Positions 1 to 46,041 of a stretch of DNA of 46,041 nucleotides are shown one piece after another (within the stretch, counting starts at the first letter, position 1; the number at the start of each line of letters is the position of its first letter). The DNA is taken from positions 1-46,041 of the IMG/VR virus record IMGVR_UViG_3300031951_009861; one strand, given 5' to 3'. The position numbers and the translations under genes were made by a program. A model generated the notes under the pieces. It worked only from the letters and a program-made list of their open reading frames with translations, did no database searches and was not told the DNA's origin. Origin of the DNA: a virus.

Positions 1-2
1 CA

Positions 3-2036
3 GCATTCGCAGATACAATTTCTGGTACAGATTTCGAGACTGGAGATACTTCAGGATGGAATACTGGAACTCAAACTGGAACACTAGATGCCACAATCGG
101 TGGAAATGGAACTGGTGTGAGTGTTGTCGATAATCCAGTTATTTTTAATGCTGGATCTTTCCCCGCAGTAGGAAGCCCAACACTACAAGACGGTTCTCCT
201 AATCCATATCACGCACCCGCAGTAACACCAACCACTTGGGAGTTTGCTCCTTATGGAACTGCTGGTGCCGCACTACAACCAAACGGTCAACAAACATTTA
301 ACCAAGCAACAGAAGCACTTGGTTTAACTCCAGAGCAAAATCAAGCAATAAGAGATCTTCTCACTCAACAACAACAAGCATCAGGACTTGGAAATCCAAA
401 CCCAACCGATGCTTCTTGGATTACAAAATCAGTCACTTTGGAGACTGGAAAAGTTTATACGATGTCTTGGAACTATATTGGAACTGATTATGTTCCTTTC
501 AATGATGGTTCTATCACTTCACTTGTTTATCAGGGATCTGGAACTTCCCCATCAGTAACAGTTAATAACCAACTTCAAAACTATGCATTACTTGGATTTA
601 CCAATCCAGGAACAGGTGATTATTCAACAGGTTCTTTTGGTTCTACTGGATGGCAGTATTCAACTTATCAAGTAGGCGCTGATGGTGATTATCTCTTGGG
701 ATTTGCAGTATTCAACCTTGGAGATACAGCATTATCACCAGTTCTTTTAGTTGATAGTCAACCTGGAACTACAACAGCAAATGGTGAGGCATTCACTCCT
801 GTTGCTCCAAACAATCCAGATGCACCATCTGTTGATGAGGTAGCACCAACTCCAACTCCTGAACCCACACCAGAACCAGAACCAACTCCTGAACCCACAC
901 CAGAGCCAACTCCTGAACCAACACCAGAGCCAACTCCTGAACCCACACCAGAGCCAACTCCTGAACCCACTCCTGAACCAACACCAGAGCCAACTCCTGA
1001 ACCTACAGCAGAACCAGAACCACCAACATTATTAAACTCTGTGACTGTTCCTGCACCAGGACTTCCAGTTGTTGTTACCACAGAAGTAACACATAAGGCA
1101 TCTGAGAAGGATGGAGTTCAGAAGATTAGAAGAGACTTTGCAACTACAAGTCAGACTCCATTATTGAAGCAAGATACTTATAGTGATGGAACCGTCGTAA
1201 GTTCATTACTTCTTTCTGTTGATACTGAAAATACTCACGATGTTCTTTCTGGACGCACTGACCAGTATGAAGTTTTAGATAAGATTGGTGGTGGATTACA
1301 AAATCTTCTTATCCACGAACCATCTAAACCAACCACTGATAAAGTAAGAGTATTCAGTAATAACTATTATGCTTGGTCTTCTGGTGAGAATGGATACGAT
1401 GGTAAGACTTTAATTATTGGTGGTGGATTAGAGATTGATATTAAACCAACCTGGACGATTGGTGGTCAATATAATAATATGAATATTGATTTAGGTGGTG
1501 TTGATAGTACTTCTAAACTCCTGAAAAATCATTATGGAATATTCAATATGTTGCGTGGCAATACATTCTCACTATTAACAAATGCTGGATTTGCACAGAA
1601 CAAATATAACGTATCCAGAAATGTTCAGGGTGTCTTCAACAATGAAAGTTCAACACAAGGAAAAGAGTGGTTTGTAAATAACAGACTATTCTGGCATCTT
1701 AATAAGAATTTAAGACCATTTGTTGGATACACTGTTGGTAACTACCAGAGAGATGGATTTACTGAGAAAGGTTCTATTCAATCCAGAAGAACTGTTGATA
1801 CTATAAACAAAACTTCACATTCTGGTGAGGTAGGTCTAAATATTTCACACCGTTTTGGTGGAAAGAAAAAGGATTTATTTGGAGTAACTGTTGGTGGTTC
1901 TTATGAGACTAGTGGATTGATTGAAGTATCTGCTTCTGTTGATTATAAAGAGATGGTAGTTATTGAAGGGATACATCAAATCAATGATGGTGTTTCCAAT
2001 ACAGCAGTTTCTGCAAAACTTAAATTTAAGTTCTAA
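3..2036 (+). CDS. Virion-associated or surface protein with C-terminal beta-barrel (5' end outside window)
   Basis: The reading frame is open from the left edge, so the N-terminus is missing. The first ~240 residues are Gly/Thr/Ser-rich beta-type sequence of the kind found in phage fibres (for example GDTSGWNTGTQTG). A Pro-Glu-Pro-Thr linker follows (nt 847-1020). The last ~230 residues have alternating beta-strands with Gly/aromatic turns and end in KLKFKF, with a C-terminal Phe as in outer-membrane beta-barrels and autotransporter translocators. It could display a passenger on the host surface, or the barrel could be a fibre domain; I cannot decide. The next genes follow on the same strand after a late promoter. 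Product identity is inferred from composition only. Confidence 0.75.
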   Translation, partial: AFADTISGTDFETGDTSGWNTGTQTGTLDATIGGNGTGVSVVDNPVIFNAGSFPAVGSPTLQDGSPNPYHAPAVTPTTWEFAPYGTAGAALQPNGQQTFNQATEALGLTPEQNQAIRDLLTQQQQASGLGNPNPTDASWITKSVTLETGKVYTMSWNYIGTDYVPFNDGSITSLVYQGSGTSPSVTVNNQLQNYALLGFTNPGTGDYSTGSFGSTGWQYSTYQVGADGDYLLGFAVFNLGDTALSPVLLVDSQPGTTTANGEAFTPVAPNNPDAPSVDEVAPTPTPEPTPEPEPTPEPTPEPTPEPTPEPTPEPTPEPTPEPTPEPTPEPTPEPTAEPEPPTLLNSVTVPAPGLPVVVTTEVTHKASEKDGVQKIRRDFATTSQTPLLKQDTYSDGTVVSSLLLSVDTENTHDVLSGRTDQYEVLDKIGGGLQNLLIHEPSKPTTDKVRVFSNNYYAWSSGENGYDGKTLIIGGGLEIDIKPTWTIGGQYNNMNIDLGGVDSTSKLLKNHYGIFNMLRGNTFSLLTNAGFAQNKYNVSRNVQGVFNNESSTQGKEWFVNNRLFWHLNKNLRPFVGYTVGNYQRDGFTEKGSIQSRRTVDTINKTSHSGEVGLNISHRFGGKKKDLFGVTVGGSYETSGLIEVSASVDYKEMVVIEGIHQINDGVSNTAVSAKLKFKF
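847..1020 (+). repeat. Pro-Glu-Pro-Thr coding tandem repeat
   Basis: A run of near-identical 12-24 bp units (actcctgaacccacaccag and variants) encodes TPEPTPEP repeats. It joins the N-terminal region of the gene to its C-terminal barrel-like domain. Such repeats make rigid, extended linkers and are prone to length change by slippage. Confidence 0.85.
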
Positions 2037-2040
2037 AATC

Positions 2041-2047
2041 CTAAATA
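2041..2047 (+). promoter_or_regulatory. T4-type late promoter, CTAAATA
   Basis: CTAAATA lies 26 nt upstream of the next start codon and just after the preceding stop. It matches the late promoter motif of T4-like cyanophages, read by the phage late sigma factor. Likely drives the small genes that follow. Confidence 0.55.
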
Positions 2048-2072
2048 ACAAAGACATCATCACTAGGAACTG

Positions 2073-2411
2073 ATGGAAAACAAAAGGGAAAAATGTATGA
2101 GTCAGATTATTCGTATTGCGATTTTGGGTTGGTCTGCCGCACTATTGACAGCAAGTTACGCTGGTGCTCTCGCTAAAATGGATCCTACCTTTATTGCAAC
2201 CGTATTCACTGCTTCTGCTGCAACCTTTGGTATTAACACAATGAAGAAGGGTGGTGATGATGATGAAAAGAAGGAAGAACCAAAAAGGGAAGATGTCGTA
2301 GAATCTCTCCCTGAACTACCAGCACCAGAAGTTGCTGCCGCAGAACCAACCCTTGAGGAAAGAGTTGAAGTTCTAGAGGGCCAAGTTCAACCCCGTACCG
2401 GTGGAGCATAA
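2073..2411 (+). CDS. Small membrane protein, possible holin-like
   Basis: A 112-residue product. After a short basic start there are two hydrophobic stretches (about residues 12-30 and 38-53) and then a long, highly charged Lys/Glu/Pro tail. Two membrane spans with a charged tail fit a holin or membrane anchor, but no family-specific motif is visible. The ATG at 2073 has an AGGA 5 nt upstream; an in-frame ATG at 2097 (MSQII) would place the hydrophobic segment at the very N-terminus and is an equally good start. Its stop overlaps the next start. Confidence 0.6.
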   Translation: MENKREKCMSQIIRIAILGWSAALLTASYAGALAKMDPTFIATVFTASAATFGINTMKKGGDDDEKKEEPKREDVVESLPELPAPEVAAAEPTLEERVEVLEGQVQPRTGGA

Positions 2412-2527
2412 TGTCTAAGTCTGCAAACAAAGGCAAGAAAGGTTCTTCTGGAGGACAAAAAAACTCTAAACAGAATCAAGGTAATGCCACTGCCAAAAAA
2501 GCAAAGAATGGTGGAAAGAAAAAATGA
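2411..2527 (+). CDS. Very basic 38-residue protein
   Basis: Composed almost entirely of Lys, Gly, Ser, Asn and Gln, with no hydrophobic core, so probably disordered and nucleic-acid binding. Its ATG overlaps the stop of the previous gene and its stop overlaps the next ATG, which is the phage's usual translational coupling and the main support for it being real. Function unknown. Confidence 0.5.
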   Translation: MSKSANKGKKGSSGGQKNSKQNQGNATAKKAKNGGKKK

Positions 2528-2703
2528 TGGAATTGATTGCTTTTATGATTGTTGGTTACACTGAGATTAGTCCAGGACAATGCCAACTTGAATATTTTAG
2601 ATATAATGAAATACACTCGCTGGTTGTACCATGCCAAGAGAATGGAACACTCCAAAAAGGGAGTGTTGGAATGCTCCCATCCATCAAATACTTAAAGCTA
2701 TAG
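2524..2703 (+). CDS. Hypothetical 59-residue protein
   Basis: Starts with MM in an ATGATG that overlaps the preceding stop. The N-terminus (LIAFMIVGYTEI) is hydrophobic and two Cys follow (residues 20 and 37). The last 73 nt overlap the next gene in a different frame, so the two genes compete for the same bases. Not recognised; a secreted or membrane-anchored small protein is possible. Confidence 0.45.
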   Translation: MMELIAFMIVGYTEISPGQCQLEYFRYNEIHSLVVPCQENGTLQKGSVGMLPSIKYLKL

Positions 2704-2831
2704 ATAATCACACCCGTCTTCACATGGAGACGGGTGATTTTTGGCATGAAGAACAGGCCCAGATCTTGAGAAAGTATGTAAAAGATTTGAAAGTCTGGAT
2801 TCATAAACAAGAAGGTTGGTGGAACGAATGA
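2631..2831 (+). CDS. Conserved-type cyanophage small protein (66 aa)
   Basis: Soluble, helical, Trp- and His-rich (HTRLHMETGDFWHEEQ, then a Lys-rich helix and WIHKQE). This resembles small hypothetical proteins common in T4-like cyanophages, but I cannot name a function. It overlaps the upstream gene by 73 nt out of frame, and its TGA overlaps the ATG of the downstream secreted protein. Confidence 0.6.
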   Translation: MPREWNTPKRECWNAPIHQILKAIDNHTRLHMETGDFWHEEQAQILRKYVKDLKVWIHKQEGWWNE

Positions 2832-3574
2832 AAAAGTTACTCACCTCAGTTGGTTTAGTTTTATCCTTAGCATTTCCTGCTATGGCGTCATCACTAGCGC
2901 CAACACAACCAACAGTAAAACCATACAGTCCAGCAGCAATGGGTTGTATGATTCTCCTAGAATGCACTGAAGGAGTAGAAAAACTCACAGTAGATTCTGA
3001 ACTACTAAAGGATCCAGACTTTGATCCATTCAGAGAAGAACTAACAAGAATTATTACTGCTCTTGATGGTGTAAATGTTCCCGTTTATGTTGCACCAGAA
3101 AGATATTTTACTCCAAGGACAGTAGGATTATATAAACCAAACTACAATCGTTTCTTTGTGAACGAACAACTTCTCAAAGATCCAAGAGAGTTTCTTGGAA
3201 CGATGAGACATGAAGGATGGCATGCCGTACAAGATTGTATGGGTGGTGGGATTCAGACATCATTCATGGCCCAGGTTCATCAGGATTCAGAAATCCCTGC
3301 TTGGATTATGAAGAATACTAGATTGACCTATGAATCTATGATGCAGAGTCGTGCTGTTCCCTGGGAAGCAGATGCTAACTGGGCAGAAGAACAATCGAAT
3401 GTTACTGCTGAGAAGTTAGAGATGTGTGCTAAAGGTCCACTGTGGGATCAGATGAGACCAACTCCAATGACTATGGATTGGTTAATTGGTTGTGGATTTA
3501 TGAAACCACAAGAGGGTAAGTATCCTTATTATCCAAATAAAAAAGTAGAGTATTGTACAGAAGGAAAATATTAG
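2828..3574 (+). CDS. Secreted HExxH protein, putative metallopeptidase
   Basis: A 248-residue product with a clear signal peptide (MKKLLTSVGLVLSLAFPAMA, cleavage near residue 20). The zinc-peptidase core HEGWH is at residues 128-132, and WEADANWAEE about 55 residues later can supply a third Glu ligand. Several Cys (C40, C46, C136 and others) suggest disulfides in the periplasm. I chose the MKKLL start (2828) over an upstream in-frame start because it begins directly with the signal peptide and overlaps the previous stop. A role in peptidoglycan or surface-protein processing at lysis or entry is inference. It ends convergent with, and overlapping, the minus-strand gene. Confidence 0.7.
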   Translation: MKKLLTSVGLVLSLAFPAMASSLAPTQPTVKPYSPAAMGCMILLECTEGVEKLTVDSELLKDPDFDPFREELTRIITALDGVNVPVYVAPERYFTPRTVGLYKPNYNRFFVNEQLLKDPREFLGTMRHEGWHAVQDCMGGGIQTSFMAQVHQDSEIPAWIMKNTRLTYESMMQSRAVPWEADANWAEEQSNVTAEKLEMCAKGPLWDQMRPTPMTMDWLIGCGFMKPQEGKYPYYPNKKVEYCTEGKY

Positions 3575-4458
3575 AAAGACAATCTAGCTGATAATTTTTT
3601 AGCGATTTTCTTAGGAGGGGCGTAGAGAGATTTAAATCTTTCTTGCCCTTCTTTTGTGAATTTTTCTTTTACGGGTTCATCAATGATTACTTTATTCTCA
3701 ATTTCATAAAGTGTATTTTTCTCTACTTGATCTCTAATGTATTGTTCTACATTATCAACTTGAGCAACTAATCGTGTACCTTCAGATGAGTACTCAAAAA
3801 TATCAATGTGACCTGATTCAGCCATTACATAATGGAGAACAGGTTTAACTTGTTTGATCTTAATTTTGAATTTATTTTTTGCAGCTTCTTTTAAAAATGG
3901 TTCTGCTGCACTTCTTAGACCATTAAAAACTGCGGTTGATGCTATTGTAGCTGCAGTTGTAACTACAGCTACAGCACCAGCCGTAGCAACAAGAGAAGGG
4001 TCAGGTAAATTAATATCGACTCCATAAACGGAAAATGTAGGTTGAGGTTTATCTACTGGAACTTCTGCAACTGTAGGTACAGTTTGAGACAGAGGAGTTT
4101 CGTTAACTTGGGGCAGTTGAGGAGGGGGAGTAGTATCAGGTAACCCCCTTGATTTTTCCTGTTGTTCTTGTGCCTGTTTTTCACGTTCTGCTTTTACTGC
4201 AGCATCAAACTCTGCTTGAGTTGGAACATTAATGACTGGATACTTTATTGCAGTATTCGGAACATCAATGATAGGAACTTCCAGTCCACGAACAACAGGC
4301 GCTTCTACAGAACGAACATTTGGTCTGTCTATAGTTGAAATTACAGATGGACCAGATATTCGATTTATGTTTGCACTTGGTACATTGATCGGATTATTTC
4401 CGATTATTGTTCTTAGATTTGGATTATCAATTGATTGTATTGGTTCCATTGACCACAT
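3571..4458 (-). CDS. Hypothetical 295-residue protein with membrane segment
   Basis: The N-terminal third is low-complexity Pro/Val/Ile/Asn repeats (VEAPVVRGLEVPIIDVPN). A Lys/Gln/Glu-rich coiled stretch and a Pro-rich linker follow. Then comes a single Ala/Val-rich hydrophobic segment (AGAVAVVTTAATIASTAVF) and a basic, charged C-terminus. I start at the ATG at 4456-4458 rather than a TTG two codons upstream. It is the last gene of a four-gene minus-strand operon whose other members carry signal peptides, and overlaps its upstream neighbour by 32 nt. Not recognised. Confidence 0.6.
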   Translation of the reverse strand: MWSMEPIQSIDNPNLRTIIGNNPINVPSANINRISGPSVISTIDRPNVRSVEAPVVRGLEVPIIDVPNTAIKYPVINVPTQAEFDAAVKAEREKQAQEQQEKSRGLPDTTPPPQLPQVNETPLSQTVPTVAEVPVDKPQPTFSVYGVDINLPDPSLVATAGAVAVVTTAATIASTAVFNGLRSAAEPFLKEAAKNKFKIKIKQVKPVLHYVMAESGHIDIFEYSSEGTRLVAQVDNVEQYIRDQVEKNTLYEIENKVIIDEPVKEKFTKEGQERFKSLYAPPKKIAKKLSARLSF

Positions 4459-5011
4459 CCCCAACTCTTGGATATTTCACAACAACATCAGCACAAATTT
4501 TGTGATAAGGACTGTCCGGATGGAACATAATTCCTGACTTGTATGCTTCACCGCATTTTAAAAGTCTTACAAGTTCAAAATCTAAACGTGCTTTGTCTGC
4601 TTCTGCTTGTTGTCTTGAGATTTCAACTTTGGCTCTTGATTTGCATAGTTCTTGCAAAGAACCATCTAGAGGAATATTAAAACCCATGGATAATCCAGCA
4701 TTTCCAGAATAAGATGGAAATTGTTCTGGATCTTGACTTGCATTTCCATTACCAATAATAAATGGTGATATGGAAAATGTGGGGCCTTGACATGAAACTC
4801 CAGATCCAAAAGTATTCAAAGCAAAAGGGCCTTGAAGTACCTGAACTGCCTGGTTAGTTACATTACCAGTAGCAGATGCTGAAGGTCCAGCAATGTTTGT
4901 ATTACTTGGTGCTGGGGCAGTTTGAGCAAATGCAGTTCCTGTTGAGATTACTGCGTAAAGACAGAGATTGATGTAGTGGTTGATTGGGTTTCTGTAGTAC
5001 GGTCTATCCAT
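4427..5011 (-). CDS. Secreted hypothetical protein (194 aa)
   Basis: An N-terminal hydrophobic stretch ending TGTAFAQTAPAPS reads as a signal peptide cleaved after AFA. The mature part is Ser/Asn/Gly-rich (GVSCQGPTFSISPFI), then has a helical Lys/Arg/Glu region with four Cys, which could form disulfides in the periplasm. It overlaps the upstream gene by 65 nt and the downstream gene by 32 nt, so the operon is translationally coupled. Similar secreted proteins occur beside tail-fibre genes in cyanophages as far as I recall; function unknown. Confidence 0.65.
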   Translation of the reverse strand: MDRPYYRNPINHYINLCLYAVISTGTAFAQTAPAPSNTNIAGPSASATGNVTNQAVQVLQGPFALNTFGSGVSCQGPTFSISPFIIGNGNASQDPEQFPSYSGNAGLSMGFNIPLDGSLQELCKSRAKVEISRQQAEADKARLDFELVRLLKCGEAYKSGIMFHPDSPYHKICADVVVKYPRVGDVVNGTNTIN

Positions 5012-5313
5012 GTTTCTTTTGCCACTCCAGGTCCGAGGTAGGTTTCGCTGAACTGGAATGGAGCACCTTGCGTCATAATCGAATAACCAGCACCCCTTTG
5101 AGGAACGCCAGGAATGTTGATGTTCGTACCAGTTACAGTATAAGATTCACCAGTTGTATATTCAACTTGGCGGATTGTCTCTATAATCTTTGTAGTAGAT
5201 TCTGTGGTTGCATTGATTGTACCCCTCGTAAAATTGGGCACAACACTCTCAGCGTAAACGGGAGTACAGATGACTCCCGCCGCTAAAAGCAAAGCGGGAG
5301 TTAAATGTCTCAT
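4948..5313 (-). CDS. Secreted hypothetical protein (121 aa)
   Basis: Signal peptide MRHLTPALLLAAGVICTPVYA with a good AxA-type cleavage site. The mature chain is Thr/Ser-rich beta-type sequence. It contains a block (TNINIPGVPQRGAGYS then FQFSETYLG) closely matching the layout of the next upstream gene (TNIQSSSFGGVGGAGTYD then FTFSESFNA), so the two are probably diverged duplicates. Start codon ATG overlaps the upstream stop. Likely periplasmic, surface or virion-decorating; no named family. Confidence 0.65.
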   Translation of the reverse strand: MRHLTPALLLAAGVICTPVYAESVVPNFTRGTINATTESTTKIIETIRQVEYTTGESYTVTGTNINIPGVPQRGAGYSIMTQGAPFQFSETYLGPGVAKETWIDRTTETQSTTTSISVFTQ

Positions 5314-5771
5314 TTGAATACGCTTAGTTCAATGGCTCTTTGACCTGTTGCGGTAGTTCCAGCACCACCAGCTGTAATAGTAGGAACGCCAGTTGGAGAG
5401 AGAGTACCTGCGAGGGATCCCTTCTCACCACCAACTTGAGTTACAGTATCTCCATAAAGATTTGGAGTTCCGATAACACCATTCGTTACTGTTTGAGTGG
5501 TAACAGGAGTATCCGCAGCATTAAAACTTTCTGAGAAAGTAAATGCTTGACCTGGAGTATTAATGTCGTAGGTTCCAGCACCACCTACACCACCAAAGGA
5601 TGAGGATTGGATATTGGTTCCTGACGCTGAATATGAAGCACCGATTCTGGTTGATTGAACTGCAGCACCATCAACTTTCAATTGTACGGAATCAGTAATT
5701 CTTGATGTAATTTCAGCAGCATTAACTGGGATAGCGAAGAATAACGAAAAGGCCAATAATAGTCTTTTCAT
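5310..5771 (-). CDS. Secreted hypothetical protein (153 aa)
   Basis: First gene of the minus-strand operon. Signal peptide MKRLLLAFSLFFAIPVNA, cleaved after VNA. The mature protein is Gly/Thr/Ser-rich and shares the pattern Y(S/T)xxGTNI...F(Q/T)FSE with the following gene, suggesting tandem duplication. A late promoter motif lies 26-32 nt upstream of the ATG on the minus strand. It sits next to the tail fibre gene, which also reads leftward. Function unknown. Confidence 0.65.
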   Translation of the reverse strand: MKRLLLAFSLFFAIPVNAAEITSRITDSVQLKVDGAAVQSTRIGASYSASGTNIQSSSFGGVGGAGTYDINTPGQAFTFSESFNAADTPVTTQTVTNGVIGTPNLYGDTVTQVGGEKGSLAGTLSPTGVPTITAGGAGTTATGQRAIELSVFK

Positions 5772-5796
5772 TGTTCTTATGATTTTTTGGGCGGCT

Positions 5797-5803
5797 TATT
5801 TAG
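5797..5803 (-). promoter_or_regulatory. Late promoter CTAAATA on minus strand
   Basis: TATTTAG on the plus strand is CTAAATA on the minus strand, 26 nt upstream of the first secreted-protein start. Late expression together with virion genes is the likely consequence. Confidence 0.5.
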
Positions 5804-5846
5804 TATTAAATTATGTTAATTTAAGATTCAATAAAACCATTATTAT

Positions 5847-8800
5847 TTAATTGAGTTTGAACATCTCTAACTTAGTTAAAGTTCCACCAGCGTCTCCACC
5901 AATATCTTGACTGGTTGGATTTCCAGTATAAGCAGTAAGTTCAACATAATCAGTACTACCATTCAGAGTTACAATAGCAGAAACATTCATTGTGTATGTG
6001 TGTGTTTGTACGCCACATACAGAAAGTGCAGCTGTAGTTCCATTTCTTCTTATCTGAATATTTGACTGGACAGTATTCGTTGCTGCACCTGCTTCCCATT
6101 TTACCATTGCATTTATACAATAGTTTCCTGCAACAGTTGGGGTGATACGATTATTTCCAGAGTTGAACCAATTATTACCATCACTAATTGCAGAAAATCC
6201 TATCAAAGTATCGGAAAGACTAGTTATAGTTTGGTTTGAGGTTCTTGCTAGTTTTACATAATAATTTCCGGCAGCATTTAGATTACCAGATAATATTGCA
6301 TTACCTGTTGGTGTAATTTGGAAGGGCGCTGTTCCATTTGCAGCATTCGCATCATCCTCTCTGAAAAATCTAAAGTTGTTTGTATCACCATCATTATCAA
6401 TATTCCAACGATATGCATTACCTGGCTTTGCTCTAAAAATAAGTCTGCCGTCTGCACTTGAATTATTGAGTATCTGTATTTTAGGAAGAACTGATAATGC
6501 TTCGGTTGCAATTGTTGTTCCAATACCAACATTACCAGTTGAATTGTGTATTCTTATTCTTTCACTTCCACCAACTTCTACTGAAAGATCAGTTGTGTTT
6601 GCAACATTTATTCTTCCAATTAGTCCAGTTGAATAATAAAAAGATAAGAGTGATCCAGCCCTATCCTGAATATTAACTCTTGAGGTTCCAACAGATCCAC
6701 CAATAATATTAGAACCTGCTCTTACAATTCCATCCCCATCATTTGATACTGCAAAAGTATCTGCAAATATGCCAGCAGCAAAGGATCCAGCAATTGATAC
6801 ATTACTTGTTGGAAGTGTTGTTCCTACTCCAAATTTACCAGAAACATATCCACCACCAGTTACTTGAAGTAGTTGTGATGCAGTTCCTGTTGAGGTTGTA
6901 GTTCCTACTAATAAGTTAGTCCCAGAGTTAATTGCAACAGTTCCAAGACCAGCAGTTGGGCCAATATTAATTTGAGTAAATGAACCAGAAAGACCACCAG
7001 TTCCAAAATTGATTGTTTTGGTTGTTCCTACACCAGAAGCACCTGCTTGGATATCAGTTTGTTGTGAAGCAGTTGAACGACCAAATGTGATTGTTCCAGT
7101 TCCAGAAGTTCCACCAAATGTTAGTGTTCCTGTTGTTTGGTTAGTTCCAAAAACGTGAGTGCCTGAAGTATTACCACTTAATGATAATAAAGCTGCAGCA
7201 CTTAATGTTCCGTTGAATGTTTGTGTGTTAGTAAATGTCTGTGATATATTAAGAACTGCAAGTGTAGCAGTTCCAGTGATTACAGGTAGGTTGAGAGTTC
7301 TATCAGCAGCAATTGCACCACCAGTAATTGTATACCCAAAAGTGTTCGCTGGGTTTCTTATTTGTAATCCTGATGATTGGAAGGTTCCTACACCAGAAAC
7401 ATTCAATTGTGATACTGAAGCAATACCACTGATAACTGATCCTGCAGTTACAATACCCGTAAAAATACCATCTCCAGAAACGTGTAATGCAGCTTGAGGG
7501 ACTGTCGTGTATATACCTACTCCAAGATCACTCACTCTTACTACTTCATTTACTGCAAGAGTTCCTCCAGCAAATAGAGAAATATACTTTGCTGAGGCCC
7601 CTGCACCAATAGCTAAGTTGCCATCGGATGTATACAAGTATCCATCAAGAGGTCCACTAATGGTCCAAGATGATGTAGTGAATCCAGTATTATTAATGCC
7701 AAGATTAACATAATTTGAAGTATCGGTTCCAGAATCTGCAGTAATAACTAGATCACCAGAAGCATTTGTACCAGAAAGTGAGTTTCTGATATTAACTTGC
7801 CCATATCCATTTACACTTGATGTAAGATCTGCAATAGCATTGGCGAGACCTTGAGTTATTGTTGCACCAACTCCACTTACTGTAAGTCTATATGGTGGAT
7901 TGGATGCAGTACTTCCAATACCTACGGACTCATTAATAGCAACTCCATTTTGGAATGTTTGCAATTTAATTACACTATTATAATATAATTCAACACCAGC
8001 ATCAGTATTAAATACTGCCATTAATCCAGCACCAGGTCCACCACCACTCTTTCTAAGTTGTATTCCTGTTCCACCATCTCTAATGATGAGATTGCCCGCA
8101 CTTGTATTTTCAATGTAACTATCTAGGCCACTATTGAATAGTTGAAGTTCATTACCAGATCCAATTAATAGTGATCTATTACTTTCAATATGAACATCAT
8201 TGTAGAAAGTTGTAATACCTGAAACAGAAAGATTTGAAGAAATTCCTACTTGATTTACTGATATATTTGGAGTTCCAGTAAGTCCTTGTGATAGTGTGGA
8301 GATTCCTGCAGTTGTTGCATATCCAGATGTTGTGGAAACACCAGATGTTCCTGCATAAGTTGCAACTCCAGACACTCCTGCATAAGTTGCAACTCCAGCT
8401 AAGTTTGAGTAAGTAGAAACTCCAGATGTTCCTGCATAAGTTGCAACTCCAGACACTCCTGCATAAGTTGCAACTCCAGACACTCCTGCATAAGTTGCAA
8501 CTCCGGCTAAACTTGCATATCCAGAGTTAGTTGCAGTTGTTGCAGTACCTGTAAGATTTCCTACAAAACCACCAACAGAAGTAGTAACTCCAGATATTCT
8601 TGCATTATTTTCAAACGTTATATCAGTCCCTGCAAATCCAATTACTTTAAATCCCGATGCATTATTAATTTGACTTGCACCAATAGTTCCTTGGAAAGCT
8701 ACGTTTCCTGTTGAGTTGTAAATAAAGAACGAGTTTGTTCCATCTGATGCTTGAATATATCCACTAGAAGGTCTAAAAGAAGAACCTGTTACAATACCAG

Positions 8801-10475
8801 AAGCATTTACTCCTCTAACAACAGTAAGGTCTCTATCATTAAACTGAACAGAACCTGCAGCTAATCTTGTTCCAACAGGGAATTGGGTACTACCGATACC
8901 AACTGCATAGTTACTCAACCATGCATCCGTATTAAGTCCAGCAAAACTTCCAGACTTAAACCACATAATTTTTTTGTATGTGGGAGGATTGGTTTCAATA
9001 CCAGCGATGAAAAGACTGACAAGGGGAGTTCCTTCTGTTGATGCAACTGCTATGCCACCATGATTTGCAGTATTATCAGTAGAAGCGTCTTGACCTGAAA
9101 TATTTGTGGTAAATCCAAGAACAATATCTGCGTCTTTAACCCTAAATTCATCGGATATCACATATGCAGATGTGCCTCCAATAGTAATATTTCCGGTTAC
9201 GTTCAGGTTATTGTTAACTTGTAAGTCATTACCAATAGTTACGTTTCCAGGAATAGTGGGATTGTTTGCAATGGAAACTATAGGAGAAGAACCTTCACCA
9301 GTTCCACTAGTAACTGTAATTTGATTTGCAGTTCCAGTCAGGTCTCTTACATAATCTCCAGTAGTATCGGTTCCAAGACCAACGGAGTTTGGTTGAATTG
9401 TCGCTGCTAGAGATACATTACCAGTTCCATCAAAACTAACTGAAGAAGCGACAACATCTCCAGTTATTTGGAATGTTCTTGAGTTTTGTAACGCTGTGGA
9501 TACTCCAGCTACTCCAGCGTAAGTAGAAACTCCTGAGTTAATTGCATAACTAGAAACTCCAGCTAAAACTGCATAACTAGAAACTCCAGCATTTGTCGCA
9601 TAGGTAGCAACTCCGGATACTACTGCATAACTAGAAACTCCAGCTAAAACTGCATAACTAGAAACACCAGCATTAGTTGCATAGGTAGCAACACCAGCTA
9701 CACCAGAATAAGTTGAAACGCCAGTTAAAACAGAGTAAGTAGAAACTCCTGATACTTCAGAGTAAGTTGCAACACCCGCAACTCCCGCATAAGTTGAGAC
9801 ACCTGCCAGAGCTGCATATGTGGCTCCACCTGCATTAGCAGCAAAAGTTGCAAGACTAGATACTCCCGCATTAGTTGCATAAGTTGCTACTCCAGCTACA
9901 CCTGCATAAGTTGAAACACCAGATAAACCAGAATAAGTTGATACTCCAGATGTTACGGCATAAGTAGAAACTCCAGAAATTTGTGCATATGTAGCTGCAT
10001 ATCCAACAATTACATTATTTCCAACTGAAATCGTAACCCTTCCAGCACCATCTGGACCACTACATACAATATTTTCACCAAAGTTTAATTCTTGTGCTAC
10101 GCCTCTTCGTACACTATCATCTAAGACTTCTACACCAGCGCTTGTTGCAACTACATTTTCTAATTGACTTCCATCACCAATAAATTGAACTGCGGTAATA
10201 ATTCCGGTAGATGTTATATTTCTTACTTCTAAATGTTCTGTGGTTGTAATTCCTGTATTGAGTACTCCACTGACGTTAATTCTTGGAGAACCTGTTAGAT
10301 TTTTTGCAAGTGTTGAAATTCCTGCAGTACTTGCATAACTTATTAGATTATTTCCATCCCCAATTACACTGTAAATTTCGGTAAAATTACTATTAATTTT
10401 ACCCATTGCAACTCTCAATGGATCTCCCTGACCATCATTAGGGTTGCTACCAGTGTTGATCCCGAGTTTAGCCAT
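5847..10475 (-). CDS. Tail fibre-like protein with repeats and C1q-like tip (1542 aa)
   Basis: The N-terminus (GSNPNDGQGDPLRVAMGKINSNF) is the attachment motif common to cyanophage fibre or baseplate-associated proteins. The shaft contains two blocks of a short beta repeat, AGVSTYAGVAGVATYA and variants (nt about 9490-9990 and 8310-8530). Further Gly/Thr/Asn-rich modules with VGIGT motifs follow, as in trimeric fibre shafts. The last ~140 residues (from YYVKLARTSNQ to the end) look like a C1q/TNF-type globular head, a plausible host-binding tip. It is the largest gene here. It is transcribed leftward as a single unit with a late promoter motif upstream, opposite to its plus-strand neighbours. 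Confidence 0.85.
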   Translation of the reverse strand: MAKLGINTGSNPNDGQGDPLRVAMGKINSNFTEIYSVIGDGNNLISYASTAGISTLAKNLTGSPRINVSGVLNTGITTTEHLEVRNITSTGIITAVQFIGDGSQLENVVATSAGVEVLDDSVRRGVAQELNFGENIVCSGPDGAGRVTISVGNNVIVGYAATYAQISGVSTYAVTSGVSTYSGLSGVSTYAGVAGVATYATNAGVSSLATFAANAGGATYAALAGVSTYAGVAGVATYSEVSGVSTYSVLTGVSTYSGVAGVATYATNAGVSSYAVLAGVSSYAVVSGVATYATNAGVSSYAVLAGVSSYAINSGVSTYAGVAGVSTALQNSRTFQITGDVVASSVSFDGTGNVSLAATIQPNSVGLGTDTTGDYVRDLTGTANQITVTSGTGEGSSPIVSIANNPTIPGNVTIGNDLQVNNNLNVTGNITIGGTSAYVISDEFRVKDADIVLGFTTNISGQDASTDNTANHGGIAVASTEGTPLVSLFIAGIETNPPTYKKIMWFKSGSFAGLNTDAWLSNYAVGIGSTQFPVGTRLAAGSVQFNDRDLTVVRGVNASGIVTGSSFRPSSGYIQASDGTNSFFIYNSTGNVAFQGTIGASQINNASGFKVIGFAGTDITFENNARISGVTTSVGGFVGNLTGTATTATNSGYASLAGVATYAGVSGVATYAGVSGVATYAGTSGVSTYSNLAGVATYAGVSGVATYAGTSGVSTTSGYATTAGISTLSQGLTGTPNISVNQVGISSNLSVSGITTFYNDVHIESNRSLLIGSGNELQLFNSGLDSYIENTSAGNLIIRDGGTGIQLRKSGGGPGAGLMAVFNTDAGVELYYNSVIKLQTFQNGVAINESVGIGSTASNPPYRLTVSGVGATITQGLANAIADLTSSVNGYGQVNIRNSLSGTNASGDLVITADSGTDTSNYVNLGINNTGFTTSSWTISGPLDGYLYTSDGNLAIGAGASAKYISLFAGGTLAVNEVVRVSDLGVGIYTTVPQAALHVSGDGIFTGIVTAGSVISGIASVSQLNVSGVGTFQSSGLQIRNPANTFGYTITGGAIAADRTLNLPVITGTATLAVLNISQTFTNTQTFNGTLSAAALLSLSGNTSGTHVFGTNQTTGTLTFGGTSGTGTITFGRSTASQQTDIQAGASGVGTTKTINFGTGGLSGSFTQINIGPTAGLGTVAINSGTNLLVGTTTSTGTASQLLQVTGGGYVSGKFGVGTTLPTSNVSIAGSFAAGIFADTFAVSNDGDGIVRAGSNIIGGSVGTSRVNIQDRAGSLLSFYYSTGLIGRINVANTTDLSVEVGGSERIRIHNSTGNVGIGTTIATEALSVLPKIQILNNSSADGRLIFRAKPGNAYRWNIDNDGDTNNFRFFREDDANAANGTAPFQITPTGNAILSGNLNAAGNYYVKLARTSNQTITSLSDTLIGFSAISDGNNWFNSGNNRITPTVAGNYCINAMVKWEAGAATNTVQSNIQIRRNGTTAALSVCGVQTHTYTMNVSAIVTLNGSTDYVELTAYTGNPTSQDIGGDAGGTLTKLEMFKLN
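8310..8530 (-). repeat. Fibre shaft repeat block, distal
   Basis: Tandem imperfect 27-36 bp units (cctgcataagttgcaactcc and variants on the plus strand) encode A-G-V-[SA]-T-Y-A repeats. Units are nearly identical at the DNA level, which points to recent expansion or gene conversion with the proximal block. Confidence 0.8.
9490..9990 (-). repeat. Fibre shaft repeat block, proximal
   Basis: About 18 imperfect units encoding AGVSTYA / AGVATYA / AGVSSYA. Same unit as the block at 8310-8530, separated by ~950 bp of non-repeat sequence. Such repeats can recombine and change fibre length. Confidence 0.8.
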
Positions 10476-10504
10476 TGATTTTCCTCAGTATTTCCCTATT
10501 TTTA

Positions 10505-10511
10505 TATTTAT
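10505..10511 (-). promoter_or_regulatory. Late promoter-like ATAAATA on minus strand
   Basis: TATTTAT on the plus strand, 30 nt upstream of the fibre start on the minus strand. Consistent with late expression of the fibre gene. Confidence 0.45.
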
Positions 10512-10547
10512 TGATGCTTATAACTAGTAGTAGAATTGATAATAGAT

Positions 10548-10985
10548 ATGCAATTCAATTTTCATTTCGGTAAGAAGAAACCAGATAAAAAACAACTTAT
10601 AATTGTAGGAGTTGTTGTATCAACAATAATCGCAACATTATCTCAATGTACTGGAGTATCTGAAAATGGACTTTGGGATTTATTGGATGAGATTCAAAGA
10701 AAGTATATGCCACAAGGTATTCTTAATGAGATTATACTACAAGATCCAGACAAAGTAAATCGCAGAGTTGGTAGAGATGTTGATAAAGCTATACGAGATG
10801 TAACAAAAGAATATGATCGTATTATTGATGAGTCGGATAAAAAATATCAACCACGATACATTGAAGAAAAAAATGATGAGACTTTATGTTACACCGAAGA
10901 CTGTAAAAAACTTGCACCGCCTATGAGAATGTGTTCTCCAGTTTTTGATGAGATTGATTGTCCTCTAAGGTCTGAAGATAAATAA
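10548..10985 (+). CDS. Membrane-anchored hypothetical protein (145 aa)
   Basis: A short basic start (KKKPDKKQ) precedes one hydrophobic segment (IIVGVVVSTIIATLS, about residues 17-31). A charged, helical domain follows (DEIQRKYMPQ, then EYDRIIDESDKKY), with four Cys near the C-terminus. A one-span inner-membrane or lipoprotein-like protein fits; there is no classic lipobox. I use the ATG at 10548; a TTG four codons upstream is less likely. The stop codon lies within a late promoter motif serving the next gene. Family not recognised. Confidence 0.65.
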   Translation: MQFNFHFGKKKPDKKQLIIVGVVVSTIIATLSQCTGVSENGLWDLLDEIQRKYMPQGILNEIILQDPDKVNRRVGRDVDKAIRDVTKEYDRIIDESDKKYQPRYIEEKNDETLCYTEDCKKLAPPMRMCSPVFDEIDCPLRSEDK

Positions 10986-10988
10986 ATA
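10978..10988 (+). promoter_or_regulatory. Late promoter, overlapping ATAAATA motifs
   Basis: Two overlapping ATAAATA copies straddle the stop codon of the upstream gene, 31 nt before the next ATG. Confidence 0.5.
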
Positions 10989-11018
10989 ACATTATAAAAG
11001 TACTTTTATTCTAGAAAG

Positions 11019-11840
11019 ATGAGAGCAGAAGAAATCAGGGGTCTCATGGAGGCCTATTCAAAAATTCATGAGACTCCCGAAGTTCTCAATGAACAAACAG
11101 AAGATTTGCACGAGATTGGTGTAAATTTTGGTGGACAAGCCGCAGTAAACAGGGTCAGAGCACAGGCTGCTCAAGAAAGAAAATCTGCTGCTAGAATTGA
11201 TGCTCTAAGACAACAGAGGTTTGGAAGTGGTGGATCTCCTAGTGCTTCAAAACCCACTACATCTTCTACCGCAAAACCACAACCACAGATGAAAGGTCTT
11301 TCAATTGGTCAAGGTGGGTTTAGAGTCAATAATAAACCAGTTAATCCTGGAATGTCTCCTATTTTTAAAAGACCTGGACAAGAAACTCCCACACCGTCTG
11401 CAAAACCTGCTGCGGCTCCTGCACCAAAACCTGCTGCCGCTCCCGCACCAAAACCCGCTGCAACAAAACCTGCTGCCGCTCCCGCACCAAAACCCGCTGC
11501 ACCAAAACCCGCTGCACCAAAACCCGCTGCGGCTCCTGCACCAAAACCCGCAGAAGCTCCAAAGAAAACTTTTAATCCACTGATGCAAAAAACTTTTGGA
11601 TATCAAACCGGATATGCACCAGATCAGGTTAAAGGTAATATTAAAAAAATGGCTCAAATGGCCTCATTAAAGAATATCTCTGCGGGAGTAGATATCTTCG
11701 ATCTAGTCAAAGGACACCTTCTAGATGAAGGTTATGCGGACTCAGAAGAGGGTGCAATGGTTATTATGGTCAACATGAGTGAAGAGTGGAAAAACTCAAT
11801 TCTAGAGTCTTATGGAATTGAATTGGATGAAGCATCTTAA
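11019..11840 (+). CDS. Virion or prohead-type protein with PAPKPAA linker
   Basis: 273 residues. A charged helical N-terminus (MRAEEIRGLMEAYSKIHE) resembles the start of several cyanophage structural proteins. The middle is a long Ala/Pro/Lys linker (residues about 128-181). The C-terminus carries LLDEGYADSEEGAMVIMVNMSEEWKNSIL as its final helical unit, a signature shared by T4-like cyanophage virion proteins as I recall it. It is preceded by a late promoter and followed by a strong terminator, so it is a single late transcription unit. Exact virion position unknown. Confidence 0.7.
   Translation: MRAEEIRGLMEAYSKIHETPEVLNEQTEDLHEIGVNFGGQAAVNRVRAQAAQERKSAARIDALRQQRFGSGGSPSASKPTTSSTAKPQPQMKGLSIGQGGFRVNNKPVNPGMSPIFKRPGQETPTPSAKPAAAPAPKPAAAPAPKPAATKPAAAPAPKPAAPKPAAPKPAAAPAPKPAEAPKKTFNPLMQKTFGYQTGYAPDQVKGNIKKMAQMASLKNISAGVDIFDLVKGHLLDEGYADSEEGAMVIMVNMSEEWKNSILESYGIELDEAS
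11399..11560 (+). repeat. Ala-Pro-Lys coding repeat
   Basis: Tandem 12-30 bp units (gctgccgctcccgcaccaaaa and shorter forms) encode PAAAPAPKPAA. The unit is nearly unchanged between copies, so the array length is probably unstable. Confidence 0.8.
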
Positions 11841-11866
11841 GTAAATATATAATTTAAAATAATTCA

Positions 11867-11893
11867 AGAGTCCGTCAAACGGGCTCTTTTTTT
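11867..11893 (+). terminator. Rho-independent terminator
   Basis: A 9-bp stem AGAGTCCGT / ACGGGCTCT with loop CAA is followed by a T run. It ends the upstream late gene. Confidence 0.85.
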
Positions 11894-11897
11894 GTAT

Positions 11898-11904
11898 CTA
11901 AATA
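11898..11904 (+). promoter_or_regulatory. Late promoter CTAAATA
   Basis: Immediately after the terminator and 27 nt before the ATG of the 34-residue protein. Likely drives the small gene, carbamoyltransferase and SGNH hydrolase as one operon. Confidence 0.6.
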
Positions 11905-11930
11905 AATTTTAGTGATATAAAGATCTTCTA

Positions 11931-12035
11931 ATGATTAAAAAACTTTGGAATTTCGTTTCCAATTGGAAAAAAGAAAGAGACTTTAAAAAAAGATTAAAGG
12001 CTTTACAAAAACGTGATCCGTTTATTTACAAGTGA
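11931..12035 (+). CDS. Conserved-type cyanophage small basic protein ending DPFIYK
   Basis: 34 residues, helical and very basic (KKERDFKKRLKALQKR), ending DPFIYK. I recall short basic proteins with this C-terminus in T4-like cyanophages; function unknown. The TGA stop overlaps the GTG start of the carbamoyltransferase. It follows a terminator and late promoter, so it leads the operon. Confidence 0.6.
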   Translation: MIKKLWNFVSNWKKERDFKKRLKALQKRDPFIYK

Positions 12036-13501
12036 TTAAGTGGGGGATATCATCAAACAGTCATAATGCTGCCTTAAGTATTTTTGATGATGACAGTTTG
12101 ATCTTTGCAAGTTCTAGTGAAAGATTTAGTAAGATTAAAAACGATTCTCATATCAATGAGGATTTGATTGACCATGCGTTTTCTTTCGGAAATCCTGATG
12201 AAATTTACTGGTATGAGAATCCAAAACTAAAAACACTTAGACAGTTATTTTCTGGACAAGGATTTACTGTAAATGAAAATAATATATCCAAGTATATTTT
12301 CGATAAGACTTCACTGAGAGTTCCAATAAAATATACAAGTCATCATCGTAGTCACGCATCTTCTGGATACTATACGAGTTCTTTTGATAACGCCGTCATA
12401 ATAGTTTTAGATGCAATAGGTGAGTTTGAAACTTTTACAATATGGAAAGGCGAACAAGATAAACTTACTAAAATATATTCCCACTCATATCCATCCAGTT
12501 TGGGTTTATGGTACTCTGCAATGACTCAGAGGTGTGGTTTGAAACCAAATGAAGAGGAATACATTCTTATGGGAATGTCCGCCTTTGGAGATCCATCTAG
12601 ACTCTTCTCAGAGATACTCAACGACTTCATTGAACTATCAGAGAAACATCCATTCAAAATTAAATACAATCTCCATCGAGGATGCAAATCTTGGAGATCA
12701 GATCTTTGTTCTCAAAAAGATCTTTTTGATATTGCCGCAGCAACTCAAAAAGTATATGAATTTTTATTTGAAAGAGTTTTAGTGAAGTCATTATCACTAA
12801 CTAAGAGTAAAAACTTAGTGTTAATGGGTGGGTGTGCATTGAACTGTGTCGCAAATTCGATTTGTTATAAGTATTTTGATGATGTTTGGATTATGCCTGC
12901 ACCTGGAGATGATGGTAGTTCAATCGGATCTGTACTATCTCATACTCAAAGACACATTGAATGGCCTGGACCTTACCTGGGATTTGATCTTGGTTATCAA
13001 TCATCCAATGATGAAATTGTCGATTATCTTATAGAAAACAAAATATGTGGTATTGCTAGAGGACGTGCAGAATTTGGTCCTAGATCTTTAGGTAATAGAA
13101 GTCTAATTGCAGACCCAAGAGGAGATCATATTAAAGATCTAGTTAATTCAGTTAAAAAAAGAGAACTATTCAGACCATTTGCTCCCGTAATTCTGGAAGA
13201 GATGGCTAATGAATACTTTGAAATGCCTACAAGTAAGACTCCATACATGCAGTTTACAGTGAAGTGTAGAAGGCCAGATTTATATCCAGCGATAGTTCAT
13301 ATAGATAATACGAGTAGGGTTCAGACATTATCAAAAAAGGATAACCCAGAATTCAGAAAACTTTTAGAACTATGGTATGAAAAAACTGGATGTCCTATGT
13401 TATTGAATACTAGTTTAAATATAAAAGGAGAACCTATTATTAACGATCAATTTCAAGTTAATCAGTGGGAACAATTACATAAAATAAAAATCTGGACATG
13501 A
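12032..13501 (+). CDS. Carbamoyltransferase (NodU/CmcH family)
   Basis: These enzymes move a carbamoyl group from carbamoyl phosphate to a hydroxyl via a carbamoyl-adenylate. Visible signatures are the N-terminal SHNAALSIFDDD and SSSERFSKIKNDS, the HHRSHASSGYY motif of the Kae1-like domain, MGGCALNCVAN, and the C-terminal GRAEFGPRSLGNRSL and FRPFAPVI. Translation starts at a GTG overlapping the preceding stop. 489 residues is at the short end for the family; the sequence after GEPIINDQFQVNQW ends abruptly. The coupled SGNH hydrolase suggests the pair modifies a glycan or small surface molecule. The substrate cannot be read from the sequence. Confidence 0.9.
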   Translation: MIKWGISSNSHNAALSIFDDDSLIFASSSERFSKIKNDSHINEDLIDHAFSFGNPDEIYWYENPKLKTLRQLFSGQGFTVNENNISKYIFDKTSLRVPIKYTSHHRSHASSGYYTSSFDNAVIIVLDAIGEFETFTIWKGEQDKLTKIYSHSYPSSLGLWYSAMTQRCGLKPNEEEYILMGMSAFGDPSRLFSEILNDFIELSEKHPFKIKYNLHRGCKSWRSDLCSQKDLFDIAAATQKVYEFLFERVLVKSLSLTKSKNLVLMGGCALNCVANSICYKYFDDVWIMPAPGDDGSSIGSVLSHTQRHIEWPGPYLGFDLGYQSSNDEIVDYLIENKICGIARGRAEFGPRSLGNRSLIADPRGDHIKDLVNSVKKRELFRPFAPVILEEMANEYFEMPTSKTPYMQFTVKCRRPDLYPAIVHIDNTSRVQTLSKKDNPEFRKLLELWYEKTGCPMLLNTSLNIKGEPIINDQFQVNQWEQLHKIKIWT

Positions 13502-14253
13502 AAAGAATACTACTAGCTTTTGGGGATAGTCATACTGCTGGTGCAGAAATAGACAGACAATATTCAGGATCATGCCACGATAAGGCTTATCCTGCACATA
13601 TTGCTAGGCATTATGGTTTTGATTGTGAAAACTTTGCTGCTAGTGGTGGTAGTAATGATTGGATGATTAGACAATTTATGATCAGAATTCAACATGCTTT
13701 AATAAAAAATCAAAAGGTATTTGTTCTTTGTAATTTCTGCGATCCCTCTAGAACTTATATTAAGTTACCAGGGAAGATGAATCACTGTACATCCACTCTT
13801 TTATTGCAAAATGAGGGAACTAAAAAAGAATTATTAGTTGATCCGGACTTTATTCAACCTTATGAGAATTATTTAAAGACAAACACGGATGAATTTTTAA
13901 ATTATAAATCTTTATCTCAGATTTTTATAATACAAACGATATGTGATCAGTACAGTATACCATATGTTTTCCATACAAGCACGCATTGGTATGAAGGAAA
14001 CTGGAACTTAATAAGTAAGAAAAACTTTTTTGGTCACCATCTAGACAAAAGATTAATTTATAAAAAATCTGATACATACGAAATATATCGTCATTATTCT
14101 TTCTGGGGTGTTGCCAGTCTTCATCCTGATTGGAATCATGTTCAGAATGATCCAAGATGGGCTATGCACTATCCAGAATCTTTTCATGAGTTTTGGGCTA
14201 AAAAACTGATCAATTTCATTGATAAACAAAAGATACTTGACACAGCCCCATGA
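13498..14253 (+). CDS. SGNH/GDSL-like hydrolase
   Basis: 251 residues. FGDSHTAG at residues 8-15 provides the catalytic Ser block I, and ASGGSN supplies the block II Gly region. The C-terminal HPDWNH is a candidate Asp-His pair. SGNH enzymes are esterases that remove or transfer acyl groups on sugars and lipids. It overlaps the carbamoyltransferase stop (ATGA), so the two are made together and probably act on the same surface glycan (inference). Confidence 0.75.
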   Translation: MKRILLAFGDSHTAGAEIDRQYSGSCHDKAYPAHIARHYGFDCENFAASGGSNDWMIRQFMIRIQHALIKNQKVFVLCNFCDPSRTYIKLPGKMNHCTSTLLLQNEGTKKELLVDPDFIQPYENYLKTNTDEFLNYKSLSQIFIIQTICDQYSIPYVFHTSTHWYEGNWNLISKKNFFGHHLDKRLIYKKSDTYEIYRHYSFWGVASLHPDWNHVQNDPRWAMHYPESFHEFWAKKLINFIDKQKILDTAP

Positions 14254-14287
14254 TTTGCAATAAAATAACTCTGTCCGGGTTCAAAGG

Positions 14288-14294
14288 ATAAATA
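14288..14294 (+). promoter_or_regulatory. Late promoter-like ATAAATA
   Basis: GGATAAATAAGG lies 25 nt upstream of the GIY-YIG gene start. Confidence 0.45.
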
Positions 14295-14318
14295 AGGCTC
14301 AGTGAATTCTAGAGCTTT

Positions 14319-14756
14319 ATGAGCTATGAAAATCCTTGGCTCTACAATGGAGAAATTTTTGAGTCTGATCATATTCAAGATAATTTTGGTTTTGTATATC
14401 TTATACATTGCAATCCAACTAATCGTGACTATATTGGTAGAAAGTATTTCTGGAGCTTCCGCACACCGAGAGGAAAATCTAGAAAAGTTAAGTCAGAGTC
14501 CGATTGGAAACGCTATTACGGCTCCTGTCCTGAGCTCAAAGTCGAAGTTGACCTTTGGGGGAAGGAAAGATTTACTAGAACAATCCTTAGTCTCCACAAA
14601 ACAAAAGGACAGTGTAACTACGAAGAAACCAGACAGTTATTCATAAATAATGTCTTGACAGAGGCCCTTGACACGGGAGAACCCCGATACTACAATAGCA
14701 ATGTACTTGGTCGTTACTACAGGAAGGATTACTTTCATGGAAAACCAACTGATTGA
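14319..14756 (+). CDS. GIY-YIG (SegE-like) endonuclease-like protein
   Basis: 145 residues. FGFVYLIHCNPTNRDYIGRKYF is a GIY-YIG core variant (VYL...DYIG), followed by Arg/Lys-rich GKSRKVKSESDWKRYYGSCPEL. The latter matches the single-domain SegE-like proteins of T4-type phages. Such proteins are free-standing homing or intergenic nucleases, although in cyanophages their activity is mostly untested. The next gene starts inside its 3' end. Confidence 0.75.
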   Translation: MSYENPWLYNGEIFESDHIQDNFGFVYLIHCNPTNRDYIGRKYFWSFRTPRGKSRKVKSESDWKRYYGSCPELKVEVDLWGKERFTRTILSLHKTKGQCNYEETRQLFINNVLTEALDTGEPRYYNSNVLGRYYRKDYFHGKPTD

Positions 14757-14883
14757 TAGTGTTGAAGATCTAAAAGATAGTATCATTGACCGAATCCATT
14801 ACCTTGCAGATATGGGTGACTATCTCAATGCATGTGCGGTTTATGAGGAGTTTCGAGAAAGTATTTTGATTTCTGATCAATGA
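14737..14883 (+). CDS. Hypothetical small acidic protein (48 aa)
   Basis: The ATG at 14737 has AGGAAGG about 8 nt upstream and overlaps the end of the GIY-YIG gene. The product is a helical acidic protein (DSVEDLKDSIIDRIHYLADMGDY). Length and helix pattern recall small regulatory or adaptor proteins. Function not recognised. Confidence 0.55.
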   Translation: MENQLIDSVEDLKDSIIDRIHYLADMGDYLNACAVYEEFRESILISDQ

Positions 14884-14897
14884 CTAGTTGCTAAAAA

Positions 14898-14904
14898 CTA
14901 AATA
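14898..14904 (+). promoter_or_regulatory. Late promoter CTAAATA
   Basis: Sits just after the small acidic gene and before a hairpin at 14922; it could drive the lysozyme-like gene at 15044 if the hairpin is leaky. Confidence 0.4.
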
Positions 14905-14921
14905 ATCACTTATGATGATAA

Positions 14922-14945
14922 AAGCCCACTTATGTGGGTTTTCTT
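14922..14945 (+). terminator. Weak rho-independent terminator
   Basis: An 8-bp stem AAGCCCAC / GTGGGTTT with loop TTAT is followed by a short, C-interrupted T tract (TTTTCTT). Confidence 0.55.
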
Positions 14946-15043
14946 GTAATGAGAAAGTGAGTGAAAATTAGAGCCGTGGAAAGTGCCCTTTGAGAAAAGG
15001 GTGTACCCCCTTTCTATACGGATGTAGAGTTCAATTAATTTTA

Positions 15044-15709
15044 ATGCTAAACTTCTTTACTGTAGCCGTTCCTCTCGTAGCGATGGTTACAACCAATACG
15101 GCAACACTGCCATTCCAGAATTACAAGATGCAAGGGCCTCCACCTCCAGTTGAGGAAAAAGTCCCCTTTTCCGTTATTAAGGAATTTGATCTTGTTAATG
15201 ATCAGAAGACAGCAATCCGCGAGGTTGCACTACCAAAGCCAAAAGAGAAAAGGCTAATTTGTAAAGGGTGTAATGAATATGAGAATGCTACCTTGGAGTA
15301 TTTCCAAGATCGTGGTATTAAAGACAGAAACGCCCTTGCTACCATCATGGGTAATATTCGTCAGGAATCAACTTTTATTCCTAACATTTGCGAAGGTGGT
15401 AGTAGGACCAGTTGGCATAACTGCGGCCGCGGTTATGGACTGATCCAATGGACATCTGCCAATAGATATTATGGATTGGGTGATTTTGCTAAGAGGTATG
15501 GTGGTTCGCCATCATCACTTCATACGCAACTTCGTTATCTAACGACTGAGGTTCAATGGCAACGTATTGAGGACAGGATGAAAACTCCCGGTAAGTCTAT
15601 CAATCGTTACATGGACTATGCGTATAGTTGGATTGGTTGGGGGCATCATGGTGCTCGTACATCATATGCACATGATTATGCCAACCGACTGATCACGGTA
15701 GAAGTTTGA
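15044..15709 (+). CDS. Membrane-anchored phage tail lysozyme-type muralytic enzyme
   Basis: 221 residues. The N-terminus (MLNFFTVAVPLVAMVTT) is a membrane anchor or signal; a Pro-rich spacer and Cys pair follow. The C-terminal ~150 residues fit the phage tail lysozyme fold: ALATIMGNIRQESTF with the likely catalytic Glu, then GYGLIQWTSANRY and a helical end. It would cut peptidoglycan at entry or lysis. I chose the ATG at 15044; a longer in-frame start at 14990 would place an odd Cys/Arg-rich leader before the hydrophobic segment. No clear ribosome binding site precedes 15044. Confidence 0.75.
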   Translation: MLNFFTVAVPLVAMVTTNTATLPFQNYKMQGPPPPVEEKVPFSVIKEFDLVNDQKTAIREVALPKPKEKRLICKGCNEYENATLEYFQDRGIKDRNALATIMGNIRQESTFIPNICEGGSRTSWHNCGRGYGLIQWTSANRYYGLGDFAKRYGGSPSSLHTQLRYLTTEVQWQRIEDRMKTPGKSINRYMDYAYSWIGWGHHGARTSYAHDYANRLITVEV

Positions 15710-15733
15710 TACAATAGAATAGGTAGGGAGGGG

Positions 15734-15762
15734 TTGACAAAAAACTTCTCCCCCACTATAAT
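15734..15762 (+). promoter_or_regulatory. Sigma70-type promoter of the tRNA cluster
   Basis: TTGACA (15734-15739), 17-bp spacer, TATAAT (15757-15762): a consensus match, 18 bp before the first tRNA. The -35 lies within an inverted repeat (GGGAG ... CTCCC, 15726-15755). Host RNA polymerase should read it early in infection. Confidence 0.85.
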
Positions 15763-15779
15763 AACTACATACTAAACAT

Positions 15780-15853
15780 GTCTCAGTAGCTCAGTTGGAT
15801 AGAGCATCTGCCTTCTAAGCAGTTGGTCGGGGGTTCGAGTCCCTCCTGAGACG
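15780..15853 (+). tRNA. tRNA-Arg (TCT)
   Basis: Full cloverleaf: acceptor GTCTCAG/CTGAGAC, loop CTTCTAA, T arm GGTTCGAGTCC, G73. Reads AGA. First gene of the cluster. Confidence 0.95.
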
Positions 15854-15856
15854 TTT

Positions 15857-15876
15857 GACTTTTTAAGAAAAAAGTC
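15857..15876 (+). terminator. Hairpin after tRNA-Arg
   Basis: GACTTTTT AAGA AAAAAGTC forms an 8-bp A/T-rich stem directly after tRNA-Arg. It may attenuate or guide processing; there is no downstream T run, so termination is uncertain. Confidence 0.4.
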
Positions 15877-15878
15877 TT

Positions 15879-15885
15879 ATAAATA
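15879..15885 (+). promoter_or_regulatory. Late promoter-like ATAAATA
   Basis: 21 nt upstream of the short reading frame at 15906. Confidence 0.4.
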
Positions 15886-15905
15886 AAACTACTTAGGTCG
15901 AAACA

Positions 15906-16007
15906 ATGTCTTATCCAATGCCCACCAAACAGTTTATTAATCTCGATTGCCGCGCATGGCATATTGAGGGTGCTCCCCTGTTTGCGGATATGGAAAGACA
16001 TATGTAA
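15906..16007 (+). CDS. Possible 33-residue protein
   Basis: ATG to TAA gives MSYPMPTKQFINLDCRAWH and continues to a stop before a good terminator. It is preceded by ATAAATA and followed by a terminator at 16034, so a late mini-unit is plausible inside the tRNA cluster. No family recognised, no strong ribosome binding site. Confidence 0.4.
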   Translation: MSYPMPTKQFINLDCRAWHIEGAPLFADMERHM

Positions 16008-16033
16008 GATGTAATCCATAAAAGCAAAAGAAG

Positions 16034-16069
16034 GGGAGAGAAACCAAAAAGTTTCCTCCCCCTTTTTTG
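16034..16069 (+). terminator. Rho-independent terminator
   Basis: GGGGAG-A-GAAAC pairs with GTTTC-CTCCCC (11 bp, one bulge) followed by six T. Ends the small unit at 15906. From here to 16195 there is no gene; a 6-bp hairpin GTGGTC/GACCAC lies at 16139-16156. Confidence 0.8.
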
Positions 16070-16195
16070 TTGCCTGTGACGGTTTCCTAAGTGTCCACCA
16101 GTCCCTCCCCAGAGACCAAACGGTGGTATTCTAATCAAGTGGTCGAGAGAGACCACACCGAACATCGACAACTGAATATTTATTCTATATTATTT

Positions 16196-16267
16196 GGATC
16201 TGTAACTCAATGGTAGAGTAACGGGCTTTTAACCTGGAAGTTGTGGGTTCGAGTCCCACCAGATCCA
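16196..16267 (+). tRNA. tRNA-Lys (TTT)
   Basis: Acceptor GGATCTG/CAGATCC, loop CTTTTAA, T arm GTGGG TTCGAGT CCCAC, A73. Confidence 0.93.
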
Positions 16268-16270
16268 TAT

Positions 16271-16352
16271 GGGAGGATTTCCGAGTGGCTAAAGGAACCT
16301 GACTGTAAATCAGGCGGCTCTGCCTTCGCAGGTTCGAATCCTGCTCCTCCCA
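16271..16352 (+). tRNA. tRNA-Tyr (GTA)
   Basis: Class II with long variable arm; acceptor GGGAGGA/TCCTCCC, loop CTGTAAA, A73. Confidence 0.95.
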
Positions 16353-16356
16353 CCTT

Positions 16357-16429
16357 GGGGTCTTAGCTCAATTGGTAGAGCATTTGCTTTGCAAGCAAGA
16401 GGTTAGGGGTTCAAGTCCCCTAGATTCCA
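16357..16429 (+). tRNA. tRNA-Ala (TGC)
   Basis: Acceptor GGGGTCT/AGATTCC, loop TTTGCAA, A73. The G3-T70 wobble that marks alanine tRNAs is present. Confidence 0.95.
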
Positions 16430-16433
16430 CCTT

Positions 16434-16507
16434 GACCCATTAGTGTAGCGGTCTATCACGCCACCCTGTCACGGTGGAGAACACGGGTTCAAATCCCGTA
16501 TGGGTCG
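16434..16507 (+). tRNA. tRNA-Asp (GTC)
   Basis: Acceptor GACCCAT/ATGGGTC, stem CCACC/GGTGG, loop CTGTCAC, G73. Confidence 0.93.
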
Positions 16508-16508
16508 T

Positions 16509-16539
16509 TGGAGATCATCAGTACGAATCTCCATTTTTT
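16509..16539 (+). terminator. Terminator between tRNA-Asp and tRNA-Glu
   Basis: TGGAGAT pairs with ATCTCCA (7 bp, 11-nt loop) followed by six T. It divides the cluster into two transcription domains or attenuates read-through, since no promoter is evident before tRNA-Glu. Confidence 0.75.
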
Positions 16540-16611
16540 GGTCCTATCGACTAGCGGTTAGGTCACCACCCTTTCAAGGTGGCAGCACGGGTTCAAATCC
16601 CGTTAGGACTA
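16540..16611 (+). tRNA. tRNA-Glu (TTC)
   Basis: Acceptor GGTCCTA/TAGGACT with a G-T first pair, stem CCACC/GGTGG, loop CTTTCAA, A73. Its first base follows the T tract of the preceding terminator directly. Confidence 0.92.
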
Positions 16612-16614
16612 CCA

Positions 16615-16688
16615 CGGAATGTAGCTCAGTTTGGTAGAGCACTCGCTTTGGGAGCGAGATGTCGCAGGTTCGAATCCTGTCATTCCGA
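16615..16688 (+). tRNA. tRNA-Pro (TGG), copy 1
   Basis: Acceptor CGGAATG/CATTCCG, loop TTTGGGA, T arm GCAGG TTCGAAT CCTGT, A73. A second Pro(TGG) gene with a different body lies at 22642. Confidence 0.95.
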
Positions 16689-16691
16689 CTC

Positions 16692-16765
16692 GGGAACATA
16701 GCTCCAATTTGTAGAGCACATGATTGAAGATCATGGTGTTATCGGTTCAAGTCCGATTGTTCCCT
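16692..16765 (+). tRNA. tRNA-Phe (GAA), atypical
   Basis: Acceptor GGGAACA/TGTTCCC, stem CATGA/TCATG, loop TTGAAGA. The D loop (AATTTGTA) lacks the usual GG and position 73 is T, not A, so tertiary folding and charging may be weak. Confidence 0.82.
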
Positions 16766-16769
16766 CTCT

Positions 16770-16841
16770 GGAACCGTAGCTCAGTGGTAGAGCACTCGGC
16801 TGATAACCGAGCGGTCACAAGTTCAAATCTTGTCGGTTCCA
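16770..16841 (+). tRNA. tRNA-Ile (GAT)
   Basis: Acceptor GGAACCG/CGGTTCC, stem CTCGG/CCGAG, loop CTGATAA, A73. Confidence 0.95.
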
Positions 16842-17057
16842 CTTGCCCAAACTTTATTCAAAAGTTGGGTTGAACGGAAAACTGAAAGGTAAAAGAAACC
16901 TGTCAGTATACTTATTACTATCAAACGCAAAGGCTATAGAACACAGTCTCGTTAAAGTCGAGACAGGGTAATAAGTTGAACACAGTTAGTATTCCAACGA
17001 TTAGGTCCAACAAGTAAATCCAATGAGTAGAATAAAGGAGTAAGCAACGTAAGGACA
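16842..17057 (+). ncRNA. Structured 216-nt spacer, possible small RNA (A)
   Basis: No protein or tRNA. Hairpins: CCCAA-CTTT/AAAG-TTGGG at 16846-16869, and GTCTCG/CGAGAC at 16946-16964. The latter is enclosed by a perfect 9-bp stem ACTTATTAC (16910-16918) / GTAATAAGT (16968-16976). The enclosed part holds CAAAGGCTATAGAAC just before the inner hairpin; the spacer at 19070-19287 has CAAAGGTATAGAAC before its own hairpin. A stable RNA of unknown function, or tRNA-processing structure, is possible. Confidence 0.4.
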
Positions 17058-17140
17058 TCATTTGTAGTGTAACGGTAACACTCCGCCATAGCACTTGCGT
17101 TTTGGAGGCGGCAATGGGGGTTCGAATCCTCTCAAATGAT
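17058..17140 (+). tRNA. tRNA-Gln-like (TTG) with 12-nt insertion in anticodon loop
   Basis: Good acceptor (TCATTTG/CAAATGA), D arm and T arm, and a perfect 5-bp anticodon stem CCGCC/GGCGG. The loop is 19 nt instead of 7: ATAGCACTTGCG followed by TTTTGGA, the latter a glutamine-type loop. T73 is not the Gln discriminator (G), and a normal tRNA-Gln lies at 17374. Either a processed insertion or a decayed tRNA. Confidence 0.6.
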
Positions 17141-17153
17141 ATACCTACGATAC

Positions 17154-17227
17154 GGCAGTATAGCTCAGTCTGGCAGAGCACGGGTCTCATATTCCTATGG
17201 TCGGTGGTTCAAATCCATCTACTGCCA
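17154..17227 (+). tRNA. tRNA with CAT anticodon (Met/Ile2), weak anticodon stem
   Basis: Acceptor GGCAGTA/TACTGCC is perfect and the loop is CTCATAT, but the anticodon stem CGGGT/TCCTA has only three pairs. Elongator Met body by appearance. Confidence 0.8.
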
Positions 17228-17228
17228 T

Positions 17229-17299
17229 GTGTCGTTAGCCTAGTGGTAAGGCATCGGTTTGTGGAACCGACTAGATGGGTTCAATTCCCATACGGCACC
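17229..17299 (+). tRNA. tRNA-His (GTG)
   Basis: Acceptor GTGTCGT/ACGGCAC, loop TTGTGGA, C73 as expected for His. Confidence 0.93.
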
Positions 17300-17301
17300 C
17301 C

Positions 17302-17373
17302 GCCCTTATAGCTCAGTGGTAGAGCAACTCACTAGTAATGAGTAGGTCGTTGGTTCAAATCCGACTGAGGGCT
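17302..17373 (+). tRNA. tRNA-Thr (AGT)
   Basis: Acceptor GCCCTTA/TGAGGGC, stem ACTCA/TGAGT, loop CTAGTAA. The anticodon starts with A, which is rare in bacteria outside Arg(ACG); it would read ACT, and more codons if deaminated to inosine. Confidence 0.88.
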
Positions 17374-17444
17374 TGGGAGATCGTCTAATGGTAGGACACC
17401 GCCCTTTGAAGGCGTTTATCTAGGTTCGAATCCTAGTCACCCAG
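17374..17444 (+). tRNA. tRNA-Gln (TTG)
   Basis: Acceptor TGGGAGA/TCACCCA (one A-A mismatch), stem CGCC/GGCG, loop CTTTGAA, G73 as expected for Gln. Confidence 0.92.
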
Positions 17445-17447
17445 TAT

Positions 17448-17521
17448 ATCCATGTAGCCCAATTGGAAGAGGCAATAGACTAAGGATCTATTTGTTGGAG
17501 GTTCGAGTCCTCTCATGGATA
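17448..17521 (+). tRNA. tRNA with AAG anticodon, class I body (Leu by anticodon)
   Basis: Acceptor ATCCATG/CATGGAT, stem ATAGA/TCTAT, loop CTAAGGA, variable loop only TTGTT. AAG would read the Leu codon CTT, but bacterial leucine tRNAs have a long variable arm, absent here. Charging identity is uncertain. Confidence 0.75.
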
Positions 17522-17525
17522 CCAT

Positions 17526-17597
17526 GTCGGATTGGTGTAATTGGTAGCACGGCGGTCTCCAAAACCGCTAGTGGGGGTTCAAGTCCCTCATCCTTCG
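17526..17597 (+). tRNA. tRNA-Trp (CCA)
   Basis: Perfect anticodon stem GCGGT/ACCGC, loop CTCCAAA, G73. The acceptor GTCGGAT/ATCCTTC carries two pyrimidine mismatches at positions 2 and 3. Confidence 0.88.
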
Positions 17598-17600
17598 CCT

Positions 17601-17675
17601 GCCCTGGTAACTCAGTGGAAGAGTGCTTCGCTACGAACGAAGAAGACGGGAGTTCAAATCTCTCTCAGGGTGCCA
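17601..17675 (+). tRNA. tRNA-Arg (ACG)
   Basis: Acceptor GCCCTGG/TCAGGGT, stem CTTCG/CGAAG, loop CTACGAA, G73. The gene encodes its CCA end (17673-17675), unlike most of the cluster. Confidence 0.93.
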
Positions 17676-17684
17676 TTTAAAAAT

Positions 17685-17691
17685 CTAAATA
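17685..17691 (+). promoter_or_regulatory. Late promoter CTAAATA
   Basis: 23 nt upstream of the HNH gene; the nuclease would be made late. Confidence 0.5.
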
Positions 17692-17713
17692 TCAGAGGTA
17701 TAGGTATGTAAAG

Positions 17714-18184
17714 ATGGAAATAGTAGAACCACATTCAACAATATTGGTTCTGAACAGCTCCTATGAACCAATTCACTTTACAAATTGGAAAAGAGCCATA
17801 GTACTCTTGTTCAAAGAAAAAGCAAAACTAATTACAAAAAGAATTATTCGTTTAGTTAATTATGTAAAATTGCCCTTCACACACGGTAAAACTGATTATC
17901 CAACTAGATCTATGATCTATAAAAGAGACGATAATGAGTGTCAATACTGTGGATCTAAAACTAATCTAACAATAGATCATGTTATTCCTAGGTCCAGAGG
18001 TGGAGAAGATACTTGGGAAAATTTAGTAACTTGTTGTGCATCATGTAATTCCAAAAAAGGAAATCTTCTTCTTAAAGAAACTAACATGGCTTTAAAAAAG
18101 ATTCCTCATGCTCCTTTTAGTAAAGTCGTTTTAGATCTTCAGAAAAGTAGAGTTGCAGAATGGAAAGAATATATTTTTGTATGA
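17714..18184 (+). CDS. HNH endonuclease
   Basis: 156 residues. The N-terminus ([20 protein letters not shown]) is typical of cyanobacterial HNH proteins. The nuclease core has two zinc-binding pairs, CQYC and CASC, around [19 protein letters not shown]. This gives the His and Asn of the HNH motif with a bound catalytic metal. Standing alone between tRNAs it is most likely a homing endonuclease that targets a tRNA or intergenic region. It has its own late promoter, unlike the sigma70-driven tRNAs around it. Confidence 0.9.
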
Positions 18185-18185
18185 C

Positions 18186-18213
18186 TTGACAAACATCATG
18201 TCTATGGTATGAT
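18186..18213 (+). promoter_or_regulatory. Sigma70-type promoter for tRNA-Ser
   Basis: TTGACA, 16-bp spacer, TATGAT, starting two bases after the HNH stop and 10 bp before tRNA-Ser. Restarts early transcription of the cluster after the nuclease gene. Confidence 0.7.
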
Positions 18214-18222
18214 GTTTCTACT

Positions 18223-18309
18223 GGAGAGGTGTCCGAGTGGCTTAAGGAGCAGACCTGGAAAGTCTGTGTGGGAGTAATTTCACCGAGGGTTCAAATCCCT
18301 CTCTCTCCG
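18223..18309 (+). tRNA. tRNA-Ser (GGA)
   Basis: Class II; acceptor GGAGAGG/TCTCTCC, stem CAGAC/GTCTG, loop CTGGAAA, long variable arm, G73. Confidence 0.95.
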
Positions 18310-18338
18310 TTGACAACCGAACAATTTTCTGATACTAT
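18310..18338 (+). promoter_or_regulatory. Sigma70-type promoter for tmRNA
   Basis: TTGACA (18310-18315), 17-bp spacer, TACTAT (18333-18338). It begins one base after tRNA-Ser and predicts a start near 18345, just before the acceptor half of the tmRNA. Confidence 0.75.
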
Positions 18339-18344
18339 ATACTA

Positions 18345-18584
18345 TGTTCAAGAGGATGCAAATTCTGTTGCTTCGGACTGGGGTTCGACTCCCCACAACT
18401 CCATTGCAAGGGGTTGCCAAGGTTTCGACGGGGTAGTAAGGTTGTATCTGTTGACGGGACAAAAAACAAACGCAAACAACATCGTTGCATTCTCTCGCAG
18501 TAAGTCTACTGCCCTAGTTTAGAGAGACGGGGTGATAACAGCCCTGTAAAGAAAGTGTTACGAGCAGTGAAATGCTGCTATCAT
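18345..18584 (+). ncRNA. ssrA: Circularly permuted (two-piece) tmRNA
   Basis: tmRNA rescues stalled ribosomes and tags the unfinished peptide. The 3' half comes first: GGATGC, TTCGGAC, T arm TGGGG TTCGACT CCCCA (18379-18395), acceptor strand CAACTCC (18396-18402), A73. After six spacer bases (ttgcaa) the 5' half starts with GGGGTTG (18410-18416), which pairs fully with CAACTCC, followed by GGTTTCGACGGGG. TTGTATC (18442-18448) pairs with GATGCAA (18355-18361) to form helix P2. The tag starts at GCA 18472 and reads ANNIVAFSRSKSTALV, stop TAG at 18520-18522. A hairpin AGCAG/CTGCT (about 18563-18579) ends the coding piece. The permuted order matches marine cyanobacterial tmRNA; no CCA is encoded. 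Confidence 0.9.
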
Positions 18585-18659
18585 TGTGGGGAAGTGTAAC
18601 GGTTGCACAGAAGTCTCATAAGCTTCAGGAAGGAGGTTCAATTCCTCCCCCCGCCACCA
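18585..18659 (+). tRNA. tRNA with CAT anticodon (Met), mismatched first pair
   Basis: Acceptor TGTGGGG/CCCCGCC with a T-C mismatch at 1-72, D arm GTGT/GCAC, stem GAAGT/GCTTC, loop CTCATAA, T arm GGAGG TTCAATT CCTCC, A73 and encoded CCA. The open 1-72 pair is an initiator feature, but the anticodon stem lacks the three G-C pairs of initiators. Confidence 0.8.
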
Positions 18660-18662
18660 AAT

Positions 18663-18739
18663 GCCGTTGGTAGTCTAGTGGTCAGGACACCCCGACAAGG
18701 GAGTTAGAGAAGTAGGGGTTCGATTCCCCCACAACGGCA
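18663..18739 (+). pseudogene. Degenerate tRNA
   Basis: GCCGTTG/CAACGGC ends, a D arm GTC TAGTGGTCAG GAC and a T loop TTCGATT are clear. The anticodon arm has lost bases (CCC GACAA GGG, no T33) and the T stem has an A-C mismatch. It resembles a tRNA whose loop once carried GAC (Val) or similar. Probably non-functional. Confidence 0.5.
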
Positions 18740-18744
18740 CACAT

Positions 18745-18817
18745 TCCCTTATAGCTCAATTGGCAGAGCACGGAGCTGTTAACTCTGGGGTTCCTGGTTC
18801 GAGTCCAGGTGGGGGAG
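18745..18817 (+). tRNA. tRNA-Asn (GTT)
   Basis: Acceptor TCCCTTA/TGGGGGA, loop CTGTTAA, T arm CCTGG TTCGAGT CCAGG, G73. Two hairpins (TGAAAG/CTTTCA and GACTTCGG/CCGAAGTC) fill the gap to the next tRNA. Confidence 0.94.
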
Positions 18818-18877
18818 TTGAAAGGACATAAGTTCTTTCATAAGACTTCGGGATCATCATATCCGAAGTCACCAACT

Positions 18878-18959
18878 GTCGGTGTGGCGTAATTGGTAGC
18901 CGCGTATGGTTTAGGCCCATATGGAGTAATCCGTGAAGGTTCAAGTCCTTTCACCGACA
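18878..18959 (+). tRNA. tRNA-Leu (TAG)
   Basis: Class II; acceptor GTCGGTG/CACCGAC, stem TATGG/CCATA, loop TTTAGGC, long variable arm, A73. Confidence 0.95.
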
Positions 18960-18960
18960 C

Positions 18961-18989
18961 TTGCCAATCTAAACTACATAGTTTATAAT
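18961..18989 (+). promoter_or_regulatory. Sigma70-type promoter for tRNA-Gly
   Basis: TTGCCA, 17-bp spacer, TATAAT, 8 bp upstream of tRNA-Gly. Confidence 0.65.
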
Positions 18990-18997
18990 TGGTACAT

Positions 18998-19069
18998 GCG
19001 GAATTAGTTCAGTGGTAGAACGCCATCCTTCCAAGTTGGATGTCACCGGTTCGAATCCGGTATTCCGCT
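18998..19069 (+). tRNA. tRNA-Gly (TCC)
   Basis: Acceptor GCGGAAT/ATTCCGC, loop CTTCCAA, T arm ACCGG TTCGAAT CCGGT, T73. Confidence 0.93.
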
Positions 19070-19287
19070 CTTGAGAATTTCGACGGAAGTTCTCTGGGTG
19101 TGACAGAATAACTCCTGTGGTTATGTACGGAGTAATGTAGTAGGTTAGGGGTGGTGCCCGCTGTATCGTTGAGAAATCAAAGGTATAGAACTCTCTACCT
19201 GAGAGAACCTAAGTACTGGGAATAACGTTAGGCTAGTGAAACCTTCCCGGTTGTGAGTAAAGCCAATTCTCACCCCCCACCCCTAAC
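19070..19287 (+). ncRNA. Structured 218-nt spacer, possible small RNA (B)
   Basis: No protein or tRNA. A perfect 11-bp long-range stem GTTAGGGGTGG (19144-19154) / CCACCCCTAAC (19277-19287) closes a branched domain ending exactly at tRNA-Val. Inside are CTCTC/GAGAG (19191-19205) and an 8-bp stem ACTGGGAA/TTCCCGGT (19215-19251). Upstream are a 9-bp hairpin closed by loop GACG (19073-19094) and ACTCC/GGAGT (19111-19133). CAAAGGTATAGAAC precedes the CTCTC hairpin, echoing spacer A. Looks like a folded RNA gene of unknown class. Confidence 0.5.
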
Positions 19288-19359
19288 GGGAGATTAACTC
19301 AGCGGTAGAGTGCGCTCCTTACAAGTGTGAAGTCACTGGTTCGAATCCAGTATCTCCCA
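19288..19359 (+). tRNA. tRNA-Val (TAC)
   Basis: Acceptor GGGAGAT/ATCTCCC, loop CTTACAA, T arm ACTGG TTCGAAT CCAGT, A73. One T-T mismatch in the anticodon stem. Confidence 0.92.
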
Positions 19360-19362
19360 TTA

Positions 19363-19369
19363 CTAAATA
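19363..19369 (+). promoter_or_regulatory. Late promoter CTAAATA
   Basis: 23 nt upstream of the Dps-like start. Confidence 0.5.
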
Positions 19370-19391
19370 CTTCTAAAGTATTTTTGATATA

Positions 19392-19928
19392 ATGGAAAAA
19401 CTTTTTAAACTATTGAGTGATGCTCAGGCATCACTTTTTGTCTTATTCCATAAGACCTGGGCCTATCATTGGAATGTAGTAGGAGAAGATTTTCCACAAC
19501 TTCATACCCTTTTTGGTGGTCAATATGAAACAATGTTTGAAGAAATTGATCGCATCTCTGAACATATGAGGTTCTTAAATGTAAAACCTCTTAACAGTCT
19601 AGAGAGAGTTTTAGAAGTATCAAAAGTCAAAACGGGTCAAAGTACAACAGATTGCCATAAGATGGTTAAAGATCTGTTAAAATCAAATCAAGATCTTTGT
19701 GATCTTCTTACTGAAGTTGCTGAAGAAGCTGATGAACAGAAGTCAAGAGCAACTTCAAATCTTGCAGATGATCTAAACGAATCTCATGGTAAATTTGTTT
19801 GGATGTTGAGGTCTTATTTGGAGTCTTCTCCTGGATTAAAAGAAGAAGTAAATGAGATTGAAGAGTTAGAAGATGAAATTGTAGAAGAAACTACAGAAGA
19901 AATAGTAGAGGAACCTACCGAAGATTGA
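19392..19928 (+). CDS. dps: Dps-like ferritin-family protein
   Basis: 178 residues. Dps proteins form 12-mer shells that oxidise and store iron with peroxide and can coat DNA. The first helix pair carries HKTWAYHWNVVGEDFPQLHTLF and EEIDRISEHMR, the Dps ferroxidase pattern (His...His-Trp...Asp/Glu). A helical body and a strongly acidic Glu-rich tail (last ~30 residues) follow, unlike the usual basic DNA-binding tail. Iron or peroxide handling during infection fits the peroxiredoxin and ferredoxin further right. Late promoter upstream. Confidence 0.85.
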   Translation: MEKLFKLLSDAQASLFVLFHKTWAYHWNVVGEDFPQLHTLFGGQYETMFEEIDRISEHMRFLNVKPLNSLERVLEVSKVKTGQSTTDCHKMVKDLLKSNQDLCDLLTEVAEEADEQKSRATSNLADDLNESHGKFVWMLRSYLESSPGLKEEVNEIEELEDEIVEETTEEIVEEPTED

Positions 19929-19948
19929 TTAATTAAAGGTATAGTACA

Positions 19949-20200
19949 ATGTTAAGAGTAAGATGTAAGGTGTGTAACACCGAGTTGGAGTCTCATCCAA
20001 CTAAAGCCGTGTGTTGTGGATGTGATAATATGACTCTTGTAAAAGGAGATACTATTACTGCTGTTGACTTAAATCAAGTAGTCATGTTAAACTCAGTTAA
20101 GGAAACTAAGAATTCTGGTGTACTTAGTGCGTCAGATCTTGCATATCAAGAGTCCAGAAGGGCCCGTAAGGTTCGTAAACTGGATTTTGAAATCCGATAG
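19949..20200 (+). CDS. Small zinc-ribbon-like protein
   Basis: 83 residues. Two Cys pairs near the N-terminus (CKVC, then CCGC) about 14 residues apart form a plausible zinc knuckle. The C-terminus is very basic (ESRRARKVRKL). The stop codon overlaps the first base of tRNA-Ser(GCT), so the mRNA and tRNA share a transcript that must be processed. Function unknown; nucleic-acid binding is inference. Confidence 0.65.
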   Translation: MLRVRCKVCNTELESHPTKAVCCGCDNMTLVKGDTITAVDLNQVVMLNSVKETKNSGVLSASDLAYQESRRARKVRKLDFEIR

Positions 20201-20291
20201 GAGGATTGGCAGAGTTAGGTTTAATGCAGGGGATTGCTAATCCCCCGATGTACTTTAAGTGCATCCGTTGGTTCAAATCCAACATCCTCCG
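20200..20291 (+). tRNA. tRNA-Ser (GCT)
   Basis: Class II; acceptor GGAGGAT/ATCCTCC, stem GGGGA/TCCCC, loop TTGCTAA, long variable arm, G73. Shares one base with the preceding stop codon. Confidence 0.95.
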
Positions 20292-20294
20292 TTT

Positions 20295-20379
20295 GGAAAG
20301 GTGACCGAGTGGTTTAAGGTAGCAGTCTTGAAAACTGCCGAGGTGAAAGCCTCCGTGGGTTCGAATCCCACCCTTTCCG
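20295..20379 (+). tRNA. tRNA-Ser (TGA)
   Basis: Class II; acceptor GGAAAGG/CCTTTCC, stem GCAGT/ACTGC, loop CTTGAAA, G73. Third serine isoacceptor here. Confidence 0.95.
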
Positions 20380-20439
20380 TTTAGAATAGTTACAAATTTA
20401 ACAATTACTTAAACACTTTTTGCAAATCAACACATAACG

Positions 20440-20467
20440 TTGACAATAAAGGCTGGGTGATTAGTAT
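20440..20467 (+). promoter_or_regulatory. Sigma70-type promoter
   Basis: TTGACA (20440-20445), 16-bp spacer, TAGTAT (20462-20467), upstream of the small-gene/gnd operon. Confidence 0.6.
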
Positions 20468-20493
20468 ATAGCCATGTACAACTCAATAATAAC

Positions 20494-20643
20494 ATGGACG
20501 ATCATACCTATAATAATTGGGTAAAGATCAAAGAGACCTTTGAGGCTTCTGGAAATCTTGACAATATGTTTTATAAAAGAGCATGTGAGATTGTAAAAAC
20601 TAAAAGAGACCCTCTTGCAAAGTTTTTTGGAGATGAAAAATGA
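20494..20643 (+). CDS. Hypothetical small protein (49 aa)
   Basis: Soluble, helical, charged (NNWVKIKETFEASGNLDNMFYKRACEIVKTK is its core). It directly follows a sigma70-type promoter and its stop overlaps the next start, so it leads the operon. Not recognised. Confidence 0.6.
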   Translation: MDDHTYNNWVKIKETFEASGNLDNMFYKRACEIVKTKRDPLAKFFGDEK

Positions 20644-20843
20644 TGCACGAACAAGATGAATTAATTACACGTTCTGAAGTTCAGGAGATGATCGATGCAG
20701 CAATACGACGACACAACCGTAATGCTTCTATCATTAGTATGTGCGTCGGTTGGGTGGTTCTTGCTTTATTTGCTGAGGGACTTTTGAGATTGGTTGGAGT
20801 TATTCCTCCTTTACTACCATGGCTCAAAATCACTCTGAATTAA
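20640..20843 (+). CDS. Single-span membrane protein (67 aa)
   Basis: Charged N-terminal helix (LITRSEVQEMIDAAIRRHNRN), then one hydrophobic segment (ISMCVGWVVLALFAEGLLRLV). Starts in ATGATG overlapping the previous stop; its 3' end overlaps the next gene by 25 nt. Function unknown. Confidence 0.6.
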   Translation: MMHEQDELITRSEVQEMIDAAIRRHNRNASIISMCVGWVVLALFAEGLLRLVGVIPPLLPWLKITLN

Positions 20844-21109
20844 TTTTTTTGGTTCCGTGGTTTGTTCTTTTGGTTATTTCTCTTTCTATGTTTGTACAAG
20901 GTTGGATGATTATGAATGCTCATCATGGGTATTCAAAAAGTCCAAAAGTTAAACATCCAGAATTAAACGACGTTAAGGCAGGAGATCCATTACTAGTGGT
21001 TAGATTCACAGAAGAAGATTTGCAAGAACTACATCAAAGAGTTTTTCAACAAAAAATGGAAGAACTCTTTGAAGAACCATCTACTTACGAGGATGAAGAA
21101 GATGATTAA
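20819..21109 (+). CDS. Membrane protein with acidic tail (96 aa)
   Basis: An N-terminal hydrophobic segment (ELIFLVPWFVLLVISLSMFV) anchors the protein; the rest is soluble and ends in a run of Glu/Asp. Overlaps both neighbours. A host-membrane modifier is possible, but nothing identifies the family. Confidence 0.6.
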   Translation: MAQNHSELIFLVPWFVLLVISLSMFVQGWMIMNAHHGYSKSPKVKHPELNDVKAGDPLLVVRFTEEDLQELHQRVFQQKMEELFEEPSTYEDEEDD

Positions 21110-21188
21110 GACAATATTTGCACTATCACTGATATATGCAACCCTTATAGGGTTGTGGATTTATTGGGGACTTACACACGCTTACTAG
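21093..21188 (+). CDS. Tiny one-span membrane protein (31 aa)
   Basis: MKKMIKTIFALSLIYATLIG begins with lysines and is followed by a hydrophobic helix ending WIYWGLTHAY. It overlaps the preceding gene by 17 nt and stops 9 nt before gnd, where AGGA in the gap serves as the gnd ribosome binding site. Confidence 0.5.
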   Translation: MKKMIKTIFALSLIYATLIGLWIYWGLTHAY

Positions 21189-21197
21189 GAAAACAGT

Positions 21198-22232
21198 ATG
21201 AAAGTAGGACTAATCGGACTTGGAAGAATGGGCGAAGGTATGTCTCGCCGTATGATGAAAGCAGGTATTGAAGTTTGGGGATATCGTAGAAATTATGAAA
21301 AAGCAAACGAAACCTTTGAAAAGGGATTTGTTAATGGAATTGCAACTAATATTGAAAGCCTTGTTAAAGTAGTTAAACAAAATAAAAATGGTGGAACACA
21401 ACCAGGAATCTTTCAGATGGTTGTCCCTGCCGAAACCGTAGAGGAGACGATCAATGAGTTACTACGATATTGTAGTGAAGGAGATATTATTATTGATCAT
21501 GGCAATAGCAATTTTAAAGACAGTCGGAAAAGAGCAGAACGTCTGGCAAAACTTGGTATCCAATATATTGATTGTGGTACTAGCGGCGGTGTTTATGGTT
21601 TGGATCGTGGATACTGTCTTATGGTTGGTGGCGGAAATACTGCGGTCTCCACTTGTTCGCGCATTTTTGATGCACTCTCCCCAGGAATCAATGCTGCCCC
21701 CAGGACTCAATTTGACTCACCTATAACTTCATCTGAATATGGTTGGTTGCATTGTGGTGGTCCAGGTGCAGGACACTTTGTGAAGATGGTTCATAATGGA
21801 ATAGAATACGGAATAATGCAGGCATATGCTGAGGGATTTAATATTATTAAGAACGCCAATGCAGGTGCAAAGTATGTTAGAGAGGGAGATGCAGAAGTCG
21901 CTCCAATGTCGGATCCTGAAAGTTATTGCTATGATATTGACGTTGCTGAGGTGGCTGAGTTATGGCGTCGCGGTAGCGTTGTTGGTAGTTGGTTACTTGA
22001 TCTTACTGCTGATGTGTTACGCAGGGATGGTAGCCTTAAACAGTTCTCTGGAGGCGTATCCGATAGCGGTGAGGGTCGTTGGACTGTTTCTGCCGCTGTG
22101 GACCTGGGGGTTCCCGCTCCTGTTATTACTACTGCCCTTTTTGAAAGATTTAATTCGCGCAATCTCGGTACTTTCGGAGCCAAGATTTTAAACGGTATGC
22201 GTTATATGTTTGGAGGTCATCATGTTAGGTAA
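21198..22232 (+). CDS. gnd: 6-phosphogluconate dehydrogenase, short (YqeC-like) form
   Basis: Oxidises and decarboxylates 6-phosphogluconate to ribulose 5-phosphate, making NAD(P)H. Visible signatures are the Rossmann motif GLIGLGRMGEG at residues 4-14, DHGNSNFKDS, the substrate loop GTSGGVYGLDRGYCLMVGG, and the catalytic HFVKMVHNGIEYG. At 344 residues it belongs to the shorter family rather than the ~470-residue enzyme. Phage gnd is a known auxiliary metabolic gene of cyanophages, feeding nucleotide synthesis through the pentose phosphate pathway. The 3' end overlaps the next small gene by 11 nt. Confidence 0.93.
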   Translation: MKVGLIGLGRMGEGMSRRMMKAGIEVWGYRRNYEKANETFEKGFVNGIATNIESLVKVVKQNKNGGTQPGIFQMVVPAETVEETINELLRYCSEGDIIIDHGNSNFKDSRKRAERLAKLGIQYIDCGTSGGVYGLDRGYCLMVGGGNTAVSTCSRIFDALSPGINAAPRTQFDSPITSSEYGWLHCGGPGAGHFVKMVHNGIEYGIMQAYAEGFNIIKNANAGAKYVREGDAEVAPMSDPESYCYDIDVAEVAELWRRGSVVGSWLLDLTADVLRRDGSLKQFSGGVSDSGEGRWTVSAAVDLGVPAPVITTALFERFNSRNLGTFGAKILNGMRYMFGGHHVR

Positions 22233-22341
22233 AGCACTTTTATTTGTTGCTATTCCTTTTGTCTTATCAACACTCTATTTCGGAACAAGAGGAGGATACT
22301 ATGACTCCAAAGACTATAAGGGAAATGGAACCGCACATTAG
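22222..22341 (+). CDS. Small protein with signal-like N-terminus (39 aa)
   Basis: MLGKALLFVAIPFVLSTLYF is a membrane or signal segment, then GTRGGYYDSKDYKGN. It starts inside the 3' end of gnd and overlaps the next gene by 41 nt in another frame. The next gene's AGAGGAGG ribosome site lies within it. Function unknown. Confidence 0.45.
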   Translation: MLGKALLFVAIPFVLSTLYFGTRGGYYDSKDYKGNGTAH

Positions 22342-22528
22342 GCAGAGATATTGGTTTGCTTCATCTTCATTTTCAAGGATGCTTGGAGTAAAAACTACAA
22401 TGAATGATATGCATATCAAACAGTTTTGTATCGAATGGTCCTATTGGGATGTTCACGCACCTTTGAGTGGTCTAGATGAGGCAGACCAATATTTTTACTA
22501 CGAGTATAAAAATTGGAGAGGAAGATGA
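22301..22528 (+). CDS. Hypothetical soluble protein (75 aa)
   Basis: The start at 22301 is chosen for its strong AGAGGAGG 7-8 nt upstream; an in-frame start at 22244 would run through the preceding gene's signal segment. The product is aromatic-rich (HIRQRYWFASSSF, EADQYFYYEYKNW). Its stop overlaps the next ATG. Not recognised. Confidence 0.6.
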   Translation: MTPKTIREMEPHIRQRYWFASSSFSRMLGVKTTMNDMHIKQFCIEWSYWDVHAPLSGLDEADQYFYYEYKNWRGR

Positions 22529-22641
22529 TTTTCCATATTGTAGAGACACTTGCATCTAGTTCTTTATTTCTTTTTTTATGTGGATGTGGCTTGACAATCG
22601 TGCCATTTGCTGGTATTATGTTTATACATAGAAATAGGTAA
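22525..22641 (+). CDS. Small membrane protein (38 aa)
   Basis: Hydrophobic throughout (LFLFLCGCGLTIVPFAGIMF). The stop is immediately followed by tRNA-Pro, and the promoter for that tRNA lies inside this gene. Function unknown. Confidence 0.45.
   Translation: MIFHIVETLASSSLFLFLCGCGLTIVPFAGIMFIHRNR
22591..22619 (+). promoter_or_regulatory. Sigma70-type promoter inside a small gene
   Basis: TTGACA, 17-bp spacer, TATTAT, 22 bp upstream of tRNA-Pro. It would transcribe the tRNA and the two radical SAM genes. Confidence 0.65.
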
Positions 22642-22715
22642 CCGGGTTTAGCGCAGTTTGGTAGCGCATCTGCTTTGGGAGCAGAGGGCCGGGGGTTCAA
22701 ATCCCTCAACTCGGA
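22642..22715 (+). tRNA. tRNA-Pro (TGG), copy 2
   Basis: Acceptor CCGGGTT/AACTCGG, stem TCTGC/GCAGA, loop TTTGGGA, A73. Same anticodon as the gene at 16615, different body. Confidence 0.95.
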
Positions 22716-22746
22716 TTAATTTTGATTCATCAAATTCAAAATTGTT

Positions 22747-24045
22747 ATGAATAAGAATAAAACTTTTTGCATGGCTCCTTGGGTTCATATGAACATCAAT
22801 CCTAATGGTGATGTATATCCATGTTGTCTATTGCCCATATGTGAAAGTGATACAAGTATTGATGGTCAAGAAGATAATGTATATGAACAAGAAAATCCAT
22901 TAAAGTATATTGCTTCTGAATGCGAAGGTCATCCTAGAGATTTTCGTGTTGGTTCATTGATGAATGAGTCTCTTCAGGAGATTTGGAACAATGATAAGAT
23001 GCGAGAACTTCGTAGAAATATGATGGCAGGAAAAAAATCCAGTTTCTGCACATCTTGTTATAAAGAAGAAGAAGTTGGACATTCTTCTTTGAGAAATACT
23101 ATGAATAATAATTATTCAAAACATTATAAGTATGTCAAAGAAACTAAAGAGGATGGTACTTTTGAAAGGTTCAATCTTGTATATTGGGATTTTAGATTAA
23201 ACAATATCTGTAACTTTAAATGCAGAATGTGCGGTCCTGGTTGCAGTAGTGCCTGGGAACAAGAAATGAGAAAAGAATTTGATATTAAGGGGGAGTTTCC
23301 AAAAATTGATATGGACATGGTTCGTCATGATATTGAACCATTGTATGATATTGTTGAAGAAGTATATTTTGCCGGTGGAGAACCTCTAATTGCTGATCAC
23401 CACTACGAAATATTGAACAAACTAATCGAAAAAGGTAAGACTAATGTTCCTATTCGATATAATACCAACTTCAGTACTCTCATATATAAAGGGACTAATG
23501 TTCTTGATTTGTGGGATAAATTTGAAGACGTTCATATTATGATTAGTTTGGATGGAATTGGAAAAAGAGGTGAGTTAATCCGTAAAGGATTTGATTGGCA
23601 AAAGTTTCTAAATAACTTCAAACTTTTTAGAAGTAGATTTCCTCATAATAATGTGAGAATTAATTTTGTTGTTCAGGCAATGAACTGTTTCCATGTTATG
23701 GATGCTCATAAAGAGCTTTACCTCAGAGGAATAATTAAGAGTTGGGATGAATTTTCTTTGTGTATTTTGCATAATCCAGATTTCATGTCAGTTCTTATTC
23801 TTGATTCTAAGTCAAGAAAACTACTTGGAGAAAAGATTAAATATCATATAGAAAATTATCTTGTACCAGCAAAGGCACAAGAATCAATTAAACAATACAT
23901 ATCGATTCTTAAACTTTTATCTACAGATAAGAAAGATAATCTAATTCCGCATTTTAAAGCTTATATGTCTGCACTAGATAGTATACGGAATGAAAATTCT
24001 TTAGAAGTTTTTCCTGAATTAGAGAGAGTTCTGGGCAATGATTGA
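22747..24045 (+). CDS. Radical SAM protein with N-terminal SPASM/twitch-like domain
   Basis: 432 residues. The radical SAM 4Fe-4S motif CNFKCRMC places Cys at 155, 159 and 162. The N-terminal ~110 residues hold FCMAPWVHMNINPNGDVYPCC and a second Cys pair (CTSCY), which look like an auxiliary-cluster (SPASM/twitch) domain. That domain normally sits after, not before, the SAM core. AGGEPLI supplies the SAM-binding GGE motif. Such enzymes modify peptides or sugars by radical chemistry; the substrate is unknown. The next gene is a full-length paralogue starting inside this one's stop. Confidence 0.85.
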   Translation: MNKNKTFCMAPWVHMNINPNGDVYPCCLLPICESDTSIDGQEDNVYEQENPLKYIASECEGHPRDFRVGSLMNESLQEIWNNDKMRELRRNMMAGKKSSFCTSCYKEEEVGHSSLRNTMNNNYSKHYKYVKETKEDGTFERFNLVYWDFRLNNICNFKCRMCGPGCSSAWEQEMRKEFDIKGEFPKIDMDMVRHDIEPLYDIVEEVYFAGGEPLIADHHYEILNKLIEKGKTNVPIRYNTNFSTLIYKGTNVLDLWDKFEDVHIMISLDGIGKRGELIRKGFDWQKFLNNFKLFRSRFPHNNVRINFVVQAMNCFHVMDAHKELYLRGIIKSWDEFSLCILHNPDFMSVLILDSKSRKLLGEKIKYHIENYLVPAKAQESIKQYISILKLLSTDKKDNLIPHFKAYMSALDSIRNENSLEVFPELERVLGND

Positions 24046-25279
24046 TACAAGTAGAATTAATGTAAACGGTAAAGTTTTTTGTGTTGCACCTTGGATGAAT
24101 CTAGATATTCGTCAAGATGGTGAAGTGAAGCCTTGTTGTGTTTCTGAATATCTTTATGGAGATATCAAACAAAAATCTTTATGGGAAATTTGGAATGATG
24201 ATCCCATAAAGAAACTTAGAGAAAACATGCTTAATGGAGTACCTCATAAAAATTGTGAGGTATGTTATGTTAATGAAAAGGCTGGAAAGAGTTCCCTCAG
24301 ACAAGACTTAAATGGTAGTTTGTTTAGAGATTATCCTGAATTTGTTTATAAAACAAATGATGATTACTCAGTTACAGAACCTGGATTTGTTCAATGGGAT
24401 GTAAAACTGAGTAGTAAATGTAACTTCAAGTGTAGGATGTGTAGTGTAACCTCCAGTTCTAGTTTTGAATTAGAACAAACTGGTAAGATTTCTGGAAGGT
24501 GGAACGCATCTGAGAAAGCATATGAAGAAGTAGAACCTTATCTAGGTGTTGCTAAACATTTATATTTCTCTGGTGGAGAATCATTAATCATAGATGAACA
24601 TTGGAAAATCTTAGACAAATTAGTTGAACTAGGTAAAAATGATGAAGTTACTCTTGCTTATAATAGTAACTTTAGTAATCTAATTTATAAAGGAAGACAT
24701 ATTTTCGATTTGTGGGATAAGTTTAATAACGCTGTAGAAGTGCATATAAGTGTTGATGGTGTAGGAAAAAGAGGTGAATTGATTAGGAAAGGATTTAAGT
24801 GGGACAGGTTTCTTTCACATGCAAAACAATTTAGAGAAAGATTCAAAGATAAGGAACATACTCATGAATTGCATTTTGATTGTACAGTCCAAGCATTGAA
24901 TATTTTTGATGTTGTTACATTACATCAATATCTTTATAATAGTGGACTAATGAAGAATATTGATTACTTCTTCTTAAATTTCATGCAAGGTCCAAGAGAA
25001 ATGACTGTTTGGGTATTGGATAAAAAAACCAAACAAGCTGCAAAAGAAAATATTAGAAATCATATTGATAATTTCTTAATACCGAATGGATCTACTAGGA
25101 GTGTAATTTTCTTTGAAAGTCTAATAACTTACATAGATTTGTACCAAGAACAATTATTGATACCAGATTTCTTAAGATCGATGAGAAAGTTTGATAAATT
25201 AAGAAATGAAAGTGTTATAGAAACATTCCCAGAATTCCAACGAATATGGGATGCAATAAAAATCAGAAAGGCCCCTTGA
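24038..25279 (+). CDS. Radical SAM protein, paralogue of the upstream gene
   Basis: 413 residues with the same order: FCVAPWMNLDIRQDGEVKPCC at the N-terminus, CEVCY, then CNFKCRMC with Cys at 128, 132 and 135, and the SAM motif SGGESLI. The conserved stretches DLWDKF, GKRGELIRKGF and LIYKG are shared almost word for word with its neighbour, so it arose by duplication. Overlaps it by 8 nt, implying equal production and perhaps a heterodimer (inference). Confidence 0.85.
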   Translation: MIDTSRINVNGKVFCVAPWMNLDIRQDGEVKPCCVSEYLYGDIKQKSLWEIWNDDPIKKLRENMLNGVPHKNCEVCYVNEKAGKSSLRQDLNGSLFRDYPEFVYKTNDDYSVTEPGFVQWDVKLSSKCNFKCRMCSVTSSSSFELEQTGKISGRWNASEKAYEEVEPYLGVAKHLYFSGGESLIIDEHWKILDKLVELGKNDEVTLAYNSNFSNLIYKGRHIFDLWDKFNNAVEVHISVDGVGKRGELIRKGFKWDRFLSHAKQFRERFKDKEHTHELHFDCTVQALNIFDVVTLHQYLYNSGLMKNIDYFFLNFMQGPREMTVWVLDKKTKQAAKENIRNHIDNFLIPNGSTRSVIFFESLITYIDLYQEQLLIPDFLRSMRKFDKLRNESVIETFPEFQRIWDAIKIRKAP

Positions 25280-25304
25280 CAACGGTAAAAATCTAAGTTA
25301 AAAT
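25276..25304 (+). promoter_or_regulatory. Sigma70-type promoter for Phd-like gene
   Basis: TTGACA, 17-bp spacer, TAAAAT; it overlaps the radical SAM stop codon and lies just before the antitoxin start. Confidence 0.6.
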
Positions 25305-25316
25305 AAGTCTAACGAA

Positions 25317-25529
25317 ATGAAATCAATGGAACAATTCACGGTTGAGGAATTCCAAAATAGATTCGACGAACTCTTTAATAGAGTTGAAGATGGTGAATCT
25401 TTTAGAATTGTTAGTGAACACGGAACCGCAATTATTGTGCCACACAAAGAAGTTGTAAAAATATTTGAAGATCTTCCTTCGGATGAAGAACTCATACGAA
25501 TACATACCGACCACGAAGAAGGTACTTGA
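25317..25529 (+). CDS. Phd/YefM-like antitoxin without toxin
   Basis: 70 residues. The N-terminal core (FTVEEFQNRFDELFNRVEDGESFRIV then GTAIIVPHKEVV) matches the Phd/YefM DNA-binding fold. These proteins repress their own operon and neutralise a toxin with a short C-terminal tail; here the tail is acidic and no toxin gene is adjacent. It may block a host toxin or act as a repressor. The MKSMEQ and MEQ starts are both possible. Confidence 0.75.
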   Translation: MKSMEQFTVEEFQNRFDELFNRVEDGESFRIVSEHGTAIIVPHKEVVKIFEDLPSDEELIRIHTDHEEGT

Positions 25530-25554
25530 CAAGTTTACTTACCCAAACTAAACT
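25526..25554 (+). promoter_or_regulatory. Sigma70-type promoter for tRNA-Ile
   Basis: TTGACA, 17-bp spacer, TAAACT, 10 bp upstream of tRNA-Ile(TAT). The -35 begins inside the antitoxin stop codon. A short inverted repeat ACCCA/TGGGT overlaps the -10. Confidence 0.6.
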
Positions 25555-25564
25555 GGGTTTTTAT

Positions 25565-25636
25565 GGGACTGTCGCCTATTGGTTAAGGCCCACTGCTTAT
25601 AACGGTGTGAACAGAGTTCAATTCTCTGCAGTCCTA
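25565..25636 (+). tRNA. tRNA-Ile (TAT)
   Basis: Acceptor GGGACTG/CAGTCCT (G-T first pair), stem CACTG/CGGTG, loop CTTATAA, A73. A TAT anticodon for ATA is rare in bacteria, which use a lysidine-modified CAT instead. Confidence 0.9.
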
Positions 25637-25639
25637 CTT

Positions 25640-25712
25640 GCTGGTTTAGCTATCTGGTGAAAGCGCCCGACTCATAATCGGTCTCAGGTGGGTTCGATCC
25701 CCTCAACCAGCA
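25640..25712 (+). tRNA. tRNA with CAT anticodon (Met or Ile2)
   Basis: Acceptor GCTGGTT/AACCAGC, stem CCGA/TCGG, loop CTCATAA, A73. The T stem has one mismatch. Third CAT gene of the window. Confidence 0.88.
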
Positions 25713-25735
25713 TGGACAGTTTTTAAACCGTCCAT
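25712..25735 (+). terminator. Hairpin after tRNA pair
   Basis: ATGGAC/GTCCAT with inner GTTT/AAAC stacking; no T tract, so processing or attenuation rather than certain termination. The next promoter's -35 starts two bases on. Confidence 0.45.
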
Positions 25736-25736
25736 C

Positions 25737-25765
25737 TTGACTTCTCTAAGTCTAACCCCTATAAT
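25737..25765 (+). promoter_or_regulatory. Sigma70-type promoter
   Basis: TTGACT, 17-bp spacer, TATAAT, 24 bp upstream of the gene at 25790. Confidence 0.7.
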
Positions 25766-25789
25766 AACAAGGTAAACAAAACAAAAAAA

Positions 25790-26008
25790 ATGTCACTCAC
25801 TGCTAAATTCAAAAAAGATCTTCAAACCCTGAAGTCTGCTGCGAATGGAGAATCTTATCTCGATGTGAAGAATCCGAAACTTTACAAAAAAGTTCGTAGG
25901 TTTTATGAATCTAATGGTGCAATGTTTTCAGGTGATCCTCTTGATGATTATGAAATCTTGATGGAATACATTTATAATGATCTGGAAGCTGAAGGAGTTC
26001 TTGCATAA
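25790..26008 (+). CDS. Hypothetical soluble protein (72 aa)
   Basis: Helical and basic N-terminally (MSLTAKFKKDLQTLKSAANG), acidic C-terminally. The pattern KKVRRFYESNGAMFSGDPLDDY is a compact domain with no recognised family. Good promoter upstream; its stop overlaps the next ATG. Confidence 0.65.
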   Translation: MSLTAKFKKDLQTLKSAANGESYLDVKNPKLYKKVRRFYESNGAMFSGDPLDDYEILMEYIYNDLEAEGVLA

Positions 26009-26268
26009 TGATCGAAACACTCCCTAAAGTTCTTCTTGAAAGAGAAGGATATAGGTTTGTTCAAAAAGGTATCATTGAACTCAATGGTATGCCTGATTAT
26101 AGAATGCAAAAAAAGGATTCTTATACCAAACGCTGGAATGACATTTATCTTTTTGATAATGGTCTACAATGTACTACTGCAATGGAAGACATTGAGTATG
26201 CGAAATGGTTAGATCCAGATCGAGTTCCCTGTTATGTTCGGGATGATGAAGACACGGATGGTCTATAA
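26008..26268 (+). CDS. Hypothetical protein (86 aa)
   Basis: Starts at an ATG sharing one base with the previous stop. Beta-rich pattern (YRFVQKGIIELNGMPDYRMQKKD, then WNDIYLFDNGLQCTTAME) with an acidic C-terminus. Not recognised; made with its upstream neighbour. Confidence 0.6.
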   Translation: MIETLPKVLLEREGYRFVQKGIIELNGMPDYRMQKKDSYTKRWNDIYLFDNGLQCTTAMEDIEYAKWLDPDRVPCYVRDDEDTDGL

Positions 26269-26294
26269 CAGCACTGGTCGGGAGCAAACCCCTT

Positions 26295-26531
26295 ATGTCT
26301 AAATCGAATCTTTTTCGATACATTGGAAATCTCCTCCTTCTTTCAGGATATTTTGTTCTGTTATGGGGAGATCCTAAAGTTGGATTACTTGTAAAATGTA
26401 TCGGCAATGTCTTTGTCGTTCCTTTTGCAATCAAGTATAAGTTTTGGGATATTCTTGTATTGTGTGCTTTCTATGCCGCAATTGAAATTCCAAAATTAAT
26501 TCAACTAACTTTTCCTAGTTTGGTAAACTAG
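26295..26531 (+). CDS. Membrane protein with about three spans (78 aa)
   Basis: Hydrophobic segments near residues 10-24, 29-48 and 53-70. This layout recalls small cyanophage membrane proteins of unknown role. The downstream 130 nt (26532-26661) hold only a weak 24-codon reading frame (26582-26656) and then a terminator. Confidence 0.6.
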   Translation: MSKSNLFRYIGNLLLLSGYFVLLWGDPKVGLLVKCIGNVFVVPFAIKYKFWDILVLCAFYAAIEIPKLIQLTFPSLVN

Positions 26532-26661
26532 GTGGTGGAGTCAATGACCCATTCTGACCCCGTTGGTAAGGGTCTTTAAATATGCCAACTGGTGCGGAGC
26601 ATCTGCAACGGTTTCCTATTTTTCCGTTCGTCAAAAAGAATAGGTGGCGAGCCTGAGTTAC

Positions 26662-26691
26662 AAAGGTGGGTTGCATAAACCCACCTTTTTT
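26662..26691 (+). terminator. Strong rho-independent terminator
   Basis: Perfect 11-bp stem AAAGGTGGGTT / AACCCACCTTT, loop GCATA, T run. Separates the small-gene region from the glycan operon. Confidence 0.9.
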
Positions 26692-26701
26692 AGTATAATA
26701 T
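26692..26701 (+). promoter_or_regulatory. Probable -10 box of the glycan operon
   Basis: AGTATAATAT gives a TATAAT -10 directly after the terminator and 33-42 nt before the first start codon. The upstream -35 region lies within the terminator stem and is a poor match, so the promoter class is uncertain. Confidence 0.45.
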
Positions 26702-26733
26702 ATACTATTGAGATTATTATTTTTGATCAAAAA

Positions 26734-27792
26734 ATGAGTCAATATATTAAAAAGGCACTTGTGCTTGGTGCCGGTGGCTTTATTGGAAGTCATATGGTTC
26801 GTAGACTTCGTTCCGAAGGTTACTGGGTTCGTGGTGTAGACCTTAAGTATCCTGAGTATTCTCCAACTGAAGCAAACGAATTTATTCAAGGGGATCTGCG
26901 TGATGTAGATTTTGTTCGTCGTGTCCTTGAATATAAAGGAGATAGGGGAAACTTTTATCAGTCAGTTCCTTATCGTTATATTCAGTCATTTGATGAGATC
27001 TATCAGTTTGCTGCTGATATGGGTGGTGCTGGATTCGTTTTCACTGGCGAGAACGATGCAGATATTATGCATAATTCTGTTACTATTAATCTGAACGTTC
27101 TTGAAATGCAACGTCAGATGAATGAAAAACTTGGCACTACTAAAACTAAAATTTTCTACTCTGGTTCTGCTTGCATGTATCCAGAGCACAATCAACTAGA
27201 TCCTGACAATCCAGATTGTCGTGAAGAGTCTGCTTATCCTGCTAATCCGGATTCTGAATATGGATGGGAAAAATTATTCTCGGAGAGACTTTACTTCGCT
27301 TATCACCGTAATTACGGTATTCCTGTTCGTGTTACTCGTTATCACAACATCTTCGGCCCAGAAGGAACCTGGGAAGGTGGAAGAGAAAAAGCTCCAGCTG
27401 CAATCTGCCGTAAAGTCGCTTACCTCCCGAAAGAAGGTGGATCCATCGAGGTGTGGGGAGATGGCCTACAAACTCGTTCCTTCTTGTACATTGATGAATG
27501 CATTGAAGCGTCTAGAAGACTAATGGATAGTGATTTTATTGGACCTGTAAATATTGGTTCTGAAGAAATGGTTACCATTAATCAACTTGTGGATACTGCG
27601 GCTAAAGTATCAGGTAAAACAGTAGAGAAGAATCATATTGATGGTCCCCTTGGTGTCCGTGGTCGTAATTCTAATAATGATGTAGTTCGTAGGGAACTAG
27701 GATGGGATTATTCACAGACTCTAGAAGAAGGTATTCGTAAAACATACGCATGGATTTCTGAACAAATTGCTGAGAAGAATAATGAAAATTGA
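26734..27792 (+). CDS. GDP-mannose 3,5-epimerase-like NAD-dependent epimerase
   Basis: 352 residues, extended short-chain dehydrogenase fold. NAD loop GAGGFIG at residues 12-18, catalytic Y176 and K180 (YGWEK). The stretches ADMGGAGF and SGSACMYPE match plant-type GDP-mannose 3,5-epimerase, including its catalytic Cys. That enzyme turns GDP-mannose into GDP-L-galactose (or GDP-L-gulose). I start at MSQYIKK (26734); the longer open frame upstream runs through the terminator. First gene of the operon; its stop overlaps the next gene by 11 nt. Confidence 0.85.
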   Translation: MSQYIKKALVLGAGGFIGSHMVRRLRSEGYWVRGVDLKYPEYSPTEANEFIQGDLRDVDFVRRVLEYKGDRGNFYQSVPYRYIQSFDEIYQFAADMGGAGFVFTGENDADIMHNSVTINLNVLEMQRQMNEKLGTTKTKIFYSGSACMYPEHNQLDPDNPDCREESAYPANPDSEYGWEKLFSERLYFAYHRNYGIPVRVTRYHNIFGPEGTWEGGREKAPAAICRKVAYLPKEGGSIEVWGDGLQTRSFLYIDECIEASRRLMDSDFIGPVNIGSEEMVTINQLVDTAAKVSGKTVEKNHIDGPLGVRGRNSNNDVVRRELGWDYSQTLEEGIRKTYAWISEQIAEKNNEN

Positions 27793-28351
27793 AATAATTA
27801 AAGAACATGTAAAGAATCTGGATGTTAGTCATCTTAGAGATATGTCTCTAAATCAAAATGATTGGCTCCCTGCAGGTCAAAGTGAGTATCGTCTTTATGC
27901 TTACTTATCTACATTTTTTAATAAAACTACTATCTTAGATATTGGAACTCGTACTGGAGGATCTGGTCTTGCACTTTCATATAATCCAACCAATAAGGTA
28001 ATTAGTTATGATCTAGTTGAACAAGGTGCAAGTAATATTAAAAGAGAAAATATTACTTGGAAGATTCAGGACTTTATGCAAGATGATACAATCGACTGGG
28101 ATAATGTTTCTATTGTAATGATCGATGTAGATCCACATGATGGTTCACAAGAACGTGTCATGATGGACTGGTTACGTGATAAAGGTTGGAAAGGTATCAT
28201 GATTCATGATGATATTGGACCTGACTGGCCTGATATTCAACTAATGTGGGATGAAATTCCTGAAGAAAAGTTTGATGTTACTGAGATTGCTCATATGAGT
28301 GGTACTGGTATTGTCAACTTTGGAAATGCACACGAAATCACAATTGTCTGA
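27782..28351 (+). CDS. SAM-dependent methyltransferase-like protein
   Basis: 189 residues. ILDIGTRTGGSGLAL is a class I methyltransferase glycine motif; VISYDLVEQG and VMIDVDPHDGS fit the acidic motifs. The HDDI near residue 142 could bind a metal as in sugar O-methyltransferases of the CmcI or macrocin type. Starts 11 nt before the epimerase stop. Probably methylates a sugar of the same glycan. Confidence 0.65.
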   Translation: MKIEIIKEHVKNLDVSHLRDMSLNQNDWLPAGQSEYRLYAYLSTFFNKTTILDIGTRTGGSGLALSYNPTNKVISYDLVEQGASNIKRENITWKIQDFMQDDTIDWDNVSIVMIDVDPHDGSQERVMMDWLRDKGWKGIMIHDDIGPDWPDIQLMWDEIPEEKFDVTEIAHMSGTGIVNFGNAHEITIV

Positions 28352-29208
28352 TGAAAATTACAGTACTCGGTTCTAGTGGGCAAATTGGTGCCTACCTTAC
28401 AGATTATTTGCGTTCTAAGGGTCACTATGTCTATGAATTTGACGTAGTAAACAATCCTCATGAGGATATGACGCTCATCCCTAATCCTCTTTTGGAAGAA
28501 AGAATTTCTGATTCTGATTTTGTATTCTTCCTTGCATTTGATGTCGGTGGTTCTCGTTATCTGAAAAAGTATCAACATACTTTCCAGTTTATTGATAACA
28601 ACACTCGTCTGATGGCTAATGCTTTTGGACTTCTTAAAAAATATAATAAGAAGTTTGTATTTGCATCATCTCAAATGAGTAACATGAGTTATTCTCCGTA
28701 TGGTGTACTTAAAAATGTTGGAGAACTCTATACCAAATCATTGAATGGTCTGATCGTAAAGTTTTGGAATGTTTATGGAATTGAAAAAGATCACGAAAAA
28801 TCCCATGTCATTACGGACTTCATCCGCAAGGGTTTTGAAACTGGTGTTATTGACATGCTTACTGATGGTAAAGAGGAAAGAGAGTTTCTATACGCAGAAG
28901 ACTGCTGTGAAGCACTTGAAACGATCATGGAAAATTACAATGATTTTACTTCTGAAGACAATCTTCACATCACCAGCTTCCACTCTACAAAGATCCTTGA
29001 TGTTGCGAACATAATTTGTGGACAGTTTAATTTGATTGGTAGATATGATGTGACAATACAACCATCATCAGAAAAAGATAGTGTTCAAATGGATAAGAGA
29101 AATAGACCAGATACTTACTTAATGAAATGGTGGACTCCGAAAACGACAATTGATCAAGGTATCGCTAAAGTATTTGAGGCAATGAAGAATGAGCAAGTTC
29201 AAAATTAA
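28351..29208 (+). CDS. NAD-dependent epimerase/dehydratase
   Basis: 285 residues, extended SDR family. NAD loop GSSGQIG (residues 7-13), catalytic YGVLK (Tyr...Lys), and a conserved EREFLYAEDCCEAL typical of sugar-nucleotide epimerases and reductases of the WcaG type. It could reduce or epimerise the product of the first gene. Overlaps the preceding gene by one base and the next by 20 nt. Confidence 0.82.
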   Translation: MKITVLGSSGQIGAYLTDYLRSKGHYVYEFDVVNNPHEDMTLIPNPLLEERISDSDFVFFLAFDVGGSRYLKKYQHTFQFIDNNTRLMANAFGLLKKYNKKFVFASSQMSNMSYSPYGVLKNVGELYTKSLNGLIVKFWNVYGIEKDHEKSHVITDFIRKGFETGVIDMLTDGKEEREFLYAEDCCEALETIMENYNDFTSEDNLHITSFHSTKILDVANIICGQFNLIGRYDVTIQPSSEKDSVQMDKRNRPDTYLMKWWTPKTTIDQGIAKVFEAMKNEQVQN

Positions 29209-29989
29209 TCTTTATTGTAACGACTCTCTTCTTCCTTCTACCTCAGATAAAAATACTTCCAAGTATACTGAATGGGTTTATGATGGTTCTGGATCTGTAA
29301 GTCTATATGTAAATCAGAGATCTCTTGACATTTTTCAAGATGTCTCTAGTACACCCAAATATATTTGGCTTCTTGAATCCAAACAAATTATTCAAGGAGT
29401 TTATGATTGGATTCTCGCAAACTATGAGTTTGTTGCATCTAGAGTTGATGGTATTCTTTCTCCAGATAAAGAACTTTGTGAGAAGTACCCTAAGTTTCAA
29501 TATGCACTTACAAACGCAGCTCCTTGGGTAGAAGATAGACAGGTATTTAAAAAGACTAAACTTGTTTCAATGATCTCATCAAACAAGTCTATGGTTCCTG
29601 GGCACCGTAAAAGACTAGAATTTGTAGATAAATTCAAGGATCAAGTTGATCTTTATGGTCGTGGATTTCGTGATCTTAATAGAAAAGAAGATGGACTTAG
29701 AGATTATATGTTCTCTATTGCCGTAGAGAATGCCGTCTATGATACATACTTTACAGAGAAACTAACGGACTGTTTCGCAACAGGGACAATCCCCATCTTC
29801 TACGGTTGTAGAGGAGTAACAGAGTATTTCAACGAGGATGGTATTATATTCTTGGATGACAACTTTGATGTTTCTACATTGACAGAAGAACTTTATTATT
29901 CTAAAATGGATGCGATTAAAGATAACTTTGAACGTGCCAACAATCTGCCAGTGGCAGAAGATCACCTCTACGAAACTTACTGGAAATGA
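29189..29989 (+). CDS. GT10 fucosyltransferase
   Basis: 266 residues. The C-terminal half has the GT10 hallmark FSIAVENAVYDTYFTEKL followed by ATGTIPIFYG (about residues 178-208), the donor-binding region of alpha-1,3/4-fucosyltransferases. These use GDP-L-fucose; because GDP-L-galactose differs only at C6, that donor is also conceivable here. Shorter than most, as in other cyanophage or bacterial soluble forms. Confidence 0.85.
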   Translation: MSKFKINLYCNDSLLPSTSDKNTSKYTEWVYDGSGSVSLYVNQRSLDIFQDVSSTPKYIWLLESKQIIQGVYDWILANYEFVASRVDGILSPDKELCEKYPKFQYALTNAAPWVEDRQVFKKTKLVSMISSNKSMVPGHRKRLEFVDKFKDQVDLYGRGFRDLNRKEDGLRDYMFSIAVENAVYDTYFTEKLTDCFATGTIPIFYGCRGVTEYFNEDGIIFLDDNFDVSTLTEELYYSKMDAIKDNFERANNLPVAEDHLYETYWK

Positions 29990-30765
29990 GTACTTATAAG
30001 GGCTGGGAAGCTGAAGAAAAAATTGCAATTGATTATCTTGAAACTTGTCGCAGTGCAGTTGAAGATGATGAAGTTTTTGCAAAATTTAAATCACTTCAAG
30101 GATATAAAAATATTCTTGAACACGTAACTCCTCGTCAAGGTTCAGAGTATCTACAACTAGCCATGGAAATGGCTTCAGATGCACTACTTGAAAATTTGGA
30201 GGCTTTTAAAGAAAACGATCTTATTGGTACTCCAGATAAGTTTTCTTATCCAGAAACGGGTAAAATCTCTCCCACTACAATTAGATACATTAAAAATGTA
30301 TTTGAGATGGCGACTCTTCTAGGTGAGTCTCCTATTAGTCGTGTAGTAGAAGTTGGTGGCGGGTATGGCGGACTTTGTAAGACTCTTAGTGTTGTCTGTG
30401 ATTTTGACGAGTATATTCTTGTTGACTTGCCTGAAGCAGTCAAAGTGCAAGAAAAATATATCAATAACTTTCCTGAACTCGCAAAAAAATGCAAGTTCAT
30501 TAGTTGTGATGACCTTGAGGAAGTAAAAGATGTAGACCTTTTTATTAGTAATTATGCTCTATCTGAGTGTGATTATGATACTCAAATTAATTACTATGAT
30601 AAGTTAGTTGCAAATTCTAAGTTTGCTTACATCATTTATAATCTTGTCAACTTTAACGATTTCTATTATAATAAGTTTACCGATAGAATGAGTGAACGTT
30701 TTGAGTTTACTACTTCTAAAGATTATGAAAATACTGTAATTCTAGCTAAGGTAAAAGATCAATGA
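29986..30765 (+). CDS. Putative sugar O-methyltransferase
   Basis: 259 residues. RVVEVGGGYGGLCKTL is the SAM-binding loop, with LVDLPEAVKVQEKYI and SNYALSECD matching the family annotated as putative sugar O-methyltransferase. The N-terminal helical region (EYLQLAMEMASDAL) is typical of it. Overlaps both neighbours by 4 nt. Caps or marks sugars on the glycan chain (inference). Confidence 0.78.
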   Translation: MSTYKGWEAEEKIAIDYLETCRSAVEDDEVFAKFKSLQGYKNILEHVTPRQGSEYLQLAMEMASDALLENLEAFKENDLIGTPDKFSYPETGKISPTTIRYIKNVFEMATLLGESPISRVVEVGGGYGGLCKTLSVVCDFDEYILVDLPEAVKVQEKYINNFPELAKKCKFISCDDLEEVKDVDLFISNYALSECDYDTQINYYDKLVANSKFAYIIYNLVNFNDFYYNKFTDRMSERFEFTTSKDYENTVILAKVKDQ

Positions 30766-31550
30766 ATCGAATCAAAGATTATAGTGACTTAGAAGATCGT
30801 ATTGTTAAATGGATTTCTGATTACTGTATCTATTATAATATTAAAAGTCTTGTAGTAGGAATTTCAGGAGGTATTGATTCTTCCGTAGTTTCTACTCTTT
30901 GTGCTTTGACTGGTATCAAAACCTACGTTGTGGGTATGCCTATTAATCAACTTGAAAATCAAGAATCTCTTTCTGATGCTCATGGTATATGGTTATCTGA
31001 AAAATTCTACAACGTTGAGTTTATCAAAACTGATATGAGTCAGGTTTATGATTCATTTTTGCAAACCATTGCAAGTGATATGGGGGAACAGTTTGCAACA
31101 AATAAACTTGCACAAGCCAATACAAGATCTAGAGTTCGTATGGTAACTTTATATCAAATTGCTGGATCTGTTGGTGGTATTGTAGTTGGTACTGGAAATA
31201 AAGTTGAAGATTATGGTGTAGGATTTTATACTAAATATGGGGACGGTGGTGTAGATATTGCACCTATTGCAGATCTTTATAAAACTGAAGTATGGATGCT
31301 TGGAGAACATCTGGGTATTGATGAAAGAATTATTTCTGCAGCACCCACTGATGGTTTGTGGGATGATGGTAGAACAGATGAAGATCAAATTGGAACTTCT
31401 TACTCTTTACTTGAGTGGGTTATGGAAAAAGGATTGTCAGAAGATCCTATGTTCCATAATGAGGAAGAAACAAATGCGATCAATGTATATCAAAAGTTTC
31501 ACATTCAAAATAAACACAAAATGGAATCTATTCCAACATTTAAGCTATGA
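30762..31550 (+). CDS. nadE: NAD synthetase
   Basis: 262 residues. Converts deamido-NAD to NAD using ATP and ammonia. The pyrophosphatase loop VGISGGIDSSVV is at about residues 32-43. Conserved ANTRSRVRMVTLY, VVGTGNKVEDYGVGFYTKYGDGGVDIAPIADLYKTEVW and PTDGLWDDGRTDEDQIG follow; no glutaminase domain. An unusual neighbour for glycosyltransferases: it may supply NAD to the dehydrogenase and epimerases in the same operon, or support the host redox pool. Confidence 0.9.
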   Translation: MNRIKDYSDLEDRIVKWISDYCIYYNIKSLVVGISGGIDSSVVSTLCALTGIKTYVVGMPINQLENQESLSDAHGIWLSEKFYNVEFIKTDMSQVYDSFLQTIASDMGEQFATNKLAQANTRSRVRMVTLYQIAGSVGGIVVGTGNKVEDYGVGFYTKYGDGGVDIAPIADLYKTEVWMLGEHLGIDERIISAAPTDGLWDDGRTDEDQIGTSYSLLEWVMEKGLSEDPMFHNEEETNAINVYQKFHIQNKHKMESIPTFKL

Positions 31551-32692
31551 AAATCGGACTAATTGGAGCGGGAAGACTAGGAATCTGTCTTGCACTTCTA
31601 ATGGAAAATGCAGGATATGATGTTCTTGTTTCTGACATTCGTGAGGATTATGTAGAAAACCTCAATAAAAAAATTATTTCTAGTACAGAACCATTTGTAC
31701 AAGAACATTTAAAACAAGCTAAGTATCTAGAAGCGACTACTGATAATAAAAAAGTCATTAGTGAATGTGACATTATTTTTACTTTAGTTGCTACTCCATC
31801 TTTAGATGATGGCTCCTACGATGTTAGTTCTGTATGGAACGTCATTCGTGACTTCCAAGAAAGTCAAAATGTTCAAGGAAAAACTCTTGTAGTTGGATGC
31901 ACTACTAATCCTGGAGATTGTTCGAGATTCCAAGAACAACTTAAGTCTTATGGTGTAAGTGTTATTTACAATCCAGAATTCATTGCACAGGGATCTATTA
32001 TTAGGGATCTAACTCATGCGGATATGGTTCTACTTGGTGGAGATAACTCTGAAGTTTTAGAAGTTCTATCTCAAATTTATAAAAAAATTCAAGTGAATAA
32101 ACCAGTTATTTCTGTAATGTCAGCTACTTCTGCGGAAATAGTTAAGATTGCAATTAACTGTTATATGACTACTAAAATTAGTTTTGCAAATATGATAGGA
32201 CAAGTCCTTGTTCTTTCTGGTCTCGAAGATGAAATTGAGACAGTTCTTTCATCTATTGCTAGCGACACTAGAATTGGTAGTAAATATCTGAAATATGGAT
32301 TTGGATTTGGTGGACCTTGTTTACCTAGGGACAATAGAGCTTTTGGTAAATATGCAGAAAAACTGGGATTGAAATATAATCTAGGGACAACCACTGATGA
32401 TTTCAATAATGAACATTCTAAATTCTTGAAAGGTTATTTCATTAATAAAAATACAGAAAATCTCCCATTCCATTTTGAATATATTTCTTATAAGAGAGGG
32501 ACTGATATTTTAACTGAAAGTCAACAATATAAACTTTGTTTGGATCTTTTAGAAGCTGGATATGAAGTCTATGTATCCGATAACCCACACATCATTAAAC
32601 AGGTTGAAGTCTTGTTAACCAATCTATATGGTGATAAAATACACTTTGGTGAGCCACCAGAAACAATTAATACATTTGCAATTAAACTATGA
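31547..32692 (+). CDS. UDP-glucose/GDP-mannose dehydrogenase family
   Basis: 381 residues. NAD loop GLIGAGRLGICLA, VATPSLDDGSYD, CTTNPGD, YNPEFIAQGS, and the catalytic Cys (C258) in GGPCLPRD. Oxidises C6 of a nucleotide sugar to a carboxylate with two NAD, giving an acidic sugar. The C-terminal domain is shorter than usual but retains YKRGTD and ESQ. Possible NAD demand links it to the adjacent NAD synthetase. Confidence 0.88.
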   Translation: MKIGLIGAGRLGICLALLMENAGYDVLVSDIREDYVENLNKKIISSTEPFVQEHLKQAKYLEATTDNKKVISECDIIFTLVATPSLDDGSYDVSSVWNVIRDFQESQNVQGKTLVVGCTTNPGDCSRFQEQLKSYGVSVIYNPEFIAQGSIIRDLTHADMVLLGGDNSEVLEVLSQIYKKIQVNKPVISVMSATSAEIVKIAINCYMTTKISFANMIGQVLVLSGLEDEIETVLSSIASDTRIGSKYLKYGFGFGGPCLPRDNRAFGKYAEKLGLKYNLGTTTDDFNNEHSKFLKGYFINKNTENLPFHFEYISYKRGTDILTESQQYKLCLDLLEAGYEVYVSDNPHIIKQVEVLLTNLYGDKIHFGEPPETINTFAIKL

Positions 32693-33549
32693 TTGGATAT
32701 AATAGGCTAGGAAGTAACGGGCGTCTAGGAAATCAGATGTTCCAATATGCAGCACTCAGAGGTATTGCTGCAAAACGAGGATACGACTGGGTTATTCCTC
32801 CAGATACTTATGATCATAAAGATAATTATGGTCTCTTTGAAACATTTAAATTGACAAATGTTAATGAATCCAACATTGGATTTGTTAATGGTGAATACAT
32901 ACAAGAGAATGATCACTGTTTTATTCCAGAGTTTTTTGAAGAATGTCCAGACAATGTGAGTCTTGATGGATATTTCCAAACTGAAAAATATTTCAGTCAC
33001 ATCGCAAAAGAAATCCGTGAAGATTTCACATTTAGAGAAGACTATCTCACTCCTTGCCAGGAGTATATTGATAGTTTACCTTCTAGCCCTATTTTCCTTC
33101 ATATTCGCCAGAGTGATAATATCGGAAGAGAACAGTATCATCCCATCCTCCCGATACAATTTTTTGAAGATGCGTTGAAAGAATTTCCTGAGGACACTCC
33201 TTGTTTCGTTTTTACTGACGATATGGAGTGGTGTAAGTCTCAAGAATTTTTTAAACAAGATCGTTTCTTGTTTAATGATAGTAATGGTAGATATACATAT
33301 CGTACTATTGATGGTACTGGAAAAATGCAAAACACTCTTCTACCGCAGGTTGATCTGTGTCTGATGAGTCTTTGTTCTGGTGCTATCATTGCAAACTCAT
33401 CGTTCTCCTGGTGGGGAGCATGGTTGCAAAATGATCGAGGTAAAGTAATTGCTCCAGATCCTAAGAAATGGTTTGGTACTGCAATGACTCACCTAGATAC
33501 TTCGGACATTGTTCCTGATCGTTGGATTATTCAAGAGTGGAGTAAGTAA
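32689..33549 (+). CDS. GT11 alpha-1,2-fucosyltransferase-like (copy 1)
   Basis: 286 residues. N-terminal GRLGNQMFQYAALRG, the donor motif FLHIRQSDN (family HxRRxD, here Gln-Ser in place of Arg-Gly), and C-terminal IANSSFSWWGAWL. Uses GDP-fucose in known members. The altered donor motif is unlike the other two copies and may change donor specificity or activity. Four-nt overlap with the dehydrogenase. Confidence 0.85.
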   Translation: MIGYNRLGSNGRLGNQMFQYAALRGIAAKRGYDWVIPPDTYDHKDNYGLFETFKLTNVNESNIGFVNGEYIQENDHCFIPEFFEECPDNVSLDGYFQTEKYFSHIAKEIREDFTFREDYLTPCQEYIDSLPSSPIFLHIRQSDNIGREQYHPILPIQFFEDALKEFPEDTPCFVFTDDMEWCKSQEFFKQDRFLFNDSNGRYTYRTIDGTGKMQNTLLPQVDLCLMSLCSGAIIANSSFSWWGAWLQNDRGKVIAPDPKKWFGTAMTHLDTSDIVPDRWIIQEWSK

Positions 33550-34445
33550 TGGCTGTATCATTTAAAGGACTTGGTAATGAGGGGCGCCTCGGAAATCAAA
33601 TGTTTCAATACGCATTTATTCGTGGACTTGCTTCCAATCGTGGATTTGATTGGATTATTCCACCTCCAGACGCAGATCGTTTAGACAATTATGGGTTGTT
33701 TGATGCCTTTGAACTTACTAATTGTGATCTAAGTAAGAATACTGGAGAACCCTTCTACAGAACTGTAGAGTATAGGGACATGCACTTCAATGAAGAGATC
33801 TTCAATAATTGTGAAGATAATACAAATTTTTCTGGTAATTTTCAAACAGAAAAATACTTTGAGTCAATTGCTTCATCTATTCGTGAAGATTTTGTTTTCA
33901 AAAAAGACTACTTAGAACCTTGTCAAGAATTTGTTGACAGCCTTGGTGGAAGAGATAACTGTATTTTTCTTCATGTTCGCCGTGGTTCTCCCAATCTCAC
34001 TGGTAGGAGAGGTGAGAAGTGGTCTTATCAAATGGTGCAGGAATATCACCCACTCTGTAAAGAAGATTATTATATTCAAGCCTTAAAAGAGTTTCCAGAA
34101 GACAAGAATGTGATTGTTGTTTCAGATCTTATTGATTGGTGTAAACGTCAATCTTGGTTGCAGGGAGATAGGTTCCACTTCTCCGACTCTTCCTATGAAA
34201 CCTTCGGAGATGGTGCGGCCGTCCCCTACATCGATCTCTGCCTCATGAGTCTATGTGGAGGTGCAATTATTGCTAATTCTTCTCTGAGTTGGTGGGGAGC
34301 TTGGTTACAAGGAGATTCTGGTAAAGTCGTTGCTCCAGATCCTTGGTTTGGGCCTGCTTACGCTCATTACAATATGAAAGACATGATCCCTGAAAGGTGG
34401 ATCAAAATTCACAACGATCCATCTCCAATACCCGCTGAATCATGA
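33549..34445 (+). CDS. GT11 fucosyltransferase-like (copy 2)
   Basis: 298 residues. GRLGNQMFQYAFIRG, donor motif FLHVRRGSPN (Ser replaces the usual Asp), IANSSLSWWGAWL. Closely related to copies 1 and 3 along the whole length, including IREDF and WFGPAY. One-base overlap with copy 1. Confidence 0.87.
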   Translation: MAVSFKGLGNEGRLGNQMFQYAFIRGLASNRGFDWIIPPPDADRLDNYGLFDAFELTNCDLSKNTGEPFYRTVEYRDMHFNEEIFNNCEDNTNFSGNFQTEKYFESIASSIREDFVFKKDYLEPCQEFVDSLGGRDNCIFLHVRRGSPNLTGRRGEKWSYQMVQEYHPLCKEDYYIQALKEFPEDKNVIVVSDLIDWCKRQSWLQGDRFHFSDSSYETFGDGAAVPYIDLCLMSLCGGAIIANSSLSWWGAWLQGDSGKVVAPDPWFGPAYAHYNMKDMIPERWIKIHNDPSPIPAES

Positions 34446-35263
34446 AAGATTTAACATTTCTTCTACCATGTAGAATTGAGTCTGAAGATAGACTAAAAAA
34501 TGTAATTACTTCCGTTACTTATCTCTTAAAAAATTTCCCAGAGTCCAAAGTAATTATAAAAGAAGTCGATACACATTCTCATTTTAAGTTCAGGGCTCTA
34601 CCTGTAATTAAAAAGTATGTTGCAGTTGATAATTTAACACATATCTTTGAAGAGAATGATGATAAGTTTTTCCATAAAACTAGAATTCTCAACGATCTTT
34701 TAGTTGCTTCTGAGACTGAGATCGTTTATAATCATGATGTAGATATTGTATTACCAAAATCTAGTTACGAAATTGCATATGCATACATCAAAGATGGAAC
34801 TGCAGATGCAGTATATCCATTTGGGTGTGGTGTTTATCAGTGGGCTGTAAACTATTCTGAAAATACTTTCAATCAATTTTTAGATTCTAATTTTGATTTT
34901 AGTGTTTTGGAAGAATCTAAATTTAGAGTTGCTTCTTCCATTGGTTGGGGTCAAATGATTAAACGACAAACTGAGATTGAAATTGGATTCTGGAATGAAA
35001 ATTTTATTTCTTGGGGTGCAGAAGATTGTGAATTTTACTATAGACTAAATGCATTTGGTCGAAAAGTTGGCAGAGTAAATAGAGATGTCTACCACTTTGA
35101 ACATGGTAGAACTTTTAATTCACATTATCACAATCCCAAATTTATGGATAATCATAATCTTTGGCAAAACATTAGAACTTGGGATTCTCAAAAACTATTC
35201 TCTTATTATCAACAACAATCTTATATCGCAGAAAGGAGGAAACAATTAGATGTTAGCGTTTAA
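34442..35263 (+). CDS. Glycosyltransferase, GT2-like with GT7C-type end
   Basis: 273 residues. The N-terminal Rossmann-like part contains a DxD-type metal/donor motif in YNHDVDIVLP. The C-terminal half has WGAEDCEFYYRLNAFGRKV, the galactosyltransferase-type acceptor domain (Glyco_transf_7C), and YHFEHGR. Sits between GT11 copies 2 and 3 and probably lengthens the chain. AAAGGAGG near its end serves the next gene. Confidence 0.82.
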   Translation: MKDLTFLLPCRIESEDRLKNVITSVTYLLKNFPESKVIIKEVDTHSHFKFRALPVIKKYVAVDNLTHIFEENDDKFFHKTRILNDLLVASETEIVYNHDVDIVLPKSSYEIAYAYIKDGTADAVYPFGCGVYQWAVNYSENTFNQFLDSNFDFSVLEESKFRVASSIGWGQMIKRQTEIEIGFWNENFISWGAEDCEFYYRLNAFGRKVGRVNRDVYHFEHGRTFNSHYHNPKFMDNHNLWQNIRTWDSQKLFSYYQQQSYIAERRKQLDVSV

Positions 35264-36104
35264 TGAATTGGGTAACATTGGTCGTCTAGGGAACCAAATG
35301 TTTCAATATGCAGCTCTTCGTGGTATAGCTGCTAATAAAGGATATGATTGGTGTATTCCTCCATATAAAGTACCAAGGGTTGATAATTATAGTTTAGCTA
35401 ATTGTTTTACTCTTGATAGTGTGAAATCCACAAACCTTTATATTTTGGATCGTGGATTCGCTCCTATCGTCATGGAAAAACATTTCCATTTTGATGAAGA
35501 ACTTCTACAACTTTGTCCAAATGATGTCTCTATTCATGGATTCTTTCAGTCTGAAAAGTATTTCAAACACATTGAACAAGATATTCGTAAAGACTTTACG
35601 TTCCATGATGATCTTTTAGAACCAGTTACGGGATTTCTTTCAGAACTTAAAGATCCTATTTTCCTACACGTTCGTCGTGGTGATCCTAATTTGGTTGATG
35701 CTAGAGGATTTAAGTGGGCTTATACCGAATGTTCTTCTATGCATCCTCCACAAACTCTGGAATATTATGAAGAAGCTCTAAAACTTTTCCCAGATGATCA
35801 AGAAGTTGTTGTTGTCTCGGATTCTCCGGAGTGGGTTATGGAACAAGAACTCTTTAAACCAGATAGATTCTATGTTTCTACTCCTGAAGAAAAATATCCA
35901 GATGGATCCTATACTCCTTATGTTGACCTTTGTATTATGGCTAACTGTAAGGGTGGAATCACCGCTAACTCAACACTGTCTTGGTGGGGCGCTTGGTTGC
36001 AAAACGGGTCCGGTAAAGTAGTTGCTCCCAAGAATTGGTTTGGACCTGCATATTCCGATAAAGATACTAAAGATCTTTATCCTGAAAACTGGATTGTAAT
36101 GTGA
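35250..36104 (+). CDS. GT11 fucosyltransferase-like (copy 3)
   Basis: 284 residues. GRLGNQMFQYAALRG, canonical donor motif FLHVRRGDPN, and ITANSTLSWWGAWL. Of the three copies it keeps the standard HxRRGD, so it is the most likely active enzyme. Starts 14 nt before the previous stop with a strong ribosome binding site. Confidence 0.9.
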   Translation: MLAFNELGNIGRLGNQMFQYAALRGIAANKGYDWCIPPYKVPRVDNYSLANCFTLDSVKSTNLYILDRGFAPIVMEKHFHFDEELLQLCPNDVSIHGFFQSEKYFKHIEQDIRKDFTFHDDLLEPVTGFLSELKDPIFLHVRRGDPNLVDARGFKWAYTECSSMHPPQTLEYYEEALKLFPDDQEVVVVSDSPEWVMEQELFKPDRFYVSTPEEKYPDGSYTPYVDLCIMANCKGGITANSTLSWWGAWLQNGSGKVVAPKNWFGPAYSDKDTKDLYPENWIVM

Positions 36105-36112
36105 TTTGAACA

Positions 36113-36910
36113 ATGACTTTGGACAAGAATAAAGCTGCTTACAAACTTAAGGGAATTGGACCTGTCTATTACTTGAATCTTGATGGTCAACCAGATAGAA
36201 AAGAGTACATGGAGGATCAATTTAAGTATTGGGAAATTGAAAACTATGAGAGAATCTCTGCATACGATGGTAGAGATGATGATCTAAGTGACATCATTCA
36301 TGGCCGTTATCCAGAAAATATGAGTTCTGGAGAAATCGGTTGCGTAACATCTCATCTTAAAATACTCAAACATTTTCTTGAAAATTCTGATTCCCCATAT
36401 TGTGTTGTCATGGAAGATGACATCGATCTAAGTACAGTCCATCATTGGAGTTTTACTTGGAGTCAATTTTTTGCTAGAGTTCCGTATGATTATGATGTAG
36501 TTCAACTTGCTATCATTTGTCCAGGAACTCTGCATGTAAATCTACACAAAAGATTTGTAAATGATTTTTCAACCGCTTGCTACATGATTACTCGTCATCA
36601 TGCGGAAAAAATCGTAAGGTTCCACTGCCGTGGAGATAAGTATAAACTTGATTATCAAATTAAACCTAGAGCTGTTGCTGATGATTTAATTTATAACTCA
36701 GGTAATACATTTTCTATTCCAATTTTTCTTTATAAAATTGAACTGGGTTCTTCTATTCATCCAGAACATATTGAAATATTCCACAGGGGAAGTCATAATG
36801 GATTGACTGATTTGTGGAAAACTAGAGGTTCTGATTTGGAATTGGATAGATTGATGGATTATGATCCATATCTAGGAAGAACTTCAGAAGCTCAACAACC
36901 AACTCCATAA
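36113..36910 (+). CDS. GT25 family glycosyltransferase
   Basis: 265 residues. YYLNLDGQPDRKEYM at the start, GEIGCVTSHLKILKHFLE and VMEDDIDL (the conserved acidic triad) define the LPS-type GT25 family, usually galactosyltransferases. Last gene of the operon, 8 nt after copy 3; a promoter for the porin begins 12 nt downstream. Confidence 0.87.
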   Translation: MTLDKNKAAYKLKGIGPVYYLNLDGQPDRKEYMEDQFKYWEIENYERISAYDGRDDDLSDIIHGRYPENMSSGEIGCVTSHLKILKHFLENSDSPYCVVMEDDIDLSTVHHWSFTWSQFFARVPYDYDVVQLAIICPGTLHVNLHKRFVNDFSTACYMITRHHAEKIVRFHCRGDKYKLDYQIKPRAVADDLIYNSGNTFSIPIFLYKIELGSSIHPEHIEIFHRGSHNGLTDLWKTRGSDLELDRLMDYDPYLGRTSEAQQPTP

Positions 36911-36921
36911 CCTTTTCTTAG

Positions 36922-36950
36922 TTGACAAAACGAAAAAAAGGTTATAGTAT
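36922..36950 (+). promoter_or_regulatory. Sigma70-type promoter of the porin gene
   Basis: TTGACA, 17-bp spacer, TAGTAT. A perfect 10-bp inverted repeat ATAACCTTTT (36907-36916) / AAAAGGTTAT (36936-36945) surrounds the -35 box. The start codon is 60 nt downstream of the -10. Confidence 0.75.
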
Positions 36951-37010
36951 ATCTCAAGTCTTACGAAATTGTTAAGACTTTTTGTAGTTTAGTACTAAAA
37001 ACAAATCTTT

Positions 37011-38480
37011 ATGAAACTCAAACAACTGATGCTTGCACCCGTTGCTCTGGGTATGGTTGCTCCTGTTGCTGCGAATGCCGCAGACCTCAATATGGCAGCA
37101 GTCAACCAGTATACTTCCTCGGAACAAGTCTCAAGCATCAAACAACTCTCTGACGTGCAACCCACTGATTGGGCATATCAAGCACTCAGCAACCTTGTAG
37201 AACGTTATGGTTGTGTTGCTGGTTATGCAAACGGAACCTTTGGTGGTGGCCGTGCAATGACTCGTTATGAAGCAGCCGCACTTCTGAATGCCTGTCTTGA
37301 CCGTGTAACTGAACAAACTGATGAACTCAAGCGTCTTGCTAATGAGTTCCGTGATGAACTGACCGTTCTTCAAGGTCGTGTAGATGGACTAGAACGAGTG
37401 GTTGGTTCTCTTGGGGCAACTCAATTCTCTACTACTACTAAACTTCGTGGTGAAGCAAACTTTGTTCTTGGTGGTGTTGATGACTATCGTACCAAAGGTG
37501 GTGATACAACCCGCACCGCATTCAACTACGATCTTCGCCTGAATCTGGATACTTCATTTACTGGTAAGGATCTGCTCCGTACCCGTCTGCGCTCATCCAA
37601 CTTCAGTGGCGATCCTTTCGGTTCTAGTTCTTCTCTGTTCAAACTGGATAAAGCAGACAACACTACCAGTGAAGTTGGTAACAATGTAGTTATCGATCGT
37701 CTGTATTATTCATTCCCTGCTTTTAATAACAAAGCAACTCTGACTGCAGGTGCCGCAGTTCGTAACACTGAGATTGCTTGGATGCCTTCTGCTTATAAGT
37801 CTGGTATTCTTGACTTCTTTGCTGTTGCTGGTACTCCTGGTGTTTATAACAAAGCAACTGGTGCTGGTTTCGGTGCTCAGTATGGTAAGAAAGGTCTTAT
37901 TGCTGGTGTAAACTACGTTGCTCAAAGTGGTAACGATAGTGAGACTGGAGTATTTGATGAGACTGGTGCTCTGAATACTCTTGCACAAATTGGTTATCGT
38001 GGTACTAACTGGGGTGCTGCATTTGGTTACCGTTATGGTACTGAAGGAACTCGTGTTCGCACCTATAACGGTCTGAATGGTGCTTCTGGTACTCTGGTTC
38101 CTGGTCAAACCTCTAATGGTTATGCTCTGAACGCTTACTGGCAACCTCAGAAATCGGGTATTGTTCCTTCTATTTCCGCTGGTTATGGATGGAATACTGT
38201 AAGTGGTACTCCTAGCGATGCTACTGATAGCCAGTCTTGGTTTGCTGGTCTTCAGTGGGAAGATGTGTTTGTTGGTGGTAATTCCGCTGGTGTTGCTATC
38301 GGTCAGGCACCTACTGGTGAGAACCTTGAGAAATCAACGATGCTTGAAATCTTCTACAAGTATCAAGTCTCGGATAACATCAGTGTCACTCCTGCAATCA
38401 TCTACGGAAGTGATAACCAACGTCTTGCCGACAACTCCTCTAACTGGGGTGGTGTGATTCAGACTACTTTTAAGTTCTGA
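37011..38480 (+). CDS. Outer-membrane porin of cyanobacterial SLH type
   Basis: 489 residues. Signal peptide MKLKQLMLAPVALGMVAPVA, cleaved near ANA-AD. An S-layer homology domain at about residues 45-95 (SDVQPTDWAYQALSNLVERY, GGRAMTRYEAAALLNACLDRV) binds the cell wall. A short coiled coil (EQTDELKRLANEFRDELTVL) leads to a ~16-strand-type beta-barrel ending VIQTTFKF with C-terminal Phe. This is the architecture of the major porins (Som type, sometimes labelled iron-uptake porin) of Synechococcus and Prochlorococcus. The base composition is host-like. Probably acquired from a host; it may alter nutrient uptake or receptor display during infection. Confidence 0.92.
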   Translation: MKLKQLMLAPVALGMVAPVAANAADLNMAAVNQYTSSEQVSSIKQLSDVQPTDWAYQALSNLVERYGCVAGYANGTFGGGRAMTRYEAAALLNACLDRVTEQTDELKRLANEFRDELTVLQGRVDGLERVVGSLGATQFSTTTKLRGEANFVLGGVDDYRTKGGDTTRTAFNYDLRLNLDTSFTGKDLLRTRLRSSNFSGDPFGSSSSLFKLDKADNTTSEVGNNVVIDRLYYSFPAFNNKATLTAGAAVRNTEIAWMPSAYKSGILDFFAVAGTPGVYNKATGAGFGAQYGKKGLIAGVNYVAQSGNDSETGVFDETGALNTLAQIGYRGTNWGAAFGYRYGTEGTRVRTYNGLNGASGTLVPGQTSNGYALNAYWQPQKSGIVPSISAGYGWNTVSGTPSDATDSQSWFAGLQWEDVFVGGNSAGVAIGQAPTGENLEKSTMLEIFYKYQVSDNISVTPAIIYGSDNQRLADNSSNWGGVIQTTFKF

Positions 38481-38513
38481 TCTCCTAACAAAATTAAGTA
38501 TAAATGACTACGG

Positions 38514-38540
38514 GGGGTGCTTGACACCCCTTTCTTTTTC
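38514..38540 (+). terminator. Terminator overlapping the next promoter
   Basis: GGGGTG (38514-38519) pairs with CACCCC (38525-38530), loop CTTGA, followed by a T-rich tract. It ends the porin transcript while its loop and 3' stem contain the -35 box of the hli promoter. Confidence 0.75.
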
Positions 38541-38549
38541 CTATATAAT
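38521..38549 (+). promoter_or_regulatory. Sigma70-type promoter of the hli operon
   Basis: TTGACA (38521-38526), 17-bp spacer, TATAAT (38544-38549). Consensus-like, starting within the terminator hairpin. Confidence 0.85.
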
Positions 38550-38576
38550 TGTGTAACAATTCTTAACGAATGTGCA

Positions 38577-38771
38577 ATGACTGTAACAACTAATGATCGC
38601 GGCCAACAAAATATGTGGGCGAAAGAACCTACCATGTACTACGAAAATTATGGTATGGATACACCTAACCAAGTAAAGGAGAAGTACAATGGACGTTGGG
38701 CTATGCTCGGCATTATTGCTGGGGCTATTTCTTATTCTCTCACAGGTAAACTTTTCTTCGGTATCTTCTGA
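38577..38771 (+). CDS. hli: High-light-inducible protein
   Basis: 64 residues. One-helix chlorophyll-binding protein: EKYNGRWAMLGIIAGAISYS carries the conserved ExxNGRxAM motif. Protects photosystem II by binding chlorophyll and dissipating energy. The N-terminal extension is hydrophilic. I start at MTVTTN (38577); the longer frame upstream runs through the promoter. Overlaps the next start by ATGA. Confidence 0.9.
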   Translation: MTVTTNDRGQQNMWAKEPTMYYENYGMDTPNQVKEKYNGRWAMLGIIAGAISYSLTGKLFFGIF

Positions 38772-38857
38772 TGACTGAATTAATCTTTACTCTTACCTCT
38801 GTCGCATTCTTCGTACTGTTGGCAGTTTCTGTAGAAAAACTTTCTGAAACTTATTGA
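38771..38857 (+). CDS. Tiny one-span membrane protein (28 aa)
   Basis: MTELIFTLTSVAFFVLLAVS is a single hydrophobic helix with a short polar tail (VEKLSETY). Size and context, between two hli genes, recall small photosystem subunits, but I do not recognise which. Coupled to neighbours by ATGA and TGATG overlaps. Confidence 0.55.
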   Translation: MTELIFTLTSVAFFVLLAVSVEKLSETY

Positions 38858-39042
38858 TGGAACACTCACTAATTGAACTGCTGACTTATTATGTAATCGT
38901 TGCTGCTCTCTTTATTGGAGCACCAGCAGTATTTTTTACAATTGCTTTTATGCCCGCTTTGATGAATACAAAGGGTGCAGTTGTTGGTTATAAAACTCAC
39001 CGCGATTATGGTGAAACTTCTATCTATTCTAAAGTAAAATAA
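38857..39042 (+). CDS. Small membrane protein (61 aa)
   Basis: One long hydrophobic helix (LLTYYVIVAALFIGAPAVFF), then FMPALMN and a polar tail. Part of the hli operon, so a thylakoid role is plausible but unproven. A TTG just upstream is not needed as a start. Followed by AAAGGAG, the ribosome site of the next hli. Confidence 0.6.
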   Translation: MEHSLIELLTYYVIVAALFIGAPAVFFTIAFMPALMNTKGAVVGYKTHRDYGETSIYSKVK

Positions 39043-39054
39043 AGGAGAACAAAA

Positions 39055-39174
39055 ATGAAATTTGGTTTTACCCCTGAGGCAGAAATCCTCAATGCTCGTT
39101 TGGCAATGCTCGGTTTCGTCATTGCTGTTGGTACTTATCTCACTACTGGTCAAATCATTCCTGGTATTTGGTGA
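39055..39174 (+). CDS. hli: High-light-inducible protein (short)
   Basis: 39 residues: MKFGFTPEAEILNARLAMLG and a single helix ending GQIIPGIW. The ExxNxRxAM motif is the Hli chlorophyll-binding core. AAAGGAG lies about 8 nt upstream. Second hli of the operon. Confidence 0.92.
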   Translation: MKFGFTPEAEILNARLAMLGFVIAVGTYLTTGQIIPGIW

Positions 39175-39178
39175 CTAG

Positions 39179-39207
39179 TTGACTGATTAAAAAATTTTTG
39201 GTAAACT
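39179..39207 (+). promoter_or_regulatory. Sigma70-type promoter of ferredoxin
   Basis: TTGACT, 17-bp spacer, TAAACT, starting five bases after the hli stop and 25 bp before the ferredoxin start. Confidence 0.65.
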
Positions 39208-39231
39208 CTACAAGTAACTCAAATTAACTTC

Positions 39232-39525
39232 ATGACAATTTATAACGTTACTCTCCAATCTCCTGATGGCACCGAAACTGTTATTCAGTGTCCTGATGAC
39301 CAATACATTCTTGAAGCTGCTGAAGAAGCAGGTGTAGACCTTCCTTCTTCTTGTAAAGCAGGTGCTTGCTCTGCTTGTGCTGGCAAACTGATTAGTGGAA
39401 CTGTAGATAACGAGGAACAATCGTTTCTTGATGATGATCAGATTGCTGAGGGTTGGGTACTCACTTGTGTTGCATACCCCACCAGCGATTGTGTGATTCT
39501 GACTGAACAGGAAGAGAATCTGTGA
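39232..39525 (+). CDS. petF: Plant-type 2Fe-2S ferredoxin
   Basis: 97 residues, the full length of cyanobacterial ferredoxin I. Cluster ligands C41, C46, C49 and C79 (CKAGACSAC ... LTC). Carries electrons from photosystem I to NADP reductase and other acceptors. Cyanophage ferredoxins are known to support host-derived reductases. Its own promoter precedes it; the stop overlaps the next GTG start. Confidence 0.95.
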
Positions 39526-39806
39526 GAAGTGCTGACTGGTTGGGGCAACTCTCCATTGCTCTTCAAAAATTAGAATGGACTGCTGATGATGAAATCTCTG
39601 TAGAGATTGGCGGAGTTGCAGTCACAGGAACTGCTACTCACCCAGATGCAAATCCAAAATGGGCAAAACCCTTTGGAACTGTATCCTATCAAAATGATGC
39701 ATTTATTGTAATTAAAAACAAATCAAGGAACCCAGTTGTTCCTTCACAACCAAATCCTGAACTTAAACAAAAACACCCTTATAATCATGCCCCAACTAAT
39801 TCCTGA
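39522..39806 (+). CDS. Hypothetical protein (94 aa)
   Basis: Starts at GTG overlapping the ferredoxin stop (GTGA). Beta-type sequence ([20 protein letters not shown], then [16 protein letters not shown]) with a low-complexity end. Cotranscribed with ferredoxin and the peroxiredoxin, which begins inside its 3' end. Not recognised. Confidence 0.6.
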
Positions 39807-40320
39807 AGAAATCGTAAATATTCCATCTGTGAACTTCATGTTCCGCGAAAATGGTGAATTTGTAACTCGATCTACTGAAGAACTCTTCGGTGGAAAAAAA
39901 GTAGTGTTGTTCGCACTTCCTGGTGCATTTACTCCTACATGCAGTGCATATCAACTTCCTGGATTTGAGGAAAACTACTCTGAATTTATTGAAGCTGGTA
40001 TTGACGAAGTGTATTGTCTTTCCGTTAATGATGCATTTGTAATGAATGCATGGGCCAAAGATCAAGGAATCGAGAAAGTTAAACTGATTCCAGATGGTAA
40101 TGGTGAATTCACTCAAGGCATGGACATGTTAGTTCAAAAACGTAATTTGGGATTTGCCCTACGTTCTTGGAGATACGCTGCTGTCATTAATGACGGAGTA
40201 ATTGAACAGTTGTTTATGGAAGATGGTAAACGAGATAATGCGGATACCGATCCATATGAATATTCTACTCCAGACAAAGTTCTTTCATATGTAAAATCAA
40301 AGACTCCTGTAGTAGTCTGA
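39787..40320 (+). CDS. Peroxiredoxin (Prx5-like)
   Basis: 177 residues. FALPGAFTPTCSAYQLPGF places the peroxidatic Cys at C52 within TPTC; Cys near residue 76 could be a second site. NDAFVMNAWA and the C-terminal YEYS region match the Prx5/redoxin group. Reduces peroxides, fitting oxidative stress under prolonged photosynthesis. Start at MPQLIPE (39787); the longer open frame upstream is the neighbour's 3' end. Followed by a palindromic terminator. Confidence 0.9.
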   Translation: MPQLIPEEIVNIPSVNFMFRENGEFVTRSTEELFGGKKVVLFALPGAFTPTCSAYQLPGFEENYSEFIEAGIDEVYCLSVNDAFVMNAWAKDQGIEKVKLIPDGNGEFTQGMDMLVQKRNLGFALRSWRYAAVINDGVIEQLFMEDGKRDNADTDPYEYSTPDKVLSYVKSKTPVVV

Positions 40321-40326
40321 TATTTT

Positions 40327-40354
40327 AGAGAGGAGAATTCTCCTCTCTTTTTTT
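40327..40354 (+). terminator. Palindromic terminator
   Basis: AGAGAGGAGA / TCTCCTCTCT with almost no loop and a T run on the plus strand. It separates the peroxiredoxin gene from the convergent gene of the paralogue array. Confidence 0.85.
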
Positions 40355-41156
40355 ATGTCATTTTCCAGGTATATTTTCTTTTAGCAATATTCGTGCTTGT
40401 TTTAATAAAGTCATCTAGTAGTTGTATATAATCTGAAGCTGGAGAATCTTTTTGTATCCCAGAATTTAAGAAAAGATTTTTTATGTTTTTTGATATTTCC
40501 AAATCACAAACATTCTCTAAAAAATAATCTGGTCTTTGCATTCTATAGTTATTGTAGTATTCTTTAGGTGCAAATTCTAAATGTTTTATATTATAAATTT
40601 TTTCTCTTGCATTAAATTTTTCAAATGTTATCCTTATAGTTTTATCTGAGATATCTTTGTCTTTCCAAAATTTTGTGTTTTTAACATAATCAATATATTC
40701 TTTTATTACATCATCTGATCCTATTCCATAATCAATAGAATGATATGATACATCACTAAAAGATTTTGGGAAATATTTCCATTTAATTAGTATTCGACCT
40801 TGACCTGCCATTGAAATCCATTTGTCTTCATTTGTGGTTGTAGGATCTTTCACAAGAATAAAAGGATACATAAAACAATCATCTTCACAATAGTCCAAGT
40901 ACAAGTAAACTAATTTTGTAAATTTTTGTATTTTTATAGAAAACTTTTCATTTGTTCTATCTTCATACTCATCGGTATTAAAGAATGTCTCATAATCTTC
41001 TATCGCTTGTTGCATATTATCTTTGAAGGATTTATAGGAGTCTATTAAAATATTACTTGGCAATACTCTTTGAGATTCAGTTTTAAATCTCATTATCTTT
41101 GACGGCAATTCTATTTCATTTCCTCTATCATCATCAAAATACCTTATATCATACAT
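40353..41156 (-). CDS. Paralogue family member 1, unrecognised (267 aa)
   Basis: Starts MYDIRYFDDDRGNEI, the same opening as members 2 and 3. Mid-protein it has FTKLVYLYLDY, FMYPFILV, then AGQGRILIKWKYFP and a DYGIGSDDV box; the C-terminus ends KYTWKMT. The spaced Y-P-x-[IFV]...GxGR...YFP pattern resembles the ParB/sulfiredoxin-type core, but this is my inference. Only member on the minus strand; diverges from the glycosyltransferase at 41201 with a 44-nt AT-rich gap. Function unknown. Confidence 0.65.
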   Translation of the reverse strand: MYDIRYFDDDRGNEIELPSKIMRFKTESQRVLPSNILIDSYKSFKDNMQQAIEDYETFFNTDEYEDRTNEKFSIKIQKFTKLVYLYLDYCEDDCFMYPFILVKDPTTTNEDKWISMAGQGRILIKWKYFPKSFSDVSYHSIDYGIGSDDVIKEYIDYVKNTKFWKDKDISDKTIRITFEKFNAREKIYNIKHLEFAPKEYYNNYRMQRPDYFLENVCDLEISKNIKNLFLNSGIQKDSPASDYIQLLDDFIKTSTNIAKRKYTWKMT

Positions 41157-41200
41157 GTTAAATAATAGAATAATTAAATTATATAGATTGATTATTGGTA

Positions 41201-41866
41201 ATGAAAGTTTTTATTGGATATGATTCTAGAGAAGATGTTGCATATCAGGTTTGTAAATATAGTCTTATAAAACATCAATCTAAGGTAGAAGTTATACCTT
41301 TAATACAATCGGATTTAAGATCATCTGGTTGTTATTATAGACCTTTTGATGAGCCATCCTCAACTGAATTTTCATATACAAGATTTTTAACTCCACACTT
41401 ATCTAATTATTCTGGTTGGTCTGTTTTTTGTGATTGTGATTTTTTATGGCTATCTGATATAGAAGAACTGTTTAAATTCAGAGACGATAAGTATGCAGTT
41501 TTAGTTGTCAAACACGAATACAACCCAATAAATAAAATTAAAATGGATGGACAATTGCAAGTGAATTATCCCAGAAAGAACTGGAGTTCTCTTATTTTGT
41601 GGAACTGTAATCATCCATCCAATAAAAATCTAAATGTAGAAACCGTTAATAAGTTATCTCCTCAAGAACTGCATAGATTTACTTGGCTAAAAGATGATGA
41701 GATTGGGGAGTTGCCTTTGGAATGGAATTGGTTAGTTGGTTGGTATAAGGAGGGTAATCCAAAAGCATTACATTATACTGAGGGTGGTCCTTGGTTTGAA
41801 AATTATAGAGATTGTGAGTATTCTGAAATTTGGAAAAAATATTTTGGAGAGATGTCAAATGTATGA
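41201..41866 (+). CDS. Glycosyltransferase (GT8-like fold family)
   Basis: 221 residues. MKVFIGYDSREDVAYQVC opens the protein; SSTEFSYTRFLTPHLSNYSGW and FCDCDFLWLSDI (DxD donor motif) follow. YPRKNWSSLILWN and ELHRFTWLKDDEIGELPLEWNWLVGW complete the pattern of a widespread bacterial glycosyltransferase group with a GT8-like fold. The first in-frame ATG is used; a TTG two codons upstream is less likely. The next gene starts inside its last codons, so it belongs with the paralogue array. Confidence 0.82.
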   Translation: MKVFIGYDSREDVAYQVCKYSLIKHQSKVEVIPLIQSDLRSSGCYYRPFDEPSSTEFSYTRFLTPHLSNYSGWSVFCDCDFLWLSDIEELFKFRDDKYAVLVVKHEYNPINKIKMDGQLQVNYPRKNWSSLILWNCNHPSNKNLNVETVNKLSPQELHRFTWLKDDEIGELPLEWNWLVGWYKEGNPKALHYTEGGPWFENYRDCEYSEIWKKYFGEMSNV

Positions 41867-42653
41867 TATAAAATATTTTCATGATCAGTCGGGAGAGGAA
41901 TTAATATTTACGGAAGAAAATCCTTTACAAATAATGGGATTTGAATATAGAGAAAGTGAAAAAATAACAAAGGAAATGTATAAAGATGGCCTCAGAGTTT
42001 TTATGGAGGATGTCTTAGAGTGTAGGGATATGGATGGACCATTTTGTAGTGAGATTTCATATATCGAAAGATTAGAAGGTCAACGACAAAATAAAGTTTA
42101 CTTTGATAGATTTACTAAATTAGTTTATTTGTATCTGGATCTTCTTCTTGAGAAGAGTTTTATGTATCCTATCGTTCTAAACGATGATGTTATTAAATCT
42201 GGTCATGGTAGATCATTATTGGCCTGGAGATATTTTCCAGAGAAAACTTTTGATTTCGTTGTTAACTCAACCAGTTTTGGGATAGGGTCGGAAGAATTAA
42301 TGCAAGATTTTGTGGACAAAGTTAAGAACGGAACATATTGGAAAAATATTGATATTTCGGATAAAACAATAATTCTCAATATTGAAAATGTTGAAGACTA
42401 TAAATTGAATGATAGAGATTTATTTTTTATTAAGTCTATAGAATTCGTAGACGATAATTACTATCAAACGTTTCAGAATATTAGACCAGATTATTTTCTG
42501 GAAAACTCTTGTAAGATAGAAATATGGCACCGCATGAAAGATGTGATCATTAATTATAAACTTCAAAATAATATTGATGGATTTTTTGAAATACTTGACC
42601 ACGTAATATTTGATACTCTACCTCTTGCTAAAAAACTTTATACATGGAAATGA
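41859..42653 (+). CDS. Paralogue family member 2 (264 aa)
   Basis: MYDIKYFHDQSGEELIFTEE, then FTKLVYLYLDLLLEKSFMYPIVL, SGHGRSLLAWRYFP and FGIGSEELMQDF. The end is LPLAKKLYTWK. Closest to member 3. The GxGR block after a Y-P-I-V strand is the reason for a ParB-like guess. Overlaps the glycosyltransferase by 8 nt. Confidence 0.7.
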   Translation: MYDIKYFHDQSGEELIFTEENPLQIMGFEYRESEKITKEMYKDGLRVFMEDVLECRDMDGPFCSEISYIERLEGQRQNKVYFDRFTKLVYLYLDLLLEKSFMYPIVLNDDVIKSGHGRSLLAWRYFPEKTFDFVVNSTSFGIGSEELMQDFVDKVKNGTYWKNIDISDKTIILNIENVEDYKLNDRDLFFIKSIEFVDDNYYQTFQNIRPDYFLENSCKIEIWHRMKDVIINYKLQNNIDGFFEILDHVIFDTLPLAKKLYTWK

Positions 42654-42656
42654 GTT

Positions 42657-43466
42657 ATGTATGATATAAAATATTTTGATGACGTTACCGGTGAGAGATT
42701 GTTTTTTTCTAAAACAAATCCATTAAAGGTAATGAATTTTGAATATCGTAGAAACCAAAAGATTGTTGAGGACAGGTTTAATGAATCTCTCAAAGTCTTT
42801 ATGAGTGATGTTTTGGATGTGAAAAAGACATATGTTGATTCTTCTTATGAAAAAGAATATGTAAATGGAGTTCCATATGGTGGTCCCCCTGGAATTTTTG
42901 AGCCAATATATTTTGATATATTCACAAAGTTGGGATACCTTTACTTGGATTTGATCGAACATAAGTCTTACATGTACCCATTCATCTACACTCCACATAC
43001 TTTGAGATCTAAGAATCAATTACAAGCTGGTGGACATGGTAGAGCACTTATTGCATATAGATATTTTCCAGAATTTGAATTTGATATCTCAGTTCATTCT
43101 TCAGATTACGGGGTAGGGTCTGAAGAAATTTGTCATAGGTTTATAGATTCAGTTTTAGAAAATCGATATTGGAAAGATTTTGATTTATCCAACAAAGTTA
43201 TTATTATGACTATTGAAAATTTTCAGGATTTGTATTATATTAAATCAATAGACATTACTGACGAAGATTATTTCAATAATTATAAAGCTAGAATACCCGA
43301 ATCTTTTATTGAAAAAAGTGCAAACATAGAACTTTGGAATAGTATTAAAGAATCCATTATCAATTTTGATGTCAATAACTACAATGATCTTGTAGTTTTA
43401 TTGGATCAAATAATTTTTGATAATCTTTCTCTAACTAAAAAATTATATACTTGGAAATTTAAATGA
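42657..43466 (+). CDS. Paralogue family member 3 (269 aa)
   Basis: MYDIKYFDDVTGERLFFSKT, FTKLGYLYLDLIEHKSYMYPFIY, GGHGRALIAYRYFPE, YGVGSEEICHRFID, ending LSLTKKLYTWKFK. A 20-residue insert carrying Pro/Gly (GVPYGGPPGIFEP) precedes the core. Three nt after member 2. Same family, function unknown. Confidence 0.7.
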   Translation: MYDIKYFDDVTGERLFFSKTNPLKVMNFEYRRNQKIVEDRFNESLKVFMSDVLDVKKTYVDSSYEKEYVNGVPYGGPPGIFEPIYFDIFTKLGYLYLDLIEHKSYMYPFIYTPHTLRSKNQLQAGGHGRALIAYRYFPEFEFDISVHSSDYGVGSEEICHRFIDSVLENRYWKDFDLSNKVIIMTIENFQDLYYIKSIDITDEDYFNNYKARIPESFIEKSANIELWNSIKESIINFDVNNYNDLVVLLDQIIFDNLSLTKKLYTWKFK

Positions 43467-44332
43467 ATATCAATTATTATTATCAATTTAATGATAGCTC
43501 TAAGAACAAAATATTTGATGATATTGATCCTGACATAGAAGAACATCTTGAAGAGATATCAAATAGAGAAATCCGAGTAAACTACATAGAAAACGTTAAG
43601 ATTTCTCCAATAGTTTTTAATAGATCGTGGAATACTTTTGTTACCGATATAAATGATGTGAAAAGTAATTCAGAAAAATATGGAATATCTGAATACTTCG
43701 AACAAACTATGCAGTATTCTATGGGTTCCAATTATATTGTGCCTACTAGATTTCCTCATGAAACTTGTATCACCGATAAGACGGGTTTTATGAGATCTTT
43801 TTTGATGACATTACCATATCTTTATCGAGATCTTAAAAATTTTGGTAAATTTATGATGCCTTTTTTAATGACATCTGTTTATGATTTAAATGATAATATA
43901 AAACTATATCAAATAACTGGAGTTTCTAGGGCATTATTGGGTCATTTATATTTTCCAGATATTAGAGTAGACTATGCCATAAGTGATAAAGTTAACGGGA
44001 AATCAAGAGGAGATATTTGTTTTAACACAATTGAAGATCTCTGTAATCACATTCAACTGAAATCAAATATTGAATTTGATTATGTAGATATAATTATAGG
44101 AAAAGAACTTCAACGTGGCCATGCCAAAATGTTTGGTAAGATGAAAGATATTTACTACATTGAAGGTATAGAATTTAATAAAAATAACAAAAATTTTTAT
44201 GATAAGATTTTATCTAAGGATATTGTCTGGAAAACAATTTATGAATTAATAATTAATTCTAATCTTAATGAAGAAAAAGATTATCTAAAATTATTAGATA
44301 ATATAATTTCGGAGACTGAAGTTTTAATATGA
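43463..44332 (+). CDS. Paralogue family member 4, diverged (289 aa)
   Basis: MNINYYYQFNDSSKNKIFDD opens a diverged N-terminus. The core retains LPYLYRDLKNFGKFMMPFL, then TGVSRALLGHLYFPD, where the family's GxGR becomes GVSR. The final ~60 residues align loosely with the others. Overlaps member 3 by four bases. Altered core residues suggest changed or lost activity. Confidence 0.65.
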   Translation: MNINYYYQFNDSSKNKIFDDIDPDIEEHLEEISNREIRVNYIENVKISPIVFNRSWNTFVTDINDVKSNSEKYGISEYFEQTMQYSMGSNYIVPTRFPHETCITDKTGFMRSFLMTLPYLYRDLKNFGKFMMPFLMTSVYDLNDNIKLYQITGVSRALLGHLYFPDIRVDYAISDKVNGKSRGDICFNTIEDLCNHIQLKSNIEFDYVDIIIGKELQRGHAKMFGKMKDIYYIEGIEFNKNNKNFYDKILSKDIVWKTIYELIINSNLNEEKDYLKLLDNIISETEVLI

Positions 44333-45147
44333 TAAAAAATATTTTATGTTACGAGAAATATTGTGATCCTAGTTATTGGGCTATTTCTAAGTATCGAGAA
44401 ATAGATCCAAAAGATATCCAGATTTCTTATGTCTACAAAAAATCTATAAACGTTCCTCAGATTTTTACTGAGGATTATCTGTGTGATTTTATAAAATTAG
44501 TCTTAAAAATAAAGTATGGACCTTATAAAACTTTTGAGGAATCCTGCAAACATTGTAAGATAAGTAATTTTACAAAGTTGCCTCATCTATATAAAGCCCT
44601 TTTAACGGAACAATCTTTTAGATTTCCTATTGTTTCCGACGTAAATTTAACTCATATATGTTCTGGTGCAGGTAGAGTTTTAATAATTTCTAATTACTTC
44701 CCAGACAAAAAAGTTGATGTAATTTTTAATAGAACTAAAGATGACCCAGAATCGAACCATAATCTTTCGGATTTGGTTAGTGATATCGTCAATAATGATA
44801 GTTGGAAAGATATTGATCTGAGTAATTCTACTTTGTTTTTAGATTTTTATAGGAAAGATATTCAGAGAATTATTGGCATTGAAATAGCCTATGAAGAATA
44901 TAAGAAACTAGAGTTAAAAGATAAACCAGAACCAGGAGTTTTTTTGACTTTAAGGGAAAATGATTTTGATCTTTGGAAAAGAATGTATCCTGTTATAATG
45001 ACTACAAAGTGTTTGACTTTTAGTGACTATCAAAATCTTTTGGATAGGTTGGTTTTGGACAATGTTGAGTATGTAATGGATGACAACGTTGATTGGGGCC
45101 CAAGGCCCTTGACACCCATGGGAACCCGTAGTATGATAAATAGGTAA
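44329..45147 (+). CDS. Paralogue family member 5, diverged (272 aa)
   Basis: MIKNILCYEKYCDPSYWAIS, then TKLPHLYKALLTEQSFRFPIVS, CSGAGRVLIISNYFPDKKVDV and a C-terminal helix. Retains GxGR and the P-I-V strand. The tail past residue ~255 (WGPRPLTPMGTRSMINR) encodes no family signature because the psbA promoter lies within it. Four-base overlap with member 4. Confidence 0.65.
   Translation: MIKNILCYEKYCDPSYWAISKYREIDPKDIQISYVYKKSINVPQIFTEDYLCDFIKLVLKIKYGPYKTFEESCKHCKISNFTKLPHLYKALLTEQSFRFPIVSDVNLTHICSGAGRVLIISNYFPDKKVDVIFNRTKDDPESNHNLSDLVSDIVNNDSWKDIDLSNSTLFLDFYRKDIQRIIGIEIAYEEYKKLELKDKPEPGVFLTLRENDFDLWKRMYPVIMTTKCLTFSDYQNLLDRLVLDNVEYVMDDNVDWGPRPLTPMGTRSMINR
45109..45137 (+). promoter_or_regulatory. 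Sigma70-type promoter of psbA
   Basis: TTGACA (45109-45114), 17-bp spacer, TATGAT (45132-45137). Lies inside the 3' end of the last paralogue and about 170 nt upstream of the psbA start. Confidence 0.75.
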
Positions 45148-45307
45148 ACAAATGTTACGAAACCAAAAGTTCTCGTAACATTGTCGAACTCCCACTAACC
45201 GAGACCTATGGGGAGTATAAAAACGTCTCTCATATCCTGCCTGAGGGTGGCGGGAACATAGTATCACCACCATTTCCCTGATGGTCCTACTATTTTTAAA
45301 AAAAACA
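45148..45307 (+). promoter_or_regulatory. psbA leader, structured
   Basis: 160 nt without a gene. Hairpins: TGTTACG/CGTAACA (45153-45180), ACTCCC/GGGAGT (45188-45216), CCTGCC/GGCGGG (about 45237-45255) and ACCAT/ATGGT (45269-45285). The run of A before the ATG may aid translation. Possible post-transcriptional control of psbA, inferred only from folding potential. Confidence 0.45.
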
Positions 45308-46041
45308 ATGACTGCTACACTTTCACGTCAACAATCACAATCGAATATTTGGGAACAGTTTTGCAATTGGGTTACATCAACCGATAACCGTCTTTATGTC
45401 GGTTGGTTTGGAGTCCTCATGATTCCTTGCCTACTTGCTGCTACAACTTGTTTCATCATCGCATTCATCGGTGCTCCCCCAGTGGACATTGATGGTATCC
45501 GTGAACCCGTTGCTGGTTCACTCATGTACGGAAACAACATCATCTCTGGTGCTGTAATTCCTTCGTCCAATGCTATTGGACTGCACTTTTATCCCATCTG
45601 GGAAGCTGCTTCCCTAGATGAGTGGCTTTACAACGGTGGACCATTCCAACTGGTCGTCTTCCACTTTCTGATTGGTATCTATGCTTACATGGGTCGTGAA
45701 TGGGAACTTTCTTACCGTCTTGGTATGCGTCCCTGGATTTGCGTTGCTTACTCTGCTCCTGTTGCTGCTGCTTCTGCGGTGTTCCTTGTTTATCCTTTCG
45801 GTCAAGGTTCCTTCTCTGACGCAATGCCTCTCGGAATCTCGGGTACGTTTAACTACATGCTCGTCTTCCAAGCAGAACACAATATCCTTATGCATCCGTT
45901 CCACATGCTTGGGGTTGCTGGGGTATTTGGTGGCTCTCTGTTTAGTGCTATGCACGGAAGTCTGGTTACGTCTTCCCTTGTCCGCGAGACGACAGAGCAA
46001 GAGTCTCAGAACTATGGTTACAAGTTCGGACAAGAAGAAGA
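45308..46041 (+). CDS. psbA: Photosystem II D1 protein (3' end outside window)
   Basis: The first 244 residues of D1, matching the cyanobacterial protein almost throughout, including [31 protein letters not shown] and [11 protein letters not shown]. Carries the pheophytin-tuning Glu (residue 131 here; position 130 of standard numbering because of one extra N-terminal residue), the form linked to high-light D1 isoforms. Phage D1 replaces photodamaged host D1 and keeps photosynthesis running through infection. Own promoter and long leader; more host-like base composition than the AT-rich array before it. Confidence 0.98.

Follow-up and report, generated by a model that had tools for sequence, protein, structure and literature searches.

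tmRNA is a bacterial RNA that releases stalled ribosomes and marks their incomplete proteins for degradation. Permuted tmRNAs have already been reported in aquatic phages, in a study that counts 53 two-piece tmRNAs in phages (50 of these aquatic) and places the phage genes with the cyanobacterial lineage (PMC9004378). Thus, the gene described here by itself adds one more member to a known kind. The Methylophilales phage Melnitz, a lytic marine myophage, likewise encodes a permuted tmRNA, which is of the alphaproteobacterial type with a glutamine riboswitch, unlike the present one (PMC9004378). Mycobacteriophage DS6A also encodes a tmRNA that is presumed to use the host SmpB; however, this molecule consists of the tRNA domain only and has no tag frame, and an inhibitory effect has been reported for a similar molecule (PMC4131195). 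Altered tag ends are known from the engineered ssrA variants AAV and ASV, in which a C-terminal Val replaces Ala as in the phage tags, and which are weaker degradation tags in Synechocystis (LVA > AAV > ASV; PMC3446811). These are man-made fusions, whereas the phage tags are a natural rewriting. The comparison of cyanophage tag ends given below adds to these accounts, as the passages of PMC9004378 consulted hold no comparison of tag C-termini and no earlier report of cyanophage tag ends was found in the open-access literature.

The stretch of DNA analyzed here (the window, 46,041 nucleotides in full) is a viral contig with more than 25 tRNA genes. A preliminary description had proposed that it carries a phage-encoded, circularly permuted tmRNA of the cyanobacterial type, with a covariance-model search as one of the checks. 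This search (cmscan, Rfam) gave a full-length match to RF01851 (cyano_tmRNA) at 18329–18579 (116.6 bits, E 4.7e-31, model 1–288) and a match to RF04321 (tmRNA_permuted) at 18354–18503 (80.1 bits, E 7e-14, model 1–213), both exceeding the gathering scores of 70 and 47 bits, respectively. ARAGORN independently called a permuted tmRNA with the tag ANNIVAFSRSKSTALV*. The proposal is therefore borne out, and the pieces lie where they had been placed, with A73 at 18403, TTGCAA at 18404–18409, G1 at 18410 and the tag at 18472–18519. The acceptor piece precedes the coding piece, the 7-bp acceptor stem spans the break, and the resume codon, the tag frame and the stop are all present. The features are as follows.

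18310–18338, + strand: sigma70-type promoter, TTGACA (18310–18315), 17-nt spacer and TACTAT (18333–18338); promoter scan 10/12; directly 3′ of tRNA-Ser
18354–18403, + strand: acceptor (3′) piece, comprising the P2 3′ strand, TTCGGAC, T arm, acceptor 3′ strand and A73 (RF04321 start, covariation)
18379–18395, + strand: T stem-loop TGGGG-TTCGACT-CCCCA (covariation in 76 phage sequences)
18396–18402, + strand: acceptor stem 3′ strand CAACTCC, positions 66–72, U70 at 18400 (7/7 pairs with 18410–18416)
18403, + strand: discriminator A73, end of the acceptor piece
18404–18409, + strand: intervening segment TTGCAA, six bases, no encoded CCA (sequence)
18410 to about 18580, + strand: coding (5′) piece, G1 to about the last hairpin (the RF01851 match stops at 18579, the next tRNA match starts at 18585)
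18410–18416, + strand: acceptor stem 5′ strand GGGGTTG, G3 at 18412 (acceptor pairing)
18421–18433, + strand: GGTTTCGACGGGG signature, D-loop-like region and start of P2 (sequence; RF01851 and RF04321 alignments)
18472–18519, + strand: tag frame with resume codon GCA, ANNIVAFSRSKSTALV, stop TAG at 18520–18522 (ARAGORN, translation)
18523–18579, + strand: downstream pseudoknot and hairpin region of the coding piece (RF01851 alignment, with a poorer fit to the model here)
18585–18656, + strand: tRNA with anticodon CAT, directly 3′ of the tmRNA (RF00005, 48.8 bits)

The acceptor strands GGGGTTG and CAACTCC had been described as exactly complementary. They do pair, but exact complementarity is rejected, since the third pair is a G3.U70 wobble, the alanine identity element, and only the other six are Watson-Crick. 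The promoter, described earlier as a dedicated one, is upheld; elements similar to its −35 and −10 precede the tmRNA, with small variations, in relatives that have other neighbors on the upstream side. tRNA-processing enzymes are predicted to excise the TTGCAA segment between the pieces, and an RNase P cut of the downstream tRNA-CAT could set the 3′ end of the coding piece. In comparison with the ssrA genes of Prochlorococcus and Synechococcus (RF01851/RF04321), the window gene shares the permutation, the G3.U70 acceptor pairing, the T arm, P2, GGTTTCGACGG and the tag core ANNIVxFSR. However, the phage tag ends in ALV and the host tag in PVAA, the residues after SR are changed, the phage pseudoknot region is shorter, and the phage genes group apart.

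Scans with DNA patterns taken from the tRNA domain and from the tag core, which favor sequences similar to the query, gave sets of 109 unique cyano-type phage tmRNA genes and of 112 genes from Prochlorococcus, Synechococcus and Cyanobium genomes (among the matches listed). The type of tmRNA and, in part, the isolates served to assign the viral contigs to cyanophages. Among the matches listed, all seven acceptor pairs are kept in 101/101 parsed phage genes with compensatory changes, the pair 5:68 occurring as GC, CG, AU and UA, and G3.U70 is invariant in these 101 genes and in 112/112 host sequences; the acceptor register was picked for best pairing, which biases toward pairing generally and not toward G.U at 3:70. 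The preliminary description had named lost acceptor pairing in relatives as a refuting outcome, and the kept pairs speak against such a refutation. In a set of 76 different phage sequences, the pairs of the acceptor stem and of the T stem are always formed (100%), and both strands vary in the former and at all five pairs in the latter. The P2 helix noted in the preliminary description is also upheld: P2a is 90.6% paired, four of its pairs having changed on both strands, and P2b is weaker (67.5%), whereas slid controls for the stems gave 28–77%. Minimum-free-energy folding of the locus, a method that ignores pseudoknots and the two-piece form, gave no support (z −1.25). Among 46 distinct core sequences from phages, most variation in the tag core is synonymous, a pattern that speaks for translation of the tag frame. 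Together, the covariation of the acceptor stem, T stem and P2a and the synonymous core variation mark this as a maintained tmRNA.

For E. coli ClpXP, no part of the ssrA degron matters more than the terminal Ala-Ala, and a change of either Ala raises the KM (PMC7652416). The window tag ends in Leu-Val, departing from this canonical end. Comparisons among the matches listed showed that Ala-Ala ends the tag in 112/112 picocyanobacterial genes, in 56/60 other viral permuted tmRNAs (mostly of the proteobacterial type by their tags) and in 60 of 69 sequences of a cyanobacteria-wide sample (VA in 8, AC in 1). By comparison, only 26 of the 109 cyano-type phage genes end in Ala-Ala; the other ends are TA (40), AV, TV and LV (12 each) and a few others, again among the matches listed. 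Both controls being mostly AA, neither phage status nor the cyanobacterial tmRNA type alone suffices to account for the phage ends. Val-terminal tags occur in 36/109 phage genes and in none of the hosts, and tag length ranges over 14–32 residues in phages versus 16–18 in hosts (among the matches listed). The suggestion of the preliminary description that the RNA could steer tagging is favored by these altered C-termini. Fisher tests on the tag-end counts gave very small p-values but ignore relatedness, and weight was therefore placed on the tree and on a matched-distance comparison. Phage pairs at matched tRNA-domain distance share the last two residues in mostly 12–35% of cases (61% for near-identical pairs), whereas cyanobacteria-wide pairs share them in 73–89%, even at larger tRNA-domain distances. 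Thus, divergence is not the cause of the tag-end difference. Each of the 61 distinct phage tags has A, V or L as its last residue, although these three together make up 19% of the residues in the window proteins. This indicates that the tag end is still constrained and does not look like decay.

Cultured phages show the same variety. The tag ends in TDELVTA in S-SSM7 (host WH8109), in TRELATA in Sf-FS3 (host WH8102), in AVSCA in S-CBWM1 (host CBW1002) and in SLVAAL in S-CRM01 (host LC16), and Ala-Ala is kept in S-CAM1 and S-CAM3 (STVAA). The tmRNA is not annotated in any of the annotated phage records inspected. GenBank hypothetical proteins overlie it in S-CAM3 (L158, 1485–1625) and S-SSM7 (L489, 1243–1461), and these proteins are probably spurious.

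Trees were built with the tag masked, using quick searches and about 206–210 columns. The tag-masked tree places the phage genes on one side and the picocyanobacterial genes on the other side of one branch with a support of 100. On this tree, at least 12 changes occurred between AA and other ends and at least 25 in the terminal dipeptide. With one-piece cyanobacterial tmRNAs as the outgroup, the picocyanobacterial hosts form one clade, and monophyly of the phage genes is not rejected (p-AU 0.682). The position of the phage genes apart from the sampled hosts points to a phage-borne lineage that is old relative to those hosts. A capture from a host had been proposed as the origin; a recent capture, or host contamination of the viral contigs, is rejected as the source of the phage genes for the sampled sequences, given this separate grouping and the presence of the gene in isolates.

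The surroundings of the tmRNA gene are those of a cyanophage. The closest annotated matches of the window are Synechococcus phages, and the window also encodes baseplate or tail-fibre-like and tail-lysozyme proteins, 6-phosphogluconate dehydrogenase, a sugar epimerase and, inside the tRNA array, an HNH endonuclease. The RNA motifs manA, wcaG and PhotoRC-II, whose cyanophage association is known (PMC2864571), were all found in the window (cmscan, Rfam). The manA motif (100 bits, 19076–19283) sits in the tRNA array, flanked by tRNA-Gly and tRNA-Val, and is followed downstream by a ferritin-like gene (19392–19928). The wcaG motif (26554–26658) is just above threshold and overlaps the start of an epimerase gene at 26644, and the PhotoRC-II motif (45176–45269) is near the contig end. 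Two tandem overlapping radical SAM proteins are encoded at 22747–25279, in which, contrary to the usual order, the SPASM match precedes the radical SAM domain on the N-terminal side. In the tRNA array, the tRNA-CAT following the tmRNA has an encoded CCA and was matched by Rfam and missed by ARAGORN, and the segment at 18664–18738, called by neither the Rfam search nor ARAGORN, looks like a further atypical tRNA. ARAGORN also reported anticodons unusual for bacteria in tRNA-Thr(AGT) (17302–17373), tRNA-Leu(AAG) (17448–17524) and tRNA-Ile(TAT) (25565–25637).

The two tmRNA pieces of the window are separated by the six-base spacer only, with no intervening tRNA. A complete tRNA gene lies between the acceptor and coding pieces in 13 relatives among the matches listed, being Tyr(GTA) in nine (L359, L360, L367, L392, L406, L212, L236, L242 and L226) and Asn(GTT) in four (L390, L225, L237 and L261). 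The two tRNA identities suggest more than one insertion. An intervening tRNA, if transcribed, requires cuts on both sides, which supports two-piece maturation in the phage lineage. No report of a tRNA between tmRNA halves was found in the open-access literature. In another relative (L270, 5560–5760), a second tmRNA acceptor piece lies ~740 bases upstream of the intact gene and runs into a tRNA-like sequence apparently without a D arm, resembling a tmRNA-tRNA recombinant. L306 shows the same two pattern matches.

With moderate confidence, we interpret the locus as a working two-piece cyanobacterial-type tmRNA of an old phage-borne lineage that would rescue ribosomes together with the host SmpB and carry a weakened or retuned degron. 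Neither SmpB nor ClpP was found in the tmRNA-bearing phage records searched, and host factors must therefore serve. We infer that the system is expressed, processed and active in rescue with reduced proteolysis. The RNA would be transcribed from its own promoter within the tRNA array, and host tRNA-processing enzymes would cut the precursor into the acceptor and coding pieces. CCA would then be added to the acceptor piece and alanine loaded via G3.U70. After binding of the host SmpB, the phage tmRNA would free ribosomes held up on truncated mRNAs. Infection by cyanophage P-SSP7 induces RNase E (PMC10989914); this induction may raise the number of truncated mRNAs, and a tie to the tmRNA is conceivable. 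The phage tag keeps the N-terminal core ANNIVAFSR but has Leu-Val in place of the Ala-Ala read by ClpX. Compared with a protein bearing the host tag, one that bears the phage tag is predicted to be broken down at a lower rate or through a different route.

Other readings differ in what they make of the tag end. The phage RNA may be a plain supplement that provides extra rescue capacity, with its tagged products degraded by host proteases about as well as those of the host, if cyanobacterial ClpX or another protease accepts -LV, -TV and -TA ends. The small or aliphatic C-terminus of every phage tag, the AA ends kept in 26/109 phage genes (among the matches listed) and the few cyanobacteria that themselves end in -VA are consistent with this; most of the cyanobacteria-wide exceptions are of the -VA kind, showing that some tolerance exists. 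However, AA is near-fixed in hosts and not in phages at matched divergence, and the ClpX of two picocyanobacteria retains the GYVGED, TRDV and RKH segments, whose residues contact Ala-Ala (PMC7652416). As Val-terminal variants are also weaker degrons than LVA in Synechocystis (PMC3446811), we regard a plain supplement as unlikely, though worth keeping in view. Retargeting, in which the phage tags are tuned to another protease, adaptor or kinetics rather than to stabilization, is distinctly improbable in our estimate: no candidate protease or adaptor was found, and there is no ClpP in the phage records searched. It is nevertheless a live rival given the A/V/L ends of all distinct tags, and the recurring ends -ELATA, -ELVTA, -LATV and -SLV/-ALV/-TLV and the in-frame tag extensions up to 32 residues look selected, not random.

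The constraint on the tag end bears in the opposite direction on relaxed selection, under which the RNA would be a passenger in the tRNA array with a drifting tag. The tag C-terminus does evolve fast, and a stop codon alone suffices for ribosome release, but the strict conservation of the acceptor stem, T stem and G3.U70, the constrained tag core, the restriction of the C-terminus to A/V/L and the recurrence of the promoter in relatives make such drift very improbable. Even less credence is given to a decoy role, in which the phage RNA would tie up SmpB and thereby stop trans-translation in the host, the mode of action reported for DS6A's tRNA-domain-only molecule. A decoy would need neither the full coding piece nor the constrained tag frame that the phage genes keep, although the lack of SmpB in the phage records searched and the inhibition of tmRNA by a DS6A-like molecule (PMC4131195; PMC11915505) fit with it.

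Beyond a maintained phage tmRNA with a weakened or retuned degron, we tentatively put forward a further step: that cyanophage tmRNA tags have been repeatedly re-coded to give rescue without normal ClpXP degradation, so that both halves of trans-translation would be naturally uncoupled in infection. About a quarter of the phage genes keep Ala-Ala (among the matches listed), and the tag change is thus not universal. Among isolates with named hosts, S-SSM7, Sf-FS3 and S-CRM01 with altered tags beside S-CAM1 with Ala-Ala provide a built-in contrast. Phage tmRNAs have so far been counted; the altered tag end makes their role testable, as to whether rescue is kept and degradation is weakened or redirected.

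Follow-up and report, generated by a model that had tools for sequence, protein, structure and literature searches.

A glycosyltransferase-linked array of divergent cyanophage paralogues, probably with a remote ParB/sulfiredoxin-like fold

A glycosyltransferase (GT) gene and five to seven divergent paralogues of one protein family, mostly in tandem, form a mobile-looking cassette in some large cyanophages that resemble S-SRM01. The window described here is the whole stretch of DNA that was analysed, the 46,041 nucleotides of IMG/VR record IMGVR_UViG_3300031951_009861, and it encodes five of the paralogues (m1 to m5). Structural models make it likely that these proteins have a remote version of the ParB/sulfiredoxin-like fold. 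The family matches no described family or paper within the open-access literature. It is a new family, probably a distant version of a fold already known, and its layout is unusual in that the genes are arrayed and locked to a GT.

The first member, m1 (40353-41156, 267 aa), is encoded on the minus strand and is divergent to the GT gene (41201-41866, plus strand, 221 aa). The other four members follow on the plus strand: m2 at 41859-42653 (264 aa), m3 at 42657-43466 (269 aa), m4 at 43463-44332 (289 aa) and m5 at 44329-45147 (272 aa). The genes are packed in an operon-like manner, with overlaps of 8 bp between the 3' end of the GT gene and m2 and of 4 bp at both m3/m4 and m4/m5, and a gap of 3 bp between m2 and m3. 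The array ends 28 bp before a PhotoRC-II RNA (45176-45269, plus strand, 79.3 bits), which is the leader of psbA and the downstream border of the insertion. The upstream border is a peroxiredoxin gene (39784-40320, plus strand), and m1, the GT and m2-m5 are the content between peroxiredoxin and psbA. Because the array is AT-rich (28% vs 38% GC), its composition suggests acquisition. The coordinates and strands agree with the original prediction, made from the letters of the window, of five adjoining homologous genes (40353-45147, one inverted) coupled to a GT before psbA.

The five proteins are one homologous family, far beyond chance. Pairwise blastp comparisons among m1, m2 and m3 gave E values of 1e-43 to 1e-78 (m1 to m3, 2e-45; m2 to m3, 8e-78), and m5 matched these three at 1e-10 to 1e-18. 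The most divergent member, m4, matched m3 at 3e-14 and m5 at 5e-6, and the majority of the comparisons that include m4 or m5 fall within 1e-5 to 1e-18. When a single member was used as a query against the whole record, exactly five places were recovered, and these are m1-m5.

Models of Pfam, NCBIfam, PHROG and PADLOC did not recognise the members and gave only scattered sub-threshold matches. Among 50,697 phage records searched by tblastn, the Synechococcus phage S-SCSM2R is the sole carrier of the family. Three contigs with family members were identified in IMG/VR (L007, L008 and L009), one of which, L007, matches the window without a difference across an aligned 2.4 kb. Using a family HMM, we identified six copies in L008, seven in L009 and five in S-SCSM2R, all far below an E value of 1e-10. 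With the five of the window, these make up 23 distinct proteins. As in the window, the copies in L008 and L009 form overlapping arrays. No cellular homologues were identified in a scan of genome contigs. A search of 386 genomes from the phylum of a Nostocales genome returned weak pieces only, and the three that were inspected proved to be antisense or unrelated proteins. Across the phage, IMG/VR and cellular searches, relatives of the family were found in cyanophages only.

Five orthologous pairs from L008 and L009 have dN/dS values of 0.10-0.16, and a sixth has a value of 0.29 (NG86, pairwise). The low values (0.10-0.16) indicate purifying selection, and we conclude on this sequence-based measure that the array copies are functional. 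In the family tree, m2 and m3 are paired (support 98/97) as the most recent duplicate pair, and m5 groups with S-SCSM2R_263 (support 100/99). Member m4 is on a long branch, and the deep branches do not resolve.

A phage that lacks the cassette provides an empty site for comparison. The genome of S-SRM01 (Serangoonvirus, Kyanoviridae) shares the flanking genes of the window in the same order (GT11, GT2-like, GT11, GT25, ferredoxin, peroxiredoxin and psbA), but both the array and the GT are absent from the site between peroxiredoxin and psbA. There, the peroxiredoxin gene adjoins psbA, with only one 162-bp ORF between them. The annotation of psbA in S-SRM01 (L144, 8379-11279) is split into segments separated by endonuclease genes, a pattern that resembles invasion by homing introns. 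S-SRM01 also encodes a porin that is 72% identical to that of the window. The latter is a complete SLH/OprB-type porin gene (37011-38480, plus strand; the S-SRM01 homologue is annotated as 'porin'), and its matches in other phages extend over only about 18% of its length.

Peroxiredoxin is the upstream border in S-SCSM2R as well. The cassette of this phage consists of a carbohydrate phosphorylase, the GT, family members, KdsB-type (cytidylyltransferase) and KdsA-type (synthase) genes and then more members, and interleaved with the members are a gene annotated as an amidinotransferase and two annotated as 2OG-oxygenases. The fifth S-SCSM2R member lies outside the cassette, beside a radical-SAM/SPASM gene. 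The order in L008 is phosphorylase, GT, six members and psbA. In L009, a gene for a 1130-aa tail-fibre-like protein (11660-15049) follows the array in place of psbA.

In all four carrier phages the GT is present in exactly one copy, directly 5' of a run of members and with overlapping ends. The GT of the window (PHROG 28018) is GT8/GT24-like, with CDCDF as a candidate DxD motif, and shares 54-56% identity with its counterparts at this position in the three other phages. GT and family are thus both present in four of four carriers and both absent from S-SRM01. Relatives of the GT were also identified in Pelagibacter, Stenotrophomonas and Caulobacter phages, where the family is absent and the GT genes sit among sugar and methyl transferases.

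Upstream of the array, the window encodes a 10-kb glycan cluster with epimerases, a UDP-sugar dehydrogenase, GT10, three GT11, GT25 and GT7/GT2-type genes. The original prediction had offered a glycan-related role among its examples, and this role fits the context: the coupled GT, the cluster upstream and the KdsA/KdsB-type genes of the S-SCSM2R cassette. An NAD synthase-like gene (30762-31550) lies amid the sugar epimerases, UDP-sugar dehydrogenase and fucosyltransferases. Upstream of the cluster are a cyanobacterial-type tmRNA (18329-18579), a manA RNA (19076-19283) and a borderline wcaG RNA (26554-26658). Also identified were 28 tRNA matches (Rfam) within 10 kb (15780-25712) and genes for two adjoining radical-SAM/SPASM proteins (22747-25279), in which the SPASM-like match is, unusually, N-terminal.

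Counter-defence was the other example offered, and in that case each copy would block a different host system. In favour of this reading, accessory genes of phages typically come as diversified paralogues in tandem and as AT-rich insertions. However, no member has a PADLOC match, the GT is an obligatory partner, Kds-type genes occur within the S-SCSM2R cassette, and PF00303 (the base-hydroxymethylase type) is absent from the carrying genomes. We consider this role improbable and find no support for it. The absence of PF00303 genes also bears on DNA hypermodification, but cyanophages can use ThyX, so their absence is compatible with such modification.

The sequence features quoted in the original prediction hold, with variants in m4 and m5. 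The MYDI[KR]YF start is found in m1-m3. The counterpart of FTKL.YLYLDL is LMTLPYLYRDL in m4 and FTKLPHLYKAL in m5, that of YP[IF] is MMPF in m4 and RFPI in m5, and YFP is present in all five members. The GxGR box reads GQGR in m1 (40794-40805), GHGR in m2 (42201-42212) and m3 (43032-43043), GVSR in m4 (43919-43930) and GAGR in m5 (44665-44676). Invariant columns in the alignment of m1-m5 include L92, Y96, P108, G126, R129 and YFP 136-138 (m3 numbering). Across all 23 members only three columns are invariant: P108, G126 and R129. Thus, the GVSR of m4, which had been read as part of a graded divergence fitting functional specialisation, is not decay of key residues, as its G and R are those kept in 23 of 23. 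By sequence, the invariant Pro and the Gly and Arg of GxxR are the ParB/sulfiredoxin signature positions.

The predicted arrangement around these residues is also that of the fold. The ParB-CTPase fold is characterised by a C-motif helix and loop and by GxxR as the P motif, and Box III is often absent in divergent members (PMC12704722). In the ParB/sulfiredoxin superfamily the C-motif loop has about six residues and runs to a Pro that precedes a strand, and the P motif is also called Box II. In both AlphaFold models that we compared (m3, AlphaFold2, pLDDT 86.4, and the shorter member L009:8001, pLDDT 93), a long helix (H87-102 in m3, H63-78 in L009:8001) is followed by a hydrophobic loop ([FM]..P) and then the invariant Pro. 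The helix predicted after the second core strand begins with the G and R of GxxR. The family loops resemble those of ATP binders, whose C-motif loops include GFFKP and EFFLPTS (PMC12704722). Many members have S..[FY]GxG[SG]x[ED] where Box III of ParB would lie. The part of the models after the core is a beta-hairpin with short helices.

Such a nucleotide-pocket-like pattern of invariant residues bears on the idea that the GT glycosylates the paralogues, which would serve it as acceptors or chaperones, as a form of virion decoration. Acceptors of this kind could explain the strict linkage and the overlapping GT gene, and the tail-fibre-like gene directly after the array in L009 is in keeping with them. 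The conserved residues do not, however, have the form of a surface repeat, and the GT relatives elsewhere are found among sugar and methyl transferases, so we regard this as very improbable.

The models were compared with PDB chains using VIA-align (1000 chains for L009:8001), and entries at Z>=2 were counted. All nine such entries for L009:8001 have the ParB fold (Z 2.1-3.5): pNOB8 ParB-N (Z 3.5, rmsd 3.4 over 94 residues), KorB, ParB, PadC, Noc and SbnI (5uje, Z 2.1, rmsd 3.3 over 76 residues). The top entry for m3 is also pNOB8 ParB-N (5k5d, Z 3.3); about 11 of its 19 entries are ParB, Noc, PadC or sulfiredoxin (Srx), and the sulfiredoxins 1xw4, 3hy2 and 7lj1 gave Z values of 2.1-2.4. Foldseek searches of the PDB gave nothing significant for either model (E > 0.3), and the top matches for both, largely pyruvate kinases and HGPRTs, fell to Z < 2 on re-alignment. 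A PDB sequence search with family profiles gave nothing credible. Comparison by hhalign with a home-made ParB/Srx profile gave a score of 15.6 in the expected register, a score that 2 of 200 column shuffles equalled or exceeded and that the reversed alignment nearly reached (15.35). Loci were fetched with an Srx consensus sequence as the query, and the fetched loci alone were used. In five phage records, no member reached E<=1 against PF02195 (ParB_N; curated cut-off 26.3 bits), while the control matched in 11 of 14 genomes. No Pfam domain, including PF02195 and helix-turn-helix (HTH) domains, was identified in 18 members scanned singly.

These comparisons leave some room for a new alpha/beta fold that is neither ParB nor sulfiredoxin, in which the likeness at GxxR and Pro arose by convergence and the function is still glycan-linked through the GT. 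The non-significant hhalign and Foldseek results and Z values below 4 would fit such a fold. We find it unlikely, given that ParB-fold proteins are the top matches for two different members, exclusively so in the better model, and that the sole invariant residues are those of the ParB signature. The ParB/sulfiredoxin-like core that was originally suggested is therefore retained as a remote likeness: the members are homologous and the models are nearest to ParB-family proteins, but Z values of 2-3.5 and the non-significant Foldseek and hhalign scores keep the relationship distant. Given the low Z values, the non-significant Foldseek and hhalign results and the lack of a PF02195 match, we take a ParB/sulfiredoxin-like fold to be likely and leave the family outside PF02195.

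The family shares with the CTPase domain of ParB, Noc and KorB (PF02195; PMC12704722) the succession of strand, C-motif helix and loop to Pro, strand, GxxR helix and strand, and these proteins are the best VIA-align matches of its models. Unlike them, the family has no parAB linkage and its neighbours are the GT and glycan genes. It is also predicted to have a helical insertion of about 20 residues after the first core strand, a GxG[SG]x[ED] loop for Box III, and a C-terminal hairpin and helices in place of a recognised HTH. A small 'ParB-like CTPase' of S-SCSM2R was considered as a relative and belongs to another family; it lies in a stretch of tail-type genes and has a 2OG oxygenase as its neighbour. 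Many marine phage contigs encode a separate small 'ParB-like' family with GxHR (L001, 3927-4265, and L021-L032), which is similarly placed, amid tail-type genes and adjoining a 2OG oxygenase.

The fold binds NTP, which operates a switch in ParB, Noc and KorB and supports chemistry in SerK, SbnI and Srx (PMC12704722). If the members were switches, they would serve as regulators or scaffolds of host or phage genes that bind DNA or protein, rather than as catalysts. The top structural matches, ParB, Noc, KorB and PadC, do use the fold in this way. However, the core is followed by a beta-hairpin and short helices with no Pfam HTH or other domain, and GT-locked tandem arrays are unexpected for regulators. 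We consider switches rather improbable, and favour catalysis on sugars or small acceptors because no HTH or other domain was recognised, the partner is a GT and the surroundings are glycan genes.

Among the catalysts, the free serine kinases SbnI and SerK (ParB-fold, ATP/ADP) resemble the family in being single-chain proteins of similar length (SbnI is about 250 aa) and in the ParB fold that is probable for the family. Sequence similarity to them is undetectable, and their context is cysteine or siderophore synthesis rather than glycans. There is no invariant acidic column across the 23 members, and in their alignment we saw no counterpart to the catalytic acid of SerK and SbnI, a conserved Glu. 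Sulfiredoxin shares the GxxR-type nucleotide motif and the probable ParB fold, but the motif of the family lacks a conserved Cys (GKCR and GVCR in two members are the only cases), and the neighbouring peroxiredoxin of the window is a border gene that is also present in the array-less S-SRM01.

Tentatively, and short of an even chance, we propose that the members are NTP-dependent enzymes similar to SerK, SbnI and Srx that join the GT in remodelling glycans of the host surface. The occurrence of GT relatives without the family in Pelagibacter, Stenotrophomonas and Caulobacter phages speaks against this proposal, as do the weak absolute scores of the fold comparisons. Each paralogue would have a probable ParB/sulfiredoxin-like NTP-binding core, comprising an 'F.Y' strand, the C-motif-like helix FTKLPYLYxDL, a hydrophobic loop to the invariant Pro and the GxxR start of a phosphate-binding helix. 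The family-specific GxG[SG]x[ED] loop would take the place of Box III, and the C terminus would consist of a beta-hairpin and a helical region that are likewise peculiar to the family. Each paralogue would use ATP or another NTP as the donor of a phosphoryl or nucleotidyl group, with a sugar or small molecule as the acceptor. Different copies would have different acceptors in one glycan pathway shared with the coupled GT, and the outcome would be an altered host LPS or capsule during infection. NTP binding, catalysis and a glycan substrate are features that we infer for the members. The kinase step is only putative because no conserved catalytic acid was seen. Chemistry dependent on ATP or CTP, as originally put forward, is a fair inference, and the 'nuclease-like' chemistry named with it found no support.

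It is possible, if somewhat doubtful, that these proteins are a new enzyme class with the ParB/sulfiredoxin fold, which modifies glycans at the expense of NTP, has diversified in tandem arrays locked to one GT, and serves some cyanophages to rewrite the surface sugars of their host. The published survey of the fold searched by profiles such as PF02195 and TIGR00180 (PMC12704722); PF02195 is blind to the array family, and the fold may therefore be wider in phages than the survey counted. If the proposal is true, each array, with its five to seven diverged copies and single GT, would be a natural variant set for the nucleotide and acceptor choice of the pocket, and the arrays would be a means for cyanophages to alter the surface of their host.
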